DNA from: Cyanobacterium stanieri PCC 7202
GTDB lineage: Bacteria; Cyanobacteriota; Cyanobacteriia; Cyanobacteriales; Cyanobacteriaceae
Length of the DNA: 64,000 nucleotides
Assembly: GCA_000317655.1 (NCBI GenBank)
Contig: CP003940.1
Location: forward strand, 1,488,001 to 1,552,000
Direction: 5' to 3'
The notes beneath the pieces are model-generated. The model saw nothing but the letters and a program-made list of their open reading frames with translations. It was not told the origin of the DNA and made no database searches. Position numbers and translations under genes: made by a program. Positions 1-64,000 of this stretch are shown here, one piece after another; positions within the stretch are counted from its first letter, which is position 1; each line of letters begins with the position of its first letter.

Positions 1-1
1 A

Positions 2-145
2 GAACTTGACACAGGAAAAGATGAAGTATATTTAGGTTTATGTTGGGGAAATCCCAATGAATATGTCAATCAATGGGCGCAACCTGAGTCAGGGTGTAAA
101 CGTATAATTGCTAGTTATAATAAACCGAGTTCTATTAGTATTTAA
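2..145 (+). CDS. 3' end of an unidentified gene (partial)
   Basis: An open frame enters at the window edge and stops with TAA five bases before menB, giving the last 47 residues of a protein. The fragment ends in ...NKPSSISI and contains LGLCWGNP. I do not recognise the family. The tight spacing and shared strand make cotranscription with menB likely, but the fragment gives no function. The call rests on the open frame and position alone. Confidence 0.5.
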
Positions 146-150
146 AAATA

Positions 151-984
151 ATGAATTTTAATTGGGAAAAGGTCAAAGAGTATCAAGATATTTTATATTT
201 TAAGCATCAAGGAATTGCTAAAATTGTTATTAATAGACCCCATAAACGTAATGCTTTTCGTCCGCAAACAGTATTTGAATTGTATGATGCTTTTTGTGAT
301 GCTAGGGAAGATCAAAAAATTGGCGTTATCTTATTAACAGGGGCTGGCCCCCATACCGATGGTAAATATGCCTTTTGCTCTGGGGGTGATCAAAGTGTTC
401 GGGGTAAGGCAGGATATGTAGGTAATGATGGGGTACCTCGTCTCAATGTGCTGGATTTACAGCGCTTAATTCGTACTATTCCCAAGGTAGTAATTGCCCT
501 TGTGGCAGGGTATGCTATTGGTGGTGGTCATGTATTACATTTAATTTGTGACTTGTCCATTGCGGCGGATAATGCGATTTTTGGGCAAACAGGCCCCAAA
601 GTAGGTAGTTTTGACGGTGGTTTTGGAGCGAGTTATTTGGCTAGGGTGGTAGGACAAAAAAAAGCCCGAGAAATTTGGTTTCTCTGTCGTCAATATAACG
701 CTCAAGAAGCCCTTGATATGGGTTTGGTTAATAAAGTAGTACCAGTGGAAGAATTAGAAGCAGAGGGCATCGATTGGGCTAAGGAAATTTTGGCGAAAAG
801 TCCCATTGCCATTCGTTGCTTAAAGTCTGCGTTTAATGCTGATTGTGATGGACAGGCAGGTTTGCAGGAGTTGGCGGGTAATGCTACTCTGCTTTACTAT
901 TTAACCGAAGAAGGGGCAGAGGGTAAACAAGCGTTTCTGGAAAAACGTCCACCGAATTTTAACGAATATCCATGGTTGCCTTAA
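151..984 (+). CDS. menB: 1,4-dihydroxy-2-naphthoyl-CoA synthase (naphthoate synthase)
   Basis: MenB closes the second ring of the naphthoquinone, turning o-succinylbenzoyl-CoA into 1,4-dihydroxy-2-naphthoyl-CoA on the way to phylloquinone, the photosystem I quinone. The 277-aa protein has the crotonase fold. Visible are the early [12 protein letters not shown] strand, the oxyanion-hole segment [10 protein letters not shown] near residue 77, and [20 protein letters not shown] near residues 120-140, followed by [16 protein letters not shown], which is typical of MenB rather than of general enoyl-CoA hydratases. Length matches cyanobacterial MenB. The ATG lies five bases after the preceding frame stops. 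The family is well known; pathway placement in this strain is inferred. Confidence 0.95.
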
Positions 985-1070
985 TAATGAAAAATTTGGT
1001 CTTGCTTACCCAAACTAAAAAAGTTGTAAGCTACACTAAGAGATACAACATCTTTTCCGATAATTAAAAT

Positions 1071-1682
1071 ATGAGTGAGCAATTACCAAAATCGAAAGCC
1101 AAAGAAACTGTTAAAAAAGAGGAAAATCCCATCGTAGAAATAGTCAAAACAGTGGTGATGGCTGGTATTCTTTCTTTTGGTATTCGTACTTTTGTGGCAG
1201 AAGCGAGATATATTCCTTCTTCTTCTATGGAACCAACTTTACAGATTAATGATCGATTGATTATTGAAAAAATGACTTTTCGTTTTCGGCAACCTGAAAG
1301 GGGGGAAATCATTGTTTTTGACGCCACCGAAGCAATTCAGGAGTTGGGCTGGAATGGTGCTTTTATAAAAAGGGTAATTGGGTTACCGGGGGATGAGGTT
1401 TTGGTAACCAATGGTAATGTGAAAATTAATGGTCAAATTTTACGAGAATCTTATATTCAAGAAGCCCCACAATATAATTTTGGGCCTGTGGTAGTACCCG
1501 AAAATAGTTATTTGGTGTTGGGAGATAATCGTAATAATAGTTCTGATTCTCATGTTTGGGGATTTGTGCCTGATGAAAATATTATCGGTAGGGCAACGGT
1601 AAGATTTTGGCCTTTTGATCGTATCGGAGGCATTGATGAAAATTCTGCCTTGGCTGATATTTTAATCGAGTCTCCTCAGTAG
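1071..1682 (+). CDS. lepB: Signal peptidase I
   Basis: Type I leader peptidase, which cuts signal peptides from exported proteins at the outer face of the plasma or thylakoid membrane. The 203-aa protein has a charged N-terminus, one membrane segment at about residues 21-42, and the family boxes: SSSMEPTL with nucleophile Ser52, FIKRVIGLPGD with general base Lys100, and GDNRNNSSDSHVWG near residues 152-165. One membrane anchor is usual for cyanobacterial and Gram-positive types. It sits 86 bp after menB on the same strand, with no evident functional link. Cyanobacteria often carry two lepB paralogues, and the sequence alone does not say which this is. Confidence 0.95.
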   Translation: MSEQLPKSKAKETVKKEENPIVEIVKTVVMAGILSFGIRTFVAEARYIPSSSMEPTLQINDRLIIEKMTFRFRQPERGEIIVFDATEAIQELGWNGAFIKRVIGLPGDEVLVTNGNVKINGQILRESYIQEAPQYNFGPVVVPENSYLVLGDNRNNSSDSHVWGFVPDENIIGRATVRFWPFDRIGGIDENSALADILIESPQ

Positions 1683-1736
1683 GTAACTAAGACTTTGTTA
1701 TTACCCATGATTGATTGTCAACTATCCCCATCAATA

Positions 1737-2987
1737 CTATGGATTTGTCTGGGGTTGTTCCTGCGATGCACCACAGTTGATACAATAGCCCAAATGTTTA
1801 TAGGTCAAATCTCCGCAGTTGTGGCATTCTTGATATTGATAATAACCACAATGGGGACAGTAAAGACTATTTGGGGGTAATTTTTTGGCACAGCGTAAAC
1901 ATTTTGATTGTTCTATTCTTTTACTGGCTTGATTTTTGGTGTTAAATATTACTTTTTGAGTTAGTTTAACTAAAGCAAAGGTGATTAGGGGGATGATGAA
2001 AATATAGAGGTAGGCGATGACAAATAATAGCCCAGTGAATAGTACGGCGACTATGTCTACCACGATGGATAGGAGCGCCCCTACTTGTAAGAATTGAAAA
2101 ATCTTGATGATTAAAGGGATAGAAAATATAACGAGGAGATGCCATGTAATTAGTGCTAATTGACCATTTCCTTCGTTATCTGCTTTGAGATGAAGCCACG
2201 CTGCGATCGCAATCAGGGGCGCCAAAAACAGAACTTGGAATATAATCTGAATACTGGGATACCAAAAAGAAGCCCTATCAAAACTGTTTTCGAGACTATT
2301 AAATTCACTATCAGAATCTAGTAAACTAAAAAATTCCTGCACCGCAGGTAAAGCAAATATTTCCTCCTTGAGGGTGGCTATCTCATCATTCAGGGTTGCA
2401 ATACGGGCGTTATTTTCTTCCAAAGTTTGTCTGGCTTCTTGCGCCCTTACCTGATTTATGGACAAATCCTCTGGTTGCCCGGCAATTTCTTCTAGGAGAG
2501 TAGAATCATATTGCTGTCGGATAGTTCTGTTTTCAGCCTCCACAGAAGCAATGGCACTTTCTTTTGAGCTAATATCATTAACTCTGGTGGTAAATTCAGG
2601 GATTTGTACTGCATCAAAGGAGGATGCATAGCGATAACAGATAGAGGATACACTACCCAAATGATCATCATCTATATTCTGATAGTTTTCCCTGAGAGTC
2701 AAATCAGGATTATATCGATAATCGTATCTATTTTCCGTCAATACAGCATATTGTTTGTTTTCGTTAGTGTCGTTTCTGTAACTTTGCCATGGGGAATAAC
2801 AAGGATGACTTTGAGAAGGGCTGATGTACCAATTCCCAATATCATTTAAGCCCATAAAAACATTACTAAGGATAAATATATCCATAATAATGATGAGAAT
2901 TAGACTAACTTTATTGATAGGTTCGTCATCAATTCTTCTGGATTTTCTGAAAAAAGTTCTGATAAATCTTTTGATTTTTCGCCACAT
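1737..2987 (-). CDS. Membrane protein with C-terminal double zinc ribbon
   Basis: A 416-aa protein of unknown function. A basic N-terminus (KRFIRTFFRKSRR) precedes a membrane segment near residues 27-45. A soluble, probably coiled-coil stretch (roughly 130-215, rich in Glu, Gln and Ala) follows, then about three hydrophobic segments between residues 235 and 350. The C-terminus holds two four-cysteine knuckles, Cys363/366/377/380 and Cys388/391/402/405, a double-zinc-ribbon pattern that may bind metal or another protein. The gene is convergent with lepB. The architecture is clear from the sequence; no specific role can be assigned. Confidence 0.8.
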   Translation of the reverse strand: MWRKIKRFIRTFFRKSRRIDDEPINKVSLILIIIMDIFILSNVFMGLNDIGNWYISPSQSHPCYSPWQSYRNDTNENKQYAVLTENRYDYRYNPDLTLRENYQNIDDDHLGSVSSICYRYASSFDAVQIPEFTTRVNDISSKESAIASVEAENRTIRQQYDSTLLEEIAGQPEDLSINQVRAQEARQTLEENNARIATLNDEIATLKEEIFALPAVQEFFSLLDSDSEFNSLENSFDRASFWYPSIQIIFQVLFLAPLIAIAAWLHLKADNEGNGQLALITWHLLVIFSIPLIIKIFQFLQVGALLSIVVDIVAVLFTGLLFVIAYLYIFIIPLITFALVKLTQKVIFNTKNQASKRIEQSKCLRCAKKLPPNSLYCPHCGYYQYQECHNCGDLTYKHLGYCINCGASQEQPQTNP

Positions 2988-3188
2988 ATAGTTAGTAATT
3001 TATTAAAAATAATTAGTCAAAAATGATGAAAAATAAGAAAAAAAGGCTTAATTATTAGTATTTTTGATATTTGATTTTACTTAAAACAATAATAAATTTA
3101 GCCCCACAAAAAGGAATGGGGCATAATAATAATCATATTTCTCACTTTAAATTATCAAAAAAAAGAGAGATAAAATTATTAACAAAAA

Positions 3189-3614
3189 TTAACGACTTAA
3201 TAAACGATTTAAAATTACCCTGCCATTGGGATGATATACTTGTAAACGAATTAGATTAGGATCGGCTGGTTGCCAAGCTACTTGATAACGGTATCCGCTG
3301 TTATTCCATGTGTAGGTACGTCGTTGATTGTTTCCGCCGATGGTAGCACCTGATAAGTAAATAGAATCTCCTGTATTACGGTTGTATCCTTCATAATAGT
3401 GGCTATTGTTATAGTAACCAAGGGTAACAATCCAAGTATTGTCGCTGAAAACACCGCTAGGAAAAGAAGCCTGAGATAATAAAGTTGGGGATGGGTTGGT
3501 TATGTTTTCTCCTGAAATTTGGACAGAGATAGCCATGGCATTACCGCTGAAAAGTAATGGAGAAGCTACACTGATGGAAGCGAGAAGGGAAAAAAAGCCG
3601 ATGGATTTATTCAT
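3189..3614 (-). CDS. Small exported protein of unknown function
   Basis: A 141-aa protein with a clear Sec signal peptide: basic MNK, a hydrophobic run, then an Ala-x-Ala type cleavage site after GNAMA near residue 28. The mature part of about 110 residues is rich in Tyr, Asn, Ser and Gly, with YYNNSHYYEGYNRNTGDSIYLSG and a C-terminal strand-like VAWQPADPNLIRLQVYHP. It looks like a small beta-rich periplasmic or secreted domain. It is divergent from the TPR gene at 3654, with only about 40-90 bp between them. No known family was recognised. Confidence 0.75.
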   Translation of the reverse strand: MNKSIGFFSLLASISVASPLLFSGNAMAISVQISGENITNPSPTLLSQASFPSGVFSDNTWIVTLGYYNNSHYYEGYNRNTGDSIYLSGATIGGNNQRRTYTWNNSGYRYQVAWQPADPNLIRLQVYHPNGRVILNRLLSR

Positions 3615-3653
3615 GGTCTTACTTTTTATGACTAATATATCTATTATGTTATT

Positions 3654-4574
3654 TTGATTGTTAGAATTGAGGCGATCTATTATTTTAGTTTGCGAAATTT
3701 AACAATAGTGTTATATCGTCATTTATTATTATCTTTTCTAGTAGCTTTGGGAGCTATTTTTAACCCTATCAAGGCTCAAGCTCAGGCGGTTATTCCCTAT
3801 ACACCTGATGTTAGTTCTGAAGTTTTGGCGCCTTATGGCTCTCAATTATTGCAAGATGCGGTGCAATTAATTCGTTTTCAGGAGTATGAGTTGGCTTTGT
3901 CTCGGGCAAGATTAGCGGCTCGTTTGGTTCCTAATCAATACGAAACTTGGTTTATTTTGGGTACTTTGCACCTACAACAAAGGGAAAATCAGGCAGGAGT
4001 AGATGCTTTGGTGAGAGCCAGAGAGTTGGCCCCTGATGAGGCGGAGGTGTTATTTGCTTTGGGTAATGCTTATTTTCAGTTGGGGGATTATGAATCAGCG
4101 ATCACGGAAATTAGGGCTGGTTTAGCAATTAATAGTGAAAATCATCAAGCTCTTTTTGATCTTGGTAATTCTTATTTACAATTAAGGCAGTTTCCTGATG
4201 CGATCGCCTCTTATCAACAATCATTTGACCTAGACGAGGCATTTTGGCCCTCTCTCAATAATATTGGTTTGGCGGAATATGAACAGGGTAACAAAGACAG
4301 GGCGATCGCCCTTTGGCGTGATACCATTGCCATAGATGAATCCCAGGCCGAACCCTATCTTGCCATAGCGGTAGCCATGTATAGTCAAGGACAACAAACC
4401 GAGGCCATCCGCATGGCAACCCAAGCCTTACAACTGGATGGGAAATATGGCAACGAGGAATATTTGATCATGAACCTTTGGGGAGATAACCTCATGGAAG
4501 ACACCAGAACCTTTTTTGCAAATCCTCGTATGGTAAGGGTTTTAGAAAATTATCTCGTTCCTTTAGAGGAATAA
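3654..4574 (+). CDS. Exported TPR-repeat protein
   Basis: A protein of up to 306 aa with tandem tetratricopeptide repeats. Repeats with A-x-x-x-x-L-x-L-x-P spacing run from about residue 75 to 265, for example ALFDLGNSYLQLRQFPDAIASYQQSF. TPRs mediate protein-protein contacts. An N-terminal hydrophobic segment ending KAQAQA looks like a signal peptide. No ATG opens the frame: candidate starts are TTG 3654, TTG 3690 and GTG 3708, and GTG 3708 gives the most typical signal peptide. The partner is unknown. The region 4575-4680 downstream holds a Fur-box-like site for the next gene. Confidence 0.85.
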   Translation: MIVRIEAIYYFSLRNLTIVLYRHLLLSFLVALGAIFNPIKAQAQAVIPYTPDVSSEVLAPYGSQLLQDAVQLIRFQEYELALSRARLAARLVPNQYETWFILGTLHLQQRENQAGVDALVRARELAPDEAEVLFALGNAYFQLGDYESAITEIRAGLAINSENHQALFDLGNSYLQLRQFPDAIASYQQSFDLDEAFWPSLNNIGLAEYEQGNKDRAIALWRDTIAIDESQAEPYLAIAVAMYSQGQQTEAIRMATQALQLDGKYGNEEYLIMNLWGDNLMEDTRTFFANPRMVRVLENYLVPLEE

Positions 4575-4607
4575 ACCGCCCTTTTGAGATGAGGAATAAA
4601 TATTTTC

Positions 4608-4626
4608 AATAATGATTATCATTGTC
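4608..4626 (+). promoter_or_regulatory. Fur box (putative iron-regulated operator)
   Basis: The 19-mer aataatgattatcattgtc agrees at 16 of 19 positions with the classical Fur consensus GATAATGATAATCATTATC and contains the 6-1-6 inverted repeat AATGAT-t-ATCATT. It lies about 58-76 bp before the flavoprotein start at 4684. A weaker AT-rich partial match, atgataataataattttta, lies at about 4651-4670 and could extend the operator. Binding by Fur is inferred from the match. Confidence 0.7.
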
Positions 4627-4683
4627 AGTTGACCTCTGAATAAGCTAAAAATGATAATAATAATTTTTATTCCTTAAGGATTG

Positions 4684-5886
4684 ATGGTGAATTCAAGAAA
4701 ACTCCCAGAGTACATCGAAACAGCCATAATTGGTGCAGGACCCCATTCTCTAACTCTCGTTAACCATTTATTGCACAAAAAACCAAAACTACGATCTAGG
4801 GTCATGGTATTTGATCCTAGCGGTGAATGGTTAACTCAATGGCGCCATCAATTAGAAGCTCAAGAAATTATCCATTTGCGATCGCCCGCTGTCCATCATC
4901 CTGCACCCAATCCCTTTGCCCTGAGAAAGTTTGCCGAAACTAGACCCTCAGAACTATACCCCCCCTACGACTTACCGGGGACTAAATTATTTCAAGACTT
5001 TTGTGATCATCTCATTAAAACCAATGGCTTAGAAAAGTTGATTTTCCCCGCAATAGTTACCAAAATAAAACCTCTTAAGCCAAAGAACTTTCAATTACAA
5101 TTATCCTCTGGACAAGAAATTTGCACCCGTCGGGTAGTAGTGGCTACTAGGGCCGACGAAATTAATCTCCCTCCCTGGGTAAAAAACCTACAGCCTCCTA
5201 CCCTAGTTCATTCCCATCAAGTGGATTTACGCTCATTGAACCTACAAGGGGAAAATATTTTAATTATTGGAGGTGGTTTAACCAGTGGACATTTAGCCCT
5301 AGGGGCGATCGCCAAAGGTGCCACAGTAGATCTTATGTCGAGAAAACAATTACAAGAAAAACTATTTGACACCGACCCCGGATGGCTAGGACCTAAATAT
5401 TTAAAGAGTTTTGAAGCTCAACCCTGTTGGCATGAAAGATATGACATGATTCAAAAAGCCAGAAATGGAGGTTCACTTACTCCCGCCGTCATGCTGAAAT
5501 TAAAACGTCTAACCAGAGAAGGAAAACTCAACCTACAGGAAAATTGTCAGGTAACTCACGCCCATCATCATCAAAATCAATGGTACATAAAATGTGAGAA
5601 TGGACAAACACAACAGTATGATCGTATTTGGTTAGCTACAGGTAGTAAATTCCAAGCTCAAAACCATCATCTTCTCGAAGATATTTGGGGTCAATATAAT
5701 ACCCCCATCATCCAAGGTTTACCCGTATTGGATAAATATTTGCGAGTAAAAGGTGCAGAATTATTTATCATGGGTGGACTTGCTTCCTTACGTTTAGGAC
5801 CTACCGCTAGAAATCTATCAGGAGCAATTAAAGCCAGTAATCTAATTACCGAAGCACTCGTTAAACCATCCCTATATCTTGATTAA
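4684..5886 (+). CDS. FAD/NAD(P)-binding monooxygenase-like protein (lysine N6-hydroxylase-like)
   Basis: A flavoprotein of about 400 aa. An N-terminal FAD-binding ETAIIGAGPHSL and a second dinucleotide site ILIIGGGLTSGHLALGA near residues 193-210 give the two-nucleotide layout of flavin monooxygenases and of the SidA/IucD-like group, which hydroxylate amines in siderophore synthesis. The LATGSKFQ segment near residue 318 is also typical of such enzymes. The substrate is unknown. A Fur-box match just upstream supports iron regulation. Two starts are adjacent (TTG 4681, ATG 4684); the ATG is chosen, with AAGGA close before it. It overlaps the convergent nrtS-like gene by 4 bp. Confidence 0.75.
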   Translation: MVNSRKLPEYIETAIIGAGPHSLTLVNHLLHKKPKLRSRVMVFDPSGEWLTQWRHQLEAQEIIHLRSPAVHHPAPNPFALRKFAETRPSELYPPYDLPGTKLFQDFCDHLIKTNGLEKLIFPAIVTKIKPLKPKNFQLQLSSGQEICTRRVVVATRADEINLPPWVKNLQPPTLVHSHQVDLRSLNLQGENILIIGGGLTSGHLALGAIAKGATVDLMSRKQLQEKLFDTDPGWLGPKYLKSFEAQPCWHERYDMIQKARNGGSLTPAVMLKLKRLTREGKLNLQENCQVTHAHHHQNQWYIKCENGQTQQYDRIWLATGSKFQAQNHHLLEDIWGQYNTPIIQGLPVLDKYLRVKGAELFIMGGLASLRLGPTARNLSGAIKASNLITEALVKPSLYLD

Positions 5887-6131
5887 ATTTGGTGAGATTG
5901 ATTTTTTTTTGCCACAGACCATTGCCCGTGAATACTTACAAAATAGGGGACAGAATAACTTAAAATACCGCTCAACCAACGTTGGGGGGTCATTTTTCCT
6001 TGGGCTAGAGCCGTACCATGATTGATCATAAATATAGCTGTACCCACGAATAGAGCTACTTTTAAACCCTTCTTGGCGTATTTGGGGGTAACTAAATATT
6101 GCCCATAACTGGTTAAACTATTATTCATCAC
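5883..6131 (-). CDS. nrtS: NrtS-like small membrane protein (putative nitrate/nitrite transporter)
   Basis: An 82-aa protein with two hydrophobic segments (about residues 23-43 and 54-70). Motifs KVALFVGTAIFMINHGTAL and RWLSGILSYSVPYFVS match what I recall of the cyanobacterial NrtS family, two-helix proteins reported to take up nitrate. Met1 and Met2 are both possible starts. It overlaps the tail of the flavoprotein gene by 4 bp and is divergent from thrB. No NtcA-type GTA-N8-TAC site was seen in the short divergent region. The family call is from memory of the pattern, and transport is not shown. Confidence 0.6.
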   Translation of the reverse strand: MMNNSLTSYGQYLVTPKYAKKGLKVALFVGTAIFMINHGTALAQGKMTPQRWLSGILSYSVPYFVSIHGQWSVAKKNQSHQI

Positions 6132-6168
6132 TGGAGAAAAAGATTATATTTTGATAGTTGAACAGATA

Positions 6169-7086
6169 ATGATTAATAGTAATTCTATGGTAATTAGAGT
6201 CCCTGCAACCACCGCAAACATTGGTCCAGGGTTTGATTGTTTGGGCATGGCGCTGAGTCTTTATAACGAATTTGAATTTACCCGAAGCCCAGAACCCACC
6301 AAATTCGAGGCTTTTGGCATGGAGGGAGAAAAAATATATCTCCCTGAAGATAATTTGTTATGGCAGTCTTTTGTCAAGGTTTACGAACATATTGGCGAGG
6401 AAATTCCCCAAGTTCAGATCAAAATCAAGGTAGGTGTACCTATGGCACGAGGACTAGGAAGTTCTGCCACTGCCATTGTGGGGGGTTTATTGGGGGCTAA
6501 TTATTTGGCTAAAAATCCTTTATCCTCCCAAGAGTTGATGAATTTGGCGATCGCCCTTGAAGGACATCCTGACAACGTAATTCCTGCCTTTATGGGTAAC
6601 TGTATTCTTTCGGTAGGTAGCGGTGATAACTGGCATTTTGTACCAATTCCCGTCAATCCTGACATTGCCTTTGTGTTGGCTATCCCCGATTTTGAACTAT
6701 CCACCGAGGAAGCAAGGGGAGTATTGCCAAAAAGTTTAAGTTATAGCGACTCAGTATTTAACATTGCCCATATGGGTTTACTATTGAGAGGATTACAAAC
6801 AGGTAACGGGGAATGGTTAACCGAAGCCCTACAGGATAAATTACATCAACCCTATCGCCGTAGTTTGATCAAAGGTTATGATCAGGTTGAACAAGCGGTA
6901 TTAAGCCATAACGGTTATGGAATGGTAATTAGTGGGGCAGGACCTACCCTATTGGCTTTATGCCCCGATCATGAGGCTCAGAATGTCGCTCAGGGGATGG
7001 AAAACGCTTGGGCTGATTTGGGGGTAAAGGCTAAAGTGCGATCGCTCTTAATTGATAGCAAAGGAGCGGAGGTAATTGATAATTGA
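6169..7086 (+). CDS. thrB: Homoserine kinase
   Basis: GHMP-family kinase that phosphorylates L-homoserine for threonine synthesis. The core starts MVIRVPATTANIGPGFDCLG, with the ATP-binding loop ARGLGSSATAIVGGLLGAN near residue 95 and GYGMVISGAGPTLLAL near residues 250-265. Length is usual for bacterial ThrB. The open frame extends upstream to a TTG at 6151, but ATG 6169 or ATG 6187 is more likely; 6187 would place the conserved core directly at the N-terminus. It is divergent from the nrtS-like gene and followed by AT-rich repeats (7081-7107). The assignment is secure; the start is not. Confidence 0.93.
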   Translation: MINSNSMVIRVPATTANIGPGFDCLGMALSLYNEFEFTRSPEPTKFEAFGMEGEKIYLPEDNLLWQSFVKVYEHIGEEIPQVQIKIKVGVPMARGLGSSATAIVGGLLGANYLAKNPLSSQELMNLAIALEGHPDNVIPAFMGNCILSVGSGDNWHFVPIPVNPDIAFVLAIPDFELSTEEARGVLPKSLSYSDSVFNIAHMGLLLRGLQTGNGEWLTEALQDKLHQPYRRSLIKGYDQVEQAVLSHNGYGMVISGAGPTLLALCPDHEAQNVAQGMENAWADLGVKAKVRSLLIDSKGAEVIDN

Positions 7087-7150
7087 TAATTAATAATGGA
7101 TAATTAAAAATTCTCTACTATTAACACTACTCCCCATTGCCTATTACCCA
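7081..7150. repeat. Short repeats: ataattgat units and cattgcc/ctattac units
   Basis: The end of thrB and its downstream spacer hold degenerate 8-9 bp units (attgataattaataatggataatt), then a short run related to CCCATTGCCTATTACCC. The same two motifs recur at 7679-7744 and, as the reverse complement, at 49149, 59338 and 60321. They resemble the short tandemly repeated repetitive sequences common between cyanobacterial genes. Confidence 0.6.
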
Positions 7151-7190
7151 TCTAAATCAAAACGCTTATTGATCCAAACCAATTAGTTTT

Positions 7191-7673
7191 ATGACACCAA
7201 AAAATAATCCTCAATTACCACCAACCACAGACATTGAAGTTGACTATAGCTTGAGGGCAACCACAGAAAAATGGTTTGAATATCCCATTACCGTACATCC
7301 CCATCACACCGACTATGCAGGGGTAGTATGGCACGGTAACTATATCCCATGGCTAGAAGAAGCAAGAATAGAATATTTACGCCAGATTGGCATTGACTAC
7401 ACCGATTTGGTCAGTGCTGGTTGTGAATTACCCGTAGTAGAAATTAATCTGCGTTATCATCAACCCCTGAAAATGGGTCAAAGTGCGATCGTCAAAACCC
7501 GTGTTAACGAAATCCAAAAAGTAAGAATGCACTGGGATTACGAAATAGTCTCCTTTTCCTCACAAGAAATTTATGTGAGCGGTAGAGTAACCCTTGTGGG
7601 AATAGATACCCAAAAAGGTAAAATTTTAAGGCAATTGCCACCGATTTTACAAGAAGCCTTAATTAAGATGTGA
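7191..7673 (+). CDS. Hotdog-fold acyl-CoA thioesterase (4HBT family)
   Basis: A 160-aa protein of the 4-hydroxybenzoyl-CoA thioesterase family, which hydrolyses acyl-CoA thioesters. The active-site region HPHHTDYAGVVWHGNYIPWLEEAR lies at about residues 37-60, with the catalytic Asp in HTDYAGVV, followed by FxGxxP-like strands ending LPVVEINLRYHQPLK. The first 30 residues are an unconserved polar extension. Cyanobacterial 1,4-dihydroxy-2-naphthoyl-CoA hydrolase belongs to this fold, and menB is nearby in the window, so that role is possible. YbgC/FadM-like enzymes look very similar, so substrate is left open. Confidence 0.8.
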   Translation: MTPKNNPQLPPTTDIEVDYSLRATTEKWFEYPITVHPHHTDYAGVVWHGNYIPWLEEARIEYLRQIGIDYTDLVSAGCELPVVEINLRYHQPLKMGQSAIVKTRVNEIQKVRMHWDYEIVSFSSQEIYVSGRVTLVGIDTQKGKILRQLPPILQEALIKM

Positions 7674-7678
7674 ATAAT

Positions 7679-7744
7679 GGATAATTGATAATGGATAATT
7701 ATTATCTTTCGCCTATTGCCCATTGCCCATTGCCTATTGCCCTA
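7679..7744. repeat. Short tandem repeats between the thioesterase gene and cpcG
   Basis: First come units of the type ggataattgataat (7679-7700), then four imperfect heptamers related to CCCATTG/CCTATTG (about 7712-7744). It is the same repeat pair as after thrB. It lies before the cpcG leader and is noncoding. The rest of the leader to 7871 shows no feature I can name. Confidence 0.65.
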
Positions 7745-7871
7745 TGACAAAACTTTAGATAAGGGTTTTATTAGGATTGAGTGTAACAATTCTTTACGTT
7801 TATTCAGTTACGTAGCCCTTGTCGATTATGCTATTGATTGAAGAAAAAATATTTTAAGATAAACAAAATAC

Positions 7872-7876
7872 GGAGG
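7872..7876 (+). promoter_or_regulatory. Ribosome binding site that fixes the TTG start of cpcG
   Basis: A full GGAGG lies eight bases before TTG 7885. No ATG occurs at a suitable distance, and the protein read from this TTG matches the usual CpcG N-terminus, so the site decides the start codon. Confidence 0.75.
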
Positions 7877-7884
7877 TAAAATCC

Positions 7885-8634
7885 TTGACTCTTCCTCTTC
7901 TTAATTACACTCCCAGCTCTCAAAATTCTCGTGTAGAAGGATTTGAAGTTGGCGGAGACGAACAACCCAAAATCTATAATGCGGAGAACTTACTTGTCGC
8001 ATCTGACATGGATAATTTAATTGAGGCGGCCTATCGTCAAATTTTCTTCCATGCTTTCAAATCTGACCGTGAAGTCGCCCTAGAATCTCAACTACGCAAT
8101 AATCAAATCACTGTCCGTGATTTCGTTCGTGGTTTATTATTATCCGAAACTTTCAGAAATAGTTTTTACGAAAAAAATAGTAACTATCGTTTTGTAGAAC
8201 ATTGCGTACAGAAAGTTTTAGGTCGTGATGTTTACAACGAACAAGAAAAAATTGCTTGGTCTATCGTTATCGCTACCAAGGGTTATAAAGGTTTCATCGA
8301 TGAATTATTAAACTCTGATGAATACCTCGAAAACTTTGGTTACGACATCCTACCCTATCAACGTCGTCGTAACTTACCCTCCCGCGAAATCGGTGAAAGA
8401 CCTTTCAATATCAAATCTCCTCGTTACAACGAGTATCACCGCAATCAACTTGGTTTCCCTCAAATTATTTGGCAAAATCAAGTTCGTCGTTTTACTCCCC
8501 AAGAAAAACAAGTCAAAGCAGGAGATCCCTCTGGCTATCTCGATTTAGCTCGTAGCATTGGTACCAAGGCTACCCCTAGCCCCCGTGTATCTGCTATGAA
8601 TATCAGCTTAGACAGAGTACCTTATCGTAACTAA
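7885..8634 (+). CDS. cpcG: Phycobilisome rod-core linker polypeptide
   Basis: CpcG joins phycocyanin rods to the allophycocyanin core of the phycobilisome on the thylakoid surface. The 249-aa protein starts [21 protein letters not shown], the conserved CpcG N-terminus. The linker (PBS_linker_poly) domain spans about residues 35-175, with [20 protein letters not shown] and [17 protein letters not shown] basic, Arg-rich C-terminal arm ends DRVPYRN. Translation begins at a TTG supported by a strong GGAGG. A rho-independent terminator follows. The C-terminus has no obvious hydrophobic helix of the thylakoid-anchored CpcG2/CpcL kind, so it resembles the conventional CpcG1 type. Confidence 0.95.
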
Positions 8635-8672
8635 TAAGGTCATTCGCCTTTATTTGTTTTCAATACAAATAT

Positions 8673-8702
8673 AACAATGGGGTTTTGCCCCGTTGTTTTT
8701 TT
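8673..8702 (+). terminator. Rho-independent terminator of cpcG
   Basis: The stem aacaatgggg pairs with ccccgttgtt (ten pairs, one G-T) around a five-base loop and runs into a T tract ending at 8702. It sits 39 bp after the cpcG stop and separates it from the convergent CHAT gene. Confidence 0.85.
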
Positions 8703-8710
8703 GTGGTCAT

Positions 8711-10084
8711 TTACCAAGGACTACCAATAATTGTAAAAGGGGCCCAATAAAAGGGATGGGATAAATCATCATCACCAAATTCGGTGAGCATAGATGGTAA
8801 AGATAAATTTCCCCTCGTGCTTCTAAGTTGCCCATCATTGACATATACTTGATGGTGAATCATCGATATTTGAGTATCCCGTAGGGCATCAGATTTTAAT
8901 AGTATATCGGTTTGATCTTGGTAAAATTTAAGATGTTGATAAAATTCTGTCATTAGTGCTAAAGTACCTGCATCGCTTACCTGCCAATAACTTCCCAGTG
9001 CCGATCGCACCCCCGACTGTACCGCCAAACCTCCGAAACCTAATTCTGCCTGGGGATCTCCCATAGCGGTTTCACAGGCACTAAGGGTTAAAAGAGATAC
9101 GGGGGGATTATCCCAATTTAATTCTCTTATATCTTCTAAGGTGAGGGGACGATCTGCGAGTTGGATAAAAGAGTCTTGGGGTTGTCCCGGCTCGAACTTG
9201 GCATGGGTTGCCAGATGGATTATTTCATAGGGATTTTGTTCCCTTTGGGCTTGTAAATTGTCAAGGGTAAATAGGTTTTCGGTCATTTTTACCCCATTCC
9301 AAGGGGAGGGAACAATATTATCAATTTCGAGGGCAACACCGGGTAGAGGGCTAAGAAATTCAAAGGTGGAAGTACCCATGGCCAAAATTTTGATTTCTTC
9401 TTGATTACGTGGGCTAACATCAAGGTTGGTGAGAGTAAAAGATGGCACCATGGCAATGCTATATTTTTCCACGAGAAAATCAGTGCCATCATACAGGGCG
9501 GCAAAGGGAATACTCCTTAATCTAGGCCCAACACAGATAATTATTGTGTCAATATTTTCCCCCTGTAGTTGACTTTGGAAAGGTTTGATCATCCAATCAT
9601 AAAGTTGTTGGGCAGGGGTAAGGTAGGCGGTGGAATTACGAATGCCGAGAATGGGGAATGGATTGGTAATATGTTCGATATATTCGTTGACTACTTGATC
9701 GATGGTCACGGCATCTGCTTCTCGAAAAACCGCCCCTTGAGGTTTATTTTCGGCGGTGATCATGGCGACTTCTAAAGCATCGGGATATGACCACACCCAC
9801 AGGGCTGCAGCGTTTTTTCCTGTGCTTTGTTTAAGATCTTGTAATTGCTTAACTACTTGCTCAAGATTAAGGCTTTCTTGGGTAAATTCGGTATTAAAAA
9901 ACTGTTGATAATCTTGTTTACAATCCTCATCCATTTTCACCATTTCTTGTCGCCATCGAAGAGAATCGTTAGATGGATTGAGAGCGATGACTTGATGATT
10001 ACTAAATTTATAATTTAAAAAAAGAGTAATTAAACAAGTAACGATAAATATGACAATATAGGTTACATTTCTTCTTCTAAACAT
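8711..10084 (-). CDS. CHAT-domain protein (caspase-like protease fold)
   Basis: A 457-aa protein. A membrane segment or signal anchor at residues 8-24 precedes an extracytoplasmic part whose C-terminal two thirds is a CHAT domain, a caspase/separase-like peptidase fold. The expected dyad is present: His294 in IIHLATHAKF and Cys337 in LLTLSACETA, followed by GFGGLAVQSGVRSALGSYWQVSD. No TPR repeats precede the domain, unlike many cyanobacterial CHAT proteins. Its first 22 bases overlap the end of the upstream COP23 gene on the same strand, so the two are very likely cotranscribed and translationally coupled. The substrate is unknown. Confidence 0.88.
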   Translation of the reverse strand: MFRRRNVTYIVIFIVTCLITLFLNYKFSNHQVIALNPSNDSLRWRQEMVKMDEDCKQDYQQFFNTEFTQESLNLEQVVKQLQDLKQSTGKNAAALWVWSYPDALEVAMITAENKPQGAVFREADAVTIDQVVNEYIEHITNPFPILGIRNSTAYLTPAQQLYDWMIKPFQSQLQGENIDTIIICVGPRLRSIPFAALYDGTDFLVEKYSIAMVPSFTLTNLDVSPRNQEEIKILAMGTSTFEFLSPLPGVALEIDNIVPSPWNGVKMTENLFTLDNLQAQREQNPYEIIHLATHAKFEPGQPQDSFIQLADRPLTLEDIRELNWDNPPVSLLTLSACETAMGDPQAELGFGGLAVQSGVRSALGSYWQVSDAGTLALMTEFYQHLKFYQDQTDILLKSDALRDTQISMIHHQVYVNDGQLRSTRGNLSLPSMLTEFGDDDLSHPFYWAPFTIIGSPW

Positions 10085-10656
10085 GGTTCTGTTTCCATTT
10101 CTATAACGGGGGCTTGTTCTAATATTTGTTCAATGGCGATCGCCTCTGGATAACGATTAATACTTCTGGTAATACCTCTACGACTACCGACAAGGGAACT
10201 GTGGCTAAAAAGTTCTTGTAATACTTGGCGCGGATTATCATTTTGCTCTAAAGTTAACAAAACGCTATCATAGGTGCGATCGCCCTTAGAAATGGTTTCA
10301 TCCTTACAAACATAGGGTTGTGAGGGTAAATTAACCCGATCCGCTACACAAAGCACATTTTGATTATTCACACGACCATAAGTAATATAAGTCAAACTAC
10401 CCTCATCGGAGTGAACCTGAAAGCGATTGGTTACAGCTTCACAACGTCTTTGGGGAGTCCAATCACTACTCGAAAAATAATCACTTTTCCACTGAATTAA
10501 TTGAATCACTCCCCGAGGAGTTCTCACCCTAGTGACAGGGGTATCTCCATCCATCACACATTCATATTGGTTCCTACTATTTTGAGCAAAAGTACCAGAA
10601 GAAAACCAAAAACAATTTAATAATAAAAAACCGAGAAAAATATTTAATTTACTCAT
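10063..10656 (-). CDS. COP23-domain exported protein
   Basis: A 197-aa protein from ATG 10656, chosen because MSKLNIFLGFLLLNCFWFSS then GTFAQ makes a proper signal peptide; the frame stays open to 10770, where the added residues are Phe/Ile-rich AT sequence. The mature part has the cysteine pattern and motifs of the circadian oscillating protein COP23 domain: YECVMDGDTPVTRVRT, RRCEAVTNRFQ, CVADRVN, YVCKDE. The domain is cyanobacterial and of unknown biochemical role. The C-terminus is acidic (EMETEPCLEEEM). It overlaps the CHAT gene by 22 bp, a pairing that suggests a joint extracytoplasmic function. Confidence 0.82.
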   Translation of the reverse strand: MSKLNIFLGFLLLNCFWFSSGTFAQNSRNQYECVMDGDTPVTRVRTPRGVIQLIQWKSDYFSSSDWTPQRRCEAVTNRFQVHSDEGSLTYITYGRVNNQNVLCVADRVNLPSQPYVCKDETISKGDRTYDSVLLTLEQNDNPRQVLQELFSHSSLVGSRRGITRSINRYPEAIAIEQILEQAPVIEMETEPCLEEEM

Positions 10657-10931
10657 TTTACTAAATGATAAGCACTTAATCATCAAAAAACAGACAAATA
10701 TCAAAAACTTAAATATAAGAAAAAAATAATTTTTAGATATAAATAAAAAACAATAAAAAGTAACGTTCAATGATATTTTTAATCAAAAATATATTTCATA
10801 TTTCCCCCATAAAAATGCTAACACAATTAACCCTTAACAATTTCTTGTTTTAACATTTATCAATAAAATCTTTATTTTTTATGGCAAAACTGATTAAAAT
10901 GTGGTCATCATGACGATGAAGGAAAATTGAT

Positions 10932-12458
10932 ATGTTAGCAAGGGTATGGAGTGCCACAGTAGTGGGCATAGATGCCATCAAAATAGGAGTCGAGGTAGAT
11001 GTTTCTGGTGGACTGCCCAAAATTACCGTGGTTGGCTTACCTGATACAGCAGTGCAAGAATCAAGGGAAAGGGTAAAAGCCGCCATCAAAAACTCAGGGT
11101 TTGCCTTTCCTGTGCGCAAAGTAACCATTAACCTAACCCCCGCAGACTTGAGAAAAGAAGGTCCTAGTTTTGATTTGCCCATCAGTATCGCTATTTTAGC
11201 GGCTTCAGAACAAATTGACCCCTATTTACTGGGAGATTATCTTTTTTTGGGGGAGATGTCGTTAGATGGCAGTTTACGCCCCATTGCTGGAGTTTTACCC
11301 ATGGCAGCAGTGGCGATGAAGTTGGGTTTTAAGGGGATGGTTGTACCCAAGGGAAATGCCCAAGAGGCAGCAGTAGTGAAAGGTTTGGATGTTTATGGCT
11401 TAAATAATCTCAATGAAGTTACCCAGTTTCTGCAAGAGCCTGAAAAATTTAGCCCCACTCAGGTAGATAGGGCAGAAAATTTTGAGCCTTTATTTTCTCT
11501 TTTGGATAATTTAAAGGATGTGAAAGGACAAAACCATCCCCGTCGTGCTTTGGAAATAGCAGCGGCAGGGGGGCATAATTTAATTTTTGTGGGGCCTCCC
11601 GGTTCGGGTAAAACCATGTTAGCCAGACGTTTACCAAGTATTTTACCGCCCCTGAGTTTTCAGGAAGCCCTAGAAGTGTCTCAGGTGTATTCCGTGGCAG
11701 GATTATTAAAAGATAGAGGCTCTTTGGTGCGATCGCGCCCTTTTCGTAGTCCTCATCATTCTGCCAGTGGTGCATCCTTAGTGGGAGGGGGTAGCTATCC
11801 CAAACCGGGGGAAATTTCCCTTTCCCATCATGGGGTGTTATTTTTAGATGAATTGACAGAATTTAAAAGAACTGTACTAGAGTTTTTACGCCAACCCCTC
11901 GAAGATGGGGTAGTGACCATTTCTCGCGCCCGTCAGTCGGTGGAATTTCCTGCCCAGTTTACCCTCGTAGCCAGTACCAATCCTTGCCCCTGTGGCTATT
12001 ATGGTGACTCTATTCAACCCTGCACCTGTTCACCCCGACAAAGGGAACAATATTGGGCAAAATTATCAGGCCCTTTATTGGATAGAATTGACTTGCAAGT
12101 AGTTGTCAGTCGTTTGAAACCCGAAGAAATGACCAGTCAACCCCAAGGAGAAAATTCCGAATCTGTACGAGAAAGAGTTAATAAAGCCCGTGCGATCGCC
12201 CAAAAACGATTTAAGGATGATAAAATTAGTTGCAATGCTCAAATGCGATCGAAACATTTACGGGAATACTGTCCCCTAGATCAAGCCAGTCGAACTCTTT
12301 TAGAAAACGCCATTCGTAAATTAGGACTTTCTGCTAGAGCGATGGACCGTATTTTGAAAGTATCCCGCACCATTGCCGACTTAGCAGGAGATGAACATCT
12401 ACAAAGTTATCACCTTGCCGAAGCGATTCAATATCGCACCATCGACAGAATGCATTGA
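10932..12458 (+). CDS. comM: YifB/ComM-family Mg-chelatase-like AAA+ ATPase
   Basis: A 508-aa AAA+ protein. An N-terminal ChlI-like/Lon-S5 type domain (about 20-150) precedes the Mg-chelatase ATPase core, with Walker A VGPPGSGKTMLARRLPS near residue 215 and Walker B GVLFLDELTEF near 297. A four-cysteine site CPCGYYGDSIQPCTCS lies near residues 352-367, and a C-terminal helical domain LSARAMDRILKVSRTIADL follows. In Gram-negative bacteria ComM is a branch-migration helicase that helps integrate transforming DNA. A comEC gene also lies in this window, though unlinked. Length and domain order are full and normal. Confidence 0.92.
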   Translation: MLARVWSATVVGIDAIKIGVEVDVSGGLPKITVVGLPDTAVQESRERVKAAIKNSGFAFPVRKVTINLTPADLRKEGPSFDLPISIAILAASEQIDPYLLGDYLFLGEMSLDGSLRPIAGVLPMAAVAMKLGFKGMVVPKGNAQEAAVVKGLDVYGLNNLNEVTQFLQEPEKFSPTQVDRAENFEPLFSLLDNLKDVKGQNHPRRALEIAAAGGHNLIFVGPPGSGKTMLARRLPSILPPLSFQEALEVSQVYSVAGLLKDRGSLVRSRPFRSPHHSASGASLVGGGSYPKPGEISLSHHGVLFLDELTEFKRTVLEFLRQPLEDGVVTISRARQSVEFPAQFTLVASTNPCPCGYYGDSIQPCTCSPRQREQYWAKLSGPLLDRIDLQVVVSRLKPEEMTSQPQGENSESVRERVNKARAIAQKRFKDDKISCNAQMRSKHLREYCPLDQASRTLLENAIRKLGLSARAMDRILKVSRTIADLAGDEHLQSYHLAEAIQYRTIDRMH

Positions 12459-12474
12459 CCTTGCTATCAATGCT

Positions 12475-12570
12475 TTAACTTACCAAGCGCGTCACCATTA
12501 CATTTTCTTGGGCGATATTTGTTCCGACGAAAGAAGCTAGGGAAGTCACTCCCTTGAATACCTTACGCAT
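12475..12570 (-). CDS. Possible 31-aa small ORF
   Basis: The spacer between comM and the GST gene contains one reverse-strand frame, ATG to TAA, encoding 31 residues (MRKVFKGVTSLASFVGTNIA...). A TATAAT-like hexamer occurs in its upstream sequence. No strong ribosome site and no recognised family are visible. It could be a small protein, a decayed gene remnant or chance. The rest of the spacer shows nothing else. Confidence 0.25.
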   Translation of the reverse strand: MRKVFKGVTSLASFVGTNIAQENVMVTRLVS

Positions 12571-12626
12571 ATTACTGCTAAAAACTATTATAACATTTAA
12601 AAAGAAAATCTTTAAATTAAAAAATA

Positions 12627-13847
12627 ATGGCGATCGCACCTTTATCTTGGCAAGAACTAGAAAAATTAACCGACTATAAAATCGATAGAATCAACGGGCA
12701 AACAAACTCCCAAGCTACCCTTAGACTATTTAACCACTCCGAAGATGAAGTGAGAGTAACCCTATATAGAGATAATCATGCTTGGTGTCCCTATTGTCAA
12801 AAAGTATGGTTATGGTTAGAAGAAAAACAAATCCCCTACCGCATCAAAAAAGTAACCATGTTTTGCTACGGTCAAAAAGAATCATGGTATAAACAAAAAG
12901 TACCTTCAGGGATGCTTCCAGCTCTCGAATTAGACGGTCAAATGATCACCGAAAGCGATGATATACTAATCGCCCTCGAACAAGCCTTTGGGGTACTAAA
13001 TTTCGGCATGGAAGACAAAAAAGTTCTTCCTCTGCGCAAACTCGAAAGACTACTATTTAGGGCATGGTGTACATGGTTATGTTATCCTACCGTTTTGCCC
13101 CAACAAGAAGCTAACAACCGAAAACAATTCATTCAAGTTGTTAAAAAAGTTGAAAGTGCCTTAAATCAAACTCCTAGCCCCTACTTTCTCGAAGACTTCA
13201 GCACCGCCGATGTAGTATTTACTCCCTATGTAGAAAGAATGAATGCCAGTCTTTACTACTACAAAGGCTACTCATTACGGGAAGAAAACCCCCGCCTTTC
13301 TGCGTGGTTTGATGCCATGGAAACCCGCCCCACCTACCGAGGTACCCAAAGCGATTTTCATACCCACGCCCACGACTTACCCCCCCAAATGGGAGGATGT
13401 TACAGCAACGGTGAACCCCAAACCCTAGAAAATCAGAAAAAAGTAGATCGAGGAGATTGGTTTTTATTACCTGATGTTGCTTATCCTGAACCAGAAAACT
13501 CCCGCCAAGAAGCCCTTTATCGAGTTTTGAAACATCGTCAAAACATTATTGAAATCAATCCTGCGGATAATCAATTGTTTGACCAAGCCTTACGGTGTGC
13601 CTTAACTCAGATGATGACAGGGGAAGATTGCCAACCTCCTAAAAAATCTGCCCTCGGCTTAAGATATTTAAGGGATAGGATAAATGTGCCTAGGGATATG
13701 TCAATCTATGCAGGGAAAAGACTACGACAAGCCCTCGAATATACCGCTAGTTTAGATAGTGATATACAACCAGAGCCTTTACCCATCCGCCATCGCCGAG
13801 ATCAAAACCCTCTCAATTTTCGTGGGGGATTAGTTACCGAGAAGTAA
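12627..13847 (+). CDS. Glutathione S-transferase-fold protein with CPYC motif
   Basis: A 406-aa protein. An N-terminal thioredoxin-like domain (about 50-115) carries the redox motif [14 protein letters not shown] and the GST cis-Pro segment [14 protein letters not shown] followed by ITESDDIL. A helical GST C-terminal domain follows (about 130-235), then a roughly 150-residue extension ending [13 protein letters not shown] that is not part of classical GSTs. The CPYC dithiol suggests glutaredoxin-like or omega-class chemistry rather than simple conjugation. Its partner substrate is unknown. It is not obviously in an operon. Confidence 0.8.
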
Positions 13848-13917
13848 CTACATTTTGCACCCACATTGCATAATTATGACAAAATCAGAGAATAAATTTA
13901 AATAAAATATAATTATT

Positions 13918-14220
13918 ATGGAAGCAATTAAAGTTCAAGGTGTTGTTAATGAACAAGGACAACTAATAGTTGAGGAAAATATTAATCTTAGTGCTGGAAA
14001 TGTAGAAATTATTATTTTGAAAAAGGATAAGTTAGAGCATATAGAAACGGATAATAAACCTTTAACCAATGAAAGTGAAAAAAATGCTAATAAACCTATT
14101 TGGGAAATAGCAGAGGAGTTAATAGAAGATGTGAGCGATGAAGATAAAGCTCGACTCCCCAACGATGGGGCCGTTGAACATGATCACTATATATATGGAA
14201 CATCTAAAATTAATAAATAG
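13918..14220 (+). CDS. Antitoxin of a PIN-type toxin-antitoxin pair
   Basis: A 100-aa protein. It starts MEAIKVQGVVNEQGQLIVEENINLSAGNVEIIIL, a small beta-rich DNA-binding-like head, and ends DGAVEHDHYIYGTSK, a tail I recognise from cyanobacterial antitoxins placed directly before PIN-domain toxins. The next gene, four bases downstream, is the 5' part of such a toxin (ATG 14225). The antitoxin frame is intact although its partner is split by an insertion element. The central region (residues 45-75) is acidic and probably holds the toxin-binding segment. The exact antitoxin class was not resolved. Confidence 0.72.
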   Translation: MEAIKVQGVVNEQGQLIVEENINLSAGNVEIIILKKDKLEHIETDNKPLTNESEKNANKPIWEIAEELIEDVSDEDKARLPNDGAVEHDHYIYGTSKINK

Positions 14221-14224
14221 ATTG

Positions 14225-14464
14225 ATGAAACAAATTTTTGCCGATACTTTTTATTGGGTTGCGTTAATTAATCCTCATGATGATTGGCATCAAAAAATCT
14301 TACAAACCAGTAATTTATTATCAGATCATACCGTTATAGTTACAACAGAAGAAGTGTTAATAGAAGTTTTAGCCTTTTATTCTAAATCTGGTTATCAGAT
14401 TAAGAAAAAAACCACACAATTTATCATTAATGTCGCCAGAATACCCTATCCCTCTATAGGGTAG
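14225..14464 (+). pseudogene. 5' part of PIN-domain toxin, split by an insertion element
   Basis: ATG 14225 opens MKQIFADTFYWVALINPHDDW, a PIN-nuclease N-terminus with the first metal-binding Asp (Asp7) and an acidic TTEEVLIEV helix. After 70 native codons (to GTC 14432-14434) the frame enters the mobile element and stops at TAG 14462. The remaining half lies at 15824-16030. Joining codon 70 to AAT 15824 restores a continuous 138-aa PIN protein, so the gene was intact until insertion. As it stands the toxin should be inactive. A frame open from 14138 overlaps the antitoxin and is not the real start. Confidence 0.85.
14442..14463 (+). repeat. Left-end hairpin of the tnpB element
   Basis: An eight-base-pair perfect stem, TACCCTAT with ATAGGGTA, closes a six-base loop (ccctct). 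It starts eight bases inside the left junction. In IS200/IS605 elements such imperfectly placed hairpins are what the transposase recognises in single-stranded DNA. Confidence 0.75.
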
Positions 14465-14583
14465 GGATGAATGGCGACCAACAAAAAAACCGAACGACAG
14501 TGAGTCCATACTTTCCGAGATTTCAGACATCAAAGAACAAATATTGTGCTAACATATTCGGTATAAGCAAAAAAACTGAGCAA

Positions 14584-15810
14584 ATGATAGTCCTCGAGTA
14601 CCGGTTAAAAGGCAAGCAATACCAATATCAAGCCATTGATGATGCTATTCGCACGGCTCAATTCATTAGAAATAAAGCCTTGCGGTTGTGGATGGATGGT
14701 GATAAGGTTAACAAATATGACCTAAATAAATATTGTGCCGTCTTAGCTAAAGAGTACCCATTTGCGTCTGAGTTAAATTCCACCGCTAGACAAGCATCAG
14801 CTGAACGAGCTTGGAGTTCTATTTCTCGTTTTTTTGACAACTGTAAGAAAGGTGTTAAGGGCAAGAAAGGCTATCCCAAATTCAAGAAAAACTCTCGTTC
14901 AGTGGAATATAAAGCTAGTGGTTGGAAATTAGATGAAAAGACAAAAAAGCATATCACCTTTACCGATAAAAAGGGCATTGGCAGACTTAAATTGGTAGGC
15001 AGTAGAGATATATATTTCTACAATGCCTCTGATATTAAACGAGTGCGTTTAGTCAAAAGAGCCGATGGCTACTATTGTCAATTCTCGGTTAAAGTAAATA
15101 TGCAGATTGAGACTCAACCGACAAATAAAGTCGTTGGCTTAGATGTTGGCTTAAAAGAATTTCTCACGGATAGTGAAGGTAATAAAGTAGAAAATCCTCG
15201 CTTCTTGAGAAAAGCTGAGAAAGCCATTAATCGTGCAAATCGCCAAAAGTCAAAAAAATTTGTTAAAGGTAAAAAACCTCAATCAAATAACTATCACAAG
15301 GCTAAGGTTCGGTATGCCCGTAAACATTTAAAAGTAAGTAGGCAACGTAAAGAGTTTGCTAAGAGTGTAGCATACTGCGTAATCAAATCTAACGATTTGG
15401 TCGCCTATGAAGATTTAAACGTGAAAGGCATGGTCAGAAATCGGAAACTAGCTAAATCAATCAGTGATGCTGGATGGACTATTTTTAGGCAATGGTTAGA
15501 GTATTTTGGGTATAAATACGGCAAAATAACAGTAGCCGTACCACCTCATAACACTAGCCAAGATTGTTCTAATTGTGGTCAAAAAGTGCAAAAATCTCTA
15601 TCCACTAGAACTCATGTTTGTCCCCACTGTGGGCATATTGAAGATAGAGATTGGAATGCTGCAAAAAATATCCTGATAAAAGCATTACGTACCGTAGGGC
15701 ATACGGGAACATACGCTTGGGGAGATCTGCCCTCTTGGGCGATTGGTGTAAACCTGTCGTCTAACGGCGAGTCGGTGAACCAAGAATCCCCACCTTCAAC
15801 CGATAGGTAA
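14584..15810 (+). CDS. tnpB: TnpB RNA-guided endonuclease (IS1341-type)
   Basis: A 408-aa TnpB from ATG 14584; the frame is open from 14467, but MIVLEYRLKGKQYQYQAIDDAIR is the family N-terminus. It is an RNA-guided DNA nuclease related to the ancestors of Cas12. All RuvC residues are present: Asp187 in VVGLDVGLKEF, Glu276 in VAYEDLNVKGM and Asp356 in EDRDWNAAKNIL. The zinc finger has Cys328, Cys331, Cys346 and Cys349. The frame is full length and undamaged, so activity is plausible. Its 3' end overlaps the right-end hairpin and probable guide RNA. No TnpA is encoded nearby. Confidence 0.93.
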   Translation: MIVLEYRLKGKQYQYQAIDDAIRTAQFIRNKALRLWMDGDKVNKYDLNKYCAVLAKEYPFASELNSTARQASAERAWSSISRFFDNCKKGVKGKKGYPKFKKNSRSVEYKASGWKLDEKTKKHITFTDKKGIGRLKLVGSRDIYFYNASDIKRVRLVKRADGYYCQFSVKVNMQIETQPTNKVVGLDVGLKEFLTDSEGNKVENPRFLRKAEKAINRANRQKSKKFVKGKKPQSNNYHKAKVRYARKHLKVSRQRKEFAKSVAYCVIKSNDLVAYEDLNVKGMVRNRKLAKSISDAGWTIFRQWLEYFGYKYGKITVAVPPHNTSQDCSNCGQKVQKSLSTRTHVCPHCGHIEDRDWNAAKNILIKALRTVGHTGTYAWGDLPSWAIGVNLSSNGESVNQESPPSTDR

Positions 15811-15843
15811 GGTGGGGAGTGTCAATTTGGAACATAATCAAAT
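15690..15843 (+). ncRNA. Probable omegaRNA (reRNA) overlapping the tnpB 3' end
   Basis: TnpB guide RNAs span the last part of tnpB, the right-end hairpin and a guide of about 16-20 nt read from flanking DNA. Here the hairpin lies at 15788-15817, the element ends at about 15823, and the guide would begin at 15824 (aatttggaacataatcaaat). The 5' boundary is arbitrary; only the hairpin and junction are seen directly. Confidence 0.45.
15788..15817 (+). repeat. Right-end hairpin of the tnpB element
   Basis: A nine-base-pair perfect stem CCCCACCTT/AAGGTGGGG around a 12-base loop. It spans the tnpB stop codon (TAA 15808-15810) and ends six bases before the junction. Sequence of this type is frequent at right ends of cyanobacterial IS200/IS605 elements, as far as I recall. 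Confidence 0.8.
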
Positions 15844-16030
15844 AAAAACAGTTGAGCAAAATCATCAATCTTTTCGCTCAGGATTTGATCTATATCAACA
15901 ACGTTTAGATAAAGGCTATAGCTTAACTGATTGTATTTCTATGAATACGATGAAACAATTAGAAATTATAGAGGTTTTGACTCATGATATACATTTTACC
16001 CAAGAGGGTTTTAATATTTTATTTCCCTAA
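15824..16030 (+). pseudogene. 3' part of PIN-domain toxin, split by an insertion element
   Basis: The 68 codons after the element encode the PIN C-terminal half: SFRSGFDLYQQRLDKGYSLTDC, with the third metal-binding Asp in SLTDC, then EVLTHDIHFTQEGFNILF with the final acidic position. It continues in frame from codon 70 of the 5' part. The frame is undamaged to its TAA, which suggests a recent insertion. A TTG at 15812 inside the element could start a 72-aa fragment, but it lacks the N-terminal active-site Asp. Its end overlaps the convergent ovoA-like gene by 12 bp. Confidence 0.85.
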
Positions 16031-17347
16031 TAAAATAATCCTAAATCCTGCGTGTTGGTAGAAATAAGGGCGAAACCAGTTGCGATAATAACGGGTGGCT
16101 TCTGTGCCATTGGTAACCCATGCACCGCCTACTAGGAGAAAATGACGGTTATCGAAAAAGGGTTGCGAATAATCTTCATAGAGAAAATGGGGTTTAAATC
16201 CTGTCAGAGGGGTAAATTTATCCCCTAACCATTCCCATACATTCCCTCTAATATCATAAACTCCTGCCTGACTTTCAGCGGTTGTGATACTTCCCACGGG
16301 GGTAGGAGATTGATAATTCAGATTCAGATTATGATTATTTACATCATCATTACCCATAGAAGCAAGATGCCATTGCGCTTCGCTCATCAAACCGTATTTT
16401 TTGCCTCTTTTTTGGCTTAAATAACGACAAAATGCGATCGCCTCATAGTGGTTAACCTCCACAGGATAATCTAAGGGCAAATCGATATGGTCAAACATAG
16501 CTCGGTATTGATAACCATCATCTGTTTTCAGCCAAAACTTAGGATGATGGCGATTTTCCCCTACCAACCATGCCCAACTTTCCTCATCCCAAAATTCTTT
16601 ATTTTCATAACCCCCCTCATTGACAAAGTCTAAAAAATCATAGTTAGTAATCATATATTTACTAACCAAAAAACTATTAACCTCCTCCTCCCTACTACCA
16701 AAATCCACATCCCAACCGTAGAGAAAATCATCATCCTTTTTACCCAAAATCACCTTACCACCATCCACCAAAACCATTTCATTCTCTGGAGGTTTACCCA
16801 AAGAAGGTGCATAACTCCAACCATCAGGCTTTGCTAATAGATGAGGAGGTAACTGACGAATCAACATCGAAGAAGTTTCAATATGAATCCTCTGATGTTC
16901 CATGCCCATTACAATTGCCCACCAAGGACTATCCATCGTTATGGGTAGTGATAAAGGAGTATTATTAATTATTTTGATTACAGTCTGATAAACTTGGTTA
17001 CGATATGCCCACACATCCTCGAGGGATTGTTGACGAATATGAGCAAGGATTTTTTGTAACTCATCAGGAAATTCTGGATCAACCCCCATCTCGAAAAGCC
17101 TTTCATAATCAGGGTTTATCCTTTGGCTTAGTAAGCCCACCATGACCAATTTATTGATATAAAATACTGCAGAATGTCCAAGATAAAAAATTAAAGGATT
17201 ACGCAGGGGATCAGGATTAAGATAATAAGTATCACGACTCAAGATACTTTTAAATAAAATATCTTCCTTTTGCCATCCCCACTCCAAATAATTGATAATG
17301 TCTTCCTTGGTGCAAGAGTTGAGAGGTAATAGAGGATTATTGATCAT
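16019..17347 (-). CDS. OvoA-like 5-histidylcysteine sulfoxide synthase (no methyltransferase domain)
   Basis: A 442-aa non-haem iron enzyme of the EgtB/OvoA type, which joins cysteine and histidine through a sulfoxide en route to ovothiol or related thiol-histidines. The N-terminal DinB-like domain has LIFYLGHSAVFYINKL (His58) and the HX3HXE iron site His151/His155/Glu157 in MEHQRIHIE. The C-terminal formylglycine-generating-enzyme-like domain (about 190-440) has NVWEWLGD and FRIILLGK. LNPDPLRNPLIFY and FEMGVD are closer to OvoA than to EgtB. Full OvoA carries a C-terminal SAM methyltransferase, absent here, so that step may lie elsewhere. EgtB-like chemistry remains possible. Confidence 0.82.
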   Translation of the reverse strand: MINNPLLPLNSCTKEDIINYLEWGWQKEDILFKSILSRDTYYLNPDPLRNPLIFYLGHSAVFYINKLVMVGLLSQRINPDYERLFEMGVDPEFPDELQKILAHIRQQSLEDVWAYRNQVYQTVIKIINNTPLSLPITMDSPWWAIVMGMEHQRIHIETSSMLIRQLPPHLLAKPDGWSYAPSLGKPPENEMVLVDGGKVILGKKDDDFLYGWDVDFGSREEEVNSFLVSKYMITNYDFLDFVNEGGYENKEFWDEESWAWLVGENRHHPKFWLKTDDGYQYRAMFDHIDLPLDYPVEVNHYEAIAFCRYLSQKRGKKYGLMSEAQWHLASMGNDDVNNHNLNLNYQSPTPVGSITTAESQAGVYDIRGNVWEWLGDKFTPLTGFKPHFLYEDYSQPFFDNRHFLLVGGAWVTNGTEATRYYRNWFRPYFYQHAGFRIILLGK

Positions 17348-17427
17348 GGCTTTAAATTATACTTTTCTTTTATGTTATCCGTTCAAAGATGCCAGTACAA
17401 TAAGAAAAAACAGATCAATTAAATATT

Positions 17428-18348
17428 GTGCAGTTACAACAGGTAATTATTGCCTACAAGGCAGGGGATAAGGAGAGTAAAAAATGGGCGGAAAGATGCT
17501 CTCAGGAATTAGAGGCTAGGGGTTGTAAGGTATTACTCGGGCCTAGCGGTGTGAAGGATAATCCTTATCCTGTGTTCTTGGCTTCTGCCACGGATAAAAT
17601 TGATTTGGGTATTATTTTGGGGGGAGACGGCACTATTTTGGCGGCGGCAAGACACCTCGCCCCGGAGGGGATTCCCATGTTGGCGGTGAATGTGGGAGGG
17701 CATTTGGGTTTTTTAACGGAGCCTTTTTCTTTGTTTAAGGATACCGAGCATCTTTGGGATAGGTTATCAGATGATTTATATGCGGTGGAAAGAAGGATGA
17801 TGCTCAAGGCTCAGGTTTTTGAGTTAAATCGAGGGCAACCAGAGGCGGTGAGTGATGATTTTTATTGTCTCAATGAGATGTGTATTAAACCTGCTTGTTT
17901 GGATAGAATGCCTACGGCTTTGCTGGAGATGGAGATTGATGGGGAGGTAGTAGATCAGTACCATGGAGATGGTTTAATTATTTCTACTCCGACGGGTTCT
18001 ACTTGTTATACTGTGTCTGCTATGGGCCCTATTATTCATCCTGCCATGAGTGCGATCGCCGTTACGCCTATATGCCCTCTCAGTCTTTCGAGTCGCCCTT
18101 TGGTGTTACCTGCGGGTTCGGTGGTAAATGTCTGGACATTGGGGGATTATGAGTTAAATAATAAGTTATGGATGGATGGGGCGCTGAGTACCGCTATCTG
18201 GCCGGGGCAATGGGTATCGGTGAGCATGGCGGAATGTTTTGCTAATTTTATCATTCTACGAGAGTCCCACTCTTTTTATAAGACTATTCGGGAAAAGTTG
18301 CAATGGACAGGCGCCAGAATTTCCTCTGATAATAACCATCGTAATTGA
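17428..18348 (+). CDS. nadK: NAD kinase
   Basis: ATP-NAD kinase producing NADP+. The 306-aa protein has the family signature GIILGGDGTIL with Asp67, then LAVNVGGHLGFL near residue 85, and STPTGSTCYTVSAMGP near residues 185-200, which forms the active-site loop. The start is GTG 17428; the N-terminus MQLQQVIIAYKAGDKESKKWAERC resembles one of the two NAD kinases usual in cyanobacteria. It is divergent from the ovoA-like gene, with about 80 bp between them. A hairpin at 18361-18381 separates it from the convergent hli gene. Confidence 0.93.
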   Translation: MQLQQVIIAYKAGDKESKKWAERCSQELEARGCKVLLGPSGVKDNPYPVFLASATDKIDLGIILGGDGTILAAARHLAPEGIPMLAVNVGGHLGFLTEPFSLFKDTEHLWDRLSDDLYAVERRMMLKAQVFELNRGQPEAVSDDFYCLNEMCIKPACLDRMPTALLEMEIDGEVVDQYHGDGLIISTPTGSTCYTVSAMGPIIHPAMSAIAVTPICPLSLSSRPLVLPAGSVVNVWTLGDYELNNKLWMDGALSTAIWPGQWVSVSMAECFANFIILRESHSFYKTIREKLQWTGARISSDNNHRN

Positions 18349-18350
18349 AC

Positions 18351-18381
18351 AAAAAAAATAAGGAGCGTCTCTCAAGCTCCT
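18351..18381 (-). terminator. Terminator between hli and nadK
   Basis: AGGAGC (18361-18366) pairs with GCTCCT (18376-18381) around a nine-base loop. On the minus strand the stem runs into TATTTTTTTTG, a good T tract for ending hli. On the plus strand the following sequence is only moderately T-rich, so it may work less well for nadK. Confidence 0.75.
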
Positions 18382-18458
18382 CATTCTTTAATGTAGTGTT
18401 TAAATATTATGTATGATTGCAACTAACTAGAAAGCTATGGTAAAAAGGAAGTATGTCC

Positions 18459-18677
18459 TTATAGGTTAGTTAACCAAGAAATTAAACCTTGACCAGTTAA
18501 TACTTCAAAACCGATGAGGGAAATAAAACCAATCATCGCTAAACGACCGTTTAATTTTTCAGCATATTTGTTGAAACCGAATTGCTGACTAGAATCAACG
18601 TACATTTTAGGCTCAACTGCATAGTTGTTTAAGCGACCTTGATCTTCGGTTACGTATGTATTAGTGCGAGTATTCAT
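18459..18677 (-). CDS. hli: High-light-inducible protein (one-helix chlorophyll-binding protein)
   Basis: A 72-aa one-helix Hlip/Scp. These proteins bind chlorophyll and carotenoid and protect photosystem II assembly under stress. The chlorophyll-binding signature KYAEKLNGRLAMIGFISLIGFE occurs at about residues 40-60, in a helix starting near residue 44. The N-terminus is polar and unconserved. A plausible sigma-70 promoter lies at 18715-18744, with TTACAA-like elements that might form a high-light element. A terminator follows at 18351-18381. Paralogue identity (HliA, B, C) cannot be set from this alone. Confidence 0.93.
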   Translation of the reverse strand: MNTRTNTYVTEDQGRLNNYAVEPKMYVDSSQQFGFNKYAEKLNGRLAMIGFISLIGFEVLTGQGLISWLTNL

Positions 18678-18714
18678 AAAAGTTATGATTTGTTATTTAT
18701 TGCGTATGTAAATA

Positions 18715-18744
18715 ACTATAACATAATATGAACTTTTGTAACAA
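18715..18744 (-). promoter_or_regulatory. Putative hli promoter with HLR1-like sequence
   Basis: On the minus strand TTGTTA (18739-18744) and TATAGT (18715-18720) are separated by 18 bases. The stretch TTACAAAAGTTCATAT across the spacer loosely resembles the HLR1 direct repeat used by RpaB at high-light genes, with two or more mismatches in its second half. Seen by eye only. Confidence 0.4.
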
Positions 18745-18880
18745 GGGGTTGACATTCGGTTTTTCTTCGGTTAGCCGTAATTGACCTTGTGATAACCCAT
18801 TTGTGGGGGGAAACACAGAATAAAAGATGATAAAATATACTATGCTGTTTATTCAAAATCATCTTTAATATTTAGGAAAT

Positions 18881-18970
18881 ATGGATATTCTTACTTTAGG
18901 TTGGGTTGGTGTACTTTCTTTATTTACATGGTCTATTGCAATGGTAGTGTGGGGGCGTAAAGGTTTTTAA
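18881..18970 (+). CDS. petN: Cytochrome b6f complex subunit PetN
   Basis: A 29-aa single-helix subunit of the cytochrome b6f complex, needed for its stability and for electron flow between the photosystems. The peptide reads [19 protein letters not shown] followed by [10 protein letters not shown], nearly identical to PetN from other cyanobacteria and plastids. ATG 18881 is preceded by TTTAGGAAAT. The gene is shorter than common ORF cut-offs. A second small membrane ORF begins three bases after its stop. Confidence 0.95.
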
Positions 18971-18973
18971 ATT

Positions 18974-19111
18974 GTGGAATCAATTTCTATTCTTAATATT
19001 CTGTTTCTAGTGGCGATCGCCCTTTTGGTCTTTGTCAGTGGTGGTATATTATATCTAACCTCCTTAGAATGGCGAGATCGTCGTAGGCGCGATCGAGATC
19101 AAAAATCTTGA
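18974..19111 (+). CDS. Small single-helix membrane protein downstream of petN
   Basis: A 45-aa frame starting GTG 18974, three bases after petN stops, and ending just before a strong terminator, so the two should form one transcript. It has a hydrophobic helix (about residues 5-30, ISILNILFLVAIALLVFVSG) and a highly charged tail EWRDRRRRDRDQKS. I do not recognise it. The layout (one helix, cytosolic basic tail, petN linkage) would fit a small photosynthetic or assembly subunit. HIP1 (gcgatcgc) lies inside the frame. Confidence 0.6.
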   Translation: MESISILNILFLVAIALLVFVSGGILYLTSLEWRDRRRRDRDQKS

Positions 19112-19118
19112 ATATAAT

Positions 19119-19148
19119 AAAAGAGGGGGAAAAAATACCCCCTTTTTT
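19119..19148 (+). terminator. Rho-independent terminator of petN and the small ORF
   Basis: The stem aaaagaggggg/ccccctttttt closes an AT-rich eight-base loop. The 3' arm doubles as the T tract. It begins seven bases after the 45-aa frame ends. Confidence 0.85.
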
Positions 19149-19248
19149 GGTCAGCATAAATGGAGTAGTAACTGGCAAATTTTTCGATCTTAATTTAAGT
19201 TTTATATAATGTGTAAAAATTGAATCATCTACAAAAACCATCTAATTT

Positions 19249-20652
19249 ATGACAGTCAGCAACGTTGAGAAAGAAAAAAATCCTCTTCCTTGGATTATCG
19301 GGGCAATGATCGGGGGTATACTGTTACTAGGGGGCGCCACCTACGGTATTCTCAATCGTCCCAATGCCGCCAGTAGATTAGATGAAAACACCGTCTTGGT
19401 TACAGAAAGACCTTTAACCCTCGAAATAAATGCTAGTGGGGTAGTCCAACCTGTCCAAAGTGTAAACATTAGTCCCAAAAATCCTGGTATTCTGACTCGT
19501 TTATTAGTAGAGCAGGGTAGTATCGTTCAAGAAGGGCAACCCATCGCCGTTATGGAAAATGAACAGCTTTTTGCCCAAGGCGCCCAAGCTCAAGCCAGAC
19601 TTACCGAAGCCCAAGCATCCGCCCAAGAGTCCGATGTACGTACCCGTGCGGACTTACAAGTATTAGAAACCCGTTTAGCCCAAGCCGTGGCAACCCTCGA
19701 AGAATCACGCAGAAGAATTCCCCTACGCTCCGAGCAGTTGCGATCGCAACTTAGGGAAGCAGAATCAAGACTCAGACTCGCCGAAATTCAAGCCCAAAGA
19801 AATCAAGCCCTCCTCGAAGAAGGAGTAATCGCCCAAGATGAATTTGATCAAAGTGCCAACGAATTTTTAGTCGCCCAAGCCAGAATCCAAGAAATAGTCC
19901 AACGCATTCAAGAAGTAGAAAACACCGCCGAACCAGAAATAAGAAGATTAGAAGCCAGTATCGCCGAAATTCAAGCCTCAATCCAAGAAAGACAGGTGAG
20001 AGGAGAAGCCGAAATTCAAAGACTTCAAGCCAACATCCAAGCCGCCGAAGCCAGTTTAAAAATAGCCGAGATTCAATTTCAAGATACCTTTATCACCGCC
20101 CCCTTTGACGGTATTGTTACCCAAAAATTTGCCTCAGAGGGTGCTTTTGTCACCCCCACCACCTCCGCATCTGCCACCACCTCCGCCACCTCCACCTCCA
20201 TCATTGCCCTAGCCAGAGGCTTAGAAATAGTTGCCAAAGTGCCAGAAATTGACCTTAGCCAGATACAAATCGGGCAACCCGTGGAAATCGTCGCCGATGC
20301 CTATCCTGATCAAGTATTTCAAGGAGTAGTACAAAAAGTTGCACCAGAGGCGATCGTGGAACAAAACGTAACCTCCTTTGAAGTAACCATCGCCATCCCC
20401 GAACAACAAGAAGGACTCCTTTCCCGTATGAACGTTGAAGTCACCTTTTTAGGAGAAGAAGTAAACAGAGCCTTAACAGTGCCTACCGTCGCCATCGTTA
20501 CCGAAGAAGGACAAACAGGGGTAATGGTACCTGATGACAACAATCAGCCCGAATTTCGCCCCGTCACCATCGGTATATCAGTAAATGATCAAACCCAAAT
20601 CCTCAGCGGATTAAGCTCAGGAGAAAGAGTCTTTGTTGACCTCTCCAACTAA
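19249..20652 (+). CDS. HlyD-family periplasmic adaptor (membrane fusion protein)
   Basis: A 467-aa adaptor of the type that links an inner-membrane ABC or RND pump to an outer-membrane channel. One N-terminal membrane anchor (about 13-35) precedes a biotinyl-lipoyl-like half (VSPKNPG-like, about 65-105), a long Gln/Glu/Ala/Arg coiled-coil hairpin (about 110-275), the second lipoyl half with FITAPFDGIVTQK near 280, and a beta-barrel domain. A Ser/Thr/Ala run TTSASATTSATSTS interrupts the lipoyl-barrel junction near 300. No pump or channel gene is adjacent; the next gene is an unknown 181-aa protein. Confidence 0.88.
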   Translation: MTVSNVEKEKNPLPWIIGAMIGGILLLGGATYGILNRPNAASRLDENTVLVTERPLTLEINASGVVQPVQSVNISPKNPGILTRLLVEQGSIVQEGQPIAVMENEQLFAQGAQAQARLTEAQASAQESDVRTRADLQVLETRLAQAVATLEESRRRIPLRSEQLRSQLREAESRLRLAEIQAQRNQALLEEGVIAQDEFDQSANEFLVAQARIQEIVQRIQEVENTAEPEIRRLEASIAEIQASIQERQVRGEAEIQRLQANIQAAEASLKIAEIQFQDTFITAPFDGIVTQKFASEGAFVTPTTSASATTSATSTSIIALARGLEIVAKVPEIDLSQIQIGQPVEIVADAYPDQVFQGVVQKVAPEAIVEQNVTSFEVTIAIPEQQEGLLSRMNVEVTFLGEEVNRALTVPTVAIVTEEGQTGVMVPDDNNQPEFRPVTIGISVNDQTQILSGLSSGERVFVDLSN

Positions 20653-20682
20653 ACCAATAACTACCCTTAAATAATCAAAAAA

Positions 20683-21228
20683 ATGGACATCAATTGGGAT
20701 AAATTAGCCACCATCGAAGAACTAAAACCCTACTTTGAAAAAGACCCAGAAAAATTTAAACAACAGGTAAAAAAACATCTCCAAGAATGGTCAACCATTA
20801 ACAGCGATGACCTAGACAAACTAGCCTTTTTACGGGCCTTAGAAATTACCAACGGCTGTACCCAATGGGCATACCGCAGACAAGACAAAGAATGTCTTTC
20901 CCTCGAAAAAACCAGAGAATGTATGCACCTCTCCATGTCATCTATTAAAAACAAAAAAATTCCCCTCGCCAACGGCGAATTTATTACCTTTTCCTCAGAA
21001 ATTGAAAACCTCATTGACACGGGCAGAGATTTATATATAGAAGCCTTTAAAAGAAACTTACCCAGACAAACCCAAGAATTTTACGCCCTATCCACCGCCC
21101 AATTTTTAACCTACGGCAAAACAAGAATGGAACAAGCCTTTATCAAAATTAGAGAAAACTATCTTCACTACTTTGGTGACTTTTATATCAACAAAGGTAT
21201 CAACTACGTCAAACCCTATATATCATAG
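20683..21228 (+). CDS. Protein of unknown function (181 aa)
   Basis: A soluble, mostly helical, charged protein starting MDINWDKLATIEELKPYFEKD. It has no signal peptide or membrane segment. Four cysteines occur (NGCTQW, KECLSL, RECMHL), three of them within about 25 residues near 60-80. The gene follows the HlyD-family gene by 30 bp on the same strand and may share its transcript. I recognise no family. Confidence 0.7.
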   Translation: MDINWDKLATIEELKPYFEKDPEKFKQQVKKHLQEWSTINSDDLDKLAFLRALEITNGCTQWAYRRQDKECLSLEKTRECMHLSMSSIKNKKIPLANGEFITFSSEIENLIDTGRDLYIEAFKRNLPRQTQEFYALSTAQFLTYGKTRMEQAFIKIRENYLHYFGDFYINKGINYVKPYIS

Positions 21229-21315
21229 TCAATACGACACCATGCTCCCCCACTTACGAATAAACTTGCTAAAATACTGAGGGAATATACAGTTAGATTT
21301 TTAGGTTCAGATAAC

Positions 21316-22767
21316 ATGGTAGTCACGGCGAATCGTAAGGCATCCTCCCTCAGCAAATTCAAAAAGCCATTCAAAAAAATTAACTGGGCATTACTTACCT
21401 CCATAGCAGTCCATGGGGCATTCTTTGCCCTGATTTTACCAGAACTAAATCTTAATTCTGAGTCCGAAAATGCTGATATATCTGGGGAAACCAACGTTAT
21501 TGAATTAAACGCCCTTGAACAAACCAGACTCCCAGATTTTTCTGGGCCTCAAAGATTTGCTAACTTCAACAACTTAAATGTCCCTACCGATATGGAAAAT
21601 GGTATCGATGGTATTCCCATCCCTAATTTTGATGCCCTACCATTTTCCTCCTACGATAACTCCTTTTCCTCCTTACCTACTCCTCCCCCCTTACCACCCA
21701 TCTCAGGAAGTTTTGACTCCAACTATGGAGGCAGTATTGTTAACATTCCAGCCCCCAGAGACTTACCAGCCCCCCCTCCCATCAGCTTTAATAATAATTT
21801 GCCAAATCCTCCGAGCTTTAATGATAGTCCTATTACCAGCAATAACTTTGACAACTTAGAAGGGAATGTCATTGATATTGTACCAAGATCCCCTGAACAA
21901 GAAGCAGAAATTCGTCGAGCAATTTTTCAAGGCAGAGAAGATGAAAATATCCCCTCCCCAAGGGATGTATTTAATAATCGTAATTCCTCGATCGCCCGAA
22001 ATCAAACCCCCGACGATGAAACCCTTGTTAACATAATTTCCAATAACCCCACTATCAACACTGACAGCGAAAACTCAACCCCAAGAATCACCAGCAGGGA
22101 TGAGAATGTTAGTGACGAGGAAGCCAGAAAAAACTATGTCGCTTGGCTTCAAGATGTCAATAATCCGACTCCCCAAGAAATTACCATGGCAGGATATTAT
22201 CCCCAAGAGGCTTGTAATGGCAATATCGAGGGTACTGTTACTTATGGTATTAATGTTAATAGTGATGGCACCGTAGTAGATCATCAATTGATTAAAAGTT
22301 CAGGGTATCCCCTACTCAATAATCAAGCCCTTGAACAAATCAGAGCGAGGGCTTTTGACAATGCCACAGGAGGCAACAAACCCTATCATGTCTATGTAGA
22401 ATTTCAACCGAGCAATGATATATGTGGTTCCACTGCCGCTAACACCCCACAAAACAATACTCCCGTTGCCCCCCCCACAAATAATCAAACACCTACTACC
22501 CCTCCTCCTTCTGATAATCCCGAACCAGAAATTAATTCATCGGGGGTAACTCCTGCCCAACTAAATATTAATCCCCCTGCCAACCCTCCTCAAACTCCCG
22601 AGTCTGTGAGAGATATTCTTTCTAATTCTCAATCTCAGAATACCTCATCTAATGGCAATGATGGTCAAGAAAATTCTGAAGAGGAGGAAAATAATGGTGC
22701 CGCTTCCCTCGGAGAAGAGCCTATTATCCCAGAAAATACCGAGTTAGAAGTAGAATTTATCGATTAA
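21316..22767 (+). CDS. TonB-like protein with C-terminal tail
   Basis: A 483-aa protein with TonB layout: a basic N-terminus, one membrane helix WALLTSIAVHGAFFALIL (about 25-42), a long Pro/Asn/Ser-rich periplasmic spacer, and a TonB C-terminal domain at about residues 297-365 (GNIEGTVTYGINVNSDGTV, KSSGYPLLNNQALEQIRARAF). TonB transmits proton-motive energy to outer-membrane receptors such as those for iron chelates. Unusually, about 118 low-complexity residues follow the domain, ending in an acidic stretch. No ExbB/ExbD genes or Fur box are adjacent, so the energising partner is not shown. Confidence 0.8.
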   Translation: MVVTANRKASSLSKFKKPFKKINWALLTSIAVHGAFFALILPELNLNSESENADISGETNVIELNALEQTRLPDFSGPQRFANFNNLNVPTDMENGIDGIPIPNFDALPFSSYDNSFSSLPTPPPLPPISGSFDSNYGGSIVNIPAPRDLPAPPPISFNNNLPNPPSFNDSPITSNNFDNLEGNVIDIVPRSPEQEAEIRRAIFQGREDENIPSPRDVFNNRNSSIARNQTPDDETLVNIISNNPTINTDSENSTPRITSRDENVSDEEARKNYVAWLQDVNNPTPQEITMAGYYPQEACNGNIEGTVTYGINVNSDGTVVDHQLIKSSGYPLLNNQALEQIRARAFDNATGGNKPYHVYVEFQPSNDICGSTAANTPQNNTPVAPPTNNQTPTTPPPSDNPEPEINSSGVTPAQLNINPPANPPQTPESVRDILSNSQSQNTSSNGNDGQENSEEEENNGAASLGEEPIIPENTELEVEFID

Positions 22768-22851
22768 TCTTTACCAAAAATTCATCCTAGAAAAGAGTGA
22801 TAAAAGATACAATAATACATATATACACCAAAGAAAAAAGGTACTTTATCT

Positions 22852-23223
22852 ATGACGGGAATAAACGAAAAAAGGGGTAGCCGTCGAGTTTTGGCTGTTT
22901 GTCGAGCGCTCGATGAGCAAAGTAATTTTGTTGGTTTTACCCTTGATATTACTACCGATGGTATTCATTTGATCGTGGAAAAATCCTTTATCCCTGATTC
23001 ATCTTTTGAGTTAGTCTTAAGTCATCATGAAGGTTCAGAAATTTTACCCTCTGATGTGAGAATCAATGTTGAGCAAATGTGGCGTAAATCTACCAATGAA
23101 GAATACGATCAAATTGGTGCTAAGATTATCAGTACACAACAACCAGAAGAATTGGCTCAATTAGTGGCTTATTGTGATCAAAGAGCAAAAGAAAAGTATG
23201 AGTTTTCCCTTGAGTTAGTTTAA
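22852..23223 (+). CDS. PilZ-domain protein
   Basis: A 123-aa stand-alone PilZ domain. The N-terminal basic pair region EKRGSRRVLAVCRA fits the RxxxR arm, and TLDITTDGIHLIVE fits the D/N-x-S-x-x-G strand, although Thr replaces the usual Ser. PilZ domains often bind cyclic di-GMP; the substitution makes binding uncertain. The C-terminal helix KEKYEFSLELV completes the fold. It sits 19 bp before the PfkB kinase gene on the same strand, so cotranscription is likely. Confidence 0.75.
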   Translation: MTGINEKRGSRRVLAVCRALDEQSNFVGFTLDITTDGIHLIVEKSFIPDSSFELVLSHHEGSEILPSDVRINVEQMWRKSTNEEYDQIGAKIISTQQPEELAQLVAYCDQRAKEKYEFSLELV

Positions 23224-23242
23224 TTTAAAGTTGATATAAATA

Positions 23243-24280
23243 ATGAGTGATGAACGGGCATTTATCCTTAGATTAAAACAAAAACAAGATCGACTCAACC
23301 AGATTTTGGATCAATTTTCCAATCTTGACTTATTGGTAATTGGTGACTTGACTTTGGATGAGTTTTTAACTGGAGAAGTTGAGCGTTTATCTAGGGAAGC
23401 CCCTGTTTTAATTTTACGCCACGAGGAAACTCAACAGATTCCGGGGGGTGGTGCTAATGCTGTTTATAATTTGGCGAAGTTGGGGGCAAAAATTAGGGTG
23501 GCAGGATATGTGGGGGATGACATTCAAGGAGAGACTTTATTAAAAATTTTTGAGTCAGCCCATATCGAGACAGGGGGAATCATCAAGGATGGTAGTCGCC
23601 CGACAGTGACTAAAACCCGTATTGCTGGTCATGCTAGGCAGTCCGTTACTCAACAAATTGTCAGGGTTGATCGTAAATCAGACGATTTACCTTCCGAGGA
23701 TTTACAATCACAGTTAGCTCATTATATCGATAGTCAATTATCCCATGTGAGTGGAGTAGTTTGTTCGGATTATGGTGATGGGGTATTTACTCAACCTATT
23801 ATTGCTTCTTCTTTAAATCATCATTTGTTGGTAGTGGATACCCAGAAAGATTTACATCGCTTTTGTGGGGCGACTCTTTTTACCCCAAATTTACCCGAAG
23901 CTGAGTTGGCGGTAGGTTATGCCATCAAGGATGAGGCTAGTTTACTGAGGGCTGGAAAAGATTTGTTGGATAAAACCCAAGCCGAGTATATGTTGATTAC
24001 TAGGGGTGAGGAGGGGATGAGTCTGTTTTGTTATCAAGATACTCAACTACAGGTTGAACATATCCCTGCTTTTAATCGTACCGATGTTTTTGATGTCACG
24101 GGTGCTGGAGATACGGTGGTGGCGGCACTGTCTTTGGCTTTGTGCAGTGGGGCAACTCCTTGGGAGGCAGCAGTTTTGGGCAATTTGGCGGCTAGTATCG
24201 TCGTTAGGGTATTTGGTACTGCCACTACTTCTATTGAGGAAATGAAAGAAGCCCTTAATATATATTTAGAGGAAAACTAG
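23243..24280 (+). CDS. PfkB-family kinase, similar to heptose-7-phosphate kinase
   Basis: A 345-aa ribokinase-fold sugar kinase. LLVIGDLTLDEFLTGEVERLSREAP near residues 29-53 and QQIPGGGANAVYNLAKLGA near 66-84 are the pattern of RfaE1/HldA (D-glycero-beta-D-manno-heptose 7-phosphate kinase). The catalytic motif DVTGAGDTVVAALSLAL near 285 contains the anion hole and base Asp. No adenylyltransferase domain is fused and no other heptose gene is nearby, so the exact sugar is uncertain. Its start is 19 bp after the PilZ gene. Confidence 0.82.
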   Translation: MSDERAFILRLKQKQDRLNQILDQFSNLDLLVIGDLTLDEFLTGEVERLSREAPVLILRHEETQQIPGGGANAVYNLAKLGAKIRVAGYVGDDIQGETLLKIFESAHIETGGIIKDGSRPTVTKTRIAGHARQSVTQQIVRVDRKSDDLPSEDLQSQLAHYIDSQLSHVSGVVCSDYGDGVFTQPIIASSLNHHLLVVDTQKDLHRFCGATLFTPNLPEAELAVGYAIKDEASLLRAGKDLLDKTQAEYMLITRGEEGMSLFCYQDTQLQVEHIPAFNRTDVFDVTGAGDTVVAALSLALCSGATPWEAAVLGNLAASIVVRVFGTATTSIEEMKEALNIYLEEN

Positions 24281-24341
24281 CTTTACTCCCTCGATTATAA
24301 TAAAATGGTACAGCACAGCATAGCCATCAGGACAATTCGTG

Positions 24342-25652
24342 ATGTTAACTTACTTTCTCGCCATTATTATTGTCATTGCCAGTTTAAATTTATATTTCAC
24401 TGCTTTTATTCGCCCCAAAATTCACCGTCGAGATGATTTTCTCTGGAGTGCTTTAGGTTTGTTTTATGGTTTGACTTTATGGATTTGTGCAGGAAGAATC
24501 ACTGGCGCCCTTTTACTTTCTCAATTTGCCATTATAACCGTTGCGATCGCCTTTATTTGGGAAAATATGAAGTTAAGAAAGGCATGGTTAACTAACGAAA
24601 ACAATACCCTAGAAGGATTTTCTGTGCTGAGTTTGATTCTCAACACCCTAGGTAAACTATCAAAGTCTCCCAAAAAACAACCCCCTGAAAATGTAATTTC
24701 CAAAGAAGATAAAATAGAGGAAAAAACAACCGAAGAAAATTTCCCTGAAATTACTCCCGAAATTAAAGAAGCCTTGGATAAGGTAGAGGAAGAAGTTGTG
24801 ACTCCCGTAGGGCAAACTGTGGAAGAAGAAGTTTCTGATACCCAAGAAACTATCAAAGAGAATATATCAGAATTAAAAGAAAATATTTCAGAATTAGAGG
24901 ACAAAGTAGAGTCTTTGGCAGAAGATAAAGAGGAAGAGTCTAACTCTATAGTTGCCGAAGAAAAAGAAGAAGCATCACCGCAGAAAAAAGGTTTTCTTGG
25001 TGGTATTTTGGGAGGTATTTTTGGCAAGAAAAAACAGCAAAATATTCCAGTAAAAGAAGTCAAGAATGATGAAGAAGAAATAGAAGATAATTTTGTTGAT
25101 AGTGTCGCAGAAGAAGAAGAAAGCAATGATAACTTTTTTGATGACCATCAAGAATCTCCCGAGGATATTCCCACTGTCGTAGAAGAATCTCCCTCCGATG
25201 AATTGAATTTGACGGAGGCTTCCCCCGATGAAGAAACTGTGTTGGAGGTTTCCCCCGATGCAAACACTGTGTTGGAAGATGAGCAGGACAATGATATTAT
25301 CGCCGATGAAATAGGAGAAGAGATAGAAGATACGGAGGTTGATGTATCTGAAGATGGGGAAATAACCACTGAAGAAAAACAGGATACCCAAGACTCTCCA
25401 GAATCAATCTCGGAATTGGTGGAGGAAGAAATGACTTCTGATAATACTGACTTGGTGGAAGAAGTGGAAGCAGAAATACCCGAGGAGGAAACTATTAACT
25501 CTTTAGATGATTTAACTGATAAGTTGACTCCAGAATCTATGGAAGAAGAAACTTCTGATGTTTTAGATAATGAAAAAGAGGAGGAAAAGTCTGATACAAA
25601 GGAGGATGAAAGTTTTGATGATATTTTAGAAAATTGGGATAAAAAGGATTAA
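24342..25652 (+). CDS. ycf66: Ycf66-family protein with long acidic tail
   Basis: An N-terminal Ycf66 domain (about residues 1-85) with three membrane helices starts MLTYFLAIIIVIASLNLYF and continues FIRPKIHRRDDFLWSALGLFYGL. The family is found in cyanobacteria and some plastids and its role is unknown. A roughly 340-residue tail follows, strongly Glu/Asp-rich and probably disordered, broken once by a basic, glycine-rich stretch QKKGFLGGILGGIFGKKKQ. A duplicated 10-residue unit (SPDEETVLEV, SPDANTVLED) lies in the tail. GTG 24339 and ATG 24342 both fit; ATG is preferred. The tail overlaps comEC by 4 bp. Confidence 0.85.
   Translation: MLTYFLAIIIVIASLNLYFTAFIRPKIHRRDDFLWSALGLFYGLTLWICAGRITGALLLSQFAIITVAIAFIWENMKLRKAWLTNENNTLEGFSVLSLILNTLGKLSKSPKKQPPENVISKEDKIEEKTTEENFPEITPEIKEALDKVEEEVVTPVGQTVEEEVSDTQETIKENISELKENISELEDKVESLAEDKEEESNSIVAEEKEEASPQKKGFLGGILGGIFGKKKQQNIPVKEVKNDEEEIEDNFVDSVAEEEESNDNFFDDHQESPEDIPTVVEESPSDELNLTEASPDEETVLEVSPDANTVLEDEQDNDIIADEIGEEIEDTEVDVSEDGEITTEEKQDTQDSPESISELVEEEMTSDNTDLVEEVEAEIPEEETINSLDDLTDKLTPESMEEETSDVLDNEKEEEKSDTKEDESFDDILENWDKKD
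25215..25274 (+). repeat. Two-copy 30-bp tandem repeat inside ycf66
   Basis: Two adjacent 30-bp units begin at 25215 and 25245, sharing cccccgatg and aactgtgttg-like segments with a few differences. They add a duplicated ten-residue block to the acidic tail. It is an in-frame expansion. Confidence 0.75.
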
Positions 25653-27817
25653 TACAGGGTTTGTTGGTATGGTTTAAAACCTATATCTGGTTGCCATTGA
25701 ATAGTGCTTTGTTGATTTAGAGAATATGTTTTGATATTTTGTGATTGCAATATATCTTCTTTTTCTCTATGAAGAAAGTTGTAATTAATAGCAGTGGATG
25801 GGTTTATTTGTTCGATTTTTTCCATAGATAAATTATTCCCTGACCATATTAAAGTGTCTATTTTACCTAGGGTTGAAATATCTGGGTCAATGATTTCTGA
25901 TGTGTTAACTATCATCCACTTTTTTCCTTTTATTTCCCATGTAATGATGTCTAGGTTATGGGATATAAAATTAAGTTTTATTTGGTTATCTAAGTTATTA
26001 TCTTGATGGTTATAAATGTTCTTGATATTTGTTTTTCGGTTTAAATAATGGAGAGATAAATTATTTTGCTGATTTGCGGCAGCTATAATTAAGTCAATGT
26101 TATTTATTCCTTGATGATTGAGGAAGTTGGTTAGAAGATAATTAAGATTATTTTTTGGGGGCAAATTAATAAGATAGTTTTTAAATTTATTTTCGATAAT
26201 AATAATGGGTTGTGGATTACTTCTAATTAGAGTAACTTGAGTTAAATTTATTCTTTGATAACTAAGAGGAATAATGATTAAAAAAATAATAAAAATTGTT
26301 AATTCTTTCCATCTTTTTTGAAGTTTTTTGTTATAATAAATTGCCATATAAATAGCATAAGTAATTAAAATTACCATAAGAGAAATATTACCCACCGCAA
26401 GGGAAGAAAAAGGTAAATTATTGCTAATTTCTACAATCTTAATCAATAACCATGTAATAGGATACAATATAAGGGAGATCGCACTGGCTATAAGGGGAAA
26501 AAATAAACCAAAAAAACCCGTTATAATTCCTCCTAAACTAACCATAAAAACCAAAGGAGAAACAATAACATTAGTTAAAACACTGTAGAGAGGAAGACGA
26601 TTAAAAATGTAACCCTGTAAAGGTAAAACCCAAATAGTAGCAGATAAAGGTACAGCAATTAGGGCAGCAATATTAGTTGGTAAAAAATTTAAACGAGAAA
26701 TAATAGCAGGGAGAGTGACAATTAAACCAAAAGTTGCCAAAAAACTTAGCTGAAAACCTAAATCCCATATCCACAAAGGATTAATCAATAACAAAATTAA
26801 CCCCGTCAAAAACAAACTGGGCAAAACATTGATTCGGCGATTATCGTCCAGAAGGGCAATTAATACCCCTACCCCCATAAAACTAGCCCTCAACACCGAA
26901 GGATAAAAACCCGTGAGAGTAAGATAAAAAAATAAACTAATTAAGCCGATACTCAAACGCCATCTAGCAGAAAACCTTTTGCTTAACCAGCACACAAAGC
27001 CCAACAACAAAGATACATGAAACCCAGAAGCCGCCAAAACATGAGCTAATCCCGCATCTCGAAAAGAATCTTGAATCTCAAAGGATAAATCTACCCCCCT
27101 ACCACCAATCACCATGGCACTAACTAAAGTACCATAGGGAATATTAAGATTACGTACATGGGTTGTGATTACCCGTTGTCTTAACCAATTTACAGACTGT
27201 TGATAAACATTACCAAATTGATTTAACTCTACTTCGTCTGCGGTGAAACCAGCCCAAATACCTTGTCTTGATAGAAAACTGGCAAAATCAAATCCCCCCG
27301 GTTGACTTGCCACTGGTGGTTGGTATAGCCTCCCTATTAAGGTTATTTCCATGGAAGGAAAGAGGTTAATGGTTTCTAATAAAGGAGCAGTAACATATAA
27401 TTTTCCTTCTACTTTTTCTCCCTCAAATTCTTTTGCTTCGAGGGTAAATCTTGCTCTCTGATTACGATTTACCTGTAAAGGACTGATAATTTTCCCTCTT
27501 ACTCTGAGGGTATTATCAAAACTATTTTCTATCTGGTTTAATTGATAGCTTATATCAAGATTGGAGGGTTTTGGCAGTCTCCATTGGTAGTAATAGTAAC
27601 TACTAATAATGATCAAACCAGCCATTAACCACCATATTTTGGAGGGGGCAAAATGCCATTTTAAGGGTATGCTAAAAGCGATGATGATACTAATTACAAC
27701 AACCCCTAAAATGAGTAATATTTCCTTACTCGGAATAATACTTAATCCTGTTAATAATAAGCCGATAACATAGGATATGATCAGCAAATATATTTTATAA
27801 CTATTTCGATTAAGCAT
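25649..27817 (-). CDS. comEC: ComEC/Rec2-family DNA uptake channel
   Basis: A 722-aa polytopic membrane protein. ComEC forms the inner-membrane pore for single-stranded DNA in natural transformation. About ten hydrophobic helices lie between residues 10-70 and 220-505. An OB-like soluble DUF4131 part (about 80-190) contains RGKIISPLQVNRNQRARFTLEAKEF, and the competence domain includes AGLAHVLAASGFHVSLLLGF near 250. The C-terminal 200 residues sit where other ComECs have a metallo-beta-lactamase domain, but no HxHxDH motif is visible, so nuclease activity of that part is doubtful. It is convergent with ycf66. Confidence 0.9.
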   Translation of the reverse strand: MLNRNSYKIYLLIISYVIGLLLTGLSIIPSKEILLILGVVVISIIIAFSIPLKWHFAPSKIWWLMAGLIIISSYYYYQWRLPKPSNLDISYQLNQIENSFDNTLRVRGKIISPLQVNRNQRARFTLEAKEFEGEKVEGKLYVTAPLLETINLFPSMEITLIGRLYQPPVASQPGGFDFASFLSRQGIWAGFTADEVELNQFGNVYQQSVNWLRQRVITTHVRNLNIPYGTLVSAMVIGGRGVDLSFEIQDSFRDAGLAHVLAASGFHVSLLLGFVCWLSKRFSARWRLSIGLISLFFYLTLTGFYPSVLRASFMGVGVLIALLDDNRRINVLPSLFLTGLILLLINPLWIWDLGFQLSFLATFGLIVTLPAIISRLNFLPTNIAALIAVPLSATIWVLPLQGYIFNRLPLYSVLTNVIVSPLVFMVSLGGIITGFFGLFFPLIASAISLILYPITWLLIKIVEISNNLPFSSLAVGNISLMVILITYAIYMAIYYNKKLQKRWKELTIFIIFLIIIPLSYQRINLTQVTLIRSNPQPIIIIENKFKNYLINLPPKNNLNYLLTNFLNHQGINNIDLIIAAANQQNNLSLHYLNRKTNIKNIYNHQDNNLDNQIKLNFISHNLDIITWEIKGKKWMIVNTSEIIDPDISTLGKIDTLIWSGNNLSMEKIEQINPSTAINYNFLHREKEDILQSQNIKTYSLNQQSTIQWQPDIGFKPYQQTLY

Positions 27818-27882
27818 TTTGAGGTTATCTCAGTTATATCATCTTTAGATTACCTTAATTGTAAGGGCGATCGCACTAATAA

Positions 27883-28752
27883 CTATGAATAGGAACCCCT
27901 ATAAATTCTTTCTGCCTGTTCAGGAGAAAGACGATTAGAACGAGGATAGTTTTCCGCAAAAGCAGGAGCAGGGGGTTTATTGGTTTCCTGCAATTTTTCA
28001 GTCATTTGTGAAGAATTGAGGTTATTCTGGCTAACACGGGAATTATTAATAGTTTGACCTACAGAATTATTAGGCAAGGTACGATGATAATTAGTCGGTT
28101 TTAGATCATAAATAAATTCTGGGGGAGCGTTTCTCGTTTCTAAATCTACAAAATCGTGACTGACAGGATCATAAGCAAATACATCCCCCGATTCAATATT
28201 ATAAACCCAAGCATGAAGAGCCAATTTACCTTGATATAATTTACTCCTGATGACAGGGTAGGTGGCAAGGTTTTCTAATTGGGTGAGAACATTTTCGGCG
28301 ATCGCAATGGGTAAAACTTCCTCATTAGAAAGATGACTATAATTATCCTTAAGAAGACGACGAGTCGCCTCTGCCTGTTTTAACCATTCATAAACCAGAG
28401 GCATTTGTTCCTCTAACTTAGACATTTTTAATAAACCTTTCATCGCCCCACAATGGGAATGTCCACAAACAATAACATGCTCAATGCCAAGCGCCGTAAT
28501 AGCATATTCAATAGATGCCCCTTCTCCACCATTGGTGGCACCGTAGGGAGGCACTATATTCCCTGCGTTACGAATTACAAATAAATCGCCGACATCTGCT
28601 TGGGTAATAAGATTGGGGTCAATACGAGAATCAGAACAAGTAATAAAAAGAATACGGGGATGTTGTCCATGGGAAAGTTTTTCAAATAGTTCTTTGTGGC
28701 TTTCAAAATAACCAGCATGAAAGCGATGTAATCCTTCTATTAGCTTTTTCAT
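27883..28752 (-). CDS. ccaA: Beta-type carbonic anhydrase (carboxysomal CcaA type)
   Basis: Interconverts bicarbonate and CO2; in beta-carboxysomes it supplies CO2 to RuBisCO. The 289-aa protein has the zinc ligands Cys39 (ITCSDSRIDP, with Asp41), His98 and Cys101 (VCGHSHCGAMKG), and RNAGNIVPPYG near 61-71. The C-terminal extension beyond the catalytic core (about 200-289, Asn/Ser/Pro-rich) is of the kind linked to carboxysome recruitment in CcaA. No ccm genes are adjacent. It is divergent from ndhI across about 210 bp in which I see only weak promoter-like AT sequence. Confidence 0.93.
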   Translation of the reverse strand: MKKLIEGLHRFHAGYFESHKELFEKLSHGQHPRILFITCSDSRIDPNLITQADVGDLFVIRNAGNIVPPYGATNGGEGASIEYAITALGIEHVIVCGHSHCGAMKGLLKMSKLEEQMPLVYEWLKQAEATRRLLKDNYSHLSNEEVLPIAIAENVLTQLENLATYPVIRSKLYQGKLALHAWVYNIESGDVFAYDPVSHDFVDLETRNAPPEFIYDLKPTNYHRTLPNNSVGQTINNSRVSQNNLNSSQMTEKLQETNKPPAPAFAENYPRSNRLSPEQAERIYRGSYS

Positions 28753-28963
28753 GGTTTCTCTTTATACTATGCTCTGATGTCTTTTATTCAATTCTGATGA
28801 CCGAGTCTGATTATACCTTACCAAGGGAAACCGAACAATTTACGAATACTAAGGAGAGCGATAACATTTACTTAACTCAAACTGAGGTTAATTTTAAAAA
28901 GATACCGTTTTCTGACTTCCCTTTTTGATAAAATAGACCCAAATAGCACTTATTGAACAGACT

Positions 28964-29500
28964 ATGTTTAAATTTCTCAAACAAGTAACCGATTACGCCA
29001 AAGGAAGTGTAGAAGCCGCCAAATATATAGGACAAGGATTCTCTGTAACCTTCGACCACATGAAAAGGCGCCCTGTTACCGTACAATACCCCTACGAAAA
29101 ACTTATCCCCTCCGAAAGATACAGAGGCAGAATTCACTTTGAATTTGATAAATGTATCTCCTGTGAAGTCTGTGTGCGTGTCTGCCCCATCAATCTTCCC
29201 GTAGTCGATTGGGAATTTAACAAAGAAGTCAAGAAAAAAGAACTAAAACACTACAGCATCGACTTCGGAGTATGTATCTTTTGCGGTAACTGTGTAGAAT
29301 ATTGTCCCACCAATTGCCTCTCCATGACCGAAGAATATGAACTGGCAGCCTATGATCGCCATGAACTAAACTACGACAATGTAGCCCTAGGACGCTTACC
29401 CACCAAAGTCACTGAAGATCCCATGGTAACACCCCTCAAGGAACTAGGATACCTTCCCAAAGGAGTCACTGAACCCCATGAATTATCCAAAAAAAAATAA
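28964..29500 (+). CDS. ndhI: NAD(P)H dehydrogenase (NDH-1) subunit I
   Basis: Iron-sulfur subunit of the peripheral arm of cyanobacterial NDH-1, which reduces plastoquinone from ferredoxin in cyclic and respiratory electron flow. The 178-aa protein carries two 4Fe-4S motifs, [12 protein letters not shown] near residues 64-75 and [12 protein letters not shown] near 103-114. It starts the ndhI-ndhG-ndhE group on the plus strand. The usual upstream ndhA is absent here; ccaA lies upstream on the other strand instead. Confidence 0.96.
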
Positions 29501-29562
29501 ATTAGTCATAAGATAATCTAAAATTTGAGCCATAACCATAAAAAAAGGAGAAATCAAAAACA

Positions 29563-30168
29563 GTGGAAATATCACAAGGAGTTCAGTTCGTTACCTTTGT
29601 CATTCTTGGGGCCATGATGATTGTTTCAGCCCTAGGAGTAGTTTTATTAGAAAACATCGTTTATTCTGCCTTCCTTTTAGGAGGAGTTTTTATAAGTATT
29701 TCAGGATTTTACCTACTCCTAAATGCCGACTTCGTCGCCGCCGCCCAAATCCTCGTCTATGTCGGTGCCATTAACGTTTTAATTTTATTTGCCATTATGT
29801 TGGTAAACAAAACCGAAAACTTCGCCGAAATCAAAGGTAGATGGATTCGCAAAGTATCCACCGCTGTGGTTTGTGCTGGGTTATTCGGCTTACTTAGCAC
29901 CATGATTTTATCCACCTCATGGGATTTATCCACCATTTCCGCCTCAGTAATCGAAAATACCAGCATAGAACTAGGAAAACACCTCTTTAGCGACTTTTTG
30001 CTTCCCTTTGAAATTGCTTCCGTGTTACTACTTATTGCCATGGTTGGGGCGATTATCCTTGCCAGAAGAGACTTTATTCCCTCCGCCACCAAAACCAGCG
30101 ATGGTTTTACCACTTCCCTCACCCTTCCCGAGCAACCAAGGGAATTAGTTTCCGCCGACGATAAATAA
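29563..30168 (+). CDS. ndhG: NAD(P)H dehydrogenase (NDH-1) subunit 6
   Basis: Membrane-arm subunit of NDH-1 (NuoJ/ND6 family) with five hydrophobic helices in 201 aa. Helix three contains the family segment [26 protein letters not shown] near residues 52-78, which includes the pi-bulge region important for coupling. GTG 29563 is the start, with AAGGAG twelve bases upstream. It lies 62 bp after ndhI and 23 bp before ndhE, so one transcript is likely. Confidence 0.95.
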
Positions 30169-30191
30169 AATCATCAACATTACCTAATATT

Positions 30192-30503
30192 ATGGAATTA
30201 CAATTACAATACTTTTTATTATTAGCCGCCGCTTTATTTTGTATTGGCATTTATGGACTAATTACCAGCCGTAACGCTGTACGAGTGTTAATGTCCATTG
30301 AGTTGTTACTCAACTCCGTTAATCTTAATTTGATGGGCTTTTCCAATTACTTAGATCCCGATAATATTAGGGGGCAAGTATTTGCTATTTTTGTTATTAC
30401 CATTGCTGCAGCCGAAGCTGCCGTAGGTTTAGCGATTATTTTAGCTATTTATCGTAACCGTGACACCATTGATATGGAGAAATTTAACCTACTTAAATGG
30501 TAA
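30192..30503 (+). CDS. ndhE: NAD(P)H dehydrogenase (NDH-1) subunit 4L
   Basis: Small membrane-arm subunit (NuoK/ND4L family) of NDH-1 with three helices in 103 aa. The conserved carboxylates needed for proton translocation are visible in [19 protein letters not shown] (Glu near residue 38) and [19 protein letters not shown] (Glu near 75). It is last of the ndhI-ndhG-ndhE group. A GC-rich palindrome follows at 30543-30559, before the dndD-like gene. Confidence 0.95.
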
Positions 30504-30542
30504 ATGGTCATTGACATGATCCACAAATCAACGGCAATATAT

Positions 30543-30559
30543 GGTGGGCAATGCCCACC
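30543..30559. repeat. 17-bp palindrome ggtgggcaatgcccacc
   Basis: A perfect seven-base inverted repeat (GGTGGGC/GCCCACC) around aat, ending 25 bp before the dndD-like ATG. A close relative, ggtgggcattgcctacc, occurs at 52943-52959, and a half-copy gggtgggcaat at 59333. It belongs to the family of interspersed GGGCAAT repeats in this genome. No T tract follows. Confidence 0.65.
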
Positions 30560-30583
30560 CTTCCTATTTATTACTCCTCAATA

Positions 30584-32563
30584 ATGATTTTTAAAGAGTT
30601 AATTTTAGAAAATTTTGGACCTTATCAAGGCAAAAATATTATTAATCTCACTCCTCAAACTGATCAAAATAACGCTTCAATCATTTTAATTGGTGGTATG
30701 AATGGAGGTGGTAAAACAACTTTAATTGATAGTATTAAATTAGCTTTGTATGGACGTAGGGCAGAGTGTTCTACCCGTAAAAACTTGAGTTATAATGATT
30801 TTTTGTTGGAATCTATTAATCGTAGTGCTAAAATTACCGATACAACGAAAATAGAGCTAACTTTTGAACATATTATTAATGATCAATGGATTGAGTTAAA
30901 AATAATTCGCCATTGGCAAAGTAATGTAAAAGATGGTAAAGATAATTTGATTATTCTTGAGGGGGAATTTCCTGATCTTAATTGGACAGAAAATTGGGAC
31001 GAATATGTTGAGGATATTTTACCTTTGGGTATTTCTAATTTGTTTCTTTTTGATGGAGAACAAGTGAAAGAGTTAGCCGAACAAGATATTCCTAATCCTT
31101 CGGTAGTTGGTGCTATGCGTTCTTTATTGGGCTTAGAATTGGCTGATAAATTGGCTGGTGATTTACAAATTTTGGTTAGTCGTAAAAAGAAGAGTTTAGA
31201 AAATAGTAAAGAGCAAAAAGATTTAATTAATCTTGAACAAGATTTAAAGGTTTTACAAAAGGACAAAACAATTGTGATAGAGGAGTTAAAGGAAGCCGAA
31301 AAGACATTAAAATCTGGTCAAAAAAAATACCGTCTAGCTTCCGAAAGTTTGCGTATTGAGGGAGGAAAAATTGCCGAAAGAAAATATCAATTAAAACAAA
31401 AGATTGATTATTTAAATAAAGAAATAAGTGCGGTTCGAGATAAATTAAGGGTTTTCTTTGCTCAATATTTACCTTTAGGATTGATTCAAAATCAACTACT
31501 GATTATTAAAAATCAATTGATCAAGGAACAAAGGGTGAATAAGATCAAAAGTGCTTATGATATTTTGGATCAGAAGGATAAAAAATTGTTGGATTATTTA
31601 GGTGATTTATCTGTCAGTGAGGATGATTATCAAAAGATTGGTGATTTTTTACAGATAGAAAATAATAGTTTGTGGGATGAGGTAAAAGATATTTCCCTTT
31701 ATCTACAGGGGGAGGAAAAGGAGTTAAATTATTTGGATAATATTCTTTCTTATTCCCTGCCCCATGAGCAAAAACAAACCCTAGAATATGTTGAGCAGTT
31801 GGCAGTCCTCGAACAGGAATTGATCAATGCGGAGGTAATGTCTGTTAATGTGGATGCTCCGAAAACTTATCAAAGATTGGAGGAGGATTATCATGAAAAA
31901 GAGCAGGTGGTTGTGGATGCGAAAGCGGAGTTGACAAGATTACAAAAAAAATTGGAAGCCGTTGAACGGGATATAAAATCCAAGTTAAAAGAATTGGGGC
32001 AATATAGCGATCGCAAAATAGAGGATTTACAGGGTGATCATTTGCTAAATTCAATGCCAAGGGTAGAAAAAACCCTCAAACTTTTTAAGGAAAAATTGAC
32101 CCTCAGAAAGTTAAATAAGTTAGAAAATGAAGTAACAAGCTGTTTTCGTTATCTTTTACATAAGTCTAATTTTGTGGCTAAAGTAGTGATCAATACTGAT
32201 AATTTTGCCCTTAATTTATACGATGATTTAGGTAATTTAATTACTAAAAATAGACTATCCGCTGGAGAAAAACAGTTATTGGCGATCGCCCTTTTATGGG
32301 GATTAGCGAGGGTATCAGGAAGACAACTCCCCATTGTCATTGATACACCCCTAGGAAGACTAGATTCTAGCCATCGTCACAATTTATTAGAACGCTATTT
32401 TCCCACGGCATCCCATCAAGTAGTCTTATTATCCACCGACACAGAAATCGGAGAACCAGAATTAAAGCAATTGCATCAACAAAATGTAATCGCTAGGGAA
32501 TATTTATTGGATTATGACTCAGAAAAAAATCAAACTACTGTTAAATCTGGATATTTTTATTAA
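30584..32563 (+). CDS. dndD: DndD-like SMC/Rad50-type ATPase (DNA phosphorothioation)
   Basis: A 659-aa coiled-coil ATPase from ATG 30584; the frame is open from 30551, but IFKELILENFGPYQGKN is the family start. DndD works with DndC and DndE in placing sulfur in the DNA backbone. Walker A is GGMNGGGKTT at residues 37-46, followed by the DndD-like RAECSTRKNLSYNDFL. A long charged coiled coil spans about 190-545, and the C-terminal lobe has the ABC signature LSAGEKQLLAIALLWG and Walker B LPIVIDTPLGRLDSSHR. No dndB, dndC or dndE is in the window. A different SMC-like recombination ATPase is possible but less likely. Confidence 0.78.
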   Translation: MIFKELILENFGPYQGKNIINLTPQTDQNNASIILIGGMNGGGKTTLIDSIKLALYGRRAECSTRKNLSYNDFLLESINRSAKITDTTKIELTFEHIINDQWIELKIIRHWQSNVKDGKDNLIILEGEFPDLNWTENWDEYVEDILPLGISNLFLFDGEQVKELAEQDIPNPSVVGAMRSLLGLELADKLAGDLQILVSRKKKSLENSKEQKDLINLEQDLKVLQKDKTIVIEELKEAEKTLKSGQKKYRLASESLRIEGGKIAERKYQLKQKIDYLNKEISAVRDKLRVFFAQYLPLGLIQNQLLIIKNQLIKEQRVNKIKSAYDILDQKDKKLLDYLGDLSVSEDDYQKIGDFLQIENNSLWDEVKDISLYLQGEEKELNYLDNILSYSLPHEQKQTLEYVEQLAVLEQELINAEVMSVNVDAPKTYQRLEEDYHEKEQVVVDAKAELTRLQKKLEAVERDIKSKLKELGQYSDRKIEDLQGDHLLNSMPRVEKTLKLFKEKLTLRKLNKLENEVTSCFRYLLHKSNFVAKVVINTDNFALNLYDDLGNLITKNRLSAGEKQLLAIALLWGLARVSGRQLPIVIDTPLGRLDSSHRHNLLERYFPTASHQVVLLSTDTEIGEPELKQLHQQNVIAREYLLDYDSEKNQTTVKSGYFY

Positions 32564-33553
32564 TTAATTTGTATTACCAAAAAGTTCTAAAGTTTTTTTA
32601 TAAAAAGTACGATTTGCTTGACGATATTCGTCTAATATATGAGGATAAGTAGGACATTCATTGATTAAATCTTCCCAGTTATCCGTAGAACAAAAAAGAT
32701 AATTACCATACCTAAATTCTAAATTAATCTTATTTAAAAAAGTAGTTTTAAAAGGTCTAAATTTTATCCCTGATTTTTTCCATCGAACAACGGAATATAA
32801 ATATGGAGAATGTTTTAAAGTGACAAATTTCGTACTGAAGGGAAAAGCAATTACTTTCCTACCTAATAAAGTACCCCAATAAGCACCATGATAAGAACTT
32901 GTAATAATGGTTTCTCCAGAACCTAAAAAATCTAAAACCTGTTCCAAATTTTGAGTATCATGGGTCATACGAGGTAAATTACCTATCTTTACCTGATATT
33001 TACGATGGGAAAAAACCACAACATCGTGTTTTATTTCCCTTTTACGGTCAAATGCCGGGTGCATACAACTAGCACAAGGCAACCAATCATAATTAAACCC
33101 TGTATCTCGAATACCAATTAAATCAAAATATTTTAAATAAGATAGATAATCAAATTTATTTTTATCTTGTTCTAAATTTTCTAATAAAGTTTGTCCATTT
33201 TTACCACCAGCCGAGTATATTTGCTGTCCTACTCCCCAACTAACCCAATTACCGTTGAAAAGAGATTTTAAATTTTCCATGGCTTTAAAACTACCTAAAA
33301 AAGGGTTAAAAAGAAGTCCACCTCCACCCACAATCAGATGATATTTAACTTTTCCTGCATTTTGTTTAATTTCTTCAAGGGTAATAGAACCACCAAAGCC
33401 ACTTTTTGGCTCAGTAAAATTTGGATCAATTGACCTAATATCAAGGGTTTCTACGGGATAGTTAAATTTGAAATAATGTAGTGGTGATGATGCTAAATCA
33501 CCAATATTTCTGGAATCAACAACATGAGCATTAATAATAACTGTTTTCATCAC
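32564..33553 (-). CDS. Polysaccharide pyruvyltransferase-family protein
   Basis: A 329-aa protein of the family that transfers pyruvate from PEP onto sugar residues of surface polysaccharides, or a related transferase. Visible are INAHVVDSRNIGDLASSP at the N-terminus, the glycine-rich HLIVGGGGLLFNPFLGSF near residues 72-90, and TSSYHGAYWGTLLGRKVIAFPFSTKF near 217-242, the conserved SxHGA-like block. Several Cys lie mid-protein (PCASCMHP). It is the last gene of the nine-gene acyl/glycan cluster, 12 bp after the HTTM gene, and ends one base from the convergent dndD stop. Confidence 0.8.
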   Translation of the reverse strand: MMKTVIINAHVVDSRNIGDLASSPLHYFKFNYPVETLDIRSIDPNFTEPKSGFGGSITLEEIKQNAGKVKYHLIVGGGGLLFNPFLGSFKAMENLKSLFNGNWVSWGVGQQIYSAGGKNGQTLLENLEQDKNKFDYLSYLKYFDLIGIRDTGFNYDWLPCASCMHPAFDRKREIKHDVVVFSHRKYQVKIGNLPRMTHDTQNLEQVLDFLGSGETIITSSYHGAYWGTLLGRKVIAFPFSTKFVTLKHSPYLYSVVRWKKSGIKFRPFKTTFLNKINLEFRYGNYLFCSTDNWEDLINECPTYPHILDEYRQANRTFYKKTLELFGNTN

Positions 33554-33565
33554 ATTTTTAATTAA

Positions 33566-35428
33566 TTATTGACACTGAAACTGAAATTGAAGTTGTTGAT
33601 TGACTTCGATGGTTTCTCCGGGATCTACTGTTCTTTCTTCCATAAAATAAAAGTTAATCTGTTCTAAAGGTCGACTATCCCCATATTGTTGTTGCCATTG
33701 TCGACAAAGATATTCGCCAAAGTAAGGATATAGTTGATTTCCAATATTACGATTTAGATTAATGTAATAGGTTCGCCATTGCATATTGCCATAAAGTCTT
33801 TGGCGATCGCCCAATGTCGGTTTATCGAAACTAATGGGTTGATCAGGGTGTAATAAATTAACTTCCCTACCGTCTGCCAAGACACCTACAATGACGTGCC
33901 ATCCATCATCACGAGGGGGAGAAGGGGCAAAGATTCCCCAACCATTTTGGTCTAAACGTAGTAAATAACCAATCCAGTCAATACGTTGTAAACTACGACT
34001 ACGGGTGACTCTACGTAAAGCTCTGAGGGTAGGGGTATCTTGATCAACGAAATACCAATGATCGGTAAATCCCCTTAAATTCAGAACAAAAATTAAGCCT
34101 AAAAATAATATAGAGATGATACTTTGCCACAGAGGAGTTTTTCCGCTAAATGTTCTAAATAATAGAGGACGAGTTAAAATTCCTGCTGTTTGACGGTTAT
34201 TGGCGATCGCCTCATAAAATCTTTTACCCAACTTCATGATGATGGGTAAGCCCAAAATAGTAGTAAAAATACGAAAGACAGGAGATAAACTGACCACATA
34301 AACAATGGCTTCAAACTTAAAATATCGATTACCCTGCCAATCCATTACCACCCAAGAATTCCATCGCTCCATATCTTCTTGAATCGACACATCACTTTGG
34401 GCAGGTTGTAAAGGGGTATCTGGTAACAATAAAAAGACACGGAGCAGATAAACCACTTTTTTACAAAATCCACAATCCGCATCATAATAGATTTTTAAAC
34501 CAGCTTGAGGTTCACCATAAAATCTTTTTTTCCATCCTTCCCAAACCGAACTCGGAATAAAAGCCAACCAAGATACAATACTCAAAAACGGAAATATACC
34601 TAAATTGAGAGTTAATCCAAAACCAACATGCAACAAAATAAACGTGATTACCGTGGCAGTGCGAAAAAAGTTGGTTTTAACAGGCATGAACAAAAATAAA
34701 GGACCAACCCACTCCAATATCAAGGTAACTAGGGTAAAAAACTGTAAAACAACTAAAGGTAAATTAAGTAACCAAGCCCCTAGCGGAGTAACATATTGAT
34801 CAAAATTAAGGGTGTAATATACCGCCGTTAAATCAGGAAACCAAATATCACTGGTGCTTTTGAACACCGCCGACATGATATAAATAAAACACTGTTGAAT
34901 AGTAAAAGCAATTACCGCCCCCGAAAAAATTCTTTTTGGCACAGAATCAGCCTTTGGATTAAGGGCAATATCCACCGAATAAGCCGCTCCCAAAGGTAAA
35001 AACATGGCCCAAAACAAAACTGTACGTAATACAGAATCCGCAGCAAATAATAAGGCTGGATTGCGGTGGTGAAGAGATACCATTAAAGCCCAAGAGGCGA
35101 TCGTTGCTAAACGGGTTCGATAACCCACTACCATAGCTAACCCAAAAATAGCACCAGCTAGAAACAATAATCCTTGTACAAAAGGCTGTCCACTCAAAAG
35201 ATGTATTGACCAATACCAAGGATCCAAACTTTCAATTAGAGCAGTACGTGGTAATACCCCCTGATCACTATAATGACTCGAAAGATCTGGAAATCTTAGA
35301 AATAAATCAGCAAGAATTACCAATCCCAATCCCATTCTCAATAATGCAAGGGATCTTATGTCCAAGCCATACCGTTTACTTAAACTATTTAGCCAACCCC
35401 ATTTCTTCAAGTTTTTCTGAGTTACCAT
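33566..35428 (-). CDS. HTTM-domain membrane protein fused to a DCC thiol-oxidoreductase domain
   Basis: A 620-aa fusion. The N-terminal half has multiple helices in HTTM (vitamin K-dependent carboxylase-like) arrangement, including ALLRMGLGLVILADLFLRF and VGYRTRLATIASWALMVSLHHRNP. At about residues 313-400 comes a DCC-family domain, IYYDADCGFCKKVVYLLRV, a thioredoxin-like fold with a CxxC redox pair. Two more hydrophobic segments follow, then a soluble C-terminal part (about 470-620) with GIFAPSPPRDDGWHVIVG. The role is unknown; HTTM-DCC neighbours elsewhere suggest membrane redox or lipid chemistry. It lies inside the acyl/glycan cluster. Confidence 0.8.
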   Translation of the reverse strand: MVTQKNLKKWGWLNSLSKRYGLDIRSLALLRMGLGLVILADLFLRFPDLSSHYSDQGVLPRTALIESLDPWYWSIHLLSGQPFVQGLLFLAGAIFGLAMVVGYRTRLATIASWALMVSLHHRNPALLFAADSVLRTVLFWAMFLPLGAAYSVDIALNPKADSVPKRIFSGAVIAFTIQQCFIYIMSAVFKSTSDIWFPDLTAVYYTLNFDQYVTPLGAWLLNLPLVVLQFFTLVTLILEWVGPLFLFMPVKTNFFRTATVITFILLHVGFGLTLNLGIFPFLSIVSWLAFIPSSVWEGWKKRFYGEPQAGLKIYYDADCGFCKKVVYLLRVFLLLPDTPLQPAQSDVSIQEDMERWNSWVVMDWQGNRYFKFEAIVYVVSLSPVFRIFTTILGLPIIMKLGKRFYEAIANNRQTAGILTRPLLFRTFSGKTPLWQSIISILFLGLIFVLNLRGFTDHWYFVDQDTPTLRALRRVTRSRSLQRIDWIGYLLRLDQNGWGIFAPSPPRDDGWHVIVGVLADGREVNLLHPDQPISFDKPTLGDRQRLYGNMQWRTYYINLNRNIGNQLYPYFGEYLCRQWQQQYGDSRPLEQINFYFMEERTVDPGETIEVNQQLQFQFQCQ

Positions 35429-35477
35429 GCCCCTATTTGTTTTTTATTTTTTATATAAATGACAAATTATTAACATA

Positions 35478-36425
35478 CTATTTACCCTCTACATCATGGG
35501 AAGCCACAGAAAACTGGGGCAACGCCATTTGAAGTTCTCTCACTAGCTGCTCAGAGCGAACAGTTCTCTCCGATATTTTTAAATGATAATGGGTATCTGC
35601 AAATAAATCAGAATTGTCATAAATATTTAGAGTTTCCTTATCGTAGAGAGTCGGAGCAATCTCCGACAAAGCATCTGCTGTTTTTTGAATATTGGCAATA
35701 GTATCTTGATCATCACTACCATATACCACTGGTAAAGAGAATACCAACGTTCCCCCCCTTGCTTCTATATCTTTTTTAAACTGACGTAAACTGTTAATAG
35801 AATGTTGGGAAATCGAAGAACGAATGGGCATTTTCCACCATGCAGAATTACGAGGCAACTCAATAGTAGCATCTCCTCTGGAGGTTAAAGGATCTCCATA
35901 ATAGTCAAGTCTTCCCTCTGTCACGATGTCTTGAGTTGTTTTTATTAAAGGACGTACAGACGGTATTCCCAAAGTTACAGTGGTTTCTAATACTTCTTTG
36001 ATCGGAATTCCCCCTAAACCCGGACGACCAATTACAATCCCAAAAGTGGGAGAAAGTGTATCTGTACCCTCATCATTCAAAAGAAAAGAATACTCTGGAA
36101 TTACTAACATAATATCTCCAGGTCTAACTTTTTCTAACATAGTAGTTAAAAGTAAATCTAAACCAATACCTCCATTCAGACCAAAATTAACCACAGGCAT
36201 ACCCAAAGATTCTGCCATTACGTCTGAGTTGATCGTATACTGAACCCCAGAACCTCCAGCAACAATAATTTGAGGTTCATCTATTTCTTCTACTAATCTT
36301 GATTTAACTACATACATTGTTCTAAGCCAACTAGCATAACCACTAAGATAAACATTGTAAATAAATCCTACTGACCATAACCCTGTTACTACTAATGCCC
36401 AAGTCCATAAATGAGAACGTTTCAT
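35478..36425 (-). CDS. SGNH-like membrane-anchored protein
   Basis: A 315-aa protein with one N-terminal membrane anchor (about 8-28) and an extracytoplasmic SGNH/GDSL-like domain. Block I looks like IIVAGGSGVQYTINSDVM with Ser at the nucleophile position near residue 59. NFGLNGGIGLDLLL resembles block II-III, and the C-terminal DLFADTHYHLK supplies an Asp-His pair near 280. Such proteins often pair with MBOAT acyltransferases and carry acyl groups onto sugars or polymers, as DltD and AlgX/AlgJ do. The MBOAT gene is three genes upstream, and gaps to both flanking genes are short. The catalytic call is inferred. Confidence 0.7.
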   Translation of the reverse strand: MKRSHLWTWALVVTGLWSVGFIYNVYLSGYASWLRTMYVVKSRLVEEIDEPQIIVAGGSGVQYTINSDVMAESLGMPVVNFGLNGGIGLDLLLTTMLEKVRPGDIMLVIPEYSFLLNDEGTDTLSPTFGIVIGRPGLGGIPIKEVLETTVTLGIPSVRPLIKTTQDIVTEGRLDYYGDPLTSRGDATIELPRNSAWWKMPIRSSISQHSINSLRQFKKDIEARGGTLVFSLPVVYGSDDQDTIANIQKTADALSEIAPTLYDKETLNIYDNSDLFADTHYHLKISERTVRSEQLVRELQMALPQFSVASHDVEGK

Positions 36426-36452
36426 AATTATTAAACTCCTGATTTAACATTT

Positions 36453-38087
36453 TTATTCAAGAATATAAACATAAGCTGTTTCTGTCTCTAAAAAAAGGCT
36501 TGAGGATCTTTCAATACTTGGATATTCAGATACAGTTAAAATAGGCCATAGTTTCAAATTTCCTTCATAGGAAGGTTCTACAAAATATGTCTCTTCATAG
36601 TTAGTGTCGTTCAAAAAATTACTTTCAATGTTTAAAAATCTTTTGGGATGTATTACATAGTTACCAGATGCACAAACATCTATAATTTCAATGTCATTTT
36701 CTACAACATAAGTATTAATATAATTATACTTATTCCTTGTCTCTCTCCTTCTGGCAATTCTGGGATCGCATATACTTGAATTGGAAGGAATTATATCTAC
36801 AATTTCAGCTATTTCTTTAGTATTTAATAAACGATTATTACCATATTTAGCTATCATAAAATTATAATTATAAATTAAGTTATTAATCATAGATAATATT
36901 AATACTATGGAGGTAAAACCATAGATAAATAACTTAAATTTTAAACGAAAATTAGTGTAGGCTAAAGTTATAACTGCAAAAATAATTGGGATAGATAAGA
37001 CCAATATTTTATAATAAAAGACTGATTGATCTGCATCGATATTTGCTGCTGCAATTAAAAATATTCCTAAACTAGCAATCATAATATACCAAATATATTG
37101 ATTCCCTTTAAATTTGACAATACCGAAATAAGTAATTAAACAAAGAAAACTTATAGATATTAATAAATATAGTATGGATGAATTCCAAAAATAAGCCTGA
37201 CGCATTATATTGACATAATTCATTACTAGATTATAAATTTTTTCTGATACATAACCAACAAATGATACATCTGTAGAACTAGATCCAGAGCGAATTGTTT
37301 GTAAAATAGCTTTGCTATTGCGAAATCCCGTTGCTAATTCCATTTTCCAATAAGGAATTAAAGATATAAAAGTAGATAAACAGCTTACTATTGGTAATAA
37401 AAATAATTTTATTTCTCTTGTTTCTTTATGTATTTTAAATAGATATAAAATTATGCTGATAATAAAAACAATAGGCATTACAAACAATGTGGAGGTATGT
37501 AAACTAAGTAGAATAGCGAATACAATACCATTTAAAGCCCATAAAAAACATTTTATACTCCAAGAAAATTCATTTTTCATTTGTAAGTCATATAAAAGTA
37601 CAAAAGAAAAAAAGAAAAAAGGAATTGAACTCGGATTCCACTGAAAATTGCTAATAAAAATATCTCCAAACAGAAAACTATACCAAAATCCTGCTAATCC
37701 ACTAAAAAAAACTCTTTGAGAATTATCTATATTTTCTAAAAGTTTATAAACTAAAAATATGAATAATGGAATAGATAAAAATGAAAATAAAGCATTAGGA
37801 AATGCTTGAAAAACAGGGTCTCCTCCGAAGATAGTAAAGGGAAAAAAGAGGTAATAATATAAGGGTAAAAGATAATGGCCTCCAAGACCTAATCCATAAG
37901 CCCGTGGACCTAATAAAGGAAACTCTCCATCCCAAATTCCCATGACTACAAAAGCATCTCTAATTTGATCTGGATCTGGCCCTATGTCAAAAGTAACATA
38001 TTGAAAAACGGCCACTATTCTTGTAAAAAATCCGAATAGTATGGCTATTACGATCAATATAACTCCGAAGCATTTAAGTTGTTTCAT
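36453..38087 (-). CDS. GT-C-type membrane glycosyltransferase
   Basis: A 544-aa protein with about ten membrane helices. The N-terminal extracytoplasmic loop contains FDIGPDPDQIRDAF near residue 40, where GT-C enzymes carry their catalytic acid, and GLGGHYLLPLYYYLF follows. GT-C enzymes transfer sugars from polyprenyl-phosphate donors outside the membrane. The soluble C-terminal region (about 440-544) is of unknown fold. Base composition is more AT-rich than neighbours. It begins three bases after the GT39-like gene, so the two are probably cotranslated and may act on the same acceptor. Specificity is unknown. Confidence 0.7.
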   Translation of the reverse strand: MKQLKCFGVILIVIAILFGFFTRIVAVFQYVTFDIGPDPDQIRDAFVVMGIWDGEFPLLGPRAYGLGLGGHYLLPLYYYLFFPFTIFGGDPVFQAFPNALFSFLSIPLFIFLVYKLLENIDNSQRVFFSGLAGFWYSFLFGDIFISNFQWNPSSIPFFFFSFVLLYDLQMKNEFSWSIKCFLWALNGIVFAILLSLHTSTLFVMPIVFIISIILYLFKIHKETREIKLFLLPIVSCLSTFISLIPYWKMELATGFRNSKAILQTIRSGSSSTDVSFVGYVSEKIYNLVMNYVNIMRQAYFWNSSILYLLISISFLCLITYFGIVKFKGNQYIWYIMIASLGIFLIAAANIDADQSVFYYKILVLSIPIIFAVITLAYTNFRLKFKLFIYGFTSIVLILSMINNLIYNYNFMIAKYGNNRLLNTKEIAEIVDIIPSNSSICDPRIARRRETRNKYNYINTYVVENDIEIIDVCASGNYVIHPKRFLNIESNFLNDTNYEETYFVEPSYEGNLKLWPILTVSEYPSIERSSSLFLETETAYVYILE

Positions 38088-38090
38088 AGT

Positions 38091-39641
38091 TTAGATAGAA
38101 ATTTCAACTAATTTAAAATATTCTATACCTTGAGAATCTATAACTGTATAAATTTCTTTCCAATTGTACCCTTTCGATTCAAGTGTTACGATCTCTTCTG
38201 GACGAAGAATATAGAGGTATTCTGTAATTAAAATGTCCTGTTTAGATATAGACATAAGATGATAATTACCGAGAGAATAAACTTTGTCCTTGGAATCTCT
38301 AACCCAGGGAGGAATGGGAGATTGTTGATATTTTTGTGGAGAATATTGGGTGTAAAAAGGAATCTGAGAGATAAAATCATGTATGGCATAACAACCACTA
38401 TTAGTATCACTACTCAGCACAAAACCACCATAAGAACTTTTTTTGGAAAAGTCAATTGCTTCCTTGAGTCCATAATTCCATAGCTTTGCGGCTTCAGGTG
38501 GATAGTTGACAAAATATTTATAAGAAAAAAATGTCACATTGCTCATTACAATAAGTCCAGTAGCTAAAGCTATTGTTTGTCTTTTATAACTCCAATTATC
38601 TATTAAGTAGGCAATACCAATGGCTGAAATTATTGCAAACAAAGAAACTCCTATTATTGAGCGTTGAGGACTTTCTGAACCAACAAAAATTGCCGGGATA
38701 GGATATAACAACAGCCAAGGTAGTAAGATCATTTTTGTTTTCACATTATCTCGAAGCAATTTTAGAATCCCTAAAGGAACTGTTATTATTTCAAATAAAT
38801 AAAGTTCACCCATTTGAGATGGATTTTCTGTGATTACTGATTTTCCGTTGAAAAATAAAAAATTAGGATTAAAATGTGAAAAGTAATTTTTTAAAATTAC
38901 AAAAGAATTATTTTCTATACCAGTTCCTCTGGCTCTGACCATCCCTTCTGGAGAAATCCAAAACTTTAATAAAGGTATAAAAATAAATAAGAATAAGATT
39001 AAAGAAAGAGTGGTCTCTTTTTTATGTTGCCATAAGTGTTTCCAAAAAATAGTGGTTAAACAAAGTAAAAAAAGTGGTACAAAAACTCTAGCAGAATTGT
39101 ACGTGTATAGACTTAATGCAAACACAAAACTGCTTAAAGGGAGATATTTGGGTTGTTTAAAGCTTTTAACGAAAAATAAAACTCCTAAGCAAAATAGTAA
39201 AGGTAGTAAATTAAGCCTAAAGGCAATTCGATTAAAGTGTATGTGCCATGGACTGATAGATAAAAGTAGGGCTGCAATTAATCCAGTTTTTTTATTGAGC
39301 ATTTCCTTTGCAAGGAAATAAACTGTTAAAACAGTTAATACTCCAAGTAAAACAGATGGAAGTCTCGTTGCGAATTCGTTAAGACCCAAAATTTTAATAA
39401 ATGGTATCATTAAATAGAAATATAAAGCCTCTTTCGCATCATTTTTCAGAGGGTTAATAAACATGGGCAAAAATTTACCGTATCTATCTCGTAAAGTTTC
39501 GGCAATTGAATAAGATTCGTAAGCGTTCGCCGCTTCATCACAAGAAAAACCACCTGGAATGGATGCTAGCAAAAAAATTCTTAAAAAAATGGCTAGTGCT
39601 AAGATAAGCAATAAAGAAATAAAAGTATTATTTTTATTCAT
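38091..39641 (-). CDS. GT39/ArnT-like membrane glycosyltransferase
   Basis: A 516-aa multi-span protein of the dolichyl/undecaprenyl-phosphate sugar transferase type. The first extracytoplasmic loop has SIPGGFSCDEAANAYESYS near residues 29-47, with the Asp-Glu pair typical of GT39-family enzymes; LPSVLLGVLTVLTVYFLAKEML and SISPWHIHFNRIAFRLNLLP follow as in the ArnT/PMT_2 family. The soluble C-terminal region (about 390-516) may bind the acceptor. It lies in the acyl/glycan cluster, 158 bp downstream of the MBOAT gene. No promoter was recognised in that gap. Confidence 0.78.
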   Translation of the reverse strand: MNKNNTFISLLLILALAIFLRIFLLASIPGGFSCDEAANAYESYSIAETLRDRYGKFLPMFINPLKNDAKEALYFYLMIPFIKILGLNEFATRLPSVLLGVLTVLTVYFLAKEMLNKKTGLIAALLLSISPWHIHFNRIAFRLNLLPLLFCLGVLFFVKSFKQPKYLPLSSFVFALSLYTYNSARVFVPLFLLCLTTIFWKHLWQHKKETTLSLILFLFIFIPLLKFWISPEGMVRARGTGIENNSFVILKNYFSHFNPNFLFFNGKSVITENPSQMGELYLFEIITVPLGILKLLRDNVKTKMILLPWLLLYPIPAIFVGSESPQRSIIGVSLFAIISAIGIAYLIDNWSYKRQTIALATGLIVMSNVTFFSYKYFVNYPPEAAKLWNYGLKEAIDFSKKSSYGGFVLSSDTNSGCYAIHDFISQIPFYTQYSPQKYQQSPIPPWVRDSKDKVYSLGNYHLMSISKQDILITEYLYILRPEEIVTLESKGYNWKEIYTVIDSQGIEYFKLVEISI

Positions 39642-39799
39642 GACTCTTAATTTTATTAAAACTGGAAAATCAAAACCAGAAAAAACTTTATTTTTTAATA
39701 TAGCTTAGAGATAAGACTCTCAAGAATTATTTTGTCTCTAGCTAAATATTTTTTTTGTTTTGTAAATAACAATTAAACGTATTTATCTTTTCATGGTTG

Positions 39800-41257
39800 T
39801 TAAAATGCAAAATAAATAAACTCCGAAGGCTGATTTGCGGCTAAAAGAATAGTTAAACCCAATAAACCTCTAGCAATCCAAGGTGATAATAATAATTCGT
39901 ATTCAAATTTTTTACGCCAAATTGCCATAAATTCTAATAATAGAACTGTTAAAGATAAAAATAATATAAAAATCAGAGTCCATCCTTCATTAACGTTATA
40001 AGACTGTAACCAGTCAATTAAATTACTGGGGGTATAATTCCAGGGCAGGGCAATGGTTTTTAATTTGGTTAACAATCTTCTGGTATCGGTTTCCATAAAA
40101 AATAGACATCCTAAAACCACTGAAGAAAAAGTTAAAGCCCAACTTACAAATTCAGATCTCTTAAAGTATTTATTACTAAATTTTTGAAATGGTCTGCCCA
40201 AATAACGCAGTATTAGTAATAAACTGCCATGGTAAGCACCCCAAATAATAAAATTCCATGCCGCCCCATGCCAAAATCCTGAGAGGGTGAAGGTGATGAA
40301 CAAGAATAGGGGAGCAAATTGTTTTTGAGAACCCATCAGGGGAATAAAGACATAGTCTCTAAACCATGTACTGAGGGTAACGTGCCATCTACGCCAAAAT
40401 TCGTTAATACTCTGGGATGTATATGGTGCAAGGAAATTAACTGTTAATCTGATACCCAAAATTTTGGCAATACCTAATGCGACGAAGCTATAACCTGCAA
40501 AGTCAAAATAAATTCTGAGGGTGAAAAGGAAGGCAAAAAACCAGATTATCCAAGGGTTGGCACTGTTACTTAAATCAATGTAGGGCGCAATATTATCAGC
40601 TAAGACAAATTTCATAAAAGCACCCAAGGAAATCCAGCGAAATCCCATTTCAAAGTTTTCGGCAGTAAATTTAAAACGGAAGTTACTGATTTGGGGTAGT
40701 AAGTCCACTCGTCGTTCAATGGGGCCGGCTACAATTTGGGGGAAAAAGGCGATAAAGTTAACATAGTCCAAAAATGCGATCGCACTTTTTTTCTTTGCTT
40801 TGAGAGAATCGACTACAAAAGCGATCATCTGGAAAGTATAAAAAGAAACCCCAGGGGGAATTTGATTTCTGATGGGGATAGGAGAAGCACTTTGCCAATT
40901 GTCAGGTACACTGACAAATAAGCCAATAACATCCTCCACAAAAAAGGTCAAATACTTAAAATAGGCTAAAATTGCAATATCAAAAACAATAATAAAACCA
41001 GCAATTAACTTAGCTTGATTGCCTTCTTTTTTGAGCATAAATTGCACTAAAACGTAGTTAACAATTATCTCAATAACAAAAACAACAAAACTAGAACGAC
41101 TAGCATTATAAAACAGCAATAAAGAAAGAGAAACAATCCCTAAACTGTCAAAAAAGCCCCTCCAGAGGTTCATTCTTTGAGCAAGATAACGAACCCCAAA
41201 AAAAGGAATGCTAAAAAGGATAAAAATCCACCAAAAGGAAAATTCTGAATAGTTCAA
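39800..41257 (-). CDS. MBOAT-family O-acyltransferase (AlgI-like)
   Basis: A 485-aa polytopic membrane acyltransferase. The family segment is clear: FYTFQMIAFVVDSLK, FFPQIVAGPIERRVDLLPQI, NEFWRRWHVTLSTWFRDYVFIPLMG near 295-320, and the catalytic-His block TFTLSGFWHGAAWNFIIWGAYHG near 335-357. AlgI-type enzymes move acyl groups across the membrane to sugars of surface polymers. It follows the ACP gene by 47 bp, so the ACP or its loading enzyme may supply the acyl chain, as DltC does for DltB. Acetyl transfer is an alternative. Full length, no damage seen. Confidence 0.9.
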   Translation of the reverse strand: MNYSEFSFWWIFILFSIPFFGVRYLAQRMNLWRGFFDSLGIVSLSLLLFYNASRSSFVVFVIEIIVNYVLVQFMLKKEGNQAKLIAGFIIVFDIAILAYFKYLTFFVEDVIGLFVSVPDNWQSASPIPIRNQIPPGVSFYTFQMIAFVVDSLKAKKKSAIAFLDYVNFIAFFPQIVAGPIERRVDLLPQISNFRFKFTAENFEMGFRWISLGAFMKFVLADNIAPYIDLSNSANPWIIWFFAFLFTLRIYFDFAGYSFVALGIAKILGIRLTVNFLAPYTSQSINEFWRRWHVTLSTWFRDYVFIPLMGSQKQFAPLFLFITFTLSGFWHGAAWNFIIWGAYHGSLLLILRYLGRPFQKFSNKYFKRSEFVSWALTFSSVVLGCLFFMETDTRRLLTKLKTIALPWNYTPSNLIDWLQSYNVNEGWTLIFILFLSLTVLLLEFMAIWRKKFEYELLLSPWIARGLLGLTILLAANQPSEFIYFAF

Positions 41258-41304
41258 GGCTTTATTTTGAATTATTTATCAATATTAAATAATAAAAAAG
41301 TGAA

Positions 41305-41667
41305 TTAACGACCCATTAAGCGACCAAATAATCCTGACTTTTTCTCCCCAGCCAAGACTGGTTCTGCCGATTTTGCTGGTGTTACAGGAGTTTCATTTGC
41401 TGTGAGAGAAATATTTTCTAAGTCAAAATTTTCTACTAAATAAGCAGATGACTGAGCGATGGTAGGATAATCCCAAAATAAAGTGGAAGGTAACTCCAAA
41501 TCTAACCAATCTTCTAAGTCTCCTACCATTGTTACCGCATCAATAGAATCCAAACCATAACGGGTCAAAGACTCATTTACACTAATATTTTCAGGATCTA
41601 GTGACAACTGTTCTGATAATTGATCAATAAGCCAATTTTGTACAATTTTAATTTGGGAATTAGTCAT
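41305..41667 (-). CDS. Free-standing acyl carrier protein
   Basis: A 120-aa protein with a phosphopantetheine-binding domain at residues 5-85. The attachment Ser41 is in TRYGLDSIDAVTMVGDLEDWL, close to the PKS/FAAL-associated carrier type rather than to the housekeeping AcpP. FWDYPTIAQSSAYLVE completes helix four. A 35-residue tail ends in the basic KKSGLFGRLMGR, which might bind membrane or partner. Placed between the ACAD-like gene (39 bp) and the MBOAT gene (47 bp), it probably carries the acyl chain activated by the FAAL. Confidence 0.9.
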   Translation of the reverse strand: MTNSQIKIVQNWLIDQLSEQLSLDPENISVNESLTRYGLDSIDAVTMVGDLEDWLDLELPSTLFWDYPTIAQSSAYLVENFDLENISLTANETPVTPAKSAEPVLAGEKKSGLFGRLMGR

Positions 41668-41706
41668 TTTTTTAAATCCTCATTATATAGTTGATATTAT
41701 TATTTT

Positions 41707-43464
41707 TTAGTTTTTTGCTAACTGAAAAGGTACTATAGAAAACACTTTTTCTGTTTTGTATAGTGTAACCATTTCTTTACTCAAATTGTTCTCATATTCT
41801 TCATAAATGTTATAAGGAATTGAGCGGATAGCATAAAGAAGACGATTTAATGCTAAAACTAACCATTCACCTTTTGCGAAAAATTCCCCTAAATTTTCTC
41901 GATTATATAACCACATAAATAAACAGCTTGTTGCTGTATGTAATGTGCAATATTTTTTGGCTAGTTCAAAGGTTTCTGGAGATTGATGATGTCCATACTC
42001 AAAATTGGATTGACTGATGGTCTGGTCATGATTATTCAATTCCAGCAACACTATATCACCCAATCTAATTAATTCTTTCAAAACCGCAGGTTCTACTTCG
42101 TAAGTATTTTGTAAATCAGCTAATTTTTGTAGGCCAATCTCTAATCCTTGTAATACATGATCTGCCCCCTTACCAAATAATGCTAGTTGATCCAACTGTA
42201 GTGTCGGTGGTTTTAGATCAAGAGAAAATATGGTTTTCAGATTTTCTTCGATCGCCCTTAAACGTTTTTCATTCAGTCTTTGACGAGTTTTAGTAATTTG
42301 TCGAAACTGTAAAATCAGGGCGTGTAAATTAACCACCGTACTGCCATCAAAAACACTAATAATGGCATTATCCCGTAATACCTTTTGAAAGATACCAGAA
42401 TCATGCTCTTCGCGCATATAAAAACGAGAACCCAATACCGCAGAGATATTGTTGATCATGGTTTCTAGCTGAGTAGTGACAAAATATTTGACCACCGCAG
42501 ACCAAACGCTAAACTGTTCGGGTACTACATGAAAACCACGACAAGAAGCAATGGTTTCACAATCACAGATGAGAATATCCAAAAAAGCATCGCTCAAAAC
42601 CTTACGAGGTTGGGGTAAATCAAATACCCTTTCTTCATATACCCGACGATGGAGAGCAAATTTTAGGGTGGTTCTTAGGGCTGTGTCCGCCGCCCCATGG
42701 GAAAAACCAGAGCAAAGGGTGCGGGTAATTTGAAAGCCTTTGAGGGCGATTTCTAACCCTTCTCCTTCTTTGCCGATAAGCATGGAATCGGGAACAAAAC
42801 AATCTTTAAAACCGATACCACTCATATCCGATGCTCGAATACCATGGGTTAAAATTTTCGGTAGATTATAGTAATTTTCCGAATTAATCTTACTCTTTTC
42901 CACCATAAACAGAGATAAACACCTACCCCCATTATCATCGGCAGTTTTTGCCAAAATATAGGACATCCCAGAAATGGTTGCCCTATTAATGGGCCATTTT
43001 TCACCGTTGAGGACATAACCCCCATCCACCTTGGTGGCAGTCAATTCACCCCCTACCAAATCGGCTCCATGATCTTTTTCGGAGTACCCCAAACACATCG
43101 CCCCATGCTCGTTTCTAATATACTCCGAGAGTCGATCTTTTTGCTCTTGAGTTCCTGCCATCCAAGTTATAAATGACCAGAATAGGGTTGTAAAAGCGAT
43201 ACCGATAGTTTGATCTCTTCTTGATAAAACCCTGACGATGGCAATAAATTCTTCAAAGGAGGTAAATTTACCGCCACAGTTTTCGGGGATGTAGTAATCT
43301 TGTAAATTCCATTGATAGAGCCAGTCAATTTCTTGATGGGGAAATTGCTCACTTTCATCGATTTGAATTACTTTCTCATAGGACATCAAACTATCTCCGT
43401 GGATAGGATTACCCAAATCCTGTTCTAGCTTTTCTGGAGTATGATATTGTGGCAAAGGGTTCAT
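41707..43464 (-). CDS. Acyl-CoA dehydrogenase-family protein (probable acyl-ACP oxidase/dehydrogenase)
   Basis: A 585-aa flavoprotein-like ACAD. The core spans about residues 35-400, with AMCLGYSEKDHGADLVGGELTAT and GGYVLNGEKWPI at the FAD-binding middle domain, and ALKGFQITRTLCSGFSHGAA in the C-terminal helical domain. About 170 further residues follow the core, longer than the usual 380-aa enzymes. In the segment that aligns with the common catalytic YEGT loop this protein reads FDGSTVV, so Asp replaces Glu, a possible change of activity. Between FAAL and ACP genes it may introduce a double bond into an ACP-bound acyl chain. Confidence 0.82.
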   Translation of the reverse strand: MNPLPQYHTPEKLEQDLGNPIHGDSLMSYEKVIQIDESEQFPHQEIDWLYQWNLQDYYIPENCGGKFTSFEEFIAIVRVLSRRDQTIGIAFTTLFWSFITWMAGTQEQKDRLSEYIRNEHGAMCLGYSEKDHGADLVGGELTATKVDGGYVLNGEKWPINRATISGMSYILAKTADDNGGRCLSLFMVEKSKINSENYYNLPKILTHGIRASDMSGIGFKDCFVPDSMLIGKEGEGLEIALKGFQITRTLCSGFSHGAADTALRTTLKFALHRRVYEERVFDLPQPRKVLSDAFLDILICDCETIASCRGFHVVPEQFSVWSAVVKYFVTTQLETMINNISAVLGSRFYMREEHDSGIFQKVLRDNAIISVFDGSTVVNLHALILQFRQITKTRQRLNEKRLRAIEENLKTIFSLDLKPPTLQLDQLALFGKGADHVLQGLEIGLQKLADLQNTYEVEPAVLKELIRLGDIVLLELNNHDQTISQSNFEYGHHQSPETFELAKKYCTLHTATSCLFMWLYNRENLGEFFAKGEWLVLALNRLLYAIRSIPYNIYEEYENNLSKEMVTLYKTEKVFSIVPFQLAKN

Positions 43465-43795
43465 AATTCAGATTTTGTTTACTTGAATAATGGCTATCTC
43501 AATTCCATCGGTTAAGAAAGAATCTGATTTTTGATCGGTTTATAAAGAATTATATTCAATTTTCTGTTGCTTTTTAGATGATACTTAAGTAATTATCATA
43601 ATAGCAAGATAAATCGAAATACTAATTTTGATATTTAGAAGTATCGTTGCATTGATAACAATCATCAGGAAAGGTTTTTCGAGAGTTTAGAAAAATATGA
43701 GCTATTAGACTATATTTTAAGTCCGATTTTCAGAAAAAATCCCTATGTTTTTGTGAAGTTTTGATGAAGTTTTTTGATAATTCTATTAATTTTTT
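43465..43795. other. 331-bp noncoding spacer between the FAAL and ACAD genes
   Basis: No credible frame, RNA gene or repeat was seen. The stretch is very AT-rich with several short direct words (aagttttgatgaagttttttga near 43756). It may hold the promoter for the eight-gene ACAD-to-pyruvyltransferase run, but I could not pick out -35/-10 elements with confidence. Confidence 0.5.
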
Positions 43796-45535
43796 TTACT
43801 TTTCAACCCAAGAGGCGATCGCATTTATCTCTCCACGTAAGAATTTTTGCTTACATACAGAGCGTTGAATCTTGCCACTAGCGGTTTTCGTAATAGTGCC
43901 AGATTTTGCTAAAACGACCCCATAAACCTGTAATTCATGATCTTCGGCGATGATTTGACGAATATCAGCAATTAACTGCTCAGGATTATCTATATCAGCT
44001 TTACGCTCTATTTCTTGGACGACTACTAATTTTTCTTCCCCTGCTACCTCCACAGAAAAAGCCGCCCCATAATCCGAACGCAGGGCAGGATTTAAACTTT
44101 GTACCGTCCATTCTATATCTTGGGGATAATGGTTCGTACCACGAATAATGATCAAATCCTTCATCCGACCATTAATATATAATTCGCCATCGTACATAAA
44201 CCCTAAATCCCCTGTGCGCAAAAAAGCCCCTTCTTGACTATCTTGGAGATAGGCTCGAAATGTATGATTACTCTCCTCCTCCCTTTGCCAGTAACCCTGA
44301 GCTACACTAGGATCTTTTACCCAGATTTCCCCCACTTCATCATCGGCACAACGGGTTAAACTATTTGGATGGGCGATCGCAACTTCAGTCTCACATACCA
44401 ACCTACCACAACTGGGCAAAATTCTCACCCCTTCACCATCGGCATCCTTAACCACCACCTTATTTTGTTCCAAACTAGCGGTATCCACCGCACAAAAAAC
44501 AGGTTTTGTACCCTTGGCCTTAGTGGAAACCAGTAGGGTATATTCCGCCAAGCCGTAGGCAGGGGCAAAGGTTTCCCAACGAAAACCCCCAGAAGCGAAT
44601 TTGTCAGCAAACTTTAACATAACTTCTGGGTTAATGGGTTCAGCAGCATTTCCTGCCGCCTCCCACTTACTCAAATCCAAATCCCCTACCTGAGAATCTT
44701 TAACCTTTTTACAACATAAATCATAGGCAAAGTTAGGGGCTTGGGAATGGGTAACGCCATATTTACTGATATTTTTCAACCACTGTAGGGGGCGTTTAAT
44801 AAAAGAGAAAGGAGACATAATATAACAACGATGACCATTATATAAAGGAGTCATCAAACCCTCCACTAAGCCATAATCATGGAAATAGGGCATCCAAGTT
44901 AAACTAATACTGTTTTCATCATAACCACAAGCCCTTTGTAAGTAACGACAATGGTGGATTAAATTATGATGGGTGAGCATTACCCCTTTAGGAGTGGCAG
45001 TAGAACCAGAGGTATATTGTAGGTAAGCAATGGTATCGGGAGTAATATCAGGTTTTTGCCACGTATCCGCCGAATCTAAGTCAATTTTTTCAATATCAAC
45101 GATGTTCATCTCCTGAAATTCGGGAAACTCATCGGCTACCCCTTCTATGAGTTCCAATATTTTTTGATTGGTGAAGATAAGGGAGGCTTTTGCATCTTTG
45201 ACAATGGCTCTAAGACGGGGTAAAGTTCGTTTTAATCTCCCTGATTCTGGGGGAGGCACAGGAATGGCAATGACATCCCCTAATAAACAGCCACAGAAAG
45301 CGCTAACTACTTCTAATCCTTGGGGATATAATAATAAGGCTCTTTCTCCTTGCCAATTGTTTTTTTGAATGGTAAATGCGATCGCCCTTGCCTGACGATA
45401 TAACATACTATAAGTTAAAGGCTCAGATTCTCTTTTTCCATCAATCAAAAAAGTATATCCTATCTTCTCTGGTTGATTTTTAGCCCTCAGCTCAAGTAAA
45501 TCAATTAAAGTATTTATTTCTATTGCTTTATTCAT
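43796..45535 (-). CDS. Fatty acyl-AMP ligase (FAAL)
   Basis: A 579-aa ANL-superfamily enzyme that adenylates a fatty acid and passes it to an acyl carrier protein. P-loop motif YLQYTSGSTATPKGVMLTHHN lies near residues 170-190. WMPYFHDYGLVEGLMTPLYNG (about 213-233) and PINPEVMLKFADKFASGGFRWETFAPAYGLAEYTL are characteristic of the FAAL group rather than CoA ligases, as is LRTGDLGFMYDGELYINGRMKDLIIIRGTNHYPQDIE. The C-terminal KTASGKIQR contains the adenylation Lys. The associated ACP (41305) is the likely acceptor. It heads the cluster. Confidence 0.93.
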   Translation of the reverse strand: MNKAIEINTLIDLLELRAKNQPEKIGYTFLIDGKRESEPLTYSMLYRQARAIAFTIQKNNWQGERALLLYPQGLEVVSAFCGCLLGDVIAIPVPPPESGRLKRTLPRLRAIVKDAKASLIFTNQKILELIEGVADEFPEFQEMNIVDIEKIDLDSADTWQKPDITPDTIAYLQYTSGSTATPKGVMLTHHNLIHHCRYLQRACGYDENSISLTWMPYFHDYGLVEGLMTPLYNGHRCYIMSPFSFIKRPLQWLKNISKYGVTHSQAPNFAYDLCCKKVKDSQVGDLDLSKWEAAGNAAEPINPEVMLKFADKFASGGFRWETFAPAYGLAEYTLLVSTKAKGTKPVFCAVDTASLEQNKVVVKDADGEGVRILPSCGRLVCETEVAIAHPNSLTRCADDEVGEIWVKDPSVAQGYWQREEESNHTFRAYLQDSQEGAFLRTGDLGFMYDGELYINGRMKDLIIIRGTNHYPQDIEWTVQSLNPALRSDYGAAFSVEVAGEEKLVVVQEIERKADIDNPEQLIADIRQIIAEDHELQVYGVVLAKSGTITKTASGKIQRSVCKQKFLRGEINAIASWVEK

Positions 45536-45627
45536 AAATAAACTAACATAACTAAATTAGGTATATTTTAACCTCAGTCGATCAAAATAATTAATTATTA
45601 ATAATAAATGTTAAATAACTACTTATT

Positions 45628-46794
45628 ATGAATAGCAAAAAACGTCATCGAGTATGTATTATAGGAGGTGGTTTTGGCGGATTATATACGGCCATTGAAC
45701 TAAACAAATTAGACAAAAAAAGATCATTGGAAATTATTTTAATTGATCAAAATTCACATTTCTTATTTACTCCCTTACTATACGAAGCCATCACAGAAGA
45801 AATCACTCACTGGGAAATTGCCCCTAGCTTTGATTTACTACTAAGAAAAACAGCAATTACTTTTATTAATAAGAAAGTTATTAATATAGACTTTGACAAT
45901 CAACAAATATTTTATGAAGATCAAGACAGTATCAACTATGATTATCTGGTTTTAGCCGTTGGACAAAAATCTTATTTTGCAGTGGAAGGAGCAAAGGAAT
46001 ATGCCCATTCTTTTAAAACCTTAAAAGATGTTTTTAGGTTAGAACATACCATGGAAAAATTAGCAAATATTCCTCAAAATAAATTTAATGTAACCGTTGT
46101 TGGTGCAGGGGCGAATGGAGTAGAAATAGCAGGAAAAATTACTGATAAATTAAAAGATAAAGCTCAAGTAATTCTCATTGATAGAGGAATAGAAATATTA
46201 AAAAATTTTCCCCGAGGAATGCAACAATATGCGACAAAATCTCTGATTAAAAGAAATATTCAAATTTATTTAGAGACTACTATCAATAAGGTAGAAGAGC
46301 ATAAAATTCATTTTACAGATCACCTAAATCAAGACTATGAAATTGATTTTAACTTAACTCTCTGGACAGTGGGAAATATGACCCCAAAATGGATTAATCA
46401 ATTAAATTTATCTCAAGATGAACAAGGAAAAATATTAACTAAACCGACATTTCAATTATGGAATTTTGAAAATGTTTTTGCCATTGGTGATTTAGTATCA
46501 CTGATAGATAAACAGGGGAAAAAAGTTCCTGCAAAGGCTCAAGCCGCTTTTCAAGGAAGCCATATTTTAGCCCACAATATCATGGCATTATCGCAACACA
46601 AAAAATTAAAACTTTTCTCCTATCGTCACCTAGGAGATATGATGACAGTGGGAATTAACAATGATATTATTAGTGTGGCAGGTATTACCATGACTGGTTT
46701 TATAGCCAGTATCATTCGCAAGTGGGCTTATATTTTCAGAATGCCTACCTTCAACCATTGTTTAGAAGTGGTAAAACATAGATTAAAAGGTTAA
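45628..46794 (+). CDS. ndbB: Type II NAD(P)H dehydrogenase, NdbB-like
   Basis: A 388-aa flavoprotein with two dinucleotide folds: FAD site VCIIGGGFGGLYTAIEL at residues 8-24 and NAD(P)H site VTVVGAGANGVEIAGKI near 156-172. FAIGDLVSL near residue 290 is the second FAD contact. HFLFTPLLYEAITEEITHWEIAP resembles NdbB, which in cyanobacteria reduces demethylphylloquinone before its final methylation; NdbA and NdbC are larger or differ here. Together with menB it could serve phylloquinone synthesis, but the two genes are 45 kb apart. It is divergent from the FAAL gene. Confidence 0.75.
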   Translation: MNSKKRHRVCIIGGGFGGLYTAIELNKLDKKRSLEIILIDQNSHFLFTPLLYEAITEEITHWEIAPSFDLLLRKTAITFINKKVINIDFDNQQIFYEDQDSINYDYLVLAVGQKSYFAVEGAKEYAHSFKTLKDVFRLEHTMEKLANIPQNKFNVTVVGAGANGVEIAGKITDKLKDKAQVILIDRGIEILKNFPRGMQQYATKSLIKRNIQIYLETTINKVEEHKIHFTDHLNQDYEIDFNLTLWTVGNMTPKWINQLNLSQDEQGKILTKPTFQLWNFENVFAIGDLVSLIDKQGKKVPAKAQAAFQGSHILAHNIMALSQHKKLKLFSYRHLGDMMTVGINNDIISVAGITMTGFIASIIRKWAYIFRMPTFNHCLEVVKHRLKG

Positions 46795-46967
46795 TTTGCA
46801 ATTTTGCCGACGGTTACATTTTCCATCTCTGTTCGGTTTCCTTGTAAATGCTACAGTATAATAAACCGTTAAAAATAAAGATTAAACTGATATAGTTTAA
46901 ATCACATTAATTTAGTCAGCGCCCCCAGGGCAAATAGCGAGAATCACAACTGGAGAAAAAATCAACA

Positions 46968-49133
46968 ATGGGAAGAGTCGTTGGTATAGACTTAGGAACA
47001 ACAAACTCAGTAGTAGCTGTAATGGAAGGTGGTAAACCGTTAGTAATTCCTAATTCTGAGGGTAGTCGCACCACTCCTTCCGTCGTCGGATTTAACAAAG
47101 ATGGAGAGTTAGTTGTGGGACAGATGGCCCGGCGCCAAGCGGTGTTAAACCCTCAAAATACCTATTATGGTATTAAGCGATTTATGGGGCGCCAATATGG
47201 AGAATTAACGGAGCAATCAAAACGAGTACCCTACACCATTCGTCGAGATGAGATTGATAATATCAAAATCCGTTGTCCTCGCATCAGGAAAGAATTTGCC
47301 CCCGAAGAAGTTTCGGCGATGATTTTGCGTAAATTAGCGGAGGAAGCGGAAAGATATTTAGGGGAAGAAGTTACGGGGGCTGTAATTACTGTACCTGCTT
47401 ATTTTAATGATGCTCAACGTCAAGCCACAAAAGATGCTGGGAAGATTGCAGGATTAGATGTACTAAGGATTGTTAATGAACCTACGGCGGCTTCCCTTGC
47501 CTATGGTTTAGAGAAAAAACGTAGTGAAAAGGTACTTGTGTTCGACTTGGGAGGGGGGACTTTTGATGTTTCTATCCTAGAAGTGGGGGATGGGGTATTA
47601 GAGGTGCGCGCCACCAGTGGAGATACCCAATTGGGGGGTAATGATTTTGATAATAAGATTGTTAATTATTTGGCAGATCAATTTTTAGAGGAGGAAGGAG
47701 TTGATTTAAGGCGCGATCGCACCTCACTCCAAAGACTAACCGAAGCCGCTGAAAAAGCCAAAATAGAACTATCAGGGGTAAGTAATACCGAGATTAACTT
47801 ACCATTTATCACCGCCACCGAAGACGGCCCCAAACACATCGAAACCACCCTCAGCAGAGCCAAATTTGAAGAAATTTGCGGAGAATTAGTATCTCGCCTA
47901 CGGCGCCCCATCCAACGCGCCCTCAAAGACGCAGGATTAAGCCCTATTCAAATCGATGAAGTGGTATTGGTGGGAGGCTCAACCCGTATTCCCATGGTAC
48001 AAGAATTGGTGCGTAGCTTCATTGACATCGAACCCAATCAAAATGTTAACCCTGATGAGGTTGTCGCCGTCGGGGCAGCGGTTCAAGCAGGAATTTTGGG
48101 TGGAGAAGTCAAAGACATCCTCCTCCTTGATGTCACCCCCCTATCCATCGGTGTGGAAACCATTGGCGGTGTCACCAAAAAACTATTACCCCGTAATACT
48201 ACCATCCCCGTAAGACGTTCCGATGTTTTTTCCACCTCCGAAAACAATCAAACCTCCGTAGAAATCCACGTCGTACAAGGAGAAAGGGAAATGGCAGAGG
48301 ATAACAAATCCCTTGGACGTTTCAAATTAACAGGTATCCCCCCAGCCCCTAGGGGAGTGCCTCAAATACAAGTTGCCTTCGATATTGATGCCAATGGTAT
48401 CCTGCAAGTTATGGCAAGGGATAAAACCACAGGTAGAGAGCAAAGCGTAGTCATTCAGGGAGCTTCAACCCTTTCCCAGATAGAAGTTACTCGCATGATG
48501 CAAGAAGCAGAAGAATTTGCCCGAGAAGATAGAGAAAGAAGAGAAAGGGTGGAAAAACGTAATCGGGCTAAGGCTTTGACAGACCAAGCCCAAAGACGGT
48601 TACGGGAAGTTACTCTCGACTTTGGTAGTCAGTTTACTAATCCTTATCGTCGGGATATTGAATCTTTGTGTCGGGAAATTCTTGATAGTTTAGAACAAAA
48701 TGACGATCGCAAATTAGACCGTACCCAAGCAGACTTACAAGATGTATTATATGAGTTAAACCGAGAGGTGAGACTGCAATACAATGACGAAGAGGAAGGC
48801 TTCTTTGAATCGATCAAAAAAACCTTTATTGGTGATGATGAAGATGAATTATATAATCCTCGGGATTCGAGAAATATTTATCGCCCCACCGATTCGAGTC
48901 TCTATGGCGGTAGAATGTCATCGGGTTATGACCGTGGTTATGGTAACAGTGTAAACGACTATGATTATGGTAGTGGATTGTCTTCCCCTCCTAGTCGTCG
49001 CCCCCCCTCACGCCCTTCTCAACCCCCTAGCCGTAGGGGTTATGATGATTACCCCGAAGATACCAATTATCGTTCACCCCGTAAGCGTGATATTCCCTAT
49101 GAGAATGATTGGGATGATGATGAGTGGTTTTAA
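46968..49133 (+). CDS. dnaK: Hsp70 chaperone DnaK with extended C-terminus
   Basis: ATP-driven chaperone for folding and repair. The ATPase domain (about 1-380) has [37 protein letters not shown] and [17 protein letters not shown]; the substrate-binding beta domain ([17 protein letters not shown]) and helical lid follow to about 600. The last 100 or so residues form an acidic segment (YNDEEEG) then a Tyr/Ser/Pro/Arg/Gly-rich tail ending [11 protein letters not shown], unlike the short EEVD-type tail of DnaK2. Length 721 aa and the middle sequence look most like DnaK3, the membrane-associated paralogue. No dnaJ is adjacent. Confidence 0.9.
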
Positions 49134-49150
49134 ACAATTGATAGTAAAGG

Positions 49151-49177
49151 CAATGGGCAATGGGCAATGGGCAATGG
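49151..49177 (+). repeat. Tandem heptamer repeat (CAATGGG)4
   Basis: Nearly four perfect copies of caatggg lie in the spacer between dnaK and hemJ. It is the same heptamer class as at 7712, 59340 and 60321. The perfect copies suggest recent slippage. Confidence 0.85.
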
Positions 49178-49217
49178 TAATATTTCCTTAATTCAAAACA
49201 AATTTTAAGAAACAACT

Positions 49218-49778
49218 ATGGCATATTATTGGTACAAAGCATTTCATATTATTGGAATTGTGGTTTGGTTTGCAGGACTATTTTATATGGTGCGTTTGTT
49301 TGTTTATCATGCAGAGGCAAGACAAGAAAGCGAACCTGCACAAACCATTTTGACTAAGCAATATGAGATAATGGAAAAGCGTCTTTATAACATCATTACC
49401 ACCCCCGGAATGATTTTGACGGTAGCCATGGCGGTAGGTTTAATTTCCACTGAGCCAGAGGTGTTAAAATCGGGATGGTTACACGCCAAATTTTTGTTTG
49501 TGGGCTTACTCCTCATCTATCACTTTTGGTGTGGACGAATTATGAAGAAGTTAGCAAAAAAAGAAAATTCTTGGACTGGACAACAATTTAGAGCCTTTAA
49601 TGAAGCGCCTACCATTCTTTTGTTAGTAATTGTTTTATTGGCTATATTTAAAAATAATTTACCCCTTGATTTAACCACTTGGTTAATTGCGGCTCTAGTG
49701 ATTTTAATGGCTGCTAGTATTCAATTGTACGCCAAAAAACGTCGTCAAGATAAAGAAAGGTTAGCCCAAGAAAATTAA
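49218..49778 (+). CDS. hemJ: Protoporphyrinogen IX oxidase HemJ
   Basis: A 186-aa membrane enzyme that oxidises protoporphyrinogen IX to protoporphyrin IX, the last shared step before haem and chlorophyll. The start AYYWYKAFHIIGIVVWFAGLFYMVRLFVYH contains the conserved His near residue 10, and four helices follow, with GWLHAKFLFVGLLLIYHFW near 90-108 and RAFNEAPTILLLVIV near 128. Length and motifs are typical of cyanobacterial HemJ. It lies 85 bp after dnaK, with only the heptamer repeat between, and a dispersed repeat follows it. Confidence 0.93.
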   Translation: MAYYWYKAFHIIGIVVWFAGLFYMVRLFVYHAEARQESEPAQTILTKQYEIMEKRLYNIITTPGMILTVAMAVGLISTEPEVLKSGWLHAKFLFVGLLLIYHFWCGRIMKKLAKKENSWTGQQFRAFNEAPTILLLVIVLLAIFKNNLPLDLTTWLIAALVILMAASIQLYAKKRRQDKERLAQEN

Positions 49779-49782
49779 GTTC

Positions 49783-49875
49783 GGATAAATTGTTACAATG
49801 AAAGTCCCCCAGAATTGGGGGATTTAGGGGGCAAAACAGGAATCTTTTTCATAACTGATTAATCGAACTTGCTAT
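49783..49875. repeat. Dispersed repeat, copy 1 (~93 bp)
   Basis: Runs ggataaattgttacaatg, agtcccccagaattgggg, gatttagggggc, then ctttttcataactgatta. It matches 63241-63336 over its whole length with scattered changes. The core CCCCCAgaatTGGGGG is an inverted repeat. It lies between hemJ and the convergent decarboxylase gene. It could be a non-autonomous mobile remnant. Confidence 0.8.
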
Positions 49876-49903
49876 GATTTTTTTATATTACTCTGGGGAA
49901 AAT

Positions 49904-51346
49904 CTAACAATCTACTACTCTAATTGTTTTTAATTTACCATCCATCGCCCCTGTAATTATAGCCCCCAAAGAAACAACCTCTTTTAAATATTGCAAGGCT
50001 TCATTGGTAATAATTTCCCCTGCCATCAGAATAGGAATACCGGGAGGATAAGCTGAAATCGTATCAGCACTAATTTGATTCAAACTATCTTGCCAAGGAA
50101 CAATTTTTTTCTGTCCCCAATATGCCTTACGAGGAGAAATGGCAAATCGAGACTGAAAATTAAAACAACCATAGTCAAAACACTGTGGAGTTTCTTTGTG
50201 CCGATAATCAGCTAATTTTTGTAATCCACTTATCAATAAATCCACATCACCATCATCATTTCCCATAGAAACAATAAAAGTTAAATTTTTCAAAGAAGGT
50301 AATTCACAAGTAACCGCCAATTGTTCGTGTAATATTTCATCCGCCAAATAACCCGTCAATCCCAATCCACTCACATTAACAGTCAGTCTGGTAATATCCA
50401 AATCATCAAAACTAGGAGTAGCCTGTTGAACATCAAGCACCTGCAACTCATCAAAATCTCCTATTTCCTCCCTTGCCCTGTTTGCCAAAGCAATGGTTTT
50501 ATCCAACAACTCTTTTCCCCCCTCCGCCATCTGAGTAGTGGCAGACTCCAAAGAAGCCAATAGCAAATAACTAGGACTTGAGGACTGCAATAATTGTAAG
50601 GCATTACTAACCCTATCCTCATCAACCAGACTACCCTGTAAATGAAGCATAGAAGCCTGAGTTAAAGCCCCTAAAACCTTATGGGTAGATTGAATCACAA
50701 CATCAGCCCCAGAAGCAAGGGCAGAGTCTGGTAATGTAGGATGAAAAGCAAAATGGGCGCCATGGGCTTCATCTACGAGGAGAGGAATATGATAATGATG
50801 AACAACCCTAGCTATTTCTTTGATATTAGTACATACACCATGGTAAGTCGGAGAAACAATCATCACAGCCTTAACATCACCATGACTTTGTAAAGCCATC
50901 TCAATTTGTTGGGCAGATACTCCATAACAAATATCAAAATTTTTATCATATTCGGGATTAATAAAAATAGGAATTGCTCCTGATAAAATTAACCCATAAA
51001 TTACCGATTGATGAACATTTCTGGGCACAATAATTTTATCACCCTCCCCACAGGTAGCCAAAATCGAAGCCATAACGCCACAAGTTGAACCATTTATTAA
51101 AAACCAAGTTTTTTTCGCCCCAAAAGTATGAGCCGCAAACTCTTGGGCTTCTTTTATGACACCTTCAGGAGCAAAAAGATTATCTAATTCTGGTAATTCT
51201 GGTAAATCTGCTTTAAATATTAGTTCGCCAAAAGTTTCTTTTAATTCAAAATTAATCCCCTTTCCCTGTTTGTGTCCGGGTGCGTAAAAAGGGGCATGAT
51301 GTCTTTTTAGAGATTTTTTGAGTTGATTTAAAAGAGGATTATTCAC
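49904..51346 (-). CDS. PLP-dependent Orn/Lys/Arg decarboxylase family protein
   Basis: A 480-aa fold-type I PLP enzyme of the basic amino-acid decarboxylase group, which forms polyamines or their precursors. The PLP Schiff-base lysine is Lys223 in QSTHKVLGALTQASML; the preceding VDEAHGAHF (residues 191-199) holds the Asp that contacts the pyridine nitrogen. The start FYAPGHKQGKG is typical of the short form without the flavodoxin-like wing domain seen in inducible enterobacterial enzymes. The substrate (lysine, arginine or ornithine) cannot be decided. A C-terminal domain (about 380-480) is complete. Confidence 0.88.
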   Translation of the reverse strand: MNNPLLNQLKKSLKRHHAPFYAPGHKQGKGINFELKETFGELIFKADLPELPELDNLFAPEGVIKEAQEFAAHTFGAKKTWFLINGSTCGVMASILATCGEGDKIIVPRNVHQSVIYGLILSGAIPIFINPEYDKNFDICYGVSAQQIEMALQSHGDVKAVMIVSPTYHGVCTNIKEIARVVHHYHIPLLVDEAHGAHFAFHPTLPDSALASGADVVIQSTHKVLGALTQASMLHLQGSLVDEDRVSNALQLLQSSSPSYLLLASLESATTQMAEGGKELLDKTIALANRAREEIGDFDELQVLDVQQATPSFDDLDITRLTVNVSGLGLTGYLADEILHEQLAVTCELPSLKNLTFIVSMGNDDGDVDLLISGLQKLADYRHKETPQCFDYGCFNFQSRFAISPRKAYWGQKKIVPWQDSLNQISADTISAYPPGIPILMAGEIITNEALQYLKEVVSLGAIITGAMDGKLKTIRVVDC

Positions 51347-51591
51347 GGCTAATTGTAAAAATAATTAATCAGAAAATATTATCATAAATTATACTTTTAA
51401 ATTGGATATTATTTTACTTCCCTCAAACATTGTAAATATATTTATAAAAGGCGATCGCAACTGTTTTTATTAACTAACTATATAAATTTAGAGAAGGGGC
51501 TTAAGACTCTTAGGGAGAAAGAGTTAATATACTGTATTTTTTCTTGATAAAATAAGATACAATAAATATGATTTTTAAGAGATAAAAAACT

Positions 51592-51855
51592 ATGACTTGG
51601 TTTGTAAAAATAGAAAAAGGAATAGTTCCTAAACATATTTTTGATCAATACGTTCCTGCCCATTTAGAATATGTCGCTAAACTCAATAAACTAGGACATG
51701 AAGCAAAAACTGGTTATTGGAAAGAAGCAGAAGGAGGTATGCTAATCTTTAAAGCAGAGTCTATGGAAGAGGCAAAAACTATTGTGGAAAATGACCCTTT
51801 AGTAAGAAATAAATGTGTAGAATATGTCATCCATCAATGGTGTATTGTAAATTAA
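51592..51855 (+). CDS. YciI-family protein
   Basis: An 87-aa single-domain protein of the YCII family, small alpha-beta dimers of unclear biochemical role. MTWFVKIEKGIVPKHIFDQYVPAHLEYVAKL matches the family start with the conserved His in PAHLEY; GGMLIFKAESMEEAKTIVENDP and VEYVIHQW follow in the usual order. It is isolated between two minus-strand genes. No function can be inferred from its neighbours. Confidence 0.82.
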   Translation: MTWFVKIEKGIVPKHIFDQYVPAHLEYVAKLNKLGHEAKTGYWKEAEGGMLIFKAESMEEAKTIVENDPLVRNKCVEYVIHQWCIVN

Positions 51856-51880
51856 AATATACAGTTATTTATTGTGGATT

Positions 51881-52870
51881 TTAATTCAATCTTTCACCTA
51901 ATTCTAAATGAGTGCCATTAATAAAATTCCAGGCTGATTGTACTTTTTTACCTGCCAATTGTACCTCTAAAATTAATAGTAAACCTGTTCCTGTTTGAAC
52001 TACAAAACCAAAATTTTTGATGGGTTTAACCACTTCTCCTACTTCTCCTTTTAGGGTATATATATCTGATAAATAGGATTTTATCTTCAGTAATTCAGAA
52101 GGAAGATCAATATTTTCTAAATCATCAAGGGGGAGGCTATTAATAACCTTCAATTTTTGTTGACGAAAAGTAGTAAAACAGTTGGGGTAAAAAGCCCTAA
52201 TTTGATTGTGAATTTCTAAGCTAGATTTTCTCCAATCAATATGATAGTCTTCTTTGTCAATTAATCTGGCGTAGGTAGCTAAATTATCATCTTGGGGAAT
52301 GGGTTTTATTTCTGCTATTTGGCTTAAAGTTTCCAACAATAAATTTGCCCCTTGAGTAGCTAATTTCTCCGCTAAAGTATAGGTATTATCAAAAAGAGTA
52401 ATGGGAGTATAGGCTTTTAATAACATGGCACCTGTATCCATTCCTTCATCCATCAACATAGTAGTAATGCCTGTTTCCTTTTCGCCATCATAAATACTCC
52501 ATTGAATGGGTGCAGCACCTCGATAGTGGGGTAAAATTGAGCCGTGAACATTGATACAGCCATATTTGGGCATTTGCAAAATTTGAGATGAAAGAATTTG
52601 CCCATAGGCGACGACGACAAAAACATCTGCTTGGGTTTGTTGTAATAATTCTAGGGTGGGTTGATCTTTTTTGATACGATGGGGTTGCCAAACGGGAATA
52701 TTATGCTCTAGGGCAACTTTTTTGATGGGGGAAGGAATGGTTTTACTACCTCTGCCTCTACGTTTATCTGGTTGGGTGACAACGGCAACTATTTGATGAT
52801 TTGTGTCGGTTAATAGTTTTTCGAGGGTGGCAACGGCAAAATCTGGTGTACCAAAAAAGACAATGCGCAT
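51881..52870 (-). CDS. fmt: Methionyl-tRNA formyltransferase
   Basis: Adds a formyl group to initiator Met-tRNA using 10-formyltetrahydrofolate. The 329-aa protein has MRIVFFGTPDFAVATLEKLL at the start, the active-site block INVHGSILPHYRGAAPIQWSI near residues 106-125, and ITTMLMDEGMDTGAMLL near 135-151 with the catalytic Asp. The C-terminal OB-like tRNA-binding domain (about 210-310) is present. Length is normal. It lies 112 bp downstream of the hybrid kinase gene, across a spacer with the GGTGGGCATTGCCTACC repeat. Confidence 0.95.
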   Translation of the reverse strand: MRIVFFGTPDFAVATLEKLLTDTNHQIVAVVTQPDKRRGRGSKTIPSPIKKVALEHNIPVWQPHRIKKDQPTLELLQQTQADVFVVVAYGQILSSQILQMPKYGCINVHGSILPHYRGAAPIQWSIYDGEKETGITTMLMDEGMDTGAMLLKAYTPITLFDNTYTLAEKLATQGANLLLETLSQIAEIKPIPQDDNLATYARLIDKEDYHIDWRKSSLEIHNQIRAFYPNCFTTFRQQKLKVINSLPLDDLENIDLPSELLKIKSYLSDIYTLKGEVGEVVKPIKNFGFVVQTGTGLLLILEVQLAGKKVQSAWNFINGTHLELGERLN

Positions 52871-52982
52871 TATCTAAGTTTGTTTGATTGTTGGCAATTC
52901 TATATGTTATCATGCCCCATCCTGTTTTATGTTTCTTGTTATGGTGGGCATTGCCTACCCTACTATCTAAAATCAGTAATAC

Positions 52983-55900
52983 TTAATCTAATGGTTTGTT
53001 GTTACTTATTTTGGTAAGGGCTTCGGCAAGGATTTGGATGCGTAGGGGCTTGGAAATATAGTCATTCATTCCTGCATCAAGGCAAATTTGACTGTCACCA
53101 TCTAGGGCATTGGCGGTAAGGGCGATAACATAGGGTTGGAATTTATCTTTTCGAGAGCGTATCATTTTCGTGGCTGTTAGCCCATCCATTTGGGGCATTT
53201 GTACATCCATGAGGATGACATCGTAGGAGGTATTTTCTATTTTTTCCAAGACTTCGGCTCCATTTTTGGCGACATCGGCTTGATAGCCTAATTTTTTGAG
53301 GGTAAGTAGGGCTACTTTTTGGTTAACGAGATTGTCTTCTGCGAGGAGAATTTTTAGATGGGGGGATGGTTTTGGATAGTGGTTTGTTTCGTTATGGTTA
53401 TTGTCTGAGTTATTTTGGTTGAGGGGGATTTCGACAAAAATAGTAAAGTAAAAGGTGGAGCCATGAAATTGACGAATATGGGGATTAGGTTGCCATGGTG
53501 AGGGAGGATTACCTGAGACTTTTCCACAACTTTCTACCCAAATGGTGCCTCCCATTAATTCTACAAGGGTTTTACTGATACTTAGACCTAATCCTGTGCC
53601 TCCATAACGGCGACTGATGGAGGAGTCGGCTTGGGTGAAGGGTTGAAAAAGTTGGTAAATACGATCGCCCTTAATACCAATTCCTGTATCCTTAATAGTA
53701 AAAAGTATTTCCTGATGACTACTGGTAATTTTAGTAGCACTTACCGATAAAGATACCTGCCCTTGGTCAGTAAATTTAATGGCATTACCGATTAAATTAA
53801 GCAAAATTTGCCGTAAACGGGAAGAATCACCGTAGATAAAAAGAGGTAAATCCACAGCCATATAATAAATAAAATCGATACCCTTATCCTGCACCTGTTG
53901 CTCAAATAACTTAGCAATGGATTCAACCACATTAGGTAAATTAAACAGTTGTTTTTCAATGGTTAAATTACCCGATTCAATTTTAGAAAAATCGAGAACA
54001 TCATTAATAATCGTCAACAAAGTCTCCCCACTATCTCGAATAGTATGGACAAAGTCCAATTGTTGCTCGGATAAAGGAGTATCTTCCAAAAGTTTGATCA
54101 TACCAATAACCCCATTCATGGGCGTACGAATTTCATGACTCATATTCGCCAGAAACTCACTCTTGGCTTGGGTGGCTTTTTCTGCCTTTTCCTTTGCCCG
54201 AGTCAGGGCTATTTCTGCTTTTTTACGGGGTGTAATATCAATTAAAAAGCCCTCCCATACAATATCCCCATTACCTTGGATTTCGGGGGCTGAAGCCGCT
54301 TCAAACCACTTATACTTGCCATCAGGTTGTTTGATGCGAAACTCACAATGAAAAGGAGTTAAAAAACGGGCTGAGTGGGCTGTTTTTTCCTTGATAGCAA
54401 TGAAATCCTCTCGGTGGACTCTTTCCCACAGAAATTTGCTAGATTTGATTACCTCCTCTGGTTCAATACCGCATATCTCTTTACTTTTTGGACTGACATA
54501 GGTAAACCTTTCCCTACCCGCAGAATTCATCACATACTGATAAATAACACCGGGGACATTTTCGCTAAGCCGACGAAATCTTGTTTCACTTTCTTGTAGT
54601 CTTTGCTCGGCTGTTTTACTATCACTTATATCCCTAATCAGCCCATCCCAAATTATATCTCCATTGGGCTGTTTTTCGGGGGTAGCTATGGCTTGAACCC
54701 ATTTGACGACATGATTTGATAAAACTATTCTATGCTCCGAATGGAAGGGTTTTAGGGTGGTAGCTGAGATGTTAACGTCTTTGATTAAGGCACTCAAATC
54801 ATCGGGATGTACCTTTTCCCATAGCATACGACTATCTTTAATTACCTCTTCTGGCTCAAGGTGATAAATTTCCCTTGATTTAGGACTAACATAGGTAAAT
54901 TGATCATGTCCTTGGGCATCAATGATATATTGATATACCATGCCCGGAATATTCTGAGTAAGGCGGCGAAATCTGGTGTTGCTTTCCCTGAGTGCCTTTT
55001 CGGTGTTTTTGCGATCGCTTATATCCAAGGAAATACCACATAAATGATTATAAACTCCCTCTTGGTTAGGGATTAAAAAGTTAGTTACTAAAATGGTTTT
55101 TAATTCATTGTTAACAAAAAAATCCTGTTCAAAAACCATTGGTTGTTTTGTTTCATATACAGTGCGATCGCACTTACGACATATTTTGGCCTCCGTTTCA
55201 CTAAAAAGCTCTTCATAAACCTTACCCACAATTTCATCAGGACTTTTACCTAAAGTATTAGCAAAACATTGATTAACAATCAACATACGTCCATCCAAAT
55301 CATTCACACATATTGACATGGGCGCATTATTTAAAATTGACTCCAACCTCTTTTGAGAAGCCTGTAATTCCAACTCTTTTTGCTTTAATTCCGTAATATC
55401 CCTACCCACAGACTGAATTTCGACTAAATTTCCTTCTACATCAAAAACACCCTGATTAATCCATTGTGTCCAACCATCTCCTCCATTTTCCCGATAGTTA
55501 TGCTTTTCGGTAATAAAAATAGGATTTTCTGGACTCAAATTAACAATTTGCTCCAAAGTTTCCCTCAACTCCTCGGGATTAGCAAAATCAGCCCAAGACT
55601 TACCCTCCATTTCCTCCAAAGTACAGCCCAAAGCCTTACACAGTGCAGGATTAGCATAAATAATCGTCGCATCAGCCCGAGACTGTAAAACAAAATCTGT
55701 TTGAGTCTGAACAACTTGTTCATACATTTTTTGATATTCGCTCAATGTTTTTTCTTGTTCCTCAAAAGAACTTTGCAACTCTTGAGCCATTTTCTGAAAA
55801 CAGGATGACAAAATATCAATTTCCCTAATCCGAGAGGATTTGTAATCAATGATTCCCCCTTGCCAGTCACCCTGGGCAATATCTTCACTTGATTGACTAA

Positions 55901-57050
55901 GGCGGCGGATAGGTGCGGTGATTCGACGTGCCATTATCCAACCGATTCCCGCAGATAGTACCAAACCAATTCCTGCAAAGAAAAGGGTACCCCGCAAATT
56001 TTTGCTAATTTCCTCCATAAATAGTGATTCAGGAAGAATGGTAATCACTAGCCAATCAATACCGATGCCATGGTGATAGGGGGTGACTTTTACCGAGGGT
56101 TTTTCGGTAATATTACCAAGACGCAAAAATTGTTCAGTGGTAATATTATCTAAATGCTGATATTCATTGATTAGTTCTCTGGTAACTTGAGAAACCAACT
56201 CATCTTGATGATTAACCGCCAAAATTCTTTGACCATTACTATCTACCACAGAATCAAAAAAACTGGGGTCATAATTAGCAACCATAGCCCCTTCCCTATC
56301 TACAATAAAGGTTATGCTGTTATCTTGGGGATTTAAACCACGAAGAAACTGATTTATTTGACTCAGTTGTAAATCGATGGATAATACTCCCAACAGATTA
56401 TCGTCTGCATCATACACAAGATTGGTATGGGAAATACTTAAAATCGGAGGCAGTGATGTTTCATCCCATAAATAAATAGGACTCCAAAGGGCGGTTTCTT
56501 GGTTAATGGTGGTTAGATACCAAGGCTTAAAGGTATTGGAGGAGTTTTCGTCGATCTCAGAAACAGTCAAAATGTTACCCTGATGATCCACATGGTAATA
56601 TCTTTTTTGATTGGGATTATTACTATCTATTCTCGCTATTTCCAAGTTACCTTTTTGATGATAGCTATATCCTACTCCTACATAGTTTCCCTCTAAGTCT
56701 GTAAAGTTGAGATAACCGAGATTAAACAAGCGAATTTGACGATAAAAATATCTATGTAAATCGGGTACGTCATTGGAGTTTATAATCCCTGTACGAAATG
56801 CCTCACTATTGATTTGGTTAACGTGTTCTGCTTGTCCTAGATAGTTATTTAAATATTCTAGGGTGCGATCGGTAGTTTCTATTAATAATTTATCGGCGAG
56901 ATTGTTAAGGGTATTTTGCCCTGTACGATAGGACAAATAACCAATTACTCCCACAGCGGTAATTATTTGTACTACGAACGGAACAATCAACACCCAACGT
57001 AATGTAAGACGGCAAAATCGTTTTTTAGGCTGTGGAGATTTAACAGACAT
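52983..57050 (-). CDS. Hybrid sensor histidine kinase (Cache-HAMP-PAS4-HisKA-HATPase-REC)
   Basis: A 1355-aa membrane sensor. TM1 at about 18-42, a periplasmic Cache-type sensor (about 45-350), TM2 at about 355-373, HAMP (about 374-428), four PAS domains (about 455-570, 575-695, 705-830, 835-960), HisKA with His972 in ANMSHEIRTPMNG, HATPase_c (DTGIGI, GGTGLGLSISK), and a C-terminal receiver with Asp1282 in VILMDVQMPQMDG. PAS3 and PAS4 look like a tandem duplication (each begins TRFRRL, then VYQY/IYQY, and ends near a WEKVH/WERVH motif). PAS2 has an unusual CRKC. Stimulus and output regulator are unknown. Confidence 0.93.
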   Translation of the reverse strand: MSVKSPQPKKRFCRLTLRWVLIVPFVVQIITAVGVIGYLSYRTGQNTLNNLADKLLIETTDRTLEYLNNYLGQAEHVNQINSEAFRTGIINSNDVPDLHRYFYRQIRLFNLGYLNFTDLEGNYVGVGYSYHQKGNLEIARIDSNNPNQKRYYHVDHQGNILTVSEIDENSSNTFKPWYLTTINQETALWSPIYLWDETSLPPILSISHTNLVYDADDNLLGVLSIDLQLSQINQFLRGLNPQDNSITFIVDREGAMVANYDPSFFDSVVDSNGQRILAVNHQDELVSQVTRELINEYQHLDNITTEQFLRLGNITEKPSVKVTPYHHGIGIDWLVITILPESLFMEEISKNLRGTLFFAGIGLVLSAGIGWIMARRITAPIRRLSQSSEDIAQGDWQGGIIDYKSSRIREIDILSSCFQKMAQELQSSFEEQEKTLSEYQKMYEQVVQTQTDFVLQSRADATIIYANPALCKALGCTLEEMEGKSWADFANPEELRETLEQIVNLSPENPIFITEKHNYRENGGDGWTQWINQGVFDVEGNLVEIQSVGRDITELKQKELELQASQKRLESILNNAPMSICVNDLDGRMLIVNQCFANTLGKSPDEIVGKVYEELFSETEAKICRKCDRTVYETKQPMVFEQDFFVNNELKTILVTNFLIPNQEGVYNHLCGISLDISDRKNTEKALRESNTRFRRLTQNIPGMVYQYIIDAQGHDQFTYVSPKSREIYHLEPEEVIKDSRMLWEKVHPDDLSALIKDVNISATTLKPFHSEHRIVLSNHVVKWVQAIATPEKQPNGDIIWDGLIRDISDSKTAEQRLQESETRFRRLSENVPGVIYQYVMNSAGRERFTYVSPKSKEICGIEPEEVIKSSKFLWERVHREDFIAIKEKTAHSARFLTPFHCEFRIKQPDGKYKWFEAASAPEIQGNGDIVWEGFLIDITPRKKAEIALTRAKEKAEKATQAKSEFLANMSHEIRTPMNGVIGMIKLLEDTPLSEQQLDFVHTIRDSGETLLTIINDVLDFSKIESGNLTIEKQLFNLPNVVESIAKLFEQQVQDKGIDFIYYMAVDLPLFIYGDSSRLRQILLNLIGNAIKFTDQGQVSLSVSATKITSSHQEILFTIKDTGIGIKGDRIYQLFQPFTQADSSISRRYGGTGLGLSISKTLVELMGGTIWVESCGKVSGNPPSPWQPNPHIRQFHGSTFYFTIFVEIPLNQNNSDNNHNETNHYPKPSPHLKILLAEDNLVNQKVALLTLKKLGYQADVAKNGAEVLEKIENTSYDVILMDVQMPQMDGLTATKMIRSRKDKFQPYVIALTANALDGDSQICLDAGMNDYISKPLRIQILAEALTKISNNKPLD

Positions 57051-57139
57051 AGTCGCTTAGGATAGCTGGGAGAGATTTGATCAATTCAATATTGATGATT
57101 CCCCATAGTTCCGCTTAATTATTCTATTGTACTGATGTT

Positions 57140-58324
57140 TTACTCAAATTTAAGGAATAATGGAGTTAATATGGAATTGGAATATAAAAAACCTTCTGGA
57201 TCTGATAGTTTTAGGTGAGTTTCATCTGAAGATAAAATTACTAATTTCCTGTCTAGGTATGGTTTTAGGGTGTCGATAATTTGCGTAATGGTTTCTTGAC
57301 CAAATTGTTTTTTTATTGATACTAGATTGACCCCTTTTTTCAGTCTCAAGCCTAGCATCAGGGTATCTAACAATTCTTCGGTATGATTGGTAGTTTCCCA
57401 ATGGATTTTGCCTTGATTAGCTATTAATTGCTGGACAAATTCAAAATATTCTTTACGGGTGCGAGGACGACTAAATCTTTTTTTGTCGGTATAACTAGCG
57501 GCTCCCATACCGAAGCCGTAATAGGGTTGATTGTGCCAATATACGAGGTTATGACGACATTGGTAGCCTGATTGGGCATAGTTGGATATTTCGTAATGAT
57601 CATAGCCTTTTTCTGTGAGTATGGCACTGGCTAGGCGATACATTTGAGCGGTGGTTTCGTCTTCGGGTAGGGGTTTATCTCCCGCTTGATATTTTTTGCC
57701 GAATACGGTGCTAGATTCTAATACTAGATCATAACAGGATATATGTTTAGGTTGAAGGGCGATCGCCCTTAATAGGGAGTCTTGCCATTGGTTAATGGTT
57801 TGATGGGGTAGTCCCGAAATTAAATCCAAACTCCAGTTTTCTATGCCTACTTGATTGATATATTCTACCGATTTATAGATGTCTTTTTTAGAGTGCGATC
57901 GCCCACATTCTTGTAATAAAAAATCATCAAATGATTGCACCCCTAAACTAATACGATTTACCCCCAACTTTTGATAACTTTTTAACTGCTCCAGATTAAA
58001 AGTAGCGGGGTCAATTTCCATGGAAATTTCAATATTTTCTGCAAAAGAAAAGGTTTTTTCTAAAGTTACTAAAATCTTTTCTAATCCTTCTAAGGCTAGG
58101 AGAGAAGGAGTACCACCACCAAAAAATATAGTCTCTAAACCAGCAGAATTAACCTTAGTAGTAACCTCAATTTCTTGACACAAAAAACCAACATAATCCC
58201 TTTGCCAAAGAGTATATTCTCCCCTCGCATTGTTACCCAAAACAGTGATGGGAAAATCACAATAAAAACAACGACGACGACAAAAAGGAATGTGTATATA
58301 AGCAGAAGTAATGGACATGGGCAA
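57140..58324 (-). CDS. hemW: HemW-like radical SAM haem chaperone (formerly HemN-like)
   Basis: A 394-aa radical SAM protein. Cys15, Cys19 and Cys22 in HIPFCRRRCFYCDF bind the 4Fe-4S cluster, followed by IFFGGGTPSLL and VQSFDDFLLQECGRSH. The later CRHNLVYWHNQPYYGFGMGAASY block is the HemW type, whose members insert haem into respiratory enzymes, rather than oxygen-independent coproporphyrinogen oxidase HemN. The HemW C-terminal domain (EELLDTLMLGLRLKKGV) is present. Met1 and Met3 are both possible starts. It is the third of three minus-strand genes but spacing to the kinase gene (90 bp) does not argue for an operon. Confidence 0.88.
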   Translation of the reverse strand: MPMSITSAYIHIPFCRRRCFYCDFPITVLGNNARGEYTLWQRDYVGFLCQEIEVTTKVNSAGLETIFFGGGTPSLLALEGLEKILVTLEKTFSFAENIEISMEIDPATFNLEQLKSYQKLGVNRISLGVQSFDDFLLQECGRSHSKKDIYKSVEYINQVGIENWSLDLISGLPHQTINQWQDSLLRAIALQPKHISCYDLVLESSTVFGKKYQAGDKPLPEDETTAQMYRLASAILTEKGYDHYEISNYAQSGYQCRHNLVYWHNQPYYGFGMGAASYTDKKRFSRPRTRKEYFEFVQQLIANQGKIHWETTNHTEELLDTLMLGLRLKKGVNLVSIKKQFGQETITQIIDTLKPYLDRKLVILSSDETHLKLSDPEGFLYSNSILTPLFLKFE

Positions 58325-58466
58325 AATAATTGTAAAAATTTATTTTAATGGTGGGTCAAGAAGGAACTTTTTAGCAATTTGTCAATTCTGTTAAATAGCC
58401 CTTATCATAGGACAGAATCAAAATAACTCTTATATATTTGTCATCCTTACCTACCTAATTATTACA

Positions 58467-59294
58467 ATGATTTCATCTCAACTGTGGACAAAAAATATCA
58501 ATCTATTTTTACCCCTTCTTACTCTCTTGTTTTTTGGGGCTAATCATTATCAATCAGCCATGGCTCAACAAATTCCTGTGAGTGTCTCCCCCATGAATCA
58601 AACCCCCGATGATAATGATCCTTTCAACTTTATTTCTGATAACTCTATTCCTCCCTTACCCACAAAAACCCCCGCAACGGATACCATTACCGTAAATGGA
58701 GAAACTACCCCCAATAGATCTCCTGTACCAACCAACACCGCAGGGGTAGGATCTAGCCAAAGTTTACCATCTCCTCCCACGGTTTCCGAACCCTACCGAG
58801 CGCCTAGCGTTTCTCCCTATAATCAAACTCCCACCGCCACCACCACAACCCCCAATAATAATTCTGCCTCCAATAACAGTTCTGCGGTGCAAATTAACGT
58901 TAATAGCAATAATACCTCAACCACTACTCAATCCCCTTCTGTAGATAACTCTAATGTACCTATTCAAAGAAGAAGAAGTTTAAGGGAAATAATGGTTTTT
59001 GATCGCCCCAATCCTGCACCTACTACCAACAACAATCCTGCCCCCACAAACAATAACAGTAACATTGCCGCCGTTAATAATAGTAATAGTGGGGCATTTA
59101 GGGTATTTGTAAGGGCAAACAATGCCACGGAAGAAAGTAGGGTAAAGGAAATCTACCCCGAGGCTTTTCGCTCCAACTATCAGGGCAACACTGTTTGGCA
59201 AGTAGGGTTATTTAGCACTCGTCAAAATGCCGAACAAGCCGCCCAACCTCTACGAAATGCAGGTTTAACCCCCATCCTTACCCCCGTTAATTAG
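58467..59294 (+). CDS. Exported low-complexity protein with SPOR-like C-terminus
   Basis: A 275-aa protein. An N-terminal hydrophobic segment ending SAMAQQ (near residue 33) looks like a signal peptide, followed by about 150 residues rich in Asn, Pro, Thr and Ser. The last 65 residues read GAFRVFVRANNATEESRVKEIY...NTVWQVGLFSTRQNAEQAAQPLRNAGL, the pattern of a SPOR domain, which binds denuded peptidoglycan at division sites. Composition suggests a flexible periplasmic linker. The peptidoglycan role is inferred. It is divergent from hemW. Confidence 0.7.
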   Translation: MISSQLWTKNINLFLPLLTLLFFGANHYQSAMAQQIPVSVSPMNQTPDDNDPFNFISDNSIPPLPTKTPATDTITVNGETTPNRSPVPTNTAGVGSSQSLPSPPTVSEPYRAPSVSPYNQTPTATTTTPNNNSASNNSSAVQINVNSNNTSTTTQSPSVDNSNVPIQRRRSLREIMVFDRPNPAPTTNNNPAPTNNNSNIAAVNNSNSGAFRVFVRANNATEESRVKEIYPEAFRSNYQGNTVWQVGLFSTRQNAEQAAQPLRNAGLTPILTPVN

Positions 59295-59339
59295 CAGGGG
59301 TGATGGTGATTCATTCTAAAATTTTCTGGTTAGGGTGGG

Positions 59340-59366
59340 CAATAGGCAATGGGCAATAGGCAATAG
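59340..59366 (+). repeat. Heptamer repeats CAATAGG/CAATGGG
   Basis: Four units, caatagg-caatggg-caatagg-caatag, lie in the 213-bp spacer between the SPOR-like gene and the IscA-like gene. The rest of the spacer shows nothing else I can name. Confidence 0.8.
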
Positions 59367-59506
59367 TTTTCGATCATTTATGATTGTAAATTGATAGTCT
59401 AAACATTGTTAACTACTTCTTAATTCTAAAATTTCCAAAACGCTGTATTGCTTTTTTGCTAAAGATTTGAGCGTTTTTGCCTTCCTACTTTGAATCACCG
59501 ATGCCG

Positions 59507-59842
59507 TTAATTAGAGGCGAGGGAAAAAGAAATGCCACAATTACAATGATTTTCTGCTTGGGGGTTTTGATATTGGAAAGAACCCCCCATCAAATCTTCG
59601 GCATAATCAATCACTAAGTCTTGGACATAATTATAACTTTGCTCATCAACTACGATCGCAATTTCTTCATGGTGGTTAAAGGTGCGATCGCCCTCAGAAA
59701 TTTGTTCATCAAAACCAAGGTGGTACAAAAGATCTGCACAACCACCCTGATTTATGCGAATACGTAAAAATGACTGAGAAAGGGAATTAGATTTTTTCAG
59801 CCGAATAATTTCGGCAATGGCACTTTGAGTTAAATTAATCAT
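59507..59842 (-). CDS. A-type iron-sulfur carrier (IscA/SufA/HesB family)
   Basis: A 111-aa scaffold or carrier that delivers iron-sulfur clusters to apoproteins. The three conserved cysteines are present: Cys35 in NQGGCADLLYHL, and Cys100 and Cys102 in HCNCGISF. Note that Ala replaces the usual Ser/Gly after Cys35 (GGCSGF in typical members). Length is normal. It lies 9 bp downstream of the cupin gene, on the same strand, so one transcript is possible. SufA or IscA cannot be told apart by sequence alone. Confidence 0.85.
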   Translation of the reverse strand: MINLTQSAIAEIIRLKKSNSLSQSFLRIRINQGGCADLLYHLGFDEQISEGDRTFNHHEEIAIVVDEQSYNYVQDLVIDYAEDLMGGSFQYQNPQAENHCNCGISFSLASN

Positions 59843-59851
59843 TAAAATAAA

Positions 59852-60256
59852 CTATGTTCTGGCGTAATCATCTTGAAAACGAATAATATCATCTTCCCCC
59901 AAATATTCGCCATTTTGTACTTCAATTAAAACTAATTTAATCACCCCCGGATTTTCTAGGCGATGGGAAGTACATTGAGGAACATAAGTAGATTGATTCG
60001 CTCCCAAAATTTTCACCTCATCTCCACATTCTACCTTTGCAGTACCCGATACCACAATCCAATGTTCACTGCGATGATGGTGCATTTGTAAACTCAAGCG
60101 ATGACCGGGATTAACTTCAATACGTTTTATTTTATAACCCGGACCCTCTTCTAGGGTTGTAAACGAACCCCAAGGACGGCTTTCCGTTTCATGGGGATGA
60201 TTGGCAGTGGAAAACGAGATAATCGGGGTATCGGGTTGATGTCCAACTTTAACCAT
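59852..60256 (-). CDS. Cupin, mannose-6-phosphate isomerase type II-like
   Basis: A 134-aa single cupin domain matching the C-terminal part of bifunctional mannose-1-phosphate guanylyltransferase/phosphomannose isomerase. The metal-binding motif MHHHRSEHWIVVSGTAKVECGD at about residues 58-79 and STYVPQCTSHRLENPG at about 89-104 give the two cupin boxes; RPWGSFTTLEEGPGYKIKRIEV is the usual N-terminus of this subfamily. No nucleotidyltransferase domain is fused. The activity could be phosphomannose isomerase, supplying mannose for glycans, but stand-alone cupins of this type are not all characterised. Confidence 0.8.
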   Translation of the reverse strand: MVKVGHQPDTPIISFSTANHPHETESRPWGSFTTLEEGPGYKIKRIEVNPGHRLSLQMHHHRSEHWIVVSGTAKVECGDEVKILGANQSTYVPQCTSHRLENPGVIKLVLIEVQNGEYLGEDDIIRFQDDYART

Positions 60257-60320
60257 GATAATTTTTTACCTTATCGCTGTTTTGTATTTATCAACCATAG
60301 CACAGGGAAATTATAACGGG

Positions 60321-60346
60321 GAATAGGGAATGGGCAATAGGCAATA
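60321..60346 (+). repeat. Heptamer repeats, degenerate copy
   Basis: The run gaataggg-aatggg-caatagg-caatag lies in the 174-bp spacer between lexA and the cupin gene. No other feature was seen in that spacer. Confidence 0.75.
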
Positions 60347-60430
60347 GTGATAATATTTTGAAGTCTTAATTTCTAGTATCATTCAATTATATTTCATGAC
60401 ATGATCAGGTAATAATAAAGACTCATTACT

Positions 60431-61024
60431 TTAATATCCAAGGCGACAAACAGCCCACAAAGTTCCCTGAATTTCCACATCTTCAGGACGTACCCTGATG
60501 GGTTCGTATTTAGGATTAGAGGCTTTTAAAACCACTTCTTGGGGACTAAAATAAATTCTCTTTAAAGTGGTGCCATGTCCTTCTACCCTAGCGGCGACAA
60601 TTTCGCCCTCTTTTGCTTCCTTCTCAGACTTCATAATCACATAGTCTCCTTCGGTGATAAAGTCCTCTATCATGCTATCTCCCACCACCTTGAGGGCGAA
60701 ACAGTTGGGCTGATTAAACATGGCACTCACATCTAATTTTTCATTATCATCGGTGAATGGTTCTACTAATCCCCCTGCGGTGATAGTTCCTAAAATTGGT
60801 AAACCATCATGGGGTTTTAAAATTTTCATGGTTCTTGCCTGTCCTTCGATCCAGTCGATATAACCCTTAGCTTTTATTCTTTCGAGGCGACTTTGGACGG
60901 GGGCGGGTGATCGCAAATTCATCGCTTTCATCATCTCCCGAATCGAAGGAGAATATTTATTAACGTTAATATATTCTACTAACCAATCATATAATTCTTT
61001 TTGTGCAGGAGTTAAATTTTCCAT
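60431..61024 (-). CDS. lexA: LexA repressor
   Basis: SOS-type repressor that self-cleaves when RecA is activated. The 197-aa protein from ATG 61024 (an open frame to 61054 adds ten residues, but MENLTPAQKELYDWLVEY is the family start) has a winged-helix DNA-binding domain (about 1-65) and a peptidase domain. Cleavage-site Ala83-Gly84 in TITAGGLV, Ser117 in VGDSMIED and Lys155 in GTTLKRI are all present, so autoproteolysis is possible. A consensus LexA box lies upstream at 61075-61088. Cyanobacterial LexA proteins differ, and some lack these residues. It is divergent from cruA. Confidence 0.93.
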   Translation of the reverse strand: MENLTPAQKELYDWLVEYINVNKYSPSIREMMKAMNLRSPAPVQSRLERIKAKGYIDWIEGQARTMKILKPHDGLPILGTITAGGLVEPFTDDNEKLDVSAMFNQPNCFALKVVGDSMIEDFITEGDYVIMKSEKEAKEGEIVAARVEGHGTTLKRIYFSPQEVVLKASNPKYEPIRVRPEDVEIQGTLWAVCRLGY

Positions 61025-61074
61025 CTTCTTGAATTTGTTTACATTAGATGACATTTTTTATTTTAATGTATTTA

Positions 61075-61088
61075 AGAACACTCGTACT
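61075..61088 (-). promoter_or_regulatory. LexA box (putative SOS operator)
   Basis: On the minus strand AGTACGAGTGTTCT fits the cyanobacterial LexA consensus RGTACNNNDGTWCB at every position. It lies 51 bp upstream of the lexA start and in the divergent region with cruA. Binding is inferred from the match. Confidence 0.75.
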
Positions 61089-61187
61089 AAAAAAACACCC
61101 TCTAAAACTGGGACAATTTACTTCTTACTCAACAATCAGCAATAATAGATAGTAAATATAAAAAATACCATAGAAAATTTTAGTCCA

Positions 61188-63179
61188 ATGGATGTAAAAC
61201 CTTTACTTTATATAGAAATCCCCCGTCCTAATACCGATGCAGTATTAGATTGGTTACAACAATCTTGGCAGCCTAGTATTGGGGAAAAAGTAATCACCAA
61301 CGATGGATTACGCATACAATTGACTCCCCAGAGCGAATTATCCATCTTCATTTGGTCATTACAACGAACCACCTACCTAAAAATGTTTCGTTGGGGTAAT
61401 AAAGTATCAGGTCAAGAAAATAAAATTAAAAATGAGCTACAAAAGGCGATCGCCCTTCAGTTTCCCCCTCAATATCCCCAACTACCAGAAATTGACCTAA
61501 ATAATCAATCCATCTTTGAAGCCCTCAAACCCCACTATCCCGAAACAGTCAAATATTTCCAAAAAATGCCCCAAGGAGAATACGACCTTAATCGAGTGTA
61601 TTGGTGGGAAAAAAGATGGCGAGAAAGTGTAGAAAATAACTCTAAAAATTCAGGTAATTATCAACTAAAGCCAGTTCTATTTACAGACCAAAGTAAAGGG
61701 AAAGCAGATTATGACCTAATCTATGTAGGAGGTGCTTTAGGGGCAATTCATGCCGCTTTAATGGCAAAATTAGGCTATAACGTTTTAGTTATTGAACGCT
61801 TAAAATTTGGCAGAATGAACCGAGAGTGGAATATTTCTCGAGATGAATTTCAAGTATTAATTGACTTAGAATTATTCACCAAAAAAGAATTTGAATATTG
61901 CATCGCCGCCGAATATGAAGACGGCTTTAGCAAATTTTTTGATGCCAATAACCCCAAACATCTCAAAGCCAATATTTTACATACTCCCACCGTGTTAAAC
62001 ATCGCCCTTGACACCAACAAATTATTAGAAGTATGTCAGAAAAAATTAATTAAATATGGTGTAGATATATGGGATGAAACCGAATTTGAAAAAGCCACCA
62101 TCGGACAAGACATTGTCACCGTCAAAGCCACCAATTTAGCCACCGAAGAAGAAAAAGAAGCCACAGGAAGGCTCTTGGTTGATGCCATGGGTACCGCTTC
62201 TCCCCTTGCATGGCAAATGGCAGGTAAAAGAACCTTTGATAGTGTTTGTCCTACCGTAGGAGCTATTTTAGAAGGGTTTGAGCCTGAAGTGTGGGATCGC
62301 ACCTATGGAGATGTCTTATTTTCCCATGGAGACATTTCTAGGGGTCGTCAGTTGATTTGGGAATTGTTTCCTGCCGAAGGTGACGAATTAACCATTTATC
62401 TCTTCCACTATCACCAAGTACACCCCGATAATCCCGGTTCTCTTTTAGAAATGTATGAGGATTTCTTTAGTATTCTCCCCGAGTATCGCCGTTGTGATAT
62501 GGATAAATTAGTCTGGAAAAAACCCACCTTTGGTTATATTCCCGGACGTTTTACCGTCGGTGAAAATGATCGTCAGGTAGCTACAGACAGGGTAATTGCG
62601 ATCGGTGATGCCGCTTCCCTACAGTCTCCCCTTATCTTTACAGGTTTTGGTTCCTTGGTGCGCAACTTGGGACGTTTAACAGATCTTCTCGATAAAGCAT
62701 TGAAAAACGATCTTTTGGATGGAGAATCCCTCAACCGTATCAAAGCCTATCAAAGTAATATTGCCGTAACATGGTTATTTTCCAAAGGAATGATGGTACC
62801 CACTCACAAAACCCTACCCCCAGAAAGAATTAACTCCATGTTAAATACCTTCTTCGGTTTATTAGCCGATGAACCGGGTACCGCCGAAATTTTCATCAAA
62901 GATCGCACCGATTGGCTAACCTTTAACCGATTAGCCCTCAAGGCCGCCCGTAAAAATCCTGCCCTGTTATTATGGATCTGGGAAATGGCGGGAACAGAAG
63001 ATATATTCCGCTGGATGGGTTCCTATGTAAAATTCACCCTAGATGCTTTCAAAAATCTGTTGTTTAGCCGTTGGTTTAACCCTTGGCTAGAAAATCAAAG
63101 CAAATGGTTAAAAGAAAGTAATCCTAAGTTATGGTTTAAACTACTTACTTTTGGCTCTCGTTTCGTCTCTCAGAAATAA
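61188..63179 (+). CDS. cruA: CruA-type lycopene cyclase-like flavoprotein
   Basis: A 663-aa FAD protein of the CruA/CruP family, which cyclises lycopene toward beta-carotene. An N-terminal part (about 1-165) precedes the FAD site YDLIYVGGALGAIHAALMA near residues 178-196. KFGRMNREWNISRDEF follows, a block diagnostic for this family, then VIAIGDAASLQSPLIFTGFGSL near 470-490. Length suits CruA better than the shorter CruP, but this is a judgement from memory. It is divergent from lexA and shares its 163-bp upstream region. Function as cyclase in this strain is inferred. Confidence 0.75.
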   Translation: MDVKPLLYIEIPRPNTDAVLDWLQQSWQPSIGEKVITNDGLRIQLTPQSELSIFIWSLQRTTYLKMFRWGNKVSGQENKIKNELQKAIALQFPPQYPQLPEIDLNNQSIFEALKPHYPETVKYFQKMPQGEYDLNRVYWWEKRWRESVENNSKNSGNYQLKPVLFTDQSKGKADYDLIYVGGALGAIHAALMAKLGYNVLVIERLKFGRMNREWNISRDEFQVLIDLELFTKKEFEYCIAAEYEDGFSKFFDANNPKHLKANILHTPTVLNIALDTNKLLEVCQKKLIKYGVDIWDETEFEKATIGQDIVTVKATNLATEEEKEATGRLLVDAMGTASPLAWQMAGKRTFDSVCPTVGAILEGFEPEVWDRTYGDVLFSHGDISRGRQLIWELFPAEGDELTIYLFHYHQVHPDNPGSLLEMYEDFFSILPEYRRCDMDKLVWKKPTFGYIPGRFTVGENDRQVATDRVIAIGDAASLQSPLIFTGFGSLVRNLGRLTDLLDKALKNDLLDGESLNRIKAYQSNIAVTWLFSKGMMVPTHKTLPPERINSMLNTFFGLLADEPGTAEIFIKDRTDWLTFNRLALKAARKNPALLLWIWEMAGTEDIFRWMGSYVKFTLDAFKNLLFSRWFNPWLENQSKWLKESNPKLWFKLLTFGSRFVSQK

Positions 63180-63240
63180 TACTAAATCCTGCTTCAATAA
63201 TATACTAATTAGGACGGGGAACAGGGAACAGGCAAAAGAG

Positions 63241-63336
63241 GGATAAATTATTACAATAAAAGTCCCCCAGAATTGGGGGATTTAGGGGGCTACAGAAAAG
63301 TCCTTTTCATAACTTATTACTCCAACTTGATATAAC
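63241..63336. repeat. Dispersed repeat, copy 2 (~96 bp)
   Basis: Shares ggataaatt-ttacaat, agtcccccagaattgggg, gatttagggggc and ccttttcataact with 49783-49875. It sits between the convergent cruA and rpe genes. The repeat's GC-rich core is an inverted repeat of CCCCCA/TGGGGG. Confidence 0.8.
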
Positions 63337-63356
63337 CCCTTGTTGATGTGAACTGA

Positions 63357-64000
63357 TTAAGCAGTAACTAACTCTTTATCAGGACGCTTACTGTTACGGA
63401 TACCTTCAATGGCTTCTGCATAGTCAGGAGCTTTGAATACCGCAGATCCAGCTACGATCGCATTTGCACCTGCTTCTAAAACCTGCCAAGTATTATTAGG
63501 TTTCAAACCACCATCAACCTCAATCCAAGGATCTAAACCTCTCTCATCACACATTTGACGAAGAGCTTTAATTTTGGGTACCACACCAGGGATGAAACTT
63601 TGACCACCAAACCCAGGGTTAACACTCATGATGAGGACTAAATCACAGACATCAATCACGTACTCGATCAACTCAAGGGGAGTAGAAGGATTTAACACAA
63701 CCCCAGACTGTTTACCCAACTCACGAATCTGGCACAAGGTACGATGTAAATGGGGAGAAGCATTATGCTCCGCATGAACAGAAATAATGTCAGCCCCTGC
63801 CTTAGCAAAATCTGCCACATACTTCTCAGGTTCAACAATCATTAAATGAACATCTAAAGGTTTTTTGGTATGGGGGCGAATGGCATCAACAATTAAAGGA
63901 CCAATGGTGATATTAGGTACAAAACGACCATCCATCACATCCACATGAATCCAATCAGCACCAGCCTCATCAACTGCTCTAATTTCCTCCCCTAAACGAC
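63357..64000 (-). CDS. rpe: Ribulose-phosphate 3-epimerase (5' end outside window)
   Basis: Interconverts ribulose 5-phosphate and xylulose 5-phosphate in the Calvin and pentose phosphate pathways. The frame runs to the window edge; reading on from 63944 gives [20 protein letters not shown] before the conserved [11 protein letters not shown], so the N-terminus lies beyond 64000. Other signatures are PLDVHLMI with a metal-binding His, VISVHAEH-like and [15 protein letters not shown], and [16 protein letters not shown]-barrel enzyme with no damage seen. The first ATG inside the window is at 63944 but is internal. Confidence 0.94.

Follow-up and report, generated by a model that had tools for sequence, protein, structure and literature searches.

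A gene cluster of Cyanobacterium stanieri PCC 7202 looks like one undescribed pathway, in which a fatty acid would be activated, loaded onto a carrier protein and passed through the membrane. It lies in the window analysed here, a stretch of 64,000 nucleotides from contig CP003940.1. Its core genes encode a fatty acyl-AMP ligase (FAAL), an acyl-CoA dehydrogenase family protein (ACAD), an ACP, a membrane-bound O-acyltransferase (MBOAT), an SGNH-fold protein, a membrane protein termed HTTM-DCC and a type II NADH:quinone oxidoreductase (NDH2). That these genes serve one pathway is almost certain, and a fatty-acyl relay on a carrier protein, resembling the Dlt pathway in its logic, is the preferred reading of how they act (probability roughly 0.6). 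Co-occurrence of the core, a family or fold for each part and conserved candidate catalytic residues were observed. In the literature searched, no description of FAAL-ACAD-ACP paired with MBOAT, SGNH, HTTM and NDH2 proteins was found, which agrees with the original prediction that the set was previously undescribed.

Nine minus-strand open reading frames with mostly short gaps, as predicted from the sequence, are present at positions 32564 to 45535. The intergenic gaps range from 3 to 331 bp (12, 49, 27, 3, 158, 47, 39 and 331 bp from the pyruvyltransferase to the FAAL gene). Most family assignments of the original prediction were recovered by Pfam (AMP-binding, Acyl-CoA_dh, PP-binding, MBOAT, PMT_2 for one of the two GT-C proteins, DCC), the pyruvyltransferase by a weak PS_pyruv_trans match. 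The SGNH assignment was borne out by predicted fold and the HTTM assignment by fold and homologs; the second GT-C protein (GT_B) and the SGNH protein gave no match in Pfam or NCBIfam. Likewise as predicted, no PKS or NRPS gene was seen at 28-50 kb, judged by ORF length and a Pfam scan of ten proteins. Scans for promoters (62 sites, 58.2 expected) and terminators (13 sites, 9.9 expected) were uninformative for transcript structure. The functional unit is not identical to the nine genes: the NDH2 gene (45628..46794, plus strand), divergent from the FAAL gene and beyond the predicted interval, belongs to the system, and the pyruvyltransferase gene probably does not.

Close orthologs of FAAL, ACAD, MBOAT, SGNH protein and HTTM-DCC were found in the identical ten of 194 cyanobacterial genomes and in no others; this profiling covered these five proteins, and positive genomes were set at gaps in the E-values with no rule fixed in advance. 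FAAL orthologs in the nine other positive genomes are 61-74% identical to the window protein (42 genomes at E<=1e-150, ten of them at >=61% identity, the next at 54%). The corresponding values are 60-75% for ACAD (17 genomes at E<=1e-20, the next at <=28%) and 62-77% for MBOAT (14 genomes at E<=1e-60, the next best at 39%). For HTTM, 13 genomes were obtained at E<=1e-40, those after the ten reaching 40-43% identity, and SGNH orthologs at E<1e-80 occur in positive genomes only, the next match having an E-value of 2.6e-6. Scattering of the genes in relatives, which the original prediction had named as evidence against itself, was found in six of the ten positive genomes, where the core is split over two to four separate places and yet is complete. 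Retention of all core pieces despite scattering favours a functional link rather than weakening it. Furthermore, NDH2 adjoins a core gene in 10/10 positive genomes, as determined in 23 selected genomes (10 positive, 13 negative).

Forty-two synteny loci, the window excluded, contain ACP open reading frames of at least 90 codons in 34 cases, MBOAT in 31, FAAL in 27, NDH2 in 21 (20 without L025, where the housekeeping copy is present), SGNH in 18 and HTTM in 17; these loci include one of PKS type (L058) and are partly redundant: L027 and L050 belong to a single genome, L030 and L031 to a single assembly, and certain genomes of the L020-L028 range may appear again in the named loci. Many loci are truncated by contig ends, and a few are one-sided. 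Of the cluster genes, just ACAD and ACP stand together in the six loci of Microcystis type. An Sfp-type phosphopantetheinyl transferase is encoded near the cluster in seven loci, of which two share a genome; the copy scanned is that of L048. The HTTM gene of G131 was not counted as broken, since its in-frame TAA lies outside an intact 616-codon frame (L122:9452-11299).

At the front end of the pathway, the FAAL (43796..45535, minus strand) showed its best PDB match to 7r7e, with 510 bits over residues 8-576, followed by FadD23/28/32-type FAALs. Its best full-length NCBIfam matches include several FAAL models, all below their cut-offs. CoA-rejection elements of FAALs comprise the FAAL-specific helix, Phe265 and Met217 in RsFAAL numbering (PMC8460268); 7r7e was taken as RsFAAL because its Met217 and Phe265 fit this numbering. 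In the window FAAL, the segment of the FAAL-specific helix is ungapped (residues 244-247), Phe269 is aligned with Phe265, and Tyr221 replaces Met217. The enzyme is predicted to activate a fatty acid and to load it onto the ACP. The ACAD (41707..43464, minus strand), whose N-terminal, middle and C-terminal domains all exceeded the Pfam cut-offs, is probably an acyl-ACP dehydrogenase. The catalytic Glu of ACADs is usually located in a YEGT motif. All nine aligned sequences carry Asp at this position (Asp373, FDGS), and ten more distant relatives (L058-L063, L068-L072) have Asp in six cases and Glu in four; oxidation is uncertain because Asp stands in place of the catalytic Glu. The ACP (41305..41667, minus strand; Pfam PP-binding, 58.9 bits) contains a GLDS motif with Ser41 and an aromatic C-terminal tail. 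This tail was counted in 32 of 38 cluster ACPs (31/35 by pattern and L049 by eye, with L027, L050 and L053 tailless) versus none of ten relatives from other loci, a set that is not independent and in which five come from Acinetobacter.

The FAAL-ACAD-ACP cassette is portable and elsewhere accompanies NRPS genes (Cellvibrio, Acinetobacter) or PKS genes (Nostoc sp. FACHB-110, Tumebacillus). These lipopeptide or polyketide starter cassettes hold the same three genes in identical order, their ACADs being 36-47% identical to the window ACAD. As the comparison covered the best 80 of 336 relatives, the taxa named give a minimum for its distribution. NRPS or PKS genes follow there, whereas MBOAT, SGNH, NDH2 and HTTM genes follow in the cluster; moreover, the starter cassettes' ACPs lack the tail of the cluster ACPs. 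Membership of the three genes in an already described pathway, which the original prediction had regarded as counter-evidence, was encountered in part: the occurrence of the cassette with NRPS or PKS genes places the front end in a known kind of pathway. Another likeness concerns mycobactin biosynthesis, in which MbtM is the FAAL, MbtL the ACP, and MbtK is not known to be an MBOAT. For the lipid side chain of mycobactin, MbtN has been demonstrated to act as fatty acyl dehydrogenase and MbtK as acyltransferase (PMC4376628). As proposed for the cluster, the fatty chain is dehydrogenated and then passed to an acceptor by an acyltransferase; unlike in the cluster proposal, it is a siderophore that receives the chain. 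The match of the MbtN model to the window ACAD was weak (22.4 bits).

For the membrane stage, transfer of the acyl group through the membrane is proposed for the MBOAT (39800..41257, minus strand), a Pfam MBOAT protein of DltB/AlgI type. Its sequence relatives in the PDB are DltB only, and His330 of its WHG motif, invariant in 18 orthologs, aligned with DltB His336, a residue placed at the active site (PMC11035591). The DltB model TIGR04091 scored 175.7 bits on the window MBOAT, below the cut-off of 375, and 175-187 bits on cluster MBOATs versus 144-160 bits on second MBOATs of other loci. Since the second MBOATs match as well, an acyl-ACP donor cannot be read from this resemblance; enzymes of AlgI type might share it, and DltB identity by HMM alone was rejected as nonspecific. 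The predicted model of the SGNH protein (35478..36425, minus strand; pLDDT 87) has an N-terminal helix. A fold search gave a best esterase match with Z 12.9 over 185 residues (rmsd 4.4) and also PatB (Z 11.2). Ser59, Asp277, His279 and His281 are invariant in 17 sequences; given the unusual Asp/His spacing, either His may be the catalytic one. DltD gave no sequence match and was absent among the fold matches listed; a DltD/AlgJ-like role is proposed for the SGNH protein.

The proposed division of roles equals that of the Dlt system for teichoic acid D-alanylation (DltA, DltC, DltB, DltD): both comprise an adenylating ligase, a carrier with a phosphopantetheine Ser, an MBOAT with aligned active-site His and a single-helix SGNH-like protein. 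The cluster differs in that its ligase acts on a fatty acid, whereas DltA is a D-Ala ligase, and in the additional ACAD, NDH2, HTTM-DCC and GT-C proteins. Teichoic acids are not expected in Gram-negative cyanobacteria. With a FAAL as adenylating enzyme, the cluster may follow the Dlt mode of action without being a Dlt system. MBOAT and SGNH proteins are also combined in the O-acetylation pairs AlgI/AlgJ and PatA/PatB, which are not known to use a dedicated FAAL or ACP.

The HTTM-DCC protein (33566..35428, minus strand; Pfam DCC1-like) appears to adopt the fold of GGCX, the human vitamin K-dependent gamma-carboxylase. Foldseek matches at E<=1e-3 were GGCX only, and the model, of moderate pLDDT (74.7), aligned with GGCX (VIA) at Z 20.8 over 380 residues (rmsd 5.9), spanning the membrane part and the C-terminal part, the next non-GGCX match reaching 8.2. 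No GGCX sequence match was found. Pfam HTTM did not match the window protein or two other scanned cluster members; it scored above cut-off in the homologs L132 and L137, which are 40-42% identical to the window protein. Lys190, Cys319 and Cys322 are invariant in 15 cluster sequences, Lys190 also in distant homologs. For GGCX, the catalytic residue is Lys218 (PMC9146348), to which Lys190 may correspond, although no residue-level alignment with HTTM-DCC was obtained. Best PDB matches of NDH2 were of the NDH-2 type (9mqy, 5na1, 4nwz, 5kmq, 5na4, 5kmp, 9pxk, titled NADH dehydrogenase or pyridine nucleotide-disulfide oxidoreductase), followed by FSP1 entries, and the cluster-type copy is separate from the housekeeping copy in a tree. 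Likeness to GGCX thus comprises the fold, an invariant membrane-domain Lys and the genetic partnership with a quinone reductase of NDH-2 type; a difference is the inserted CGFC (DCC) domain. The modelled fold suggests a quinone-linked step involving NDH2.

Two linked accessory genes encode GT_A, a PMT_2-type GT-C glycosyltransferase (38091..39641, minus strand), and GT_B, a multi-pass membrane protein assigned to GT-C by the original prediction (36453..38087, minus strand). GC content is low across these genes (0.289-0.301 at 36-40 kb). GT_A occurs in nine of 194 genomes (six positive, three negative) and GT_B in five, all positive. In L114, L116 and L049, GT_B has MBOAT2 and another SGNH-like gene as neighbours, and GT-C genes come after the operon in some other lineages. 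The acceptor is most likely a glycan or glycolipid, perhaps extended by the GT-C enzymes; this predicted acceptor stands in weaker form, since half of the positive genomes are without accessory glycosyltransferase genes, which weakens the evidence for it.

We infer the reactions, their order, the acceptor and the product as follows. In step 1, the FAAL would adenylate a fatty acid and load it onto the cluster ACP, which may dock at the membrane via its aromatic tail. In step 2, the ACAD would probably oxidise (desaturate) the acyl-ACP at C2-C3. In step 3, the MBOAT would accept the ACP-bound acyl group on the cytoplasmic side; jointly with the SGNH protein, which is membrane-anchored, it would then deliver this group to an extracytoplasmic acceptor. 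In step 4, assigned tentatively, NDH2 and the GGCX-like HTTM-DCC would form a quinone-linked membrane redox branch accepting electrons from the ACAD and/or oxidising the exported product. Support for the relay of steps 1 and 3 comes from the five proteins sharing ten genomes, unlinked in six, from NDH2 beside a core gene in all ten, from a FAAL with most CoA-rejection elements, a tailed ACP with Ser41, a DltB-related MBOAT with its His, an SGNH fold with Ser, Asp and His, and the nearby Sfp-type phosphopantetheinyl transferase. It is weakened by the six tailless ACPs among 38 and by Microcystis-type loci that keep only ACAD and ACP together. Judged from sequence, the predicted single pathway of fatty acid activation, ACP loading, likely oxidation and membrane O-acyl transfer is supported. 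Not foreseen in the original prediction were the Dlt-like logic of the relay, the resemblance of HTTM to GGCX in fold, NDH2 as a partner and the portability of the cassette.

The strongest competitor, considered unlikely, retains one pathway and divides it into two acyl branches: an unlinked acyltransferase would receive the altered fatty acid made by FAAL-ACAD-ACP, and the MBOAT/SGNH pair would do no more than O-acetylate an accompanying polysaccharide, so that no acyl-ACP would reach the MBOAT. Alginate-type MBOAT/SGNH pairs are acetylating systems, and a match to the DltB model does not by itself mark an MBOAT as carrier-fed. In G095 and G097, the MBOAT gene lies with SGNH and NDH2 apart from ACAD-ACP, which is neutral or mildly in favour of this division. 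However, the MBOAT gene directly follows the ACP gene in most loci holding both, even in the scattered genomes G143, G105 and G111, and no other acyltransferase recurs in the core. Far less probable is the full nine-gene proposal of an acylated and pyruvylated glycan. The pyruvyltransferase-like gene (32564..33553, minus strand; Pfam PS_pyruv_trans, 26.2 bits at a cut-off of 25.3) follows HTTM-DCC in the same orientation after a gap of 12 bp, but of the 11 among 194 genomes carrying it only the window's own is positive, and it was found in none of the 42 compared loci. Pyruvylation as a step of the system was rejected because the ten other carriers of the gene all lack the system; the predicted unit thus loses this gene and gains NDH2, while its core co-occurs.

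Very improbable, too, is that FAAL-ACAD-ACP supplies the starter unit of an NRPS or PKS whose genes lie at another site, with the membrane genes as chance neighbours. The cassette relatives next to NRPS or PKS genes accord with it, as does the statement of a review that stand-alone FAALs usually feed such systems (PMC11837247). Against it, FAAL, ACAD, MBOAT, SGNH and HTTM share the same ten genomes even where unlinked, and an orphan starter is disfavoured by this core co-occurrence. The same review reports a stand-alone FAAL of an olefin synthase for Cyanobacterium stanieri PCC 7202 (PMC11837247), which would make the window FAAL a candidate; this identity is barely credible. Another FAAL, 43-52% identical to the window FAAL, is encoded elsewhere in the genome (C1:303370-305075), its second part within a 2474-codon open frame of PKS-type length, and orthologs of the window FAAL track the MBOAT/SGNH/HTTM set.

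Extending the relay reading, the cluster could form a cyanobacterial counterpart of the vitamin K cycle in the envelope; its products would be envelope glycolipids, acylated and modified by oxidation, that represent a novel class. NDH2 would reduce phylloquinone, HTTM would use the hydroquinone and oxygen for strong-base chemistry on an alpha,beta-unsaturated acyl group that was ACP-derived and exported beforehand by MBOAT/SGNH, and the inserted CGFC domain would recycle the oxidised quinone. Taken jointly, these assumptions are improbable.

The gene set is small, was co-inherited across the sample and is found in cultured cyanobacteria. Little is known about the role of bacterial GGCX homologs, and the cluster would provide a bacterial setting with named genetic partners for the function of a GGCX-like HTTM protein. 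If the relay is true, fatty acids would reach the cell surface on a carrier route of Dlt type, and FAALs would gain a role in envelope acylation that involves neither NRPS nor PKS.

The nine minus-strand genes claimed for positions 32564-45535 of the window are present there, separated by intergenic gaps of 3-331 bp. They were assigned to a FAAL, an acyl-CoA dehydrogenase-like protein (ACAD), an ACP, an MBOAT acyltransferase, a PMT_2 GT-C protein (GT_A), an HTTM-DCC protein, a second, putative GT-C gene (GT_B), an SGNH-like protein and a pyruvyltransferase-like protein. The polysaccharide pyruvyltransferase match in Pfam is weak, and no family match was obtained in Pfam and NCBIfam for the membrane protein GT_B and the SGNH-like protein. 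The region 36001-40000, containing both GT-C genes, shows a G+C content down to 0.29-0.30 compared to 0.33-0.42 in the rest of the window and possibly represents foreign or fast-evolving DNA. A 670-codon gene (30551-32563), which we take to encode an ATPase-like, DndD/SMC-like protein, ends 1 base from the end of the convergent pyruvyltransferase gene. The genome holding the window comprises one contig of 3,163,381 bases.

Eight window proteins were each searched against a common sample of 194 cyanobacterial genomes, with the E-value gap before the next match as the cut for close orthologs of five of them; remoter FAALs, MBOATs and HTTM paralogs of other genomes were left out of the positive count. 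Close orthologs of ACAD, MBOAT, the SGNH protein, FAAL and HTTM-DCC occurred in the identical ten genomes, namely the organism's own (G000) and G060, G074, G095, G097, G105, G111, G131, G143 and G191, spread over six families. At the thresholds used, ACAD, MBOAT and SGNH had no match in the same-genus genome G056 or in the five other sampled genomes of the same family. The core is contiguous in G000, G060, G074 and G191, and is split into two places in G131, three in G105, G111 and G143, and four in G095 and G097. Scattering in relatives had been named in the original prediction as a point against a common pathway; the genes are indeed scattered in six of the ten genomes, but the five core proteins remain co-present. 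That the genes occur together even where they are unlinked is the best argument for one pathway, and we consider it very probable (about 0.95) that the core genes form one coherent pathway. Among the accessory genes, GT_B was found in five genomes, all of them positive, and GT_A in nine (six positive, three negative). The pyruvyltransferase, carried by 11 of the 194 genomes with the organism's own as the sole positive one, is not retained as a pathway member.

An ACAD profile scan with one genome per species yielded 79 loci, taken as the best of 336 relatives. Across the 42 cyanobacterial loci compared, the order FAAL-ACAD-ACP-MBOAT-SGNH-NDH2-HTTM recurs, followed in several by a second MBOAT and a second SGNH-like gene (group c14). 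Second MBOAT genes accompany the system at loci L035, L036, L045, L046, L048, L049, L055, L114 and L116, most of which continue with one or two more SGNH-like genes featuring a GSSR motif and a weak DUF1574 match; only one MBOAT is present in the genome of the window. Some loci continue with GT-C genes (L027/L050, L048, L049), and the GT-C match of L061 is weak, below the Pfam cut-off. The gene orders HTTM-MBOAT2-c14-GT2-GT_B (L116) and GT_B-MBOAT2-c14-c14 (L114) associate GT_B with the extended system also in lineages other than that of the window. Furthermore, a gene of group c7 lies near the cluster in seven loci, two from one genome; the copy scanned, from L048, matched phosphopantetheinyl transferase in Pfam. 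In six Microcystis-type loci ACAD and ACP alone are still adjacent, and in two such genomes (G095, G097) the remaining core genes are located at other sites.

The window FAAL keeps two of the three checkable CoA-rejection elements, as described in passages of PMC8460268, which makes transfer of the fatty chain to the ACP likely. Another FAAL of the genome (G000:C1:303370-305075; L109, L110), outside the window, consists of two overlapping open frames, the second of 2474 codons, and is probably an olefin synthase FAAL; this split gene is not quite the stand-alone FAAL reported for PCC 7202 in passages of the review PMC11837247. The window ACP (41305-41667) ends in SGLFGRLMGR, and such an aromatic, amphipathic C-terminal tail is present in 32 of 38 cluster ACPs and in none of ten relatives from other loci, including those of NRPS/PKS type; it would fit membrane docking and is a possible membrane anchor. 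The catalytic residue of ACADs is usually Glu; Asp373 occupies this position in the window protein, several relatives likewise carrying Asp and others Glu. DltB proteins are the sole PDB sequence relatives of the MBOAT, whose His330 aligns with DltB His336. According to passages of PMC11035591, DltC sits on the cytoplasmic face of DltB at a distance of about 20 angstroms to His336; the same passages call DltD's role unclear. In the SGNH protein, modelled with high confidence, an N-terminal helix accompanies an SGNH hydrolase fold; Ser59, Asp277, His279 and His281 are invariant. FAAL, ACP, MBOAT and SGNH protein would together cover all four functions of a Dlt relay (ligase, carrier, MBOAT and SGNH protein), with a fatty acid instead of D-alanine. 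The system is not assigned to Dlt, since the ligase is a FAAL rather than DltA and the MBOAT falls below the DltB model cut-off.

The HTTM-DCC model (pLDDT 74.7, built from 15 sequences) matched GGCX as sole Foldseek hit at E<=1e-3, and structure comparison gave a Z score of 20.8 (380 residues, rmsd 5.9), the next unrelated match reaching 8.2. An inserted domain (approximately residues 313-413) bears a CGFC motif, its CxxC being kept in all 15 aligned cluster forms; by eye, the homologs L132, L133 and L137 are devoid of this domain. HTTM paralogs L134 (G145), L135 (G143) and L136 (G105) possess, likewise by eye, a DCC domain without CxxC. Invariant Lys190 is a candidate equivalent of GGCX Lys218, which starts vitamin K chemistry according to passages of PMC9146348. 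NDH2 (45628-46794, plus strand), divergent from FAAL and related to NDH-2 quinone reductases by PDB matches, was looked for in a chosen set of 23 genomes. All ten positive genomes and two of the 13 negative ones (G002, G027) have a second copy (E<1e-60), and one copy adjoins a core gene in every positive genome. Of the 21 non-cluster copies in a 39-sequence tree, 19 formed one group (support 100/100) excluding all 18 cluster copies; the other two, which are the additional copies from G002 and G027, fell among the cluster copies, for which a single clade was not recovered, and the window's NDH2 forms a long branch of unsure exact position. NDH2 would be a natural partner of the GGCX-like HTTM-DCC, and this putative redox branch may remove the electrons of ACAD or oxidise the exported product.

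In scans of a single locus each, remote ACAD relatives were found between FAAL and ACP beside NRPS genes in Cellvibrio and Acinetobacter and beside PKS genes in Nostoc sp. FACHB-110 and Tumebacillus, indicating that the cyanobacterial operon joins a front end of known kind to a different back end. The possibility raised originally, that FAAL, ACAD and ACP belong to a described pathway, accordingly holds in part, the front end being of a kind seen in known pathways. Near FAAL-ACAD-ACP of Acinetobacter (L062:15990-19661) and a gammaproteobacterial MAG (L072:11926-15405), a fusion of an MMPL transporter with a LolA-like domain is encoded, which might serve such lipids as a further way of export. 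Among L020-L028, G131 is the closest match for the window FAAL, ACAD, ACP and MBOAT (69-77%); the nearest relatives of the window HTTM are L053, L061 and L073 (57-60%). This points to a mosaic history of the window cluster.

Open-licence papers were searched for FAAL together with MBOAT (or membrane-bound O-acyltransferase), for FAAL together with DltB and DltD, and for HTTM together with DCC or cyanobacteria; none of the papers listed describes the set, and the FAAL review PMC11837247 contains none of the terms MBOAT, DltA and polysaccharide. The initial view, that of knowing no characterised system with this set, agrees with the open-licence papers searched, and the pathway is, as far as could be searched, undescribed. 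In it, a known type of front end goes together with transfer by a Dlt-like logic and with a partner resembling GGCX; each enzyme class was already known, and it is their combination that is new.
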